Shown here piece by piece: positions 1 to 35,186 of a DNA stretch of 35,186 nt. The position numbers and the translations under genes were made by a program. The first letter of the stretch is position 1. Each line of letters begins with the position of its first letter. Source of the DNA: Prevotella sp. (lineage in GTDB: Bacteria; Bacteroidota; Bacteroidia; Bacteroidales; Bacteroidaceae); NCBI GenBank assembly GCA_017524385.1, contig JAFWSS010000126.1, positions 1 through 35,186 on the forward strand, given 5' to 3'. Under the pieces are notes generated by a model. The model had not been told where the DNA came from and ran no database searches. It saw only the letters and a program-made list of their open reading frames with translations.

Positions 1-157
1 GTGGGATAGGTGTAGCCCACGAGTTTTGAAATTGAACCAGTACGAAATTTAGAGCACATTTTTTTAACATTCTTTATGACACTGGCATCAATGTCCTAAG
101 AATGCTCGTCCTACATTAGAACCAAAACTGGCGCATATTTGTCGCACCTTTTTAACG

Positions 158-202
158 AAAATCAGCGTAACTTGTTGAGTTTCAACTTGTTACGCTGGTT
201 TT
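158..202 (-). terminator. Intrinsic terminator of the tRNA-Ser gene
   Basis: A long inverted repeat starts two bases beyond the mature 3' end of the tRNA. The arms CAGCGTAAC (163-171) and GTTACGCTG (189-197) are perfect, an inner GTTGA/TCAAC helix closes on a GTT loop, and AAAA/TTTT runs flank both sides. On the minus strand the hairpin is followed by ATTTT, as expected of a Rho-independent terminator. Its symmetry means it could act in both directions. Confidence 0.8.
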
Positions 203-204
203 AG

Positions 205-289
205 CGGAGAGAGAGGGATTCGAACCCCCGGTACCTCTCGGTACGTCGGTTTTCAAGACCGATGCATTAGACCACTCTGCCATCTCTCC
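205..289 (-). tRNA. tRNA-Ser (anticodon UGA)
   Basis: Read on the minus strand, this 85-nt segment folds as a type II tRNA with a long variable arm. The 7-bp acceptor stem is GGAGAGA with TCTCTCC, and G is the discriminator base typical of tRNA-Ser. The D arm contains the usual AGTGGTCTAATGC stretch. The anticodon stem TCGGT/ACCGA encloses loop CTTGAAA, giving anticodon TGA at 255-253. A variable-arm hairpin comes next, then a T arm with GGTTCGAATCC. The 3' CCA is not encoded and must be added after transcription. The gene has its own promoter and terminator, so it is probably a single-gene transcript. It decodes UCA and, by wobble, other UCN codons. Confidence 0.96.
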
Positions 290-315
290 TTGAGTGGTGA
301 TTTCAAAAGCGAGTG

Positions 316-347
316 CAAAATTAATTAATTTATTTGGAGCATGCAAA
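316..347 (-). promoter_or_regulatory. Bacteroidetes-type promoter of tRNA-Ser
   Basis: On the minus strand a TTTG box (347-344) is followed by 20 bases and then TAATTTTG (323-316). This matches the Bacteroides housekeeping promoter pattern TTTG-N19-21-TAnnTTTG exactly. The predicted start of transcription lies about 20-25 bases before the tRNA 5' end at 289. Confidence 0.75.
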
Positions 348-427
348 TTTTTAATCCATTTTTTTAGTAGGGTGCCCAATTTGTTGTATCAACTTTTAAT
401 CAAAGACCCTAGCCTCAACACCTTTGC

Positions 428-448
428 GGTCAGGCACAAGACCTGACC
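428..448. repeat. Short palindrome GGTCAGG/CCTGACC
   Basis: GGTCAGG (428-434) and CCTGACC (442-448) form a perfect 7-bp stem around a 7-base loop in the gene-free stretch 290-1013. It resembles short dispersed palindromes of Bacteroidales genomes, but only one copy is visible here, so the repeat status is inferred. Confidence 0.4.
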
Positions 449-581
449 CTACTGGGGAGGGATATGCGCACCGACTGTTGGACGAGACCTCTTGGCATAG
501 AAAGCGAAACGGAATCTTTATGAAAGAACAGGTTACAAATTGGATACCTTATTTCGGAAGTAAAAATTCATTATAAATTTG

Positions 582-728
582 GATTTGTCTTGTATGGCAA
601 CCGGTTGTGAAGTGAAGCCCGAAGGGCTGGGCAAATCAAGACAGATGTAAAAAATCGTCACGAAAGGAGACGTTTTGATGGTATCATCGTTTGATTACCC
701 ATGCATTTTGAAAAAGAATCTACTGTAA
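582..728 (+). ncRNA. Structured non-coding element, copy A (conserved core 632-728)
   Basis: The core 632-728 is matched, in the opposite orientation, by 35087-35183 at the far end of the window. A gap-free hand alignment of 97 positions gives about 79 identities. The most conserved blocks are CAAATCAAG, GTAAAAAATC, GTTTTGATGG, ATCATC, TTTGATTA and CTACTGTAA. A small hairpin GATG-NNNN-CATC is kept in both copies, and a T-G closing pair in A becomes T-A in B. Immediately upstream of copy A is an AGCCC-GAA-GGGCT hairpin (616-628), and TGTCTTG (586-592) can pair with CAAGACA (637-643). No ORF is shared by the two copies. It may be a small RNA, a regulatory leader or a dispersed repeat; the sequence does not decide which. 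Confidence 0.45.
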
Positions 729-757
729 ATCAAAGAAAAGTTAAATTCTTTATCTGA

Positions 758-791
758 TTGGCTAGTGATTCCCGTTTTTTGTATAATTTTG
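758..791 (+). promoter_or_regulatory. Possible promoter of the aspartyl protease gene
   Basis: TAATTTTG at 784-791 fits the Bacteroidetes minus-7 box TAnnTTTG. A TTGG at 758-761 could serve as the upstream box, but its 22-base spacer is slightly long. A start here would leave an untranslated leader of about 220 bases that includes the palindrome at 921-942. Confidence 0.4.
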
Positions 792-920
792 CCATATCAG
801 TCGGAGTTTTGTTTTACTTTGTTTTCACCACTAAGGAAAATGAAAAAGTGGAAAGTGAGTGAAATGGTAGGGTGGGGAGAATAAGCATTGAAAAACAACA
901 AGTTACAGACCCCACCCCTG

Positions 921-942
921 CCCCTCCCCTTGAGGGGAGGGG
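921..942. repeat. GC-rich perfect palindrome
   Basis: CCCCTCCCC (921-929) pairs perfectly with GGGGAGGGG (934-942) around the loop TTGA. The flanking stretch is C-rich (CCCCACCCCTG). No U-tract follows, so a simple terminator is unlikely. Elements of this look are common as dispersed intergenic palindromes in Bacteroidetes, but copy number cannot be tested from this window. Confidence 0.5.
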
Positions 943-1013
943 ATAACTAACACTGATATTTGCTCATACGGACTTGTTTTATGTGGGTTCATTTATGAAT
1001 AGTGTTAAATTAA

Positions 1014-2198
1014 ATGATTGAGGATTTTAGGAAGATGGGAAAGATTGGTTCGTCCTTAGTTTTCATGGTGCTGGCCTTTGGGATGGTATTGCCGTCCAAC
1101 GCTCAGTATTTCTCCAAGATGAGTATCGAGGAGAAGGATTTCTGCGACACCATTCCTATTGAATACCGTCGTGGCAGGGTTTTCATCCCGGTGGAGATAG
1201 AGGGGCGCACACATCAGTTTATATTCGACACTGGTTGTAGCATCGGATTGATGTTCACCGACCGTGCCCTCACCTTGAAAAACAAGTTTGGTTTCGCCCT
1301 TATGAATGATGCGGCCAATCACATACATCTTTCCAGTGTGAAACGCATCCCCAAGATGCGTGTCGGGAATGTCACCGTCAGAAACTACCAGGTCGTCCTC
1401 TCTCCCAGTCATAGTATAATCAACAACGAATACGACTGTCAGCAGATTGTGGGTTGCATCGGCAGCAACCTTTTCTCGAAGTGCCGCGCGATGAAGATAG
1501 ACACCGAAAAGGGCATCATGGTCATCACCGACCGGCGGGGTGTCTTCGACAGTGAAGAGGGGTTCCGTTTCCCGTTCAAAGAAGATGTGCGGGTTCCATA
1601 CCTGCAGGTCTCCACCCGTGCCGACAAATCGCGATGGTGCTTGTTTGACACTGGTTATCCCGGTTTCCTCGACGTGCGACGCAAAGACATTACCGAGGCA
1701 GACACCCTCGACACCGCCATAGGGAGCATCACAGCAGGCGTCTACGGCAAGACCGCCGACGAGCGTCTGTTGCTCCTGCGTCTGGACAGCCTACGTATCG
1801 GCGATTGCGTGTTCCGCCAGGTGACAACCAACCAGCAGTCTGCCAATGATTATGTATTAGGCAGTTCTATTTTAAAATTCGGGTCGATGGTCATCGATTA
1901 CAACACGCACCAGATGATTTTCCGCCCATATCATTATGACAACGGCGTGACGGTGGCAAACACATACAGTGATTTTGCGATGATGCCTCGCGCAGACGGC
2001 AACCTCTATGTCACCCTCGTGTGGAGCATGAGCCGTTCCTATGCATCGGGGCTGCGTTTGGGCGACCGCCTGACCCATATCGACGGCATCGATGTCGGCG
2101 ACAACCCTTGTGCCTATATGAACCTTGCCTCAGGCGAGCACATCATCACCTTCATCAGTACGGAAGGAGAGAAAAAGGAAATACCGATAGAGAAGTGA
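1014..2198 (+). CDS. Secreted retropepsin-like aspartyl protease with C-terminal PDZ-like domain
   Basis: The 394-residue product opens with a Sec signal peptide (about 8-30, ending SNA-Q), so it is exported. Two aspartic-protease active-site motifs are visible: FDTGCS with Asp72 and FDTGYP with Asp212. They lie about 140 residues apart, so one chain carries both catalytic Asp-Thr-Gly triplets, as in the bacterial gag-type/Asp_protease_2 group. The last 60 residues contain GLRLGDRLTHIDGIDV, which reads as a PDZ carboxylate-binding/core segment. Such PDZ-ended aspartyl proteases are frequent in Bacteroidetes and have poorly known substrates. The start at 1014 is the first in-frame ATG; an ATG at 1035 would give a more usual signal peptide (MGKIGSSLVF). 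The gene faces the minus-strand group beyond 2331 and is transcribed alone. Confidence 0.85.
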   Translation: MIEDFRKMGKIGSSLVFMVLAFGMVLPSNAQYFSKMSIEEKDFCDTIPIEYRRGRVFIPVEIEGRTHQFIFDTGCSIGLMFTDRALTLKNKFGFALMNDAANHIHLSSVKRIPKMRVGNVTVRNYQVVLSPSHSIINNEYDCQQIVGCIGSNLFSKCRAMKIDTEKGIMVITDRRGVFDSEEGFRFPFKEDVRVPYLQVSTRADKSRWCLFDTGYPGFLDVRRKDITEADTLDTAIGSITAGVYGKTADERLLLLRLDSLRIGDCVFRQVTTNQQSANDYVLGSSILKFGSMVIDYNTHQMIFRPYHYDNGVTVANTYSDFAMMPRADGNLYVTLVWSMSRSYASGLRLGDRLTHIDGIDVGDNPCAYMNLASGEHIITFISTEGEKKEIPIEK

Positions 2199-2229
2199 TG
2201 TCTGCTTGTTTCGGGAGTTAAACAGACAT
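2198..2229. repeat. Hairpin sharing 24 bp with the 11-bp repeat array near 11911
   Basis: ATGTCTG (2198-2204) and CAGACAT (2223-2229) form a 7-bp stem directly at the stop codon of the aspartyl protease gene. The stretch 2199-2222 matches 11911-11935 with one inserted G, including TCTGCTTGTTTCGGG and GAGTTAAA. This indicates a dispersed repeat family rather than a gene-specific terminator. Confidence 0.5.
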
Positions 2230-2251
2230 ATGCCCACTTTTACTGCTTTTT

Positions 2252-2280
2252 GGGGGAGAAATGATACCCCATAGTTTTTT
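2252..2280. terminator. Weak possible bidirectional terminator between convergent genes
   Basis: GGGG (2252-2256) and CCCC (2267-2270) can pair around a 10-base loop and are followed by six T residues (2275-2280) on the plus strand; CTTTTT precedes it for the minus strand. The position between two converging genes supports the call, but the four-pair stem is short. Confidence 0.3.
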
Positions 2281-2330
2281 ACCCCTCTTCACTCCTCCTT
2301 TCCCATTACTTGCTGAAGTAGAGGAAGTGA

Positions 2331-3185
2331 TTATTGAAGTGTCTTCGTGACTTCGGCGATGCTTTTAGCTTCGACGCTAGAACTGTTCTTGCCTTTCACA
2401 TAGACACGTCCGGCCTCGTTGTCCACATGGGTGACAACATAACCGGGGCGATATGTGTTGACCCAAGTCGCCCAGACCTCGTCGCCCACCTTGATTTTCT
2501 CCTTGAAGGGGATGAGGCGCACATCGGCCTTGTCGTATGCCTCTATCTTGCTGCCGAAACCCAGCACCAGCACCTTGTCGCCCTCCACGTGGATGAGTGT
2601 CCCTGCCAACCATTCGTTGTCCTTGTGTATGGCAACCTGGGCGCCGCTTTGCCACTGCTTGTCTTTGATGACGGCGAATGATGACGGTTTCAAGGATTCA
2701 CCCTTTTTCTTCTCAGCCACCTTGGGGCTTTCGGGATTGTCGGGCCATCTCTGGTCGAGGTAGCATACCTTGGGTTCGAGAGGGTTGCTGTCGTCAACGA
2801 CGATGGCTCTCTCCAATCCACTGCCGCTCTGCCACCATGTGAGCACCACGTCGCCTTTCTTTGCCTTGGCGTTATTGGGCAATGGGATGATGAGCGCGTT
2901 GGGCATCTCCACCTCGCCGTTGTAGGTGGCAAGTGTCGATTTCACCTCACCGACATTCTTGACCGTGGTATCATAGAAGATGAGCACTGCTTCCTTGGGC
3001 GGTTTGCCCTCCTTCACGGCTTGGGGATAGTAGGTGTAGGGGCTGAGAACGGTCTGGCCCTCCACGATTTTCACTTTCACTTGTTGGGGAAAATCCCATG
3101 GCCAGGTGTTGTTGTCCTGGGCGATGGCCGGCATCGCCCAGGCCATTGCCATCATGCAGAAAATTGCTCTTGCTAATCGTTTCAC
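2331..3185 (-). CDS. Exported protein with SH3/Tudor-like barrel repeats, function unknown
   Basis: The 284-residue product has a clear Sec signal peptide (1-22, cleavage after AIA before QDN) and no lipobox, so it should be periplasmic or secreted. The rest looks like repeated small beta barrels. Segments such as GDVVLTWWQSGSGLERAIV, GAQVAIHKDNEWLAGTLI and GDEVWATWVNTYRPGYVV each follow the pattern 'G-x-x-V-x-A-x-W/K ... W/Y-x-x-G-x-V', seen in SH3- or Tudor/agenet-type folds. A Lys/Glu-rich link lies at about 150-165. I do not recognise a named family. It is the last gene of a minus-strand group, 42 bases after the esterase gene, and is probably co-transcribed with it. Confidence 0.75.
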   Translation of the reverse strand: MKRLARAIFCMMAMAWAMPAIAQDNNTWPWDFPQQVKVKIVEGQTVLSPYTYYPQAVKEGKPPKEAVLIFYDTTVKNVGEVKSTLATYNGEVEMPNALIIPLPNNAKAKKGDVVLTWWQSGSGLERAIVVDDSNPLEPKVCYLDQRWPDNPESPKVAEKKKGESLKPSSFAVIKDKQWQSGAQVAIHKDNEWLAGTLIHVEGDKVLVLGFGSKIEAYDKADVRLIPFKEKIKVGDEVWATWVNTYRPGYVVTHVDNEAGRVYVKGKNSSSVEAKSIAEVTKTLQ

Positions 3186-3227
3186 TTTTTTAGTCTTTTA
3201 TGATGAATAGTGTAATCTGTGATGATG

Positions 3228-4637
3228 CTATTTCACGACAAACTTCCTTCCGCCCCTGATGTATATGCCGGGACGCAGGTTGTTGTCATCCACGCGGCGG
3301 CCGAGCAGGTCGTATGTGCTTCCGTCATCTCTCTTGCATGAAGAGGGAACGGTGGTGATGCCGGTCACTTTCTCCGTGGTGCAGAAGGTGAAATATTTCG
3401 GGGTGTCGTATTTCGCCGGGGAACTGTCGTGGAGATAGAGGCCTGTGCCAACATTCTTCAATGAGAAGCCTTTTCCGTCCACGTATTCTATTTCCCACAC
3501 GGCACCGTTCCTGATATCTTGTCCGTTCTGGTTGTTCAGTCCGAGGATGAAGCAGCACCAGCCGTCTACAGGTTGTGAGTTGAGGTATCCGGGATTTCCC
3601 CAGATGCTATACTCAGTGTTGTCGGGCGTCATCAGGCGCAGCAGCCAACTGTTGGAGACGCTGCTGTTCACCAGTTTGAAGTGGTAGCCGGAATTGTCGT
3701 CGCTGAACGCATCGGAATACTCGCTGTATCCCAGGTTCTGGTTGTCGATGCCGTGGAATGCCAACCCCTCCTCCTCGTTGACGATGGCGAAGGATTTGCC
3801 TTTCGCTTCGTTGAGGCTTGTGAACCTTTGGTCGATTTGCACCACGGGTTTCTCGATGGGGTAGGTGACATCCACCGAATAGCGGCTGCAGAACTTCCAT
3901 ATCTCATCGCCAGTGAGCACGCCGAAGTCGTTGGAAATCCAGTGACCCTTGTTGGCCATCTCCATCAGCACCACTTCCACGCCTTCGTTGCCCGGTCCCC
4001 ATACATGGCGGGTGATGTGGGGCGTACCACGGTAGTTGCGCGTCACGGTGGCGGTCGTCGGGCATCCGTTGTGCTGAATCCAGACGTTCAGGTTGCGCTG
4101 CACGTTGGCAAACGACACCACGTCGTCGGTTGTGCCGTGGGTGTGGATGATGGGTATGGGACGCACGTTGGGGTTGGCCGTGGCACCCCCCATCGGGTAG
4201 CCGCTGATGGGGGCGAAGGCGGCGATGCGGTCGGCAATCTTGTTCATCGCATGGTAGGTGAACATGCCACCCATGGAGAAGCCAGAGAGATACACCCTGC
4301 AAGGGTCGATGGAATACTTCTCCACCATCTCATCGATGAGGGCGAGTATGAAGTTGATGTCACGGTTGCCTGAGATGTCCCATGACCTGTCGATGCCCTC
4401 GGGGAAGACGGTGACGAACTTGGCGGTGTCGGCCACGGTCTCAATCTTCAGCATCCCCTTCTGGTAGTTGGCATCCTGGTTCATGCCGTGGCATGAGATG
4501 AGCAGCGGACGGTTGGTGCCAAGGTTCCTTGGTACGTAGGTGATGTAACTACGGTTCAATTGGCCCACGCGCATGCTTTCAGCCGACAAAGGCAGAAGGC
4601 ACAGGGCCATGGCGAAAATGATCAGTAAACGTTTCAT
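3228..4637 (-). CDS. Secreted PHB-depolymerase/CE1-type alpha/beta-hydrolase esterase
   Basis: A signal peptide (1-20) is followed by an alpha/beta-hydrolase of the esterase-PHB/feruloyl-esterase type (about 22-255). The oxyanion segment is SCHGMNQD (48-55), the nucleophile elbow is G-F-S-M-G-G with Ser121, an acidic residue sits in HGTTDD (Asp171/172), and the catalytic His is His232 in NKGHWISND. Enzymes of this family cleave ester bonds, for example acetyl or feruloyl esters on plant polysaccharides; the substrate here is not known. Residues about 263-430 form a second domain with Trp-rich beta segments, possibly a carbohydrate-binding or lectin-like fold. The C-terminus (YDLLGRRVDD... GIYIRGGRKFVVK) resembles the type IX secretion sorting tail, so surface release is likely. 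Confidence 0.85.
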   Translation of the reverse strand: MKRLLIIFAMALCLLPLSAESMRVGQLNRSYITYVPRNLGTNRPLLISCHGMNQDANYQKGMLKIETVADTAKFVTVFPEGIDRSWDISGNRDINFILALIDEMVEKYSIDPCRVYLSGFSMGGMFTYHAMNKIADRIAAFAPISGYPMGGATANPNVRPIPIIHTHGTTDDVVSFANVQRNLNVWIQHNGCPTTATVTRNYRGTPHITRHVWGPGNEGVEVVLMEMANKGHWISNDFGVLTGDEIWKFCSRYSVDVTYPIEKPVVQIDQRFTSLNEAKGKSFAIVNEEEGLAFHGIDNQNLGYSEYSDAFSDDNSGYHFKLVNSSVSNSWLLRLMTPDNTEYSIWGNPGYLNSQPVDGWCCFILGLNNQNGQDIRNGAVWEIEYVDGKGFSLKNVGTGLYLHDSSPAKYDTPKYFTFCTTEKVTGITTVPSSCKRDDGSTYDLLGRRVDDNNLRPGIYIRGGRKFVVK

Positions 4638-4661
4638 ATTTATTTGTAATCGATTTGCGTG

Positions 4662-5285
4662 TTATTTGATATCGACGGAATTGACGATGGAGGGGAAATA
4701 TTTCTCGAAGTCCTTCGCTCTCGAACTCCTGAAATAATATTTGCCCACCACGCCTGTCATCGCGTCTTTCTTCACAATGAAATACATGCAGGTCTCCCCG
4801 AGATTGGTCGACTTCATCGTCATCACGTTGCCGTTGACCTTTGGTTTCTCAAACACCTCGTCTTCGCTGCCTTCCTGCTTGAACTTCTCCGCGCATTCGC
4901 TGAGGTCGGCGAAGGTGCCGTCTTGCTCGTATCTCACGTTCATGCGGCTGTCCTTGTCGTTGGTCTCGGCAGTGAACGTTGTCTCGTCGGTGAATCTCTC
5001 CTTCAAGGCTTCGGGATAGCCTATGGTGAAACGATGGCTGTAGAAGGTGTTCTTCAACCCGGCGCTTCCCTCAGCCCTTTTGGCTGCGGCTGCAGCAGCC
5101 TCTGCCTCCGCAGTCTCCATCGCCTTCCTTGCATCCTTGCCCGATGACCCCGACGTTTCCGCCCCTGCGGGGGGTGTCGTTTCGCTTCCTTCAGGGGTTT
5201 CTGTTTCCGCCCATGGGAGCGGGGTGTCGCTGGCTTTTTCCTTGCACGCGGAAAGGGTGATGGCGGCTGCTGCCATCATTACCAT
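4662..5285 (-). CDS. Lipoprotein with PsbP/Mog1-like C-terminal domain, function unknown
   Basis: The frame carries a lipoprotein signal (MAAAAITLSAC, Cys14 from the ATG at 5285), then an acidic, Pro/Ala-rich linker of about 65 residues and a globular domain of about 135 residues. The domain starts FYSHRFTIGYPEALKE and ends FEKYFPSIVNSVDIK, a layout like the PsbP/Mog1 or DUF1795-type folds. The start is uncertain. The ATG at 5285 gives a signal without basic residues, whereas reading from about 5312 (CTG) or 5303 (ATA) would add the expected Arg-Lys. An in-frame ATG at 5423 overlaps the upstream stop codon but would place the lipobox about 60 residues in, so I reject it. The gene lies between 5420 and the esterase gene (24-base gap). 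Confidence 0.75.
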   Translation of the reverse strand: MVMMAAAAITLSACKEKASDTPLPWAETETPEGSETTPPAGAETSGSSGKDARKAMETAEAEAAAAAAKRAEGSAGLKNTFYSHRFTIGYPEALKERFTDETTFTAETNDKDSRMNVRYEQDGTFADLSECAEKFKQEGSEDEVFEKPKVNGNVMTMKSTNLGETCMYFIVKKDAMTGVVGKYYFRSSRAKDFEKYFPSIVNSVDIK

Positions 5286-5419
5286 GAATGTCGCTTTTCT
5301 TATTGTAAACAGCGATTCAATTAAATGTATATGCACTTTTTTTGACTTGTGGAAAAATATGCTGGAAATGCCCCCTTCAGCCACACCGTCTATAGCGCTG
5401 CTTGGCAATGGGGTAGGGG

Positions 5420-6055
5420 TCAATCGGAAAAGTTGTACATCGCATTCTCCATGGAGTTGAACAACTTCATGAAGTCTTTCGACCTGGCGATGAAACCTTG
5501 GTAAAACTCCTGGTGTGCCTTTTTCACGGTGGTGCCGGAATAATCTTCCACGAAAGCATTCTCCCCCAAGGGACTTTTCTTGACGATGGCGTTGATCAAC
5601 TTGCCCTTGTTGAAATAGAACCTGAACTCATAATCCATATCCTCACTGTTGTCCTCGATGTCAAGCCAGGGTTGAAAGGCATAGATGAAGGCGATGTTGC
5701 CGTCTTCATCGTATAGGTATTCTTCGTAATACTCACGCACGGCATAATTGTATTTCGTTGTGACGAATTTCAGCCAATGTTTTGCATAGATGAGGTCGTC
5801 GGGATTTTCCTTCTCGTCGAAATACATATATACATTTTCCTTGTGACCGCCTGTCGCAGGAAGGAAATGGCGTGCTTCCACGTGGTAGCATTCCATCCAT
5901 TCGGCACCATCGTTGTCGTTGGTGCCGTTGTGGGTGTTGATATACTCCTTCATTGCCGCATAGCGCTGCCTGATGCTGGCCATCGTGTTTTGAGCCACGC
6001 CCCATTGTGCATGTACGGCAAGGCTGAACAAGAGTATTGCCAATGTCTTTTTCAT
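5420..6055 (-). CDS. Small secreted protein, function unknown
   Basis: From the ATG at 6055 the product has about 211 residues and begins MKKTLAILLFSLAVHA, a standard Sec signal peptide ending near VAQ. An ATG four codons earlier (6067) is also possible. The mature part is rich in Tyr, Asp and Glu, with segments such as EYYEEYLYDEDGNIAFIYAFQPW and YEFRFYFNKGKLINAIVKK, suggesting a beta-sheet domain related in style to the small exported proteins around it. I recognise no named family. It is the first gene of the minus-strand group behind a good promoter at 6127-6158, with a leader of about 65 bases. Confidence 0.75.
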   Translation of the reverse strand: MKKTLAILLFSLAVHAQWGVAQNTMASIRQRYAAMKEYINTHNGTNDNDGAEWMECYHVEARHFLPATGGHKENVYMYFDEKENPDDLIYAKHWLKFVTTKYNYAVREYYEEYLYDEDGNIAFIYAFQPWLDIEDNSEDMDYEFRFYFNKGKLINAIVKKSPLGENAFVEDYSGTTVKKAHQEFYQGFIARSKDFMKLFNSMENAMYNFSD

Positions 6056-6126
6056 ATGGTGTCGCATTATTTTGATGATGGTTTATCGTCTGGTCTGCCA
6101 AGCCGGAAGGCCCTGCATTTTCGCTG

Positions 6127-6158
6127 CGAAGATAAGCAATTCAAATGAATTCTCCAAA
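6127..6158 (-). promoter_or_regulatory. Promoter of the four-gene minus-strand group (6055 to 2331)
   Basis: On the minus strand TTTG (6158-6155), a 20-base spacer, and TATCTTCG (6134-6127) match the Bacteroides promoter with one mismatch in the minus-7 box. It sits about 70 bases before the first gene. Confidence 0.55.
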
Positions 6159-6408
6159 TATTCAAGCACACCTATATTAAAATAGCAACAAGGACAAATG
6201 AAAATGACATATTTTTGCAAATGGAAACACATGTGATAATAAGTTGTAAAGACCAATTTGAATAATCAATAAGATGGAAAAGCCAAGAAAAACCAAGGAC
6301 CAATCCACACTGCCTGCACGATATGGAGATGGGATTCTTCCCGTCTTGCCAGAAGGATGTCAAACCCATCAAATGACAGCGGAAAAACTATCAACAGCAA
6401 CGGACAGT

Positions 6409-6486
6409 GTGACGGGTGATGTGACGGGTGTTGTGACGGGTGTTGTGACGGATGTTGTGACGGGTGATGTGACGGGTGATGTGACG
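6409..6486 (+). repeat. 12-bp minisatellite GTGACGGGTGNT, six units plus a partial
   Basis: Six consecutive 12-mers (6409-6480) share GTGACGG(G/A)TG(A/T)T, followed by a partial unit GTGACG. Each unit encodes Val-Thr plus two variable residues. The variation is mainly in the last three bases. Confidence 0.85.
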
Positions 6487-6558
6487 TTTTTCGACACGAG
6501 TAAATCAGTCTCAACATCCTGTAATTCAGTCAGATATGAATGTGGTAGTTTTGAGGGT

Positions 6559-6642
6559 GTGACGCTCGATGTGACGCTCGATGTGACGCTTGATGTGACG
6601 GTCGTTGTGACGCCTTTTGTGACAGCAAATGTGACAAGTAAA
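6559..6642 (+). repeat. Second 12-bp minisatellite GTGACGCTCGAT, seven decaying units
   Basis: Seven 12-mers begin at 6559. The first three are nearly identical (GTGACGCTCGAT) and the later ones drift while keeping GTGAC(G/A). The array starts 150 bases after the first one, so the VT reading frame is preserved between arrays although the 12-bp phase is not. Confidence 0.8.
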
Positions 6643-6796
6643 AAAGAAAAAAACAAAAGAAAGAAGAAATTCCCCCTGCACCCCCTAAAGAAGAAAAAAA
6701 ATAAAAAAAGAAAAAAACAACCACACAAGTGCGCGTGCATGCGAGAAAAATCCCGGCAGGAAAACTCGAAGAGCGATGTTTGCAGCCACATAGGAA

Positions 6797-6960
6797 TTTG
6801 GGATTTTTCATATGCTTATGGCGCATGCTCCTTTACTCCAAGGTTGACCGTTTTCTGCCCTTCAAACGATTCCATGCTATTGAATCGGTCTACGGAGTTG
6901 AGGAGTTTGGGAGTTTCTCACACCTATGGCGCATTCTCCTTTGCTCTCCGACTCCGTAGA
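6797..6960. repeat. Imperfect direct repeat plus a 10-bp inverted repeat
   Basis: The stretches 6797-6839 and 6906-6950 are similar; both read TTTGGGA, then TTT.TCA, then TATGGCGCAT.CTCCTTT, with the core offset by exactly 108 bases. Overlapping the second copy, TCTACGGAGT (6889-6898) is the exact reverse complement of ACTCCGTAGA (6951-6960). No gene is convincingly encoded here. Confidence 0.55.
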
Positions 6961-7030
6961 CAATCTTTCTCTCCGAAGAGAGTCGATGGATATCACATAC
7001 TTACTGAAGCATGAGGATGATGGTCCTTTC

Positions 7031-7582
7031 TTATTTGAATTTGAGGCTTGAAAGCAGTTCGGCCAACTTTGCGATGACAGCAGCATCGTCGGGAGCATTC
7101 ACGCCACTAGGCTTAGGCAGGAACACCCTTGCCGTGCCCTTGTCGCCAAGGTCGGCATAGAGGACGAGGCTTTTGCCATCGGGTTGCCAGCCACCTTGGA
7201 AAGACACGTCGCCCACCTTGATGGGGTCGATAGCCTTCAGTTTGGCGATGTCTGACTGGCGGGTGTCGAAAGTGATGTTGGCATCATGGTTGATTTTGAT
7301 CTCATAGGTAGGTGTCACACCAGCCTTGGTGCGGAAACTGATTTCATGGTTCTTCTGCAAATACTCAGGTTTGCCATTGATTTCAAAATCATCGGGCGTG
7401 GCCATGCTGAAAGCATCGGTGCTCAGCGTGTTGGCATCCTCTGCCTCGGCCTTTTGCTCCGTAGCCTGCTCACCCTCAGGTGTTGCCTCTCCGCTACCGG
7501 TGTTGTCGGTCTTGTTTCCACATGATACCATTGCTACAGCTGCTACAGCTGCGATGGCGAAACTGAAAATAGTCTTTTTCAT
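7031..7582 (-). CDS. Lipoprotein of unknown function
   Basis: The 183-residue product starts with a textbook lipoprotein signal: MKK, a hydrophobic core, and lipobox MVSC with Cys21. A Glu/Ala/Thr linker (about 22-50) precedes a domain of about 130 residues with strands such as EISFRTKAG, YEIKINHDANITF and KSLVLYADLGDKG, and a final helix AKLAELLSSLKFK. The plan (lipobox, acidic linker, roughly 130-residue beta-rich domain with a terminal amphipathic helix) parallels the lipoprotein at 4662-5285. They may be distant relatives, but I cannot align them with confidence. It lies 44 bases downstream of the small gene at 7627-7794 and is probably read from the same promoter. Confidence 0.8.
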   Translation of the reverse strand: MKKTIFSFAIAAVAAVAMVSCGNKTDNTGSGEATPEGEQATEQKAEAEDANTLSTDAFSMATPDDFEINGKPEYLQKNHEISFRTKAGVTPTYEIKINHDANITFDTRQSDIAKLKAIDPIKVGDVSFQGGWQPDGKSLVLYADLGDKGTARVFLPKPSGVNAPDDAAVIAKLAELLSSLKFK

Positions 7583-7626
7583 AACTGTTTGAAATGTTAA
7601 TAAATGAATTGATGATTGTTGTTGAG

Positions 7627-7794
7627 TTATTTCTCGTTTCTTGTTTTTTTCATGTATTCATCAAATTTCCTGTCGATGATTTCCTCGATTTTCGCCTCAA
7701 TCCTTTTACCCATGACACTCTCCATCTTGAGCAGATGCTCTTGATACCACATCGCATATTCCATGGCTGAGTTTTGGTATTCTACATTGGGCAT
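7627..7794 (-). CDS. Small protein of unknown function
   Basis: The frame can start with GTG at 7845, but the ATG at 7794 is preferred. It lies about 20 bases downstream of a TACCTTTG minus-7 box, and the GTG would fall upstream of that promoter. The resulting 55-residue protein (MPNVEYQNSAMEYAMWYQ...) is highly charged and predicted helical, with a repeated K/E pattern (GKRIEAKIEEIIDRKFDEYMKK) compatible with a short coiled coil. It has no signal peptide. No family is recognised. It is the first gene of a two-gene unit with the lipoprotein at 7031-7582. Confidence 0.5.
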   Translation of the reverse strand: MPNVEYQNSAMEYAMWYQEHLLKMESVMGKRIEAKIEEIIDRKFDEYMKKTRNEK

Positions 7795-7815
7795 ATCATT
7801 GATGTTTTGGCGATG

Positions 7816-7823
7816 CAAAGGTA
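7816..7823 (-). promoter_or_regulatory. Minus-7 box TACCTTTG of the 7794/7582 gene pair
   Basis: TACCTTTG on the minus strand fits TAnnTTTG exactly. The position where a TTTG box should lie (about 7843-7847) reads AAGT, so the upstream element is missing. Two direct repeats lie immediately upstream and may take over its role. Confidence 0.55.
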
Positions 7824-7845
7824 GGTATGAAAGCCATTTTCCCAC

Positions 7846-7883
7846 TTATCATTTCGTGAAATAAAATTATCATTTCGTCAAAT
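7846..7883. promoter_or_regulatory. Two 17-bp direct repeats, likely operator
   Basis: TTATCATTTCGTGAAAT (7846-7862) and TTATCATTTCGTCAAAT (7867-7883) differ at one base and start 21 bases apart, two turns of B-DNA. Each contains a near-palindrome ATTTC-GT-GAAAT. Relative to the minus-strand start predicted near 7812 they cover about -34 to -50 and -55 to -71, a typical activator position. The sigma-factor gene diverges on the other side. Confidence 0.55.
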
Positions 7884-7991
7884 CGGAGAAAGTTTCTGTA
7901 TAAAAATGTGAAAAATTGCAGTTGTGATGAATATTTATACGCAAAAATGCAATTGGGCAATCTTACCTTACCCTACTTCAGTTTTTTTCGC

Positions 7992-7999
7992 TAATTTTG
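7992..7999 (+). promoter_or_regulatory. Possible minus-7 box of the sigma/anti-sigma/receptor operon
   Basis: TAATTTTG fits the TAnnTTTG pattern about 90 bases upstream of the sigma-factor start. No good TTTG box is found 19-21 bases upstream, so the promoter may be weak, activated or used by another sigma factor. Confidence 0.35.
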
Positions 8000-8090
8000 C
8001 ATGCTATTCGATATTTTTCAAAAAAATCTGCCTTCTGGGGTGATGATTCTTCATACTCGGCTGTATATAGGATAAAACAGCGAACAAAAG

Positions 8091-8600
8091 ATGCAAGACA
8101 GAGAACGACAGTTTGAACGACTTTTCCATTCGGAATACGGCAGGATGTACAGGGCCGCCCACATCCTGCTGGGCGACGACGACGATGCCAAGGATGCCGT
8201 ACAGGACGTGTTCGCACGGCTCTGGGATGGCAGCGTGACACTACGCGAGGAGTCGCAACGGGCGTTCCTGCTCACCTGCGTCAGAAACCGCTGCCTCAAC
8301 ATCATTGCACAACGGCAAAGACAGCAGGAAACCACGACGCAACTCGCGACGGAACCCGCCGGGGGCGAGACGGAGACATGGCAGGACAAGTCTGACGAAG
8401 AACTGACGACGATGGTGCAACAATACATCGACGAAAGGCTAACAACCCAGACTGGACGCGTCATCCGCATGCGCTTCGACGACGAGAAGTCATACAAGGA
8501 CATCTCACATTCCCTCGGCATCAGCCTCTCAGCCGTCAACAAACACATCGTGCAAGGACTGAGGAAACTGCGTCAACAATTCAACAAACGAGAAGTATGA
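8091..8600 (+). CDS. ECF-family RNA polymerase sigma-70 factor
   Basis: The 169-residue protein has the two domains of an extracytoplasmic-function sigma factor. Sigma region 2 (about 8-70) contains FHSEYGRMYRAAHILLG, then DAKDAVQDVFARLW, the core-binding and minus-10-binding helices. After a variable linker, region 4 (about 110-163) contains VIRMRFDDEKSYKDISHSLG followed by SLSAVNKHIVQGLRKLR, a helix-turn-helix for the upstream promoter box. The length is usual for the Bacteroidetes group that works with FecR-type anti-sigma factors. The stop overlaps the start of the next gene by four bases (ATGA), indicating translational coupling, and the receptor follows. It probably directs transcription of the receptor or of a distant polysaccharide or iron locus. 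Confidence 0.93.
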   Translation: MQDRERQFERLFHSEYGRMYRAAHILLGDDDDAKDAVQDVFARLWDGSVTLREESQRAFLLTCVRNRCLNIIAQRQRQQETTTQLATEPAGGETETWQDKSDEELTTMVQQYIDERLTTQTGRVIRMRFDDEKSYKDISHSLGISLSAVNKHIVQGLRKLRQQFNKREV

Positions 8601-9184
8601 AGAACAAAGACCGAATCAGGATGCTCCTCCACCCGGAGCAATACACAGACGAGCAACTCGACCAAATGCTCGACGAGACAAACGTCCCCGTCCCCGATGT
8701 GGAGGAGGAGTGGCTGCAATTCAAGGCTAAGCACCAGCACCACAGACGCCAAAGCCCGATGATGAGATGGGCCGCCATCATCGTCACCGTGGCTGCTCTC
8801 TCTGGCATCACCTATGCTGCCATCCAGCATTTCAGCAAGACCAACGACGTGAAGGAGGACACACCGACCGTTGCTCCCCAACAAACCCCGGAGGTGCAGG
8901 AAGCGAAACAACAAGAGGCAGAATACAGCGTGGCGCCGATTGTGGAGAGGAATGACTCCATCAGGAAAGACCAGCAGTTCAACAACGTGGAACTGCAACA
9001 GATCATGCAGCAACTCAGCCGTGACTACGGAGTGAAGGTGGTGTTCAAGAACGAAGCCACACGCACACTGCGATTCTACCTGAAATGGGAGGCCAACGAT
9101 TCCATCCAGGACATCCTCAAACGCATCAACCATTTCGAGAAAGTACACCTCACGCTTTCCGAAAAAACCATCACCATCGAATAG
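8597..9184 (+). CDS. Short membrane anti-sigma factor with DUF4974/STN-like C-terminal domain
   Basis: The 195-residue product has a cytoplasmic N-terminus (1-54) that should bind the sigma factor and a single membrane span at about 55-77 (MMRWAAIIVTVAALSGITYA). A periplasmic Gln/Glu/Pro-rich linker leads to a C-terminal domain (about 127-195) beginning FNNVELQQIMQQLSRDYGVKVVF. That segment is characteristic of the DUF4974 domain that ends FecR-type anti-sigma factors and resembles the STN domain of receptors. The central FecR domain is absent, so it is a shortened variant (most FecR proteins exceed 300 residues). The ATGA overlap with the sigma gene and the receptor gene 9 bases downstream support a trans-envelope signalling trio. 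Confidence 0.85.
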   Translation: MKNKDRIRMLLHPEQYTDEQLDQMLDETNVPVPDVEEEWLQFKAKHQHHRRQSPMMRWAAIIVTVAALSGITYAAIQHFSKTNDVKEDTPTVAPQQTPEVQEAKQQEAEYSVAPIVERNDSIRKDQQFNNVELQQIMQQLSRDYGVKVVFKNEATRTLRFYLKWEANDSIQDILKRINHFEKVHLTLSEKTITIE

Positions 9185-9193
9185 GACATCATC

Positions 9194-11752
9194 ATGAGAC
9201 ATCTTTTCATCATCATATTGTGCCTCGTCGCCACGACGGCAGGGGCTCAGCAACTCACACGCGACTTCAGGAACACCTCCCTCTCCGAGGCGCTCATCTG
9301 GATAGACAACGCGCAAAGCAGTTACAAAATCAACTTCATCTTCGACGAACTGGAGGACTTCACCGTCACCACTTTGCTGAGGAACGCCTCGGTCAAGGAT
9401 GCCGTCAGGCAGGTGGTGGGCTTCTATCCCATGCGTGTGACCTCAGAGGACAAGGACATCTATGTGGAATGCATGCAGAAGGCTGACACCAAACTGACGG
9501 GGCATATCGTCGACGAGCACGGAAAGCCGTTGCCCTATGTCACCGTGTCACTCCTCGCTCCCAACGACTCCGCCTTCATCACAGGAGGTGTGAGCAATGA
9601 GAACGGCGACTTCGTCATCCCGTGCCAACCTCGCCAACTCATCGTCAAACTCACCTATGTCGGTTACAAGACCGTGACAAGGAACGCATCGGTGGGGCGG
9701 CTCGGCACCATCGCCATGCATCCCGACACTTATTTGATACAAGGAGTCACGGTAAAGGGGGAGGTCCCTCAATACAAGATGACGCAGGGCGGAATGATCG
9801 TTGAAGTGCAGCATTCCATCCTCCACGACATCGGCAATGCCGACGATGTGCTCTCGATGATGCCCATGGTGCAAGGGCGCGATGGCAAGTTCGAGGTGCT
9901 GGCCAAAGGGGAGCCGGAAATCTACATCAACAACAAGAAGGTGAACAACGTACAGGAACTGAAGCAGTTGAAGTCTATCGACATCAAGAGCGTGGACATC
10001 ATCACCGCCCCCGGGGCACAATACAATGCCGAGGTGGATGCCGTCATCCGCATCAAGACGCTCAAGGCACAAGGCGACGGGCTGAGTGTGATGGCTACCA
10101 TTGATGCCAAGCAGAACAACAAGTTGAGCAACTACGATGACCTGACAGTGAAGTATCGCCAAGGCGGCCTGGAGGCTTTCGCCAATGTGGCACTCGACAA
10201 CGGTAATCACAGCATCGACCAAGACCTCGACCAAGAACTGCATATCAGCAAGGACATGTTCAATGTCAGTGTGGACCTGCCGGTAAGAAGCACCTGGACG
10301 AGTTTTCAGTATATGGCAGGGATGAGTTATGACTTCAACGCCGACCATTCCGTAGGACTGAGTTTCTCGTCGGAGCATTTGCTTTATAATCGTTTCTTTA
10401 CAGATATGAGGCAGAACTATCTGAAAAACGGGGCATTCTATGGCGACGTGCATCTGAAAACGAATATCAACGAAAACGACAAACCCGTCTGGGAACTGAA
10501 TACGTACTATGTAGGAAAAGTGGGGAAATTAGGCATCGACCTGAATGCCACATTGCTGCGACGTGCATCGGAAGATCATATCTTCGGACAAGAGATGAGC
10601 AAGGAATTGGGTGATAGAACCATCACCACCCATAGCAACGAAGACCGAAGGATGGTGGCAGGAAAGCTGGTGTTGACTTATCCCATCTGGAAAGGCGTGC
10701 TCAGCGGCGGTTCGGAGGTGACGAGCACGGAGAGCCATGGCCGCAACCATAACGACGAGGAAATCATACCTACTGCCGACAACGAGATGGACGAAAATAA
10801 TATCGCCGGCTTCGCCCAATACGAGTTGCAACTGGGACAATGGCACCTGAATGCAGGCCTGCGCTATGAGCATGTATCTACGGATTACAGTTCGTTTGGC
10901 ATCTGGCAGCCTGAACCCAGCCGTACCTATAACGACTGGTTCCCCAACCTTTCAGCCGCTTGGCAGAAGGGCAAGTGGAGTGCGCAACTGAGTTATGGCA
11001 AGCGCATCACCCGACCACCTTATAGTATGTTAAGTTCCATCGTGATTTACGACAGCCGCATGCTATACGAAGGAGGCAATCCGCTGCTGCGTCCCTCGGC
11101 TCGTCAGAGCATCGACTTCAACCTCACCTATTCGTGGCTCAACTTCATGGCAGGTTTCACCCGTGAGAACGACTTCTTCACCCATGTCGGCAATGTGTAT
11201 GACGAGGAGAAAGAGATAGGCATATTCCAGCCCGACAACTTCGACCACCAGGACCGTGTCTATGCCACACTCGTCGCATCACCAAAGTTCGGCTTCTGGC
11301 AGCCCTCCGCCACGCTGCACTACTATCAGCAGATGTTTGATGCCGAGAAGTATGGTGCGCCGAAGAAAATGAACAAGCCGGAGTTCAGCTTCGACCTGAA
11401 ATCTTGGTTCGTGTTTGGAGGGGGTTCGCCATCCCCGACCAAGGCTCTGCTGCAAGTCAGTTATTTCGGCAGCAACCATTGGGGATTCATGTATCGTGGC
11501 AGCAATTTCGCGGTGAACGCCCGGCTGCAAAAGAGTTTCCTGCAAGGACGCCTGGCGGCAACGCTTTATGCCAACGACATCTTCCGCACCTCCAGGACGA
11601 AGGTCACCACTTACTATGCCATCGGCCAGACAGCCCAGGATGTCTATAGCTACACGCAGTGTGTAGGGTTGACCCTGAACTACAATTTCAACGCCACCCG
11701 CTCGAAATACAAGGGCACAGGTGCCGGAAACGAAGAGAAGACTCGTCTGTGA
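9194..11752 (+). CDS. TonB-dependent-receptor-like outer-membrane beta-barrel protein with STN domain
   Basis: The 852-residue protein has a signal peptide (1-18), then an STN domain (about 20-95; LTRDFRNTSLSEALIWID), the signalling module that contacts the anti-sigma factor. A carboxypeptidase-regulatory-like domain follows (about 103-185; GHIVDEHGKPLPYVTVS). A plug region (about 190-300) includes ILHDIGNADDVLSMMPMVQG and DIKSVDIITAPGAQYNAE. The remaining 550 residues are amphipathic barrel strands. The C-terminus SKYKGTGAGNEEKTRL is the usual end of the OMP_b-brl_3 family. It probably senses or imports an external ligand across the outer membrane and signals through the two upstream gene products. 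The ligand is unknown; no SusD-like partner or hydrolase is adjacent, so polysaccharide use is not implied. Confidence 0.9.
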   Translation: MRHLFIIILCLVATTAGAQQLTRDFRNTSLSEALIWIDNAQSSYKINFIFDELEDFTVTTLLRNASVKDAVRQVVGFYPMRVTSEDKDIYVECMQKADTKLTGHIVDEHGKPLPYVTVSLLAPNDSAFITGGVSNENGDFVIPCQPRQLIVKLTYVGYKTVTRNASVGRLGTIAMHPDTYLIQGVTVKGEVPQYKMTQGGMIVEVQHSILHDIGNADDVLSMMPMVQGRDGKFEVLAKGEPEIYINNKKVNNVQELKQLKSIDIKSVDIITAPGAQYNAEVDAVIRIKTLKAQGDGLSVMATIDAKQNNKLSNYDDLTVKYRQGGLEAFANVALDNGNHSIDQDLDQELHISKDMFNVSVDLPVRSTWTSFQYMAGMSYDFNADHSVGLSFSSEHLLYNRFFTDMRQNYLKNGAFYGDVHLKTNINENDKPVWELNTYYVGKVGKLGIDLNATLLRRASEDHIFGQEMSKELGDRTITTHSNEDRRMVAGKLVLTYPIWKGVLSGGSEVTSTESHGRNHNDEEIIPTADNEMDENNIAGFAQYELQLGQWHLNAGLRYEHVSTDYSSFGIWQPEPSRTYNDWFPNLSAAWQKGKWSAQLSYGKRITRPPYSMLSSIVIYDSRMLYEGGNPLLRPSARQSIDFNLTYSWLNFMAGFTRENDFFTHVGNVYDEEKEIGIFQPDNFDHQDRVYATLVASPKFGFWQPSATLHYYQQMFDAEKYGAPKKMNKPEFSFDLKSWFVFGGGSPSPTKALLQVSYFGSNHWGFMYRGSNFAVNARLQKSFLQGRLAATLYANDIFRTSRTKVTTYYAIGQTAQDVYSYTQCVGLTLNYNFNATRSKYKGTGAGNEEKTRL

Positions 11753-11764
11753 CGAGTCTTCTTT
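11734..11764 (+). terminator. Hairpin terminator overlapping the receptor stop codon
   Basis: AAGACTCGTC (11738-11747) and GACGAGTCTT (11751-11760) are perfectly complementary around a TGT loop. Pairing can be extended to 11734/11764 with one wobble. The TGA stop (11750-11752) lies in the loop and the 3' arm. The following CTTTATC is only moderately T-rich. Confidence 0.6.
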
Positions 11765-11770
11765 ATCTAA

Positions 11771-11957
11771 GAGGAGTTAAAGAGGAGTTAAAGAGGAGTT
11801 AAAGAGGAGTTAAAGAGGAGTTAAAGGGGAGTTAAAGAGGAGTTAAAGGGGAGTTAAAGAGGAGTTAAAGGGGAGTTAAAGAGGAGTTAAAGGGGAGTTA
11901 AAGGGACATATGTCTGCTTGTTTCGGGGAGTTAAAGGGACATATGTCTGCTAGTTTG
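11771..11957 (+). repeat. 11-bp tandem repeat G(A/G)GGAGTTAAA with a 33-bp higher-order end
   Basis: Twelve perfect 11-bp units occupy 11771-11902. The first five are GAGGAGTTAAA, then GGGGAGTTAAA and GAGGAGTTAAA alternate, giving a 22-bp order. After 11902 a 33-bp pattern takes over: GGGACATATGT, CTGCTTGTTTC, GGGGAGTTAAA, then GGGACATATGT again. The palindrome GACATATGTC recurs at 11905 and 11938, exactly three units apart. Each unit has a TAA, and because 11 is not a multiple of three, stops fall in all three plus frames, so the array is not coding. It lies between convergent genes. Confidence 0.9.
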
Positions 11958-11983
11958 GGGGAGTTTTTCGGGAGTTCCCCTTT

Positions 11984-12787
11984 TTATCTCACTACTTGTG
12001 TGAATTCCGGCTTGGCGCCAGGCTCCTTGCCTGCAATCACATAGATGGTGGATGTGGCCTCCTGCCCGTCGAAGCCGCGGCTTTTGACCTTGAATTGGTA
12101 TTCCGTGCCATCGGGTGTCTCACGCTTGCCCACGGTCGACGGTGTGCCAAGTGGCATCTGGTAACTGGAGCAGGCGGCACTGAAGATGGCTTTCTCCTCT
12201 TCGGTCACAGGTTGCTGTGCCGAGAAGTCGGGTAGGGGAGCGACGGTGCCTTTCTTGAAACCGCTGACCTTGAGAAACCTGTCGATTTCCTTCGCGGCAG
12301 ACTCAACTCTTGCCTGGCGAACACCGTAACCTTCTACAAACTTTGCTTTGGGCAAGGCTTTCTTCAAGGCATCGGTAGAGGTGTTCAGACCACCGCTGCC
12401 GAAGGAGCAGAACGGGACGATGGTCTTCCCCGCGAAGTCGTTGTCTTTCAGAAGTGAGAAAATCGGATTGGCGCAGGTGCCGAACCAGATGGGATAGCCG
12501 AGAAAGATGACGTCATAGTCGGAGATTTTCTTTTTCAGTGGCTTGAGCTCTGGCCATTCGCCGCTCTGCGCCTCTTTCTGGCCGCGCTGAATGGTCTCCT
12601 GGAAATTCCCTGGATAGGGCGTGACGCACTCGATGCCTTCAATGTCGGCATTGAGCTGTTTCTGCAGCTCTTCAGCCACGGTCTTGGTCGTTCCTGATTC
12701 TGAATAGTAAAGCACAAGCGTTTTCTGTGCGTGGCAAGTGCCGAAGGAAGCCATCATTGCGATGGATAATAATAAGGTTTTCATCAT
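11984..12787 (-). CDS. Exported flavodoxin-like protein
   Basis: A Sec signal peptide (1-20, ending CHA-Q) precedes a flavodoxin fold (about 22-175). The FMN phosphate loop is YYSESGTTKTVAEEL, and the flavin-ring loops are GYPIWFGTCANPIF and FCSFGSGGLNTSTDALKK. Flavodoxins carry electrons on FMN and are normally cytoplasmic. Exported forms occur in Bacteroidetes, with unknown redox partners. A C-terminal extension (about 180-267; PVTEEEKAIFSAACSSYQMPLGTPSTVGKR...) contains two Cys-free beta segments after one Cys and is not part of the usual domain. The gene lies 99 bases after the DUF4139 gene and may be co-transcribed through the CTAG-repeat leader. Confidence 0.88.
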   Translation of the reverse strand: MMKTLLLSIAMMASFGTCHAQKTLVLYYSESGTTKTVAEELQKQLNADIEGIECVTPYPGNFQETIQRGQKEAQSGEWPELKPLKKKISDYDVIFLGYPIWFGTCANPIFSLLKDNDFAGKTIVPFCSFGSGGLNTSTDALKKALPKAKFVEGYGVRQARVESAAKEIDRFLKVSGFKKGTVAPLPDFSAQQPVTEEEKAIFSAACSSYQMPLGTPSTVGKRETPDGTEYQFKVKSRGFDGQEATSTIYVIAGKEPGAKPEFTQVVR

Positions 12788-12817
12788 GTTTTGATATTTG
12801 AAAAGTTTTTTATTTTA

Positions 12818-12876
12818 TAGGAAACTATAGGAAGTTCTAGGAAAACTAGGACTTCTAGAAAAACTAGAAATCCTAG
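12818..12876. repeat. 9-bp periodic CTAG array
   Basis: CTAG occurs at 12837, 12846, 12855, 12864 and 12873, exactly nine bases apart; two related TATAG steps precede it at ten-base spacing (TAG at 12818 and 12828). The units read GAAAACTAG, GACTTCTAG, AAAAACTAG and AAATCCTAG. CTAG is generally rare in bacterial DNA, so this density is striking. The array lies in the 5' leader of the flavodoxin gene. Confidence 0.8.
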
Positions 12877-12886
12877 CAACCAGTGG

Positions 12887-14797
12887 CTACTCTATGACCA
12901 ATCGGCGGTTCTTGGGGTATTTCACACGATACTGCACCAAAAGCTCCTTTTGCTCGTTGGGCTGGAGGTTGATGTTCCAGGTGACGATGCCCTTTTCCTT
13001 GTCGAGGTTGCCACCGCTCAACTCTTCCGTCGTCACAGTGATGCCCGAGTTTTGGGAGACGGGGATTTGGTCCTTGAGCGTCATGTTGATGGCCTCGTTG
13101 CGGGTGTTCTTCAAGGTGATGCGCCATGTCATGGTCTGTTCCTGGTGTGAGGCGAGCAGTTTGCGAGTGGATTTGTCGGCCACCTTGGTGCGCTGTATGC
13201 GTATGCCGTTGTCGCGCCCGAGAGAGAAATGGAGAGTGTCGCTGGGCACGTTGGGGTCGATGATGGTCTTTCCCACGAAGGAGTTGTCGAAATAGATGTT
13301 GGCTTCGCCTTCCAACAGGCTGTAGTTGCTCCAACCTGTGGCATCTGCCACGAGGAAGGCTTCCTTGTCGGCCCTGGGCACGCCCACGTATTGGTAATTG
13401 GCGGGCAATTGGTAGCGGGCGATTTCAGTGACGGTGACCTTCCCGTTGGATAGCAGGGTGAGTGGTTGCTTGATTTCGAACTCATAGCCGAACTGTGCCT
13501 TCTGCTCCTCCACGTCCATCATTTCGCTTTCGGCAAGTTCTTCCTCATCGGCTTTCATCATTGGTGCTGCCATTTTTGCATTTCGTCTTGATGACGAGTT
13601 GGAGACTTCCAACCCGGCAACCCTTCCTTGCAAGGCGTCCATGGTGCCATATCCTACAACAGCTACTTCTTCAAGTACGGCATTGTCCTCTTTCATCTTG
13701 ACGTTCAGTGTGGGGCCGGTCACCCGTTTGGTTTGCTGTACGTATCCTACATAGGAGAATTTCAACTGCTTGTTGTCCTTGGGCAATGTGATGGAATAGC
13801 GGCCTTCGAAGTCGGTCACCGTGCCGAGCTTTGTTCCCACGACGAGCACCGATGCACCGATGAGCGGTTCTCCCTTTTCGTCTGTCACAATGCCGGAGAC
13901 ACCGTTGTCCTCATCGCTTTGGTCATACCGAGGAGCAGAACGGCCGTAGTCGAGCCAATAAGTGCGCAGTTCGGGAGCGATATTCGAGCGGTTGGGGTTG
14001 GCGGAGGAGAGTGTCACCGGCACTTTGTCCCATTTCTCCTTGGTGTTTTGGAAGACATTGGCCTTGTAGGAGAGTTGCAGGGGGTGCGAGGTGCTTTCCG
14101 ACCTCACGTCGTAGGTGGGATACCACCCGGCGTTCTTCACATAATAGGAGAAATCAAACTCCGCACGACAAGCCTGTGGAACATCCACTTTCACGTCCAC
14201 TTCTGTGACAGTGGTGAGTTTCAGGTGAGCGATGGAGTCGGCGGAGAAGACCAGACGTTGCTTTTCCTCGTTGGCTTTCTGGATTTCCTCGTCGATGGAG
14301 ATGATTTTCTTCTTCAATGCAAGAAGTTCCTGCGAATAGTAGTCGTTGAGTTCCTTGATGCCGGCAAGGGGGGTGACGGCGGTGCGGTTGCCCACGGAGC
14401 AGTTGGTTTTCACCATCTCCAGTTGCGACTCCACCACTTCACGCTGGGCTTTCAGTTGGTGTATCTTGTCGTCGGCAGCCTTCACTTTCTTCTCAGCATC
14501 CTTCCATATCTGCACCTGCTTTGTGCTGTCGGGATGGGCCTTGCGGTAGTTCACCCCGATGACGGTCAGTTTGCCGTGAGCCCTCAGTTGCAGGCTCTTT
14601 GTATCGGTGTAGGGGGAGAAGCCGGTGAAGGTGATGACTTGTTCACCCGCAGTGAGATTGAGCGACATCGACCGCTCCACCTGTGCACCGGTGGTGAAAA
14701 CGGTCACGTGCTTGATGGGAGGCTCGTGCTTGTCGCCTGCATGGGCTGCAATGCCCACAAACAGGAGTGTAATGAGTATAATAAGTCTTGTCTTCAT
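12887..14797 (-). CDS. DUF4139 (MuiA-like) exported protein with an inserted SusC-like N-terminal module
   Basis: The 636-residue protein has a signal peptide (1-20), a DUF4140-like N-terminus (about 28-125; VKHVTVFTTGAQVERS) and a coiled coil (about 90-180). The DUF4139 body starts near 208 (RAEFDFSYYVKNAGWYPTYD) and resumes near 430-636. Between them, about 298-400, sits a carboxypeptidase-regulatory-like domain (SGIVTDEKGEPLIGASVLV, then GYSIT-type strands). LEEVAVVGYGT and ALQGRVAGLEV-type sequence follow directly. These are the conserved marks of the N-terminus of SusC-type receptors, here without any barrel. DUF4139 proteins (mucoidy inhibitor A family) have no firmly known role. The gene has its own promoter (14833-14863) and is followed by the flavodoxin gene. 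Confidence 0.85.
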   Translation of the reverse strand: MKTRLIILITLLFVGIAAHAGDKHEPPIKHVTVFTTGAQVERSMSLNLTAGEQVITFTGFSPYTDTKSLQLRAHGKLTVIGVNYRKAHPDSTKQVQIWKDAEKKVKAADDKIHQLKAQREVVESQLEMVKTNCSVGNRTAVTPLAGIKELNDYYSQELLALKKKIISIDEEIQKANEEKQRLVFSADSIAHLKLTTVTEVDVKVDVPQACRAEFDFSYYVKNAGWYPTYDVRSESTSHPLQLSYKANVFQNTKEKWDKVPVTLSSANPNRSNIAPELRTYWLDYGRSAPRYDQSDEDNGVSGIVTDEKGEPLIGASVLVVGTKLGTVTDFEGRYSITLPKDNKQLKFSYVGYVQQTKRVTGPTLNVKMKEDNAVLEEVAVVGYGTMDALQGRVAGLEVSNSSSRRNAKMAAPMMKADEEELAESEMMDVEEQKAQFGYEFEIKQPLTLLSNGKVTVTEIARYQLPANYQYVGVPRADKEAFLVADATGWSNYSLLEGEANIYFDNSFVGKTIIDPNVPSDTLHFSLGRDNGIRIQRTKVADKSTRKLLASHQEQTMTWRITLKNTRNEAINMTLKDQIPVSQNSGITVTTEELSGGNLDKEKGIVTWNINLQPNEQKELLVQYRVKYPKNRRLVIE

Positions 14798-14832
14798 AAT
14801 GAATAGTTTATATTGCGTCTTTGTTTTCTATG

Positions 14833-14863
14833 CAAAAGTAGTTAAAGAAGGGTGAAGCACAAA
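14833..14863 (-). promoter_or_regulatory. Promoter of the DUF4139 gene
   Basis: On the minus strand TTTG (14863-14860), a 19-base spacer and TACTTTTG (14840-14833) match the Bacteroides consensus completely. Predicted leader length is about 32 bases. Confidence 0.7.
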
Positions 14864-14927
14864 AGAAACAGCAAAGATTTAGTTTTATTTCACGAATAGG
14901 AGGTTTTAGGAGAGGGTGTGTTAGGTA

Positions 14928-16052
14928 CTATGCTTTTGCTGTGTCTTTTTTCTTGATGAGTTTTATGATGAGGTTTGAGGTTTTCTTTCCCACGACGGAG
15001 CTTCCCGATGCCACGATGACAGGGATGGTGACAAGTGCGTCTTTCATCGCCTGCCATTTCACCGCCCGTTTGTTCTTGATGCCGGTCAGAGCCTGCTCGC
15101 CCTGCTGCAGGTAGGTTCGGGTGATGTATCCTATGCGCAGTGTCATCAGCGCGTTCACCGTGCCGTCAAGGGCAGAACCCACCACGACACCAGGGATCTT
15201 GATGCGGCGGAGGATGGAATATACCGACAGTCCCTCGCTATTGGTCAACTGTTCGTCGAAACCGACATCATCCGGGTCTATGCCCGCCGTGGCCCCCTCC
15301 ATGGCATCGACATCGGCAGCGTCGCTTACGGCATCCGCTCCACTATCGTGGAGGTCTCCAAAGTCGAAGGGTGCGATGGCACCGGTCTTTGTCAAAGTTT
15401 CCGACATTGCGTAGGTGATTAATGCGGTGGTCAGGATGTCTCGGTAGATTTTGAACATCTGGCGGTTGTTGGGACGGAAGCCGGAGGCGAGCACCAGGCT
15501 TTCTATCATCTTGTAGTTGAGCCACATCACGCTGACGGTGTCGAAACGGCTGTTTTGGGATATGGCCGAGATCATGAAGACGGTTTTCGCCCATTCCTTG
15601 ATTTGTCCGTTGATGCCCAGGATGCCATGAGCCTTGTCGCCGTCATAACGCAGAGCCATTTCCTGCTTGAGGACCTCCAGCAATTGCGAACGACTCCCGG
15701 ATGCGTGCAGCAGGTTGGTTTCCAACGCCTTTTGATGCTCTTTCCGCCGTTGTGCATCTTCTATGAAGTCGCAGTGCTCGGTCAACCGCTTGCCATAATC
15801 TCTGAGTTGCTCCTCGCTTGCCTCCTCGTCGACGGCCAGTGCGGGGAAGGCAGGACAGTGGTGCACACGCCAGATGGGCAGCAGGATGTAATAGGAGAAG
15901 ATGCCGAGCAGCAATGCATAAAACACCCATTCCAGCCACCACAGGTGGGTGACACTTGCTATTTTCTCACCGATGATGATGATGTTGCCCGACACCATCA
16001 ATGCCAGTATGCCAAGGAAGATGCATGCGATGATGATCAAGTTGCGTCTCAT
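14928..16052 (-). CDS. DUF697/YcjF-like membrane protein, partner of the dynamin-like GTPase
   Basis: The 374-residue protein has two membrane spans near the N-terminus (about 4-28 and 40-62; LIIIACIFLGILALMVSG and WVFYALLLGIFSYYILLPIW), followed by a cytoplasmic, largely helical region. The later part has the feel of DUF697/YcjF proteins: alanine/glycine-rich helices around MLNYKMIESLVLASGFRPN-type sequence (about 175-195), TALITYAMSETL, VVVGSALDGTVNALMTLRIG (about 305-325) and VTIPVIVASGSSVVGKK. An acidic insertion (about 235-275) is probably disordered. The ATG overlaps the stop codon of the GTPase gene (ATGA), so the two are translationally coupled and likely act together at the inner membrane. 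The family assignment is by general pattern only. Confidence 0.65.
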   Translation of the reverse strand: MRRNLIIIACIFLGILALMVSGNIIIIGEKIASVTHLWWLEWVFYALLLGIFSYYILLPIWRVHHCPAFPALAVDEEASEEQLRDYGKRLTEHCDFIEDAQRRKEHQKALETNLLHASGSRSQLLEVLKQEMALRYDGDKAHGILGINGQIKEWAKTVFMISAISQNSRFDTVSVMWLNYKMIESLVLASGFRPNNRQMFKIYRDILTTALITYAMSETLTKTGAIAPFDFGDLHDSGADAVSDAADVDAMEGATAGIDPDDVGFDEQLTNSEGLSVYSILRRIKIPGVVVGSALDGTVNALMTLRIGYITRTYLQQGEQALTGIKNKRAVKWQAMKDALVTIPVIVASGSSVVGKKTSNLIIKLIKKKDTAKA

Positions 16053-17959
16053 ATGAGGTCTTTGGTTTTTGTTAGTTCGTTGTTCAGTTGCTTCAGCATA
16101 TCAGTCTCTGCGTCGAAGGCAGCCTTGTCGGCGATGATGCCCTCGAGTATGGCGTCTCGGCTTTGCTGCCAGTATTCCTTGCAGATGGTTTCATACTTCT
16201 GCGAAATCTCTTTTACCAGTTGGTTGAATTGGTCGAGCAGGGGTGGCAGGGCGCCTCCTTCCTTCTGCAAGTACCCTTCCATGTTTTGTGAGTCGCCTGG
16301 TTGTGAGCCTGCAAGCCGCTCTGTTGCCTTGTTGATATACCCTACGACGTCTTCGGCGGAGTGGCCGCCCCATCGGGTGAAAATCAGTGGGATCATGGGC
16401 TTGTGTGGGATGAGCAATTCGAAATCTATCCCAGGCGCGAGCGAAATGTCGGGTATTTCTTTGATGGGCAGTCGGTTGACAGTGATGGGCAGTGGCTGCG
16501 AATGACATCGGATGGCGGTTTCCTTGATGTCTCCGATGCGTTTCTTGCATTCCAGGAAGAGTCCTTCTTCCATATGGTTCAATGACAGGCTTCTTCCGAA
16601 AGAGGCGGTGATGCTCTTCTCGCAGTCCTCCACGAAGTTCATGACAATCCTTCTTGCCTCTCTGTTGCTTTTGTGGTTGTTGTCTGTTTCCACCAACATG
16701 ATACGGCTTTTGGCCTCGTTGCGAATGAGTTGCTTCAGCGATGCATAGTCGGCGGTCAGTGGTTGAGGGGTGGTGAACCCGGTAGGACTTTCATTTTTGG
16801 CAAATTCGTTGACAACGGTCTGGTAACGTTCTGTCAGTTGGGCGCGATGAGCCAGTTCGTCGTCTATGGCAGCGATGCTTTTGATGATTTGTTGACGTGT
16901 TCTCCCGAGGCAGACGCTCAGACGCATGGCGTCGCGGCAGTTGATGACCCTGTTGTAAAGAATGTCCTCTATCCGTTCGTATTCATCCACCTCGCGCTGG
17001 AGGGTTGGTGTTTCCTGATAGGCTTGTTTGCGGCCGTCCTCCACTTTCCCCAGGTTGATGCAGAAGCATTGGTCTTCATCGATGTGGAAACCTTGCTTGC
17101 GTATTTCCTTGATTGCGATTCCTTTCTGAATGGCAACAGCGGCCGCACGCTCTTCCTCTGGTCGCCACCATGAGGAGTCGAAAACGTTGTGTATCAGGCA
17201 TACCGGGACGTCTTTGTTGTTGTCGGACAGCATCTTGAGAAACTGCCACGACACCTTTGAGATGGCGGAATTGGAACTCTGCACGAAGATGAGGAGATCG
17301 GCGCGTTGGGCGATGGTGTCATATACCGGGTTGTCTATGTTGGCGTGTTCTCCGTCGAACCCCGGCATGTCGATGATGAACACATCTTGCTTCATCAATT
17401 TCCCGCCCGGTGTGGTGATGGAGGTCACCAGCGTCGACGAGGTAAGGCTTTCGTCGAGGTTCAATTCCACCTTGTTCTTGATGTTCTCTGGTGTCAGTGC
17501 GTATTCGGATTTGCTGATGCCGACCAACTCTTCCTCCTTCTCGATACCGCGGATGCAGTCGATGATGGCGTCTATCTGCTCCGTGTGATTCGAGGCGTCC
17601 TCGCTGGTGAACACCGTGATCTTGCACTCCTCGCCTTCACGACGCTGGGAGATGATGGATGGCCGTACGGTACATTCCAGGAAATGTGTTGGGCTGACAT
17701 AAGCATTAGCTATGAGGTTGACCAAGGTGCTTTTACCCGACTTCACCGGTCCTACCACCAAGACGATGAAAGAACCGTTTTCATACTCTTTGCTTCGGTT
17801 CTCTGTCTTTGACAACTGTGCGGCGACAACCGGGCAATTTCCTGTCTTCGGCTTGTACTTCTCGGCAATAAGCGATATCTTCCGACTTACTATCGCGCAT
17901 TTGCTCAACAATAGGTTGTCTTCTGTGGTCATGACTACTTGGTTTTGTTCATTTTCCAT
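16049..17959 (-). CDS. Dynamin-like GTPase
   Basis: Starting at the ATG at 17959, the product has 636 residues. The G domain (about 60-330) shows G1 GPVKSGKST (70-78), a G2-like TVRPS stretch (about 97-101), G3 DMPG (197-200) and a G4-like HNVFD (257-261). The DxPG form of G3, the long insertion between G2 and G3 and the helical second half (about 350-636, with coiled-coil character near both ends) are features of dynamin-family membrane-remodelling GTPases rather than Ras-type or Era-type proteins. The frame stays open to 18316, but that extension crosses the divergent promoter region and is not used. It has no membrane span and probably works with the coupled DUF697-type membrane protein. 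Possible roles are membrane shaping, repair or phage defence. Confidence 0.82.
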   Translation of the reverse strand: MENEQNQVVMTTEDNLLLSKCAIVSRKISLIAEKYKPKTGNCPVVAAQLSKTENRSKEYENGSFIVLVVGPVKSGKSTLVNLIANAYVSPTHFLECTVRPSIISQRREGEECKITVFTSEDASNHTEQIDAIIDCIRGIEKEEELVGISKSEYALTPENIKNKVELNLDESLTSSTLVTSITTPGGKLMKQDVFIIDMPGFDGEHANIDNPVYDTIAQRADLLIFVQSSNSAISKVSWQFLKMLSDNNKDVPVCLIHNVFDSSWWRPEEERAAAVAIQKGIAIKEIRKQGFHIDEDQCFCINLGKVEDGRKQAYQETPTLQREVDEYERIEDILYNRVINCRDAMRLSVCLGRTRQQIIKSIAAIDDELAHRAQLTERYQTVVNEFAKNESPTGFTTPQPLTADYASLKQLIRNEAKSRIMLVETDNNHKSNREARRIVMNFVEDCEKSITASFGRSLSLNHMEEGLFLECKKRIGDIKETAIRCHSQPLPITVNRLPIKEIPDISLAPGIDFELLIPHKPMIPLIFTRWGGHSAEDVVGYINKATERLAGSQPGDSQNMEGYLQKEGGALPPLLDQFNQLVKEISQKYETICKEYWQQSRDAILEGIIADKAAFDAETDMLKQLNNELTKTKDLI

Positions 17960-17968
17960 TGGTGGAGC

Positions 17969-17976
17969 CAAAATTA
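17969..17976 (-). promoter_or_regulatory. Minus-7 box of the dynamin/DUF697 operon
   Basis: TAATTTTG on the minus strand ends 10 bases before the ATG at 17959, giving a predicted leader of only about five bases. No clear TTTG box is seen 19-21 bases upstream. Confidence 0.5.
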
Positions 17977-18081
17977 AATAAAAAAGTGCATTTATGAACG
18001 TGACGAAGACACAATTTAAGTTTTTTTTGTGGAATGGTAAAAATATATGTTCTTTCACGCTCATATGTTTCATTTTTTTCC

Positions 18082-18089
18082 TAAATTTG
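18082..18089 (+). promoter_or_regulatory. Minus-7 box of the YiiX-like gene
   Basis: TAAATTTG matches TAnnTTTG exactly and ends six bases before the ATG at 18096, predicting a leaderless or nearly leaderless transcript. The upstream TTTG box is not evident. Confidence 0.5.
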
Positions 18090-18095
18090 CCACGG

Positions 18096-18734
18096 ATGAA
18101 AACAAAACATCGGCGTTTCGCTTTTTTTTGCCTTGCAGCCATCCTGGTTATTGTCATTATGGCTCGCGCCTGTTCAGGCACCGGTAAGTCGCGATGCATC
18201 TTGCCTGGTGATTGCACGTTGCAAACCGGCGATGTGGTGTTCAGGCGAGGAAGTGGTGTGACCAGCCGCACTGTTATCGCACTTGACCAAAAGGGTGAAT
18301 ATTCCCACGTGGGCATCGTGGTGGATTCCGCTGGTGTGAAGATGGTGGTTCATGCCGTCCCTGGTGAACCTGACTATGAGGGTGACCCCGACCGTGTGAA
18401 GATGGATACACCGGAAACCTTCTTCTCCTCTGTCTATGCCCAGTTGGGGGAGGTTTGCCGGCCAAAGGATTCCCTTGTGGCATGCAAGGCGGCGGAAGAG
18501 GCGTTGAAGATTTATCGTCGTAACACGCTTTTCGACCATGACTATGACGACCGCGACACCACACGTATGTACTGCACGGAACTGGTGGTGCATGCCTTCC
18601 AAAAGGCAGGAGTAGGTTTGGTGGGGGAGGAGAGGCATCGGGTGAATGTTCCCATATTGGAGGTGGAATGCATGTTCCCCTCTGACTTGTTGAATTCCGA
18701 CTACTTGGAATCTGTTGCAGGCAAGTTCCATTGA
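18096..18734 (+). CDS. YiiX/DUF830-type permuted papain-like cysteine hydrolase, exported or membrane-anchored
   Basis: The ATG at 18096 gives 212 residues beginning MKTKHRRFAFFCLAAILVIV, a signal or anchor sequence. An earlier ATG at 17994 would lie upstream of the minus-7 box and is rejected. The core shows LQTGDVVFRRGSG, then EYSHVGIVV with the candidate catalytic His71, and TRMYCTELVVHAFQKAG with the candidate Cys160. The order His before Cys is the circularly permuted NlpC/P60-papain arrangement of the YiiX/YebB family (Peptidase C92). Members are thought to be amidases or acyl-hydrolases acting in the cell envelope; the substrate is unknown. The cysteine at MARAC is not in a standard lipobox. 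The lipoprotein gene follows 47 bases downstream. Confidence 0.82.
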   Translation: MKTKHRRFAFFCLAAILVIVIMARACSGTGKSRCILPGDCTLQTGDVVFRRGSGVTSRTVIALDQKGEYSHVGIVVDSAGVKMVVHAVPGEPDYEGDPDRVKMDTPETFFSSVYAQLGEVCRPKDSLVACKAAEEALKIYRRNTLFDHDYDDRDTTRMYCTELVVHAFQKAGVGLVGEERHRVNVPILEVECMFPSDLLNSDYLESVAGKFH

Positions 18735-18781
18735 TGGTGATGAAATAATCATATATGTTTAACCAATAAAGAATTACGAAA

Positions 18782-19168
18782 ATGAAAAAAATGATGTGGA
18801 TGGCATGCTTGGTCATGCTGACAATGTTGTTCGTGGGCTGCAAGAAAGGCAGCGAAACCCAAAAGGTGGCTGAGAAGTATATGGAACTCAACCAGAAAGA
18901 GGATGTCGATGGCATGTTCGACATAATGTATTTTGAGAAACAGTCAACCAAGGAGAGCATGAAGGCGATGGTGAAAGAGAAAATAGCCAATAAGCCTGAG
19001 CAATTCAAGAAAATCAAGAGCTATGAGTTTGTCGATGAGACCCTGGACGAGGACAAGGGCACTGCAGTCGTGAATTTCAAGGTCGTATACGTAAACGACA
19101 GCACCGCGAACAATACTGTGAAACTGAAGAAGGTTGATGACAAATGGTTGGTCGACTCAGGGAAATAA
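18782..19168 (+). CDS. Small DUF4878/NTF2-like lipoprotein
   Basis: The 128-residue protein has a lipoprotein signal ending in lipobox LFVGC (Cys20). The remainder (KVAEKYMELNQKEDVDGMFD, then ...YEFVDETLDEDKGTAVVNFK, then KLKKVDDKWLVDSGK) has the helix-then-curved-sheet pattern of NTF2-like DUF4878 proteins, which often sit in the envelope of Bacteroidetes. The usual tryptophan near the C-terminus (DKWLVD) is present. It follows the YiiX-like gene in the same direction and is closed by a terminator, so the two probably form one unit. Confidence 0.85.
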   Translation: MKKMMWMACLVMLTMLFVGCKKGSETQKVAEKYMELNQKEDVDGMFDIMYFEKQSTKESMKAMVKEKIANKPEQFKKIKSYEFVDETLDEDKGTAVVNFKVVYVNDSTANNTVKLKKVDDKWLVDSGK

Positions 19169-19195
19169 GTTCCAGTAGTTTGTTCAATGATATAA

Positions 19196-19220
19196 GTGGG
19201 GCTTCTGCCCCCTTTTATTA
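19196..19220 (+). terminator. Intrinsic terminator after the DUF4878-like lipoprotein
   Basis: GGGGC (19198-19202) pairs with GCCCC (19207-19211) around TTCT, followed directly by CTTTTATT. It separates the YiiX/lipoprotein unit from the large cluster that follows. Confidence 0.7.
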
Positions 19221-19327
19221 TGAAAACATCAATATTCAAATTGTTCCATTTTTCTCTTTAATTGTTTTGTTTTTTACTAAATGTCAAGTTTGTTTCTAAA
19301 ATAGTAGTATTTATGTTCAAAAACAGT

Positions 19328-19335
19328 TAAATTTG
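19328..19335 (+). promoter_or_regulatory. Minus-7 box of the giant-protein cluster
   Basis: TAAATTTG matches the TAnnTTTG consensus. A TTTATG about 20 bases upstream (near 19309) could be a poor minus-33 box. A start just downstream leaves a leader of about 135 bases before the ATG at 19473. This is the only good promoter found before the six-gene cluster. Confidence 0.5.
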
Positions 19336-19360
19336 CAATTCAAAACCACTTGTAGAAAGC

Positions 19361-19443
19361 ACCGCGTCGGTCGCGTTAAATGGTATATTCATTCCCGTAT
19401 CAATGGCATTTGGGAAATATGGTGACCAAATTGAAAAGTCACC
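19361..19443 (+). promoter_or_regulatory. Two hairpins in the leader of the giant gene
   Basis: CGCG (19364-19367) pairs with CGCG (19372-19375), and GGTGAC (19421-19426) pairs perfectly with GTCACC (19438-19443) around an 11-base loop, ending about 30 bases before the start codon. Neither has a U-tract. A regulatory role is possible but unproven. Confidence 0.3.
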
Positions 19444-19472
19444 TTCTGGAATTGAAAGATTAACATCAAAAT

Positions 19473-22400
19473 ATGACATTTATGAAGAAAAAGTATCACG
19501 AACATTTACGGGTCGGATGGTTTGCCCTGTTGCTCACCATCTTGGCCACTGCTTGGCCCGGCGGCATCCATGCTGAGAACTGGGTCGGACAGCCCGGAAA
19601 TTTCACCATCCGGCAAGAGGCGGAAGGAGTGTTGAGATTCGAACTTCCAGTCTATGACCAGGAAGGCTCCGACACCTGGATTACTACTGGAAAGATTTTC
19701 TTTGAAGGACCAGGTGTGTCGAAAAGTCAGTTTATCGAATGGTATGCCCATAACTACAACAATGACATACCTTCCGGCCAGAAATATACAAACACCCGTG
19801 TCAATTTGCAGGTTGAAGGAACTGCTACGGTGATACGTTCAGAGAATTCCTCGTATCCCGATAGCGACATCGAACTGAACAAAGGTGCTGAAAATTACTT
19901 CAACACATGGCGTTATGCACAAACTGAGCACATGGTCATGGTGCTCAACTGGAAGGTGCCACTTGAGTTGAGGGGAAAGACGCTGACCTTTTCTTTCGAC
20001 GTGAAAGGCAAGGGAAATGGAAATTATCAAAACATCTATACCATCAACGTACCGCAGAAGACCATCGACATGATGGCTGCACCCACGGTGATGAAACCCA
20101 TGGTGACACAGGCCATGGTGATGGAGGATGCTGAGTACCAAGGCTATCTTGTTGTGCCTTGGATGATCCCCGTAGATTCCTCAAAAGTCACCAAAGTGTG
20201 GTATAAATACAAGAATGGCAATGGTAACTACAGAACACAGGATTTGGAAACCAATTCTTCCGGCTTTGCCAAATTGTATCCTGACGATGCCTACCGAGAG
20301 TTCCAGGTCATCTGTGATTACATTGACACCGAAGGCAACCAGATGACTGGTATTGCAAGCGACCCCGAGGACATCTCCATGATACACAGGGCGGAAGATT
20401 TCAAGGCCAAGGCGAAGAATGACGCAAAGGCCACCGTCAACATTTCATGGAATGTGAAAGAGACGGAATATGAAGACTTCATGGAAGGAGATGTGTTCCA
20501 AATACAAAGGTCGATGACCGGTAGGGATGAAGACTTTGTGGACTTGGGCTTCGAAATGTACGAGCAAGGGAAGGGACAATACGCTTATGTTGACTCCACG
20601 CTTGTTGAAGCACTTCGGACCTACAATATCGACCAAGCAACAGGAAAGGTCGATGTGTCCTACCGCATCCGACGTGGCGTTTCCAGCCTTTGGGGCTGGG
20701 AATGGGGGAGAGCCTACAACCCCACGGTGGCCAAGGCAAGCTTGGAAGGCCAGAAACCAATCAAACTGATGGAGGTGAGTGACGCATCCACCAACTGGGT
20801 TAGCAAGGATGACCGCACCATATACGTCAAATGGCAATATGCCACCGATAATGCTTATGACCTCGTGTGGGACGACAGGGCGGAATTCGAATTGTCCGTG
20901 TTGATGTACAACCGGGATAATGAGTTGGTCGATTCCATCATCTATGATATTTCTGAAAGTGAAAAGGCTGCAAAGAGAATCAACCTTACACTGCCTCGCT
21001 CTTGTGTTACATATAAATTGTTCTTCCACACCAAGAAAGGCGATTCGCCCATCCCTTATGTAGGATTTGTGCCCGTGGCATCTGCTGAGGATTGGGAAGT
21101 CGTGGCGAAGAGGGTGCTCAATGGCGACAAAGACATCAAGGTGTCGCTTGTCTCGAACATCCAGTTGCCTGAGAATTTCACGCCTTTAGGAAAGGATTTC
21201 TATACTCCTTTCGAAGGAACAATCAATGGCAATGGATTCACCATCACCATTGATGCACAAAAGCCGCTGATCACCTATGCCAACAACATCACCGTGCAAA
21301 ACCTTATCATCGACGGACGCTTCACCTGCATGAGGGGCTCGGCGTTGGCCAAAGAGATTTACAATAGTGAGATCAAGAATTGTATCGTAAAGGTGGATTT
21401 CACCAACGAGAATTATTACATTCCTGAATCCACATCGGAGCATGAATTCAATGGTCTCTCTGTATTCTCCATGGAATCGTATGATGTGAAATATAGCAAC
21501 TGCCTTTTCACGGGAAAGATTCCAGATGTCTATTACTGGTATGGCTTTGATGCAAAACCAAACTCCAAAACCAGCTTCTACAGTTGTGTGAATGCACCGG
21601 AAGAGTGCAATGCCGGATCAAGCAATTATGACTTCTATCAAGATAGAAATGTCCATAATTTGACAATGCAGAATTGCTTCTATTCCTCCACATCACATAT
21701 GAACCATCAGGAAGCTTCAGAACTGCCTGAAGACGTGAACGTGCTCTTAAGATACCTGGGTAAAGACTGGATGGCGTGCACCGAACAACCGGGTGTCAAA
21801 CCCATCATGACCCAGTCAAGGAACATGGATGGCACTTCATACGAGGTTTACAATTGGGACAATGAAAAATTCTACTTCGAGTCTTCTGGCAAGGTGTTGA
21901 AGAACTCCCTTGTCGCCCAGACCCGTCATAGCAGTGTCTATCTCACTTGGGATACCGACGGTGGCCCCATAGACTATTTCCAGGTCATGCGTCGAGAGAA
22001 AAACAGTAAATCATGGACCATAGTGGAACCCAACCTTGCCGAGATGTCCTATGAAGACACATCCGTGTCGCCCATTATCGATTATATATATAAGGTGCGC
22101 TCCGCTGTTGACTGCGAGGGCACACACTATGAAGAGACCGATTCGGTGCCAGGTGCCTGCAAGCATGTCGGAAAAGTGGAAGGATACCTGCGTTACATGG
22201 ATGGAACCGCCGTTTCCGAAATGGAAATCATTGTCCAACGCGACGGACAGACGGTGGCACATACCTACACCGACATCAACGGACACTATGTGATTGATGA
22301 CATACCATACAACGGACAGCCTTCCATCACCTACACCGTCGCTCCCATCAGCAACCCGCAGATACATGGAACGGTTACGTTTGAGAAAGGCTCACGCCAA

Positions 22401-25400
22401 GTCACCTTCAATGAAAAATCCAACTATACAGAACTTCCAGACTTCGTAGTCACCTCTGGTGTGACTTTCTCGGGATATGTGTTCTACGAGGGTACCAAGA
22501 TTCCTGTAAGGGGTGTCAACTTCATGGTCAACAACAGGCAGGTGGGCACTGCATCTGGTTCAAGTCTGGAGACCGACCACGATGGAAAATTCTCCTTCTA
22601 TGTGCCCACGGGCATCGACTTGGAAATCAAACCTGTCATGGCTGGACATAAGTTCGAAGACACACAGGTTTACAACCATCTGTTCACCCAAAAGGTGGAT
22701 GAGTATTTCTTCTATGACGACACCAAGGTGAAGCTCATCGGGCGCATGGTGGGTGGCATGGACCAAGGCTCTCTGCCGCTCGACAACAGTCTCTCACGCA
22801 ACAACCTGGGTGACAACCTCACGATGACCCTCTCACTGGAAGGCGACAATGGTTCGCAACTCGTCTATGACGTGCTCAACCCGTCAAAGACCGAGCGTGA
22901 CACCGTGTTCATCCATAATTCCCACGACGGGAAGACCTACAAGACTTCCATGCACTCCACTCGTCGGCAAATCACCATTCATCCCGACCAGACCTCAGGT
23001 GAGTATGTCGTCTATCTCCCGCCGGTGAAATGGAAGGTGCAGCATCTGGCATGTTCCGGTTACCCGACACTCTTCCCCGAAGGGAAGATCAGCGACGTCA
23101 TCGACCTCACCGACGCGCTCAACATGGATACAGTCATCGTGGAAGGAGATTTCCTCATCCTCTCCGGCAAGGAGGTCGTCCATGACCCCAAGGTGATATC
23201 AAATGCCATCTATAACTGTATCTACCACACGCCCACGCTGCTCACTTACAAGCAGATGGGTATGGACAATTTCGGTTACTTCGGCGACTTGAATTATGTC
23301 GCTCGCAATATGTCGGGCGACAAGGTGACAGTCCCATTGGTTTATCAGGTGGAAACACGCCCCAACTACCCCAATGACACCACAGTCGTCATGCGGACGA
23401 AGTACACCTTCGACTATCCGGTTTTCAGCATCGAGAAGAAGTACCCCTTCCGCATAGCTGCCGTGGAGAAATATTATTGGAACAACAATCTCTCCAGCGA
23501 CACGGTTGATGTCGTCAGGCTCAGTGGTGGCAAGGTTACCATCCACAATGGCATGGTCGGTTCTACGCATAAGGAAACAGTCGAACTCGACTCCATCGGA
23601 CAGGCCATCGTCAAGATTGGAGCAGAGAAGATACCTTACCTGCTCACCCAGAAGGATGCCTTGCGCACTGTCAATATGACGCTGGAAAGGGATGGCACCA
23701 TGTATGAGGCTGAACCCTTGCGGGCTTACGTCTTCAACATTTATCCAATGAAGAACGGGACCGACATCCTCAGTGTCAACCAACCCGTACTTGTAGATAT
23801 CCTTCGCGACCCGCCGGGAAGCGGAAGCTCCGCCAAACTTAGCAAGGGCTCCACGCTCAAATACTCCTATTCCATGGATATGAATTGGGCGGCAGGACTT
23901 GAGTTCTCCATCAAGAAAGGCACCGCACTGGCCTCCTTCTATGGAGCCGTGGCGGCACCGATGGGCGCCGGTGTGACTTCAGGTGTCAACACAGGAGCCG
24001 AAACATCCTTCGAAGTAGGCATCAACCTTGTGTTCTCCGGGAGTGGCAAACGTGCTTTCGAGTATTCCATGACAGCCACCGAAGACATTTCCACCAATAG
24101 CTCTGGCGACGTAGTGGGTGCCGACGGCGACGTGTATATCGGCGTCGAGCAAAACATTGTGGTGAAGCCTGCGTACACCATCAGGGCCATCCCCGACAGT
24201 CACTTCAAGCAGATGGGTGGACAGCTGGCCGCCAACCGCATGGTGGAAATCGCACAAGGTACGGATGAGAACGACTCCATCTATCACCTCGTACGCGATG
24301 AGTCGCTTACCTATGGACCGACCATCAAGTCGTCATTCCACCACTCTCAATTGTATATCATCTCCACCCTCATTCCAGAATTGGTCAACCAATGCAAGTC
24401 GTTGATGTTCACAGGTACCATGGCAGAGGCCAAGGCACAAGCCGACTACACGGGCAAGCCCGTCTATCTGGCTCTCGTCAGCCCGGATGATGAGGAACAC
24501 TTCGGAGTGATGAACAAGAAAAACGGCCAATACTACCGTTACACCAGCACCATGCCCGACGAGGAAGGCATGAACTACCGCATTGTGATGCCATCCGGTG
24601 CCAAGCCCGAAGAACTCGTCGATGAGGTGCAGCAGTATTGCGCCAGCCTCCAGTCTTGGATTGGCATGATCGCACAGAACGAAGGTGAGAAACTGTCTGC
24701 TACCGAACTGGTCAGCAACTACGTCGTCGATGGCGGCATGGGAGACGTCAATTATGAAGAGGAATACAGTAGCGAATACTCTTGCATGAACTCCATGGTA
24801 TGGCCTGTATCAGGACTCACCGATGAATATTTTGACAGCACGGGTGCAAATACCGCCCTCACCATCGTACAGGTGGTCGGGCCTGTTGTCGCCAAGTTCC
24901 TTGGCAGCATCTTGAGTGCTTCAACGGGGAGTATCAATTCCGGCTCCGAAGTAGGGGCGAAAGTGGAATTCATCGGAGCGCTCTTCGAGTTCGGACTCGT
25001 ACCGGCACTCTCATATGACGTCAAACCAGAATGGGAAACCACCAATTCCTATAGCCGCAAGGAGAGTTTCTCCATCAGCATGGACCTCAAGAGCCATCTG
25101 AGTGTCGATGTCTATCGTGTGAAGAACGAACCTCCCAAAGACTTGGCGAATGGCGCATTGGATGTTTGCACCAGCAATAACTTCTACGACCAGGTGGAAT
25201 ATAATGAAGACTACCTCAAGCGTCATCTCGACATGGACGATTTACGATACTCCAGGGGCTTTGTCTATCGCACACGCGGTGGTGCCACCTGCCGTCCGTG
25301 GGAGGATGAGCGCAGGACACTCTTCTATCAGCCGGGACAAATTCTCGATGAGGCCACCAAGAAGATAGAGAACCCGGGCATCAAGCTCGACAAACAATCC

Positions 25401-28400
25401 ATCAGTGGTGTGCCACATAACGAACCGGCTCGTTTCAAGATTTATCTCACCAATGAGACACAGCAGCCGGAAAACACCTACGACTACTACCATCTCTACA
25501 TGGAAGAGGCAACCAATCCCAAGGGTGCCAAACTCATGGTTGACGGCATGCCGCTCACAGGTACTGGACGTGTCGTCAAGGTGCTGCCCGGAGAGGTGAC
25601 TGAGAAAGTGCTTGAGGTATATGCAGGAGAAGATTTCGATTATGAAAACATCGTCATCGGCCTCAGTAGCGTGGAAGGTGAGAAATTCGCTGACAGCGAA
25701 GCTTCCTTCGACGTGCATTACCTCCGTGAAGCAGGTTATGTCAACATCTCGACACCGGGTGACAAGTGGATTCTCAACACCGATGCACAGTACGACGAGA
25801 AGTTCGGCTACTTCCTTCCCGTGGTCATCGACGGGTTCGACAAGCATCAGAAGAATTTCGACCACATCGAGTTCCAATACAAGGAAACCACTCGTGGAGA
25901 CGAGTATTGGACCAACCTATGCTCCTATTATGCCAGCGACTCGCTCTATACTTTGGCCAATGGCGTGAAAGAGATGATACCAGAAAACGGACATATCACC
26001 ACACAGTTCTTCGGAGAGAAGATTGTCATGGAGAAGGCATACGACCTCAGGGCCGTGCTCTTCTGCCGCAACGGCAATAGTTTCCTCACCTCTTCGTCGA
26101 AGGTGCTCAGCGGTATCAAGGACACAAGGAGACCTCAAATCTTCGGCACACCGGAACCCAAGGACGGCGTCATCGACATCGGAGACGACATCGTGTTCAA
26201 TTTCTCCGAGGACATCGAGTACAACTACTTGAACACTGCCAATTTTGAAGTCAAGGGCGAAGTCAACAACGATTACCTCACCGAGGATGTTTCCATCAGA
26301 TTTGACAACAAGGCCAGCCTTGAAACCTCCGCACGGCGCAACTTCAACGCCAAGGATATCACCCTCGAGGTGATGATCAAACCTGATGACACAGGCAAAG
26401 ACATGCCTATCTTCTCCCATGGCACCAATGGCAAGAAACTACAACTCTGGTACACTAAGGAACAACAGCTCCGGGCTGTGGTCGATGACAAGGCCTTTAC
26501 TACCGTTGCCACTCTCAAGCCCAATGTCTTCACACCGGTGGCCTTGGTGCTCAGACATCTCACCGAGTCAAAGGAAGACAGCTGCCAGATTGAGCTCTAC
26601 AACGGTGGGACAAGACTCCTTTTAGAAAAATTGGAGGAACCCTACACCAGCACCAGCACCCTCATCTTCGGACGCACCAACGAGGTGGATCGCAACACCA
26701 GCAAATTCTTCCAAGGCAATATGATGGAGGCTCGTTTGTGGTACAGGGCACTTTCGCAAGAACAGCTCAGCAACACCTATGCCAACAAGAGACTCACTGG
26801 ATATGAGCTTGGGCTCATCGATTACTACCCGATGAACGATGGCTCAGGCAACTATGCCACCGACCTCGCACAGGGTGCACATGCCACTCTCTACGACGCC
26901 TCATGGATGGTGCCAAGAGGAATGTCGCTACATATCGACTTCGAGGACAAGGGCATACCGCTCAGTGAAAACTTTATCAATCGGAACGAGTTCGAGGACT
27001 ACACACTGATGTTCTGGTTCCGTACCGATGCCGAAGGACGTGGAGTGCTCATCAGCAATGGTTCGGGAGAAGCCGAAGACAATGGTGCCAAGGATCAGTT
27101 CTACATTGGGTTCGATGCCGAGAAACTCAATTTCAAGTCGAACGGACTCGTGGTCAACGTTCCGGGCGAGTACAGTGACAATCAATGGCATCACTATGCC
27201 ATGACTGTCAACAGGGGACTCAACATGGTCAAGATCCTCGTTGACAACACCCTCAGGGCAACGTTTACAGCCGACCAGCTGGGTGGCATCTCTGGAGGAC
27301 ACCCCATGCTTGGCTCTGCAGTCTATGCGAGGATGGTGGACAGCACTCTTGTCGTTGCCGACACCCGCAACTACTTCAGAGGTTATCTTGACGAAATCTG
27401 CGTCTTCCAACAAGCACTGCCCGAGACACTCATCAAGAGTTATAGTTCCAAGAGCCCGTATGGAGATGAGATTGGACTGGACACCTATCTCTGTTTCAAC
27501 AGGCAGGAAAGGAATCAGAACAATCAACTCGTGACGAGCCCTTATCCTTACAGTTCCAAGATTTACAAGGATCAAAACGGCAACATCATCTATCAGCTGG
27601 ACGAAGCCACAGGGCAACCTACAAACATACCTCAGCGAGACTTCCCATTCGGCAACGGGGTCACTCCTGAGATGATTGTCGCTCATATCGACCAAGACAT
27701 CTCTGCACCCGTGAGACCATACGAGGAGTTGACCAACATCAGTTATAGCTATGTCGGAAAGGGTAACCAAATCTTCTTCAACCTCAACGAGGCGGACGAA
27801 CGCATCAACAAGCGCAACATCTATATCACCGTCAGGGAGATTCCCGACAAGAATGGAAATGCCATGGCGTCGCCAGCCACTGCCTACTACTTTGTGGATT
27901 GCAACCCACTAAGATGGGGACAGCAATACACGGAAAACCACATCGAAAAGGGTGATGAAGGGTGGTTCATGGTGGATGTTGTCAACAACAGTCCTGTGCG
28001 CCACACCTACCACATTGAAAACTGCCCGAGGTGGATGAAATTTGACAAACAGACAGATGTCATCGGACCGAGGCAAACCATCATGCTTGAGGCCACCATC
28101 AGCAAGAACCTCAATGTGGGCACCTACGACGAGGTCATCTATCTTGTCGATGAGAACGGTTTGAGCGAACCACTTGGCGTCACCATCGTCGTGGAGGGTG
28201 AGGAGCCATTGTGGTACGTGGACAAATCCTTGAGGCAATACACCATGAATATCATTGGTCAAGTGGCCATCAACAACACCATTGATGTTGACAAGAACGA
28301 CATCGTCGGGGTGTTCGATGACAATGGGGTATGCCATGGCGTGGCAAACATCGGCAATGGAGACGACGAATTCCTTGTGTACATCAATGTCTTCAACGAT

Positions 28401-29564
28401 ACCAGTGAAAACAAGGATCTTCATTTCAGACTTTGGCACAGTGCAACCGGCAACATGCTGCTGCTCCACACCGATGAGCCAATACAATTCAAGTCTTCCG
28501 GATTGGTGGGTAGTGTAACAAATCCGATCATCCTCAAGGGTGGCACGGAATTTGTGCAAACCATCAACCTGCAGCAAGGTTGGAACTGGGTGTCGTTCAA
28601 TGTCTATGGAGAGAGATTCTTCGACATCAACAAACTCCTCTCCCATTTCCCATGGGAGGAGGATGATATCCTGACCGATAACAATAGCACGGCTGCCTTT
28701 GTCTTCCATGATGGCGAATGGATGGCTTCTGATAATGTGAAAAACTTCAAACTCATGCCTCAGAATTCCTATGCCATCAAGGTGGGCAACGACCTTACAC
28801 TCACCATAGAGGGAACCATCATCCGACAAAGAGATGATCGCACCATCGTCTTGCACAATGGATGGAACGGCATTGGTTACACACCATTGATGAACCTGAC
28901 CGTGCAAACAGCCCTTGATGAATACTCCACCAACTTTGCACAGGATGGCGATATCATCAAGAGCCATGACGAGTTCGCTGTGTTCTCCAAACCTTCCAAT
29001 TCTTCCAAAGGCACGTGGAAGGGTAGCTTGCAGTATATGATGCCAGGTGAAGGCTATATGCTTCTCAGAAACGGAGAAGGCTACGCTGCGTTTGCTTATC
29101 CATTCTTTGAGCCGGGGAGCACCTTCCTCGACGAAGTGGGCACTAATGCTCCTGCCAGGCCCGTGCAAGCCAGGAAAGCCACCACCATGTCGGTGTCGGC
29201 TGTCACCAGTGGTTTGGATTTGATGCCAGGAGACCAATTGCTGGCCTTCGCAGAAGGAGAATTGAGGGGTGCCGTGAAAGCTGCTGAAGACAACGTGTTC
29301 TACATCAGCATCGAGGGCGACGTGCAACAACCACTGTCGTTTGCCATCGAGCGTGAAGGGGACATCATTGCTGTCACACCTGAAATCCTCACCTATAAGG
29401 CCAACGCCGTGGTGGGCACTCCCGATGCGCCGACCAAGATTGACTTTACCGTAAGAGACATTCCCAAGTTCGGATGGTACACCCTCGACGGCTATAAACT
29501 CCAGGGACGTCCCACCAAGAAGGGTGTCTATATCTATAATGGAAAGAAATACGTAATCGATTGA
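19473..29564 (+). CDS. Giant secreted multidomain surface protein (3363 residues)
   Basis: A signal peptide (about 1-35, ending GGIHAE) directs export; the ATG at 19482 (MKKKYHEH) is an alternative start. Recognisable parts in order are: a GLUG-like beta-helix piece near 568-650 (PFEGTINGNGFTI); a fibronectin-III-like stretch near 810-886; two carboxypeptidase-regulatory/Cna-B-like domains near 900-970 and 990-1075; a Gly/Ala/Ser-rich section near 1460-1540; an Ig-like region near 2218-2270; and two LamG/concanavalin-like domains near 2270-2460 and 2485-2660. Late copies of a 'AF...ELRG' repeat lie near 2942 and 3253. The C-terminus, YTLDGYKLQG then KKGVYIYNGKKYVID, resembles a type IX sorting tail. 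No catalytic site is visible, so an adhesin or scaffold role is more likely than an enzyme. It leads a six-gene cluster. Confidence 0.85.
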   Translation: MTFMKKKYHEHLRVGWFALLLTILATAWPGGIHAENWVGQPGNFTIRQEAEGVLRFELPVYDQEGSDTWITTGKIFFEGPGVSKSQFIEWYAHNYNNDIPSGQKYTNTRVNLQVEGTATVIRSENSSYPDSDIELNKGAENYFNTWRYAQTEHMVMVLNWKVPLELRGKTLTFSFDVKGKGNGNYQNIYTINVPQKTIDMMAAPTVMKPMVTQAMVMEDAEYQGYLVVPWMIPVDSSKVTKVWYKYKNGNGNYRTQDLETNSSGFAKLYPDDAYREFQVICDYIDTEGNQMTGIASDPEDISMIHRAEDFKAKAKNDAKATVNISWNVKETEYEDFMEGDVFQIQRSMTGRDEDFVDLGFEMYEQGKGQYAYVDSTLVEALRTYNIDQATGKVDVSYRIRRGVSSLWGWEWGRAYNPTVAKASLEGQKPIKLMEVSDASTNWVSKDDRTIYVKWQYATDNAYDLVWDDRAEFELSVLMYNRDNELVDSIIYDISESEKAAKRINLTLPRSCVTYKLFFHTKKGDSPIPYVGFVPVASAEDWEVVAKRVLNGDKDIKVSLVSNIQLPENFTPLGKDFYTPFEGTINGNGFTITIDAQKPLITYANNITVQNLIIDGRFTCMRGSALAKEIYNSEIKNCIVKVDFTNENYYIPESTSEHEFNGLSVFSMESYDVKYSNCLFTGKIPDVYYWYGFDAKPNSKTSFYSCVNAPEECNAGSSNYDFYQDRNVHNLTMQNCFYSSTSHMNHQEASELPEDVNVLLRYLGKDWMACTEQPGVKPIMTQSRNMDGTSYEVYNWDNEKFYFESSGKVLKNSLVAQTRHSSVYLTWDTDGGPIDYFQVMRREKNSKSWTIVEPNLAEMSYEDTSVSPIIDYIYKVRSAVDCEGTHYEETDSVPGACKHVGKVEGYLRYMDGTAVSEMEIIVQRDGQTVAHTYTDINGHYVIDDIPYNGQPSITYTVAPISNPQIHGTVTFEKGSRQVTFNEKSNYTELPDFVVTSGVTFSGYVFYEGTKIPVRGVNFMVNNRQVGTASGSSLETDHDGKFSFYVPTGIDLEIKPVMAGHKFEDTQVYNHLFTQKVDEYFFYDDTKVKLIGRMVGGMDQGSLPLDNSLSRNNLGDNLTMTLSLEGDNGSQLVYDVLNPSKTERDTVFIHNSHDGKTYKTSMHSTRRQITIHPDQTSGEYVVYLPPVKWKVQHLACSGYPTLFPEGKISDVIDLTDALNMDTVIVEGDFLILSGKEVVHDPKVISNAIYNCIYHTPTLLTYKQMGMDNFGYFGDLNYVARNMSGDKVTVPLVYQVETRPNYPNDTTVVMRTKYTFDYPVFSIEKKYPFRIAAVEKYYWNNNLSSDTVDVVRLSGGKVTIHNGMVGSTHKETVELDSIGQAIVKIGAEKIPYLLTQKDALRTVNMTLERDGTMYEAEPLRAYVFNIYPMKNGTDILSVNQPVLVDILRDPPGSGSSAKLSKGSTLKYSYSMDMNWAAGLEFSIKKGTALASFYGAVAAPMGAGVTSGVNTGAETSFEVGINLVFSGSGKRAFEYSMTATEDISTNSSGDVVGADGDVYIGVEQNIVVKPAYTIRAIPDSHFKQMGGQLAANRMVEIAQGTDENDSIYHLVRDESLTYGPTIKSSFHHSQLYIISTLIPELVNQCKSLMFTGTMAEAKAQADYTGKPVYLALVSPDDEEHFGVMNKKNGQYYRYTSTMPDEEGMNYRIVMPSGAKPEELVDEVQQYCASLQSWIGMIAQNEGEKLSATELVSNYVVDGGMGDVNYEEEYSSEYSCMNSMVWPVSGLTDEYFDSTGANTALTIVQVVGPVVAKFLGSILSASTGSINSGSEVGAKVEFIGALFEFGLVPALSYDVKPEWETTNSYSRKESFSISMDLKSHLSVDVYRVKNEPPKDLANGALDVCTSNNFYDQVEYNEDYLKRHLDMDDLRYSRGFVYRTRGGATCRPWEDERRTLFYQPGQILDEATKKIENPGIKLDKQSISGVPHNEPARFKIYLTNETQQPENTYDYYHLYMEEATNPKGAKLMVDGMPLTGTGRVVKVLPGEVTEKVLEVYAGEDFDYENIVIGLSSVEGEKFADSEASFDVHYLREAGYVNISTPGDKWILNTDAQYDEKFGYFLPVVIDGFDKHQKNFDHIEFQYKETTRGDEYWTNLCSYYASDSLYTLANGVKEMIPENGHITTQFFGEKIVMEKAYDLRAVLFCRNGNSFLTSSSKVLSGIKDTRRPQIFGTPEPKDGVIDIGDDIVFNFSEDIEYNYLNTANFEVKGEVNNDYLTEDVSIRFDNKASLETSARRNFNAKDITLEVMIKPDDTGKDMPIFSHGTNGKKLQLWYTKEQQLRAVVDDKAFTTVATLKPNVFTPVALVLRHLTESKEDSCQIELYNGGTRLLLEKLEEPYTSTSTLIFGRTNEVDRNTSKFFQGNMMEARLWYRALSQEQLSNTYANKRLTGYELGLIDYYPMNDGSGNYATDLAQGAHATLYDASWMVPRGMSLHIDFEDKGIPLSENFINRNEFEDYTLMFWFRTDAEGRGVLISNGSGEAEDNGAKDQFYIGFDAEKLNFKSNGLVVNVPGEYSDNQWHHYAMTVNRGLNMVKILVDNTLRATFTADQLGGISGGHPMLGSAVYARMVDSTLVVADTRNYFRGYLDEICVFQQALPETLIKSYSSKSPYGDEIGLDTYLCFNRQERNQNNQLVTSPYPYSSKIYKDQNGNIIYQLDEATGQPTNIPQRDFPFGNGVTPEMIVAHIDQDISAPVRPYEELTNISYSYVGKGNQIFFNLNEADERINKRNIYITVREIPDKNGNAMASPATAYYFVDCNPLRWGQQYTENHIEKGDEGWFMVDVVNNSPVRHTYHIENCPRWMKFDKQTDVIGPRQTIMLEATISKNLNVGTYDEVIYLVDENGLSEPLGVTIVVEGEEPLWYVDKSLRQYTMNIIGQVAINNTIDVDKNDIVGVFDDNGVCHGVANIGNGDDEFLVYINVFNDTSENKDLHFRLWHSATGNMLLLHTDEPIQFKSSGLVGSVTNPIILKGGTEFVQTINLQQGWNWVSFNVYGERFFDINKLLSHFPWEEDDILTDNNSTAAFVFHDGEWMASDNVKNFKLMPQNSYAIKVGNDLTLTIEGTIIRQRDDRTIVLHNGWNGIGYTPLMNLTVQTALDEYSTNFAQDGDIIKSHDEFAVFSKPSNSSKGTWKGSLQYMMPGEGYMLLRNGEGYAAFAYPFFEPGSTFLDEVGTNAPARPVQARKATTMSVSAVTSGLDLMPGDQLLAFAEGELRGAVKAAEDNVFYISIEGDVQQPLSFAIEREGDIIAVTPEILTYKANAVVGTPDAPTKIDFTVRDIPKFGWYTLDGYKLQGRPTKKGVYIYNGKKYVID

Positions 29565-29569
29565 ACGCA

Positions 29570-30436
29570 ATGAAGAAACATTTGTTCTTGACGGCCATGA
29601 TGGTGGCAGCCCTGTTTTTCCTGGGGGGCTGCCATCATTCCGGCAACCACCCTGACCCTGACCCCGATCCCGATCCCGACAATCCCGTAAATAACACCCC
29701 GCCAAGTCCATGGCTCTCGGTGAATGATATTCCAGATTGGGAGATTGATTGGAACGCCAATGACCCAAGACCCGATTGGAAGGCTCCCGATGTCAGCAAT
29801 TATGAAAGTTGGATGATCATCATGGTGAAAGTACCTGATCCCATTGCTCCTTTTGTTTCCAGTGATGACATGATGGCGGTCTTCATCAATGACGAATTAC
29901 GGGGACTCACTTCCGTGGCATCGGTTATCAGCAGTGATGGTGAGGCAACTGATCAGCACACCTATTTTATAGTAAAGACCTTTGGAAACGTCACAAACAA
30001 GGGAGAGATATTCAGCATAAGGTATTACTCCAGTCAACTACATCAACTCTTCGCTGTATCAACAGAGGAGAAATTCGTTCCAGAAGGAGACTTGGGGGTG
30101 TCCGGAGATTATGTGGCGCCTTTGCTCTTAGGGGCTTCCAAATACCCTGTAATTATGTATTGGTTGTTGGGATTCACCATCGACGAGAAACAGGAAGAGC
30201 CTTTCGAGCCCACCCCTGGCGACTTACTTGCTGCATTTGTGGGAGACGAATGCAGAGGAGTTTCCGTTCTGGGCGGCAGCTTGTTCAACGCCCGGGCGTC
30301 GATCACCGTCTATTCCAAGCAAGAAGGTGAACAGGTCACGCTACGCTATTTCAGTGTGCAGAAAAATGCAATAAGGATCTATGATAACGTGACAACCACC
30401 AAGCCTGGCACCAAGATGTCACAGGTTTCCATATAA
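29570..30436 (+). CDS. Lipoprotein with two 'AF..(E/D)(L/C)RG' repeats, linked to the giant protein
   Basis: The start is the ATG at 29570 (MKKHLFLTAMM), five bases after the giant gene stop; a TTG at 29561 is less likely. Lipobox FLGGC gives Cys21, followed by HH and a PDPDPDPDPD spacer that lifts the domain from the membrane. Two tandem copies of a module of about 100 residues follow: one starts DDMMAVFINDELRG (about residue 103) and one starts GDLLAAFVGDECRG (about 220). Each runs on into strands such as IFSIRYYSSQLHQLF and VTLRYFSVQKNAIRIY. The same module occurs twice near the end of the giant protein (DQLLAFAEGELRG), which suggests that the two bind the same partner or each other. The function is not known. 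Confidence 0.82.
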   Translation: MKKHLFLTAMMVAALFFLGGCHHSGNHPDPDPDPDPDNPVNNTPPSPWLSVNDIPDWEIDWNANDPRPDWKAPDVSNYESWMIIMVKVPDPIAPFVSSDDMMAVFINDELRGLTSVASVISSDGEATDQHTYFIVKTFGNVTNKGEIFSIRYYSSQLHQLFAVSTEEKFVPEGDLGVSGDYVAPLLLGASKYPVIMYWLLGFTIDEKQEEPFEPTPGDLLAAFVGDECRGVSVLGGSLFNARASITVYSKQEGEQVTLRYFSVQKNAIRIYDNVTTTKPGTKMSQVSI

Positions 30437-30454
30437 TTTAAATCCATAAAAAAG

Positions 30455-31669
30455 ATGAAAATAAGAACAATACTGATGGCTTTGTCGCTCATGTCGCTCA
30501 ATGCCCAAGCGCAGGTTTACAATTATGATGTCAACAACGATGGTGAAATCAATGTGTTGGATGTTACACTCCTTGTTGACAGAATCTTAGGTGGGGAGAG
30601 CACTCCGATCCTGTTGCCACTGACTTTCAGTGCCGACCAACAGCCTTACGAACATCCTGACGGACCGGCATACGGCAGGAGAAAGACACAAGAAACCACC
30701 ATTGCGACGCTGAAGGAGTTTTATGTCAATTACACCTATGACAAATATCCAGGTTTCGGCATTTACAGTGCACCAGAATTGAGGACATTTTGGGCTGTTG
30801 ACGAAGGAACAGGGCAAGGAAGATGGTTGGTTGGTGATGGAAACACACCTGGCAACGGCTATTGGCCTTCAGGTGCCGACGCTTCTGTCGATGTGACTTT
30901 TTATGCGTATGCCAATGTGGACATCAACAACTTAAGTTCCGACCATAACGCGATGTTCTTCTGTGATGGTAATACAGGCCAAACCAATAACGGCAAGGTT
31001 GACAAGCCATACATTCATTTCATATTGGATGAAAACGGTCCTGAGACCAAGGATTTGTTGGTGGCCAAGAAGGCTGACAATTGGAACCATTGCAAAGGTC
31101 ACATCTTCTTCCATTTCGAGCACGCTTGTGCTGCGGTGCAGTTCTTCTTGGTCAAGACCCCGAAACTGGCGAATGTGGATGTCATGGTGAAAAAAGCTAT
31201 TCTATACAATGTCAAGAATGATGGCAATTATTTCTTCAATGAAGGATGGAAAGACGTGAAGCATTATGATGAGGATGAAAGGATGAAGTACACCCTGTGG
31301 GATGGAGTTGATGCTTTTCATCCTGTGCCTGATGCAACGGAAGATAAATCAGAGATGTGGCAACTGACCACTTCCACCCAAGCGGAGAGTGACTATTTCT
31401 TCTTCATTCCGCAAGATTTTCCTTCTTGGACAATAACATCACCTATTAACGAAACAACCACCGGTTCATACATTGAATTAGATTGCCAGATTACCCCCAA
31501 GGATGGCAGCAAAGGTTACGAAGGCAAGGCTTACATACCTTTCAGCACCAATTCCCTTACCAACGGCTTCGAAATGGGAAAAGCATATCCAGCCGTCGTC
31601 AGGATGGGCACCAGCATGGTGAAAGCCAATGGGGAGAAAATCTTCAATACAGATGGTACAATCAAGTAG
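30455..31669 (+). CDS. Fimbrillin-like (Mfa-type) secreted protein with an N-terminal dockerin-like motif
   Basis: The 404-residue protein has a signal peptide (1-19, ending AQA-Q). Immediately after it is a single Ca-binding dockerin-type motif, DVNNDGEINVLDVTLLVD (about 25-42), whose Asp/Asn/Asp/Glu spacing fits an EF-hand-like loop. The rest reads like the fimbrillin/Mfa-like family: TFYAYANVDINNLSSDHN, then DLLVAKKADNW, then GHIFFHFEHACAAVQFFLV, VDVMVKKAILYNV and a late YIELDCQITPKDG. These proteins build or cap Bacteroidetes surface fimbriae, but the usual lipobox of pilin precursors is absent here, so this is a secreted variant. It lies 18 bases after the preceding lipoprotein gene. Confidence 0.72.
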   Translation: MKIRTILMALSLMSLNAQAQVYNYDVNNDGEINVLDVTLLVDRILGGESTPILLPLTFSADQQPYEHPDGPAYGRRKTQETTIATLKEFYVNYTYDKYPGFGIYSAPELRTFWAVDEGTGQGRWLVGDGNTPGNGYWPSGADASVDVTFYAYANVDINNLSSDHNAMFFCDGNTGQTNNGKVDKPYIHFILDENGPETKDLLVAKKADNWNHCKGHIFFHFEHACAAVQFFLVKTPKLANVDVMVKKAILYNVKNDGNYFFNEGWKDVKHYDEDERMKYTLWDGVDAFHPVPDATEDKSEMWQLTTSTQAESDYFFFIPQDFPSWTITSPINETTTGSYIELDCQITPKDGSKGYEGKAYIPFSTNSLTNGFEMGKAYPAVVRMGTSMVKANGEKIFNTDGTIK

Positions 31670-31681
31670 ATGAATGAGACA

Positions 31682-31855
31682 ATGAAAAGATATAAACAGC
31701 CATTTGCCGAGATTATTACAGTCATGACAGCCGAGGACCTGCTTCTTGGAGGAAGCGATGACGTGGCTCCCCTCGACCCAGGTGGACAGATTGATGTGGG
31801 AGGTGACGATCCCGACCCCAACCCGGTCAACAGAAGCCTCTGGGACGAAGACTGA
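31682..31855 (+). CDS. Small peptide with double-glycine motif, possible secreted peptide precursor
   Basis: The 57-residue product starts MKRYKQPFAEIITVMTAEDL; an in-frame ATG at 31670, right after the upstream stop codon, is also possible. Positions 1-24 (K-R-Y..P..E...) match, from memory, a large group of short Prevotella/Bacteroides peptides of unknown function, most of which begin MKKYxxPxxE. LLLGG then ends a leader-like stretch, as in double-glycine leaders cut by C39-type transporters. The remaining part is Asp/Pro/Gly-rich (DPGG, GGDDPDPNP) and ends SLWDED. No C39 peptidase or peptide-modifying enzyme is in the window, so export by that route is only a possibility. Confidence 0.6.
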   Translation: MKRYKQPFAEIITVMTAEDLLLGGSDDVAPLDPGGQIDVGGDDPDPNPVNRSLWDED

Positions 31856-31887
31856 GCAAATCTCTTGAAGTCACCAAACCCATCACC

Positions 31888-33663
31888 ATGCAAAACGATA
31901 AGCAACAAAACGTTCTGAAGAGAGGCACTCAGCTTCTTGGAGGTACATACAAAATCTCACGCGTCCTTGGACAGGGTGGGTTTGGCATCACTTATCTGGC
32001 AGAACAAAGCATGCTGAAGAAGTCTTTCGCCATCAAGGAATTCTTCATTCAGAACCTTTGTGCCCGTGATGAGCATTTGAATGTCTATACCCTCACACAA
32101 CCAGGGAGGGTGGGACGCTATCGCAACAAGTTTGTCAAGGAAGCGCAGATGATCGGCCAACTAGACCATCCCGGCATCGTGAAGGTGAGCAACATTTTCG
32201 AGGAGAATGGCACGGTCTATTATGTGATGGAGTTTGTCGAGGGTAAAAGCTTGTCTGAAATCATCAAGAAAACAGGTCCATTGCCGGAAGAGCTAGCCTT
32301 GCATTATATATCAAAGGTGGCGGAGGCTTTGGAATACATTCATCAGCACAATGTCAATCATCTCGATATCAAGCCTGCCAACATCATGGTGAGGCAAAGA
32401 GATGACATGCCCATCCTTATCGACTTCGGTGTTTCAAAGCAGTATGACGAACAGAAGGATGAGACTTCCACCACGCCACCGGGGGTCAGCCATGGCTATT
32501 CTCCTTTCGAGCAATACAATAGGGGAGGAGTGAGCAAGTTCTCACCCCAGGCCGATATCTATTCGTTGGGAGCCACACTATACAAACTACTGACAGGCGA
32601 CACGCCGCCAGACGCCTCAGACATCCTCAACAACGGGGTGCCTGCCATGCCCGACACCATCTCTCCGAACATCAGGAAAAGCATAGAAAAGGCAATGCAA
32701 CCCAAAGTCGTTGACCGACCAAGGAACATCCGGGAATTCATCGATATGATAAGTCTGGGACGCACCGGAGTGGTCACAACTGTTCAAGAAAATGGGAATC
32801 CAGTCTTGGAAGATGGGTCGGGCGAGCTTGTTAACGAATCAAAGCCCGAAACACCTCAGGTCTTGTCGGCCAACGAGATGTACGAGTTGGGTGAAGATTC
32901 ATATTATGGCAGGAATGGGAAGCCACAGGACTACGCCGAGGCAGTGAAATGGTATCTAAAGGCTGCGGAGCAAGAGCACGTAGATGCGCAAAGCAGTCTT
33001 GGGTACATGTATGAAAACGGCATGGGCGTGGCAAAGGATTACAAGGCCTCTGAGGAATGGTATCGCAAAGCAGCGGAAAAGGGTGATGCCGATGCCCAGT
33101 ATAGTCTTGGAAATCTCTACCTATCCGGCCAAGGTGTGGCTCAAGATTACTTTGAGGCCGTGAAATGGTATCGCTTGTCGGCAGAGAAGGGTGATAATGA
33201 AGCACAATATGAACTTGGTGAATTGTATGAATCAGGTTTGGGCGTGGACAAGGATGTAGAAGAGGCTATAGGATGGTATGGCAAGGCTGCTGATAGTGGA
33301 TATGTCGAAGCCCAGTCCAAGCTTGGCCGCTTGTACCTTTATGGGGAAGGTGTTTCCACGGATTACGCCGAGGCTTTGAAATGGTTTCTCAAGGCAGCCG
33401 GTCAAGAAGATGCTTTCGCACAAAATAGCCTTGGACACATGTTCCATTATGGCAAAGGGGTGGCACAGAATCTACCCCAAGCCATGTATTGGTATAAAAA
33501 GGCGGCAAATCAAGGTGATGAACAAGCTCAGTACAACATTGGTGTGCTTTACGAAAATGGCTTGGGTGTGGAAAAAGACCTGTCGGAGGCCAAGGCTTGG
33601 TATGAGAAATCGGCTGCACAAGGCTATGATTCCGCCATCGAAAAAATGAGAAAACTAAAGTGA
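31888..33663 (+). CDS. Hanks-type serine/threonine protein kinase with seven Sel1 repeats
   Basis: The kinase domain (about 20-290) has every catalytic feature: glycine loop LGQGGFG (27-33), ATP-anchoring Lys50 in AIKE, catalytic loop HLDIKPANIM with Asp160, DFG at 179-181, and a PQADIYSLG helix. The HRD arginine is replaced by Leu (HLD), which is tolerated in active kinases. A linker without a membrane span leads to seven 36-residue Sel1/TPR-like repeats (about 331-582; AQYSLGNLYLSGQGV...), a protein-binding solenoid. It is probably cytoplasmic, and the repeats may select its substrates. The gene sits among genes for exported proteins, 32 bases after the small peptide gene. No phosphatase or FHA gene is nearby. 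Confidence 0.93.
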   Translation: MQNDKQQNVLKRGTQLLGGTYKISRVLGQGGFGITYLAEQSMLKKSFAIKEFFIQNLCARDEHLNVYTLTQPGRVGRYRNKFVKEAQMIGQLDHPGIVKVSNIFEENGTVYYVMEFVEGKSLSEIIKKTGPLPEELALHYISKVAEALEYIHQHNVNHLDIKPANIMVRQRDDMPILIDFGVSKQYDEQKDETSTTPPGVSHGYSPFEQYNRGGVSKFSPQADIYSLGATLYKLLTGDTPPDASDILNNGVPAMPDTISPNIRKSIEKAMQPKVVDRPRNIREFIDMISLGRTGVVTTVQENGNPVLEDGSGELVNESKPETPQVLSANEMYELGEDSYYGRNGKPQDYAEAVKWYLKAAEQEHVDAQSSLGYMYENGMGVAKDYKASEEWYRKAAEKGDADAQYSLGNLYLSGQGVAQDYFEAVKWYRLSAEKGDNEAQYELGELYESGLGVDKDVEEAIGWYGKAADSGYVEAQSKLGRLYLYGEGVSTDYAEALKWFLKAAGQEDAFAQNSLGHMFHYGKGVAQNLPQAMYWYKKAANQGDEQAQYNIGVLYENGLGVEKDLSEAKAWYEKSAAQGYDSAIEKMRKLK

Positions 33664-33721
33664 GCATAATGAATGTAGGAAAAGGATGAGTTTCTTCTGT
33701 ATTAATGAAAAAAACACGAGA

Positions 33722-34906
33722 ATGAACCAAATCAAACGACTATTGACGATGATGACCATGCTGATGGTCGCCGCTGTTTACGTTTCTGCACAAGATGATT
33801 GGGATGCTTACACCAAAGCGGTGCAATGGTATGCCGACCGAAGCAAAGGGATAGTCTTGCGTTTCGAGGGGCTTCGTTCTAATACCGGCATTCTTCCCCA
33901 GAAGTATTGCGTGTTCTCCTATGCACAGGCGAAACCGTTGGGATACGCCATGGTGGTATCCACGTCCGACGAGAGCGATATGGTCATGTACACTCCTGAC
34001 GGTGATGGCATCAAGGCGCAAAGCGTGAACAAGGATGTGCTGCCAGAGGAGAATTTATATTGGGAATCCATCACCTATCTTGGACGCAACTGCACCTATT
34101 CCACCGACATCACGCTCAAGGACAGGCCGTTGCCAGTGAGGACGCTCAGCAAGAGTAAAAACGCTTTCGAGGTCGTCATTGAGGAAGGTGAGGAGATTCC
34201 CGACATCAAGGCATACAACCAGATGATTTTCAAGCCGCACAAGAACGCTGTGAGGCTTGCCAGCCAAAACGTGGTGAGGGAGACTGATGATGATGGCAAC
34301 ATCACCAAGAACCAGCAGGAATATGAGTTCAAACTGACCACACCATCGGTGGTCAGCAAGATGTTCCGTGGATACGAAGACGGGGAGGCTTCCCCCTGGG
34401 TGGTGAAATCCAACTTCTTTGACAACCACACCCTGTTGCAGTACAGCAGGTGGAAGGAGGGCGAACCTGTGAAGAAAGCCAGCAAGGAGGTGTGCAGGGC
34501 CATCACCGACTATTATCAAGGATGGCGCATCAAGGACACCCGTTGGCTCGCTACTACCGAATCGGGTGATCGCTCGTTCTATGCCGTGCAGTTCGAGATC
34601 AAGGGCACAAGGGCATTGGCAGCGATGGTTTGCTTGGAATATGGCGAGGTGGTCTCCACATGGGAATTTTTGGGCAAAGTGGAGCCTGGCGCTTCCGATG
34701 GTTACCAGTCGATATGGTTTGTCGACGACGAGGGTGACTTCATGGAGCATGCGCCCGAAATCCATTGCATCGTGGCTACAGATGAGGGAATGGAGCTCTA
34801 CGTGCGGCAGTATGGCGGAGAAAGTGTGCAATACTCTATCTTGCGCGAGATGGGCACGGTGTGGATGACGATGCTCACCGACTACTGGATCTACGTTTGG
34901 GACTGA
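33722..34906 (+). CDS. Secreted protein of unknown function, end of the kinase cluster
   Basis: I prefer the ATG at 33722 over 33686 because it gives a standard signal peptide (MNQIKRLLTMMTMLMVAAVYVSAQ). The mature protein of about 370 residues has no domain that I recognise. It has repeated strand-rich segments (YCVFSYAQAKPLGYAMVV, RSFYAVQFEIKGTRALAAMV, GYQSIWFVDDEGDF) and many Trp/Tyr, and ends TDYWIYVWD. There are no lipobox, membrane spans or catalytic motifs. It follows the kinase by 58 bases and is the last gene of the plus-strand cluster; a periplasmic or surface partner is the simplest guess. Confidence 0.78.
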   Translation: MNQIKRLLTMMTMLMVAAVYVSAQDDWDAYTKAVQWYADRSKGIVLRFEGLRSNTGILPQKYCVFSYAQAKPLGYAMVVSTSDESDMVMYTPDGDGIKAQSVNKDVLPEENLYWESITYLGRNCTYSTDITLKDRPLPVRTLSKSKNAFEVVIEEGEEIPDIKAYNQMIFKPHKNAVRLASQNVVRETDDDGNITKNQQEYEFKLTTPSVVSKMFRGYEDGEASPWVVKSNFFDNHTLLQYSRWKEGEPVKKASKEVCRAITDYYQGWRIKDTRWLATTESGDRSFYAVQFEIKGTRALAAMVCLEYGEVVSTWEFLGKVEPGASDGYQSIWFVDDEGDFMEHAPEIHCIVATDEGMELYVRQYGGESVQYSILREMGTVWMTMLTDYWIYVWD

Positions 34907-35000
34907 TTATGGAAGAGGATATCTCCTTTTATCACGAATATGAGCATTGAAGAAGGTCTTTTGCAAACATCCGACATTCGATGCAACCTTCAAAAACACG

Positions 35001-35029
35001 CGGCACCAAACCTTGATGGTTTGGTGCCG
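35001..35029 (-). terminator. Strong hairpin terminator, best read on the minus strand
   Basis: CGGCACCAAACC (35001-35012) and GGTTTGGTGCCG (35018-35029) form a perfect 12-bp stem with a 5-base loop. On the minus strand it is followed by CGTGTTTTTG, a T-tract; on the plus strand only AAACG follows. It may therefore end a transcript that comes from the conserved element at 35087-35183, and may also stop the kinase cluster from the other side. Confidence 0.7.
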
Positions 35030-35086
35030 AAACGTAGAAGTTTTATCTTAAGTTTCGGAAGTTCGGTTATATTGGCATTCAATTAC

Positions 35087-35183
35087 TTACAGTAGCTTCA
35101 TTTAAAAAATGTATGGATAATCAAATGATGATTCCATCAAAACACCTCCATTTGCGAGGATTTTTTACTTCATACTTGATTTG
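35087..35183 (-). ncRNA. Structured non-coding element, copy B (partial context)
   Basis: Reverse complement of this stretch aligns without gaps to 632-728, about 79 of 97 positions identical. Homology runs almost to the window edge, so the element may continue outside. A terminator lies about 58 bases downstream on the same strand, which would make a transcript of roughly 180-200 nt. There is no ORF worth reporting here, and the rest of 34907-35086 holds nothing else that I can recognise. Confidence 0.45.
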
Positions 35184-35186
35184 TTA

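Follow-up and report, generated by a model that had tools for sequence, protein, structure and literature searches.

A recurrent surface-protein cassette of ruminant-gut Prevotella with a giant predicted T9SS cargo, a module-sharing lipoprotein and a small companion peptide

Introduction

Among the described systems closest to the locus analyzed here, SprB-type adhesins combine a very large surface protein carrying a type B CTD with an adjoining gene for a PorP/SprF partner; the same source treats the selection and hand-over of T9SS cargo ahead of the outer-membrane step as an open question (PMC10202324). Short CTDs of 43-55 aa have been delineated in Prevotella intermedia, with a Tyr and a Gly accompanied by a basic residue in motif B, a GxY (or GxN) followed by Ile in motif D, and a basic motif E; the passages on these cargo proteins mention no companion peptide, and the word 'downstream' occurs 0 times in the main text (PMC11969387). 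Further points of comparison are the Mfa-like/FimA fimbrillins and the Hanks kinases that join a kinase domain to a Sel1-repeat solenoid.

Here we examine six genes of a Prevotella sp. contig within a window, by which we mean the whole 35,186-nucleotide stretch analyzed, that had been proposed to form one surface-assembly or peptide-release system under kinase control. The first product is likewise a giant adhesin-like protein with an adjoining partner gene, but it ends in a short tail of another kind than the type B CTD, and the partner is a lipoprotein that carries the giant's own module and, in the window copy, has no Pfam match, including to the PorP/SprF family described for SprB (PMC10202324). 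The tail resembles that of P. intermedia short-CTD cargo in motifs B, D and E, including the GxN subgroup (PMC11969387). The third product shares the fimbrillin fold, yet its gene neighbors that of a giant whose tail is of the T9SS type, and the Hanks-Sel1 kinase is linked to the cassette in only two sister genomes.

Results

Locus architecture and conservation of the first four genes

The predicted co-directional cluster is borne out by the ORF coordinates (19473-34906; Table 1), which derive from a simple longest-ORF caller that missed one kinase paralogue (L062). The lipoprotein ORF spans 29561-30436, with the most likely start at ATG 29570, a gap of 5 nt from the giant, and gene 6 most likely starts at ATG 33722 (gap of 58 nt), in line with its 394-aa relatives in the sister genomes G224 and G086; the peptide may start at 31682 instead of 31670. 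As for flanking signals, the anticipated single promoter finds a counterpart in TAAATTTG (19328), a -7-type box 5' of the giant, but no -33 box lies 18-22 nt from it, and the anticipated terminator in a perfect stem-loop whose T-run, however, is on the minus strand. A PHROGs search yielded no match below E 0.19.

Table 1. Features of the locus, in window coordinates
Feature	Position	Strand	Basis or remark
-7-type promoter box TAAATTTG	19328..19335	+	5' of the giant
Gene 1, giant secreted protein, 3363 aa	19473..29564	+	
Conserved core of the giant, residues 1401-2100, family probe	23673..25772	+	Alignment A1
LamG_3 (ConA-like lectin), better of two stretches	26307..26768	+	PF13385, whole-protein E 3.4e-24
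C-terminal module of the giant common to the lipoprotein, residues ~2917-3014	28221..28514	+	hhalign 90.7%
Partial second module copy in the giant, residues ~3233-3272	29169..29288	+	hhalign 83.2%
C-terminal tail of the giant, short-T9SS-CTD kind	29472..29561	+	Profile A4 (which includes this tail) E 1.2e-14; motif description in PMC11969387
Gene 2, lipoprotein of 288 aa with the shared module twice in tandem	29570..30436	+	hhalign; follows the giant in most loci
Gene 3, fimbrillin-fold protein, half of a dockerin-like motif near the N terminus	30455..31669	+	Foldseek 4qb7
Gene 4, companion peptide, 61 aa, start possibly 31682	31670..31855	+	Family alignments A2/A3
Gene 5, Ser/Thr kinase, 7 Sel1 repeats; neighbor outside the conserved cassette	31888..33663	+	
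Gene 6, secreted protein of no known family, start likely 33722; neighbor	33686..34906	+	
Perfect stem-loop, T-run on minus strand	35001..35029	-	

The conserved core of the giant (10 aligned sequences, mean column identity 53%) was found in 98 of 398 same-genus genomes, its own included (E <= 1e-20), and gene content behind the giants was assessed in two overlapping sets of loci. The first comprises 68 giants, 60 of whose loci were hand-picked, mostly as best scoring, among the places hit by the core probe; three (L141, L147, L077) were excluded because the giant is broken or truncated at a contig end, the reason for which L091 had been left out earlier. A lipoprotein follows the giant in 61 of the 65 assessable loci, counting the 149-aa protein of L160 as present despite a 150-aa cut-off, and is missing in L116, L117, L155 and L157. 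Three distant giants of the window's own genome (C201, C107, C62) stand outside these counts, and no lipoprotein is labeled behind C107 and C62. The named-genome set retains 67 of 80 loci after removal of 13 with the giant at or near a contig end; with loci that leave little room, or whose giant is broken (L345), kept and scored as misses, a lipoprotein lies behind 60 giants and is lacking behind 7, a fimbrillin behind 35, and a peptide behind 23, always after the fimbrillin. Among the 38 loci new to this set, 33 have the lipoprotein. These observations support genes 1-4 as the conserved unit, a surface-protein cassette of ruminant-gut Prevotella.

Divergence between sister genomes is uneven along this unit. 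Relative to G224, dS is 0.68 over the last 319 codons of the giant against 0.22 over the preceding 996, and reaches 1.03 in the lipoprotein and 0.91 in the fimbrillin, as if the end of the giant and these two genes had been exchanged together; the high-dS block also takes in the kinase (0.71), and relative to G086 the change begins only at the peptide. Diversifying selection on the variable lipoprotein and fimbrillin was considered and rejected, since with dN/dS at about 0.2 and dS raised against G224 replacement by recombination fits better.

A short-CTD giant and its surface partners

Apart from its two LamG_3 stretches, the giant shows carboxypeptidase-regulatory-like domains under their curated cut-offs, and a PDB sequence search returned one weak FN3 match and nothing more. 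The lectin-like LamG domains suggest that the protein may bind glycans or plant or host surfaces. By eye, its tail, GWYTLDGYKL..GVYIYNGKKYVID, contains motifs B, D and E as described for the P. intermedia proteins (PMC11969387), whereas PF18962, the curated model of type A CTDs (75 positions), does not match the giant and recognizes one of 18 tails (E 0.053). Because this short-CTD tail coincides with T9SS machinery in the same genome (SprA, TIGR04189, 2548.9 bits), we infer T9SS export and predict the giant to be a short-CTD cargo, whose signal peptide would take it across the inner membrane and whose CTD would direct it through the T9SS across the outer one.

The repeats that had been noted as common to the first two products were confirmed by hhalign as a shared module. 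Within the lipoprotein, one half matches the other at 99.1%; its first half matches giant residues ~2917-3014 at 90.7%, and its second half matches residues 2934-3005 at 87.0% and 3233-3272 at 83.2%. Foldseek found no match for the lipoprotein at E <= 0.001, with FimA-type chains at a TM of about 0.2. As the lipoprotein holds two copies of the giant's C-terminal module, we propose that its probable role is to dock, stack or anchor the giant on the outer membrane.

For gene 3, Foldseek with a predicted model (pLDDT 77) retrieved 4qb7 at E 2.1e-12 (TM 0.50/0.59), and Mfa4, Mfa2 and FimA also below 1e-4 at lower TM. Pfam Mfa_like_1 is matched by 13 of 24 family members and is without a match in the window protein, which by eye lacks the lipobox of many relatives and has half a dockerin-like motif in its place. 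Dockerin-based assembly was rejected: the dockerin type I match is one half-repeat at 22.7 bits, below the 22.9 cut-off, and only 6 of the 24 family members carry some dockerin match. The fimbrillin-fold protein would be an optional structural partner in the cassette.

A small peptide encoded behind short-CTD cargo genes

The peptide family has no match in Pfam or NCBIfam and the peptide no recognizable signal sequence; it combines a conserved N-terminal YxxP with a variable remainder, is acidic beyond the first 15 residues, and in the window member gives dN/dS values of 0.29 to G224 and 0.31 to G086. The double glycine noted in the original prediction is not conserved: at the LLxGS place relatives read LLLKGS, LLLDGS, LLAGS or LVSGS, G086 retains LLLGGS, and GG stands in the window and G086 copies, with other letters in most of the aligned relatives. 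The genome as a whole yields a single, marginal C39 peptidase match, in a 246-aa frame. We reject double-glycine release, as the motif is not conserved.

Peptides of this family are usually encoded right behind short-CTD cargo genes. A short-CTD gene lies upstream in 21 of 28 relatives from other genomes (the matches listed from a longer list, one of which, L243, is in the search profile), as against 17 of 460 background genes from the loci around giants, the giants themselves excluded; in 17 of the 28 the distance is within 33 nt. The window's own genome has the short-CTD gene upstream in 8 of 12 loci examined, and conversely a peptide follows 9 of 66 tail genes and 1 of 162 other genes, with a tail profile (A4) trained partly on tails adjoining peptides; the second-ranked tail-gene set has none behind 36. 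A looser pattern gave 11 of 30, including two spurious ORFs (L230, L238), and the count of 9 is the one used. Peptide position varies, from behind the fimbrillin in the window to behind the lipoprotein in L162; the peptide of G010, a genome in which SprA was looked for and not found, precedes a lipoprotein-like gene.

Discussion

On balance we favor, by a modest degree, reading genes 1-4 as a surface-adhesin cassette with a T9SS-exported giant, a lipoprotein and a fimbrillin at the outer membrane, and a companion peptide in the cytosol. The ~60-aa peptide is most likely made together with the cargo and would act in the cytosol on its folding, hand-over or expression before export. We more tentatively suggest, as a speculation on the family as a whole, that cytosolic Prevotella micropeptides of ~45-75 aa could be dedicated escorts or sensors whose acidic C-terminal half grips the basic CTD until export takes place; the 34 short-CTD tails have a mean net charge of +3.5 over their last 14 residues. 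Such micropeptides would be encoded singly, sometimes in threes, per cargo, right behind T9SS short-CTD or surface-fimbrillin genes.

That all six genes constitute one system, with surface assembly under the control of the kinase, seems improbable to us. Gene 5 does encode the anticipated Hanks kinase with a Sel1 solenoid (glycine loop, AIK lysine, HxDxKxxN and DFG by eye; 7 repeats), the genes are co-directional with short gaps, and G224 has the identical six-gene order with a kinase dN/dS of 0.10 to the window. Yet the part of the original prediction that recurs in many related genomes is the order of genes 1-4: a kinase lies behind 1 of 68 giants in the first set and 1 of 67 in named genomes, the same sister genome both times; in G086, fimbrillin, peptide and gene 6 follow one another with no kinase between them; and none of 18 further kinase-domain places in the window's own genome adjoins a giant among the contexts listed. 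Homologues of genes 1-4 are thus found together elsewhere, and those of the kinase and gene 6 almost never with them. Gene 6 occurs in 17 of 398 genomes, its own included, and of the 14 loci fetched besides those of the window and G224 only that of G086 adjoins a cassette. Kinase control was rejected because nearly all cassettes lack the kinase, and kinase and gene 6 appear to be neighbors within a clade rather than required parts. A variant fimbrial operon, in which the fimbrillin would build the shaft and the giant would serve as the adhesin at its tip, is somewhat less improbable, albeit doubtful: it accords with the fimbrillin fold, the Foldseek matches to Mfa4, Mfa2 and FimA and the Mfa_like_1 relatives, but 32 of 67 loci, some with little room to the contig end, have no fimbrillin behind the giant while the lipoprotein stays, and nearly all listed cassettes have a single fimbrillin gene (two pieces in L113/L329).

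The peptide admits readings of its own. YxxP is known from the leaders of lasso-type precursors, and its conservation over a variable remainder, along with three PqqD-like matches above cut-off in the genome, would suit a precursor whose YxxP and LLxGS N-terminus serves as leader and whose acidic variable part is a core to be modified or exported. We regard this as rather unlikely, given the unconserved GG, the lone marginal C39 match and the absence, by eye, of any modification gene among the peptide neighborhoods listed; no RRE/PqqD gene adjoins the peptide, and all four PqqD places are on contigs other than those of the listed peptide matches. A peptide serving its cargo as cognate immunity or antitoxin factor could likewise be small, acidic past its first 15 residues, encoded right downstream and variable in its middle, but the N-terminal motif is conserved behind many cargo genes and the window cargo combines lectin and fimbrillin domains with no toxin domain among the reported matches, so that we consider this reading very improbable. 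A cytosolic companion of the cargo remains our preferred interpretation of the peptide, and a survey of titles and abstract openings found no report of a companion peptide beside T9SS cargo.

In ruminant-gut bacteria, the giant-lipoprotein pair would represent a second kind of arrangement, next to SprB/SprF, that couples an adhesin to a partner. A family of very small proteins whose genes keep to the neighborhood of short-CTD cargo genes would provide a direct, genetically testable handle on cargo selection and hand-over in the T9SS.

The six-gene cluster reduces to a recurrent four-gene cassette

All six co-directional open reading frames of the original prediction lie where it had placed them, and encode a giant protein with LamG_3 and weak carboxypeptidase-regulatory-like domains, a lipoprotein, a fimbrillin-fold protein, a ~60-residue peptide, a kinase, which bears seven Sel1 repeats, and a secreted protein (gene 6). 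The module claimed to be common to the first two products is likewise borne out; the terminator proposed past the cluster end has to be abandoned, as the stem-loop there carries its T-run on the minus strand.

With the giant core (residues 1401-2100) as family probe, matches at E ≤ 1e-20 were found in 98 of 398 same-genus genomes, the own genome included. Reading the genes downstream of 68 giants, we found a lipoprotein in 61 of the 65 cases assessable for it and, by BLAST, a fimbrillin in 25 loci; in one locus of this set (L162) a peptide-like ORF follows the lipoprotein rather than a fimbrillin. A second set, the best 80 of 308 relatives in named genomes, comprises Prevotella, Prevotellaceae, Bacteroidaceae or Bacteroidales records plus two labeled 'bacterium'; a ruminant host or stomach part is named for 24 of these 80, and many others carry RUG isolate names, which we take to denote rumen genomes. 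Its 67 assessable loci contain the lipoprotein in 60 cases, the fimbrillin in 35, the peptide in 23 and the kinase in one (33, 19, 12 and 0, respectively, in the 38 loci absent from the first set), and wherever the peptide is present (23/23) it lies downstream of a fimbrillin. At one locus (L139) another gene of very large size (3556 aa) begins 171 nt downstream of the fimbrillin, and a 111-aa ORF of L138 starts like it.

The AlphaFold2 model of the fimbrillin (24-row alignment, pLDDT 77) matches 4qb7, a fimbrial protein of Bacteroides, at E 2.1e-12; Mfa4, Mfa2 and FimA are matched at lower TM. Of 24 family members, 13 match Mfa_like_1. The lipoprotein (51 rows, pLDDT 83) is predicted to form two tandem beta regions, with no significant match in structure comparison of the model; 4 of 51 family members match dockerin.

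The kinase and gene 6 are rare neighbors

Apart from the window, the sister genome G224 (L312, the single second-set case) is the only one with the kinase downstream of the cassette. A second sister, G086 (giant core 99% identical), encodes fimbrillin, peptide and gene 6 consecutively, without the kinase. Gene 6 relatives occur in 17 of the 398 genomes (own included; one, in G001, weak), and among 14 loci examined besides the window and G224 gene 6 adjoins the cassette only in G086. The kinase domain is matched at 18 further own-genome places, none beside a giant in the contexts covered. They form a large family in which similar N-terminal kinase domains (identity reaching 68%) sit in frames that vary widely in length, from 354 to 880 aa, as though a single such domain had been joined to differing C-terminal parts.

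Divergence between the sisters is uneven. Across window positions 25607-34903, compared with locus L104 of G224, dS in the giant rises threefold, from 0.22 before about 28.6 kb to 0.68 in the last 319 codons, and is 1.03 in the lipoprotein, 0.91 in the fimbrillin, 0.44 in the peptide, 0.71 in the kinase and 0.18 in gene 6 (dN/dS 0.10-0.29). The divergent block spans the giant's C-terminal end, lipoprotein and fimbrillin, but the kinase too. Compared with G086, the giant end and the lipoprotein hardly differ (dS at most 0.01), whereas dS is 0.34 in the peptide and 0.77 in gene 6. Such a pattern is typical of blocks replaced through recombination.

A peptide family linked to short-CTD cargo genes

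The final 30 residues of the giant conform to the short C-terminal domain (CTD) of type IX secretion (T9SS) cargo as set out in a Prevotella intermedia study: motif B Tyr and Gly, motif D GxY-Ile and a basic motif E (PMC11969387). That study reports 48 predicted short CTDs, cleavage sites determined for five, and a GxN subgroup (PMC11969387). The T9SS component SprA is found in the own genome, where 128 matches to our tail profile (E ≤ 1) compare with five over cut-off for the curated type A model PF18962, so that most of its tails are missed by the standard model. Under a rough criterion, a hydrophobic N-terminal stretch is present in 28 of 34 tail genes versus 583 of 989 others.

No family in Pfam or NCBIfam accommodates the peptide (the top hits, taken as chance, have E 0.067 and 0.087). 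Since dN/dS is 0.16-0.31 among the three sister copies, translation of the gene is very likely. Its profile, A3, matches 24 of 60 genomes at E ≤ 0.001, namely 24/36 of the own genus and 0/24 of other genera (one genome each); SprA is present in 57 of the 60.

In other genomes, a tail gene (E < 0.05) lies upstream of the peptide in 21 of 28 loci drawn from a longer list, against a background of 17 in 460 genes; the gap is -4 to 33 nt in 17 loci and 137-380 nt in four. The remaining seven comprise two GxN tails recognized by eye (L245 and L250, which with L254 make three GxN-type tails upstream of peptides), another tail (L255), three loci with no upstream gene detected, and L243, where the G014 cassette's fimbrillin stands upstream and whose peptide is part of the profile. 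In the own genome, a tail gene lies immediately upstream of the peptide in 8 of 12 loci; the exceptions are L201 (tail gene downstream), L204 (preceded by a gene whose end resembles a dockerin), L207 and L211. Conversely, a peptide follows within 150 nt after 9/66 tail genes versus 1/162 other genes; the single case among the latter is the peptide of the window itself, after the fimbrillin. All nine fall in the top-30 set (9/26, versus 0/36 in the next set and 0/4 in control loci). This ranking is biased, since peptide-linked cargo supplied part of the tail profile; no tail information entered the search for peptides.

Features of the window and of peptide loci
Location	Strand	Feature
Window 3228-4637	-	Secreted protein, esterase-like by eye, that carries a short-CTD tail of its own (E 3.0e-12); the profile shows no companion peptide downstream
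Window 6408-6623		12-bp tandem repeats inside ORFs of both strands
Window 11769-11903		11-bp tandem repeat, 12 copies
Window 14928-16052		ORF with membrane-like stretches, adjoining the next
Window 16049-18316	-	Dynamin-like GTPase (by eye)
Own genome (G000), C128:10835-11411 (L202)		Three tandem companion-type peptides directly after one short-CTD cargo gene
G010, L396 9714-11832		Peptide-like ORF just upstream of a 626-aa lipoprotein-like gene

A possible companion role for the peptide

Gene order, domains, one fold and the positional link are shown here. The fimbrillin, the kinase and the domains of the giant are of already-known kinds; no report of the four-gene cassette, or of a peptide family with this positional link, came up among the titles, openings of abstracts and text passages searched. 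We propose that the giant would be exported through the T9SS and docked by the lipoprotein, with the peptide acting as a companion. The rough criterion used above finds a hydrophobic N-terminal stretch in one of 18 peptides. Over their first 15 residues these peptides carry a net charge of 0 to +4, and over the remainder one of -2 to -11; the double glycine originally highlighted is not kept in most relatives. For a small, presumably cytosolic protein whose gene accompanies each such cargo gene, the simplest interpretation is that it acts like a chaperone or in hand-over; a leader-type peptide or an immunity partner is a less probable alternative. In G010, another genome with a peptide-like ORF, no SprA was found and 0 of 80 genes carry a tail (about 3 expected from background); from this case, the peptide family may also serve surface proteins outside the T9SS.
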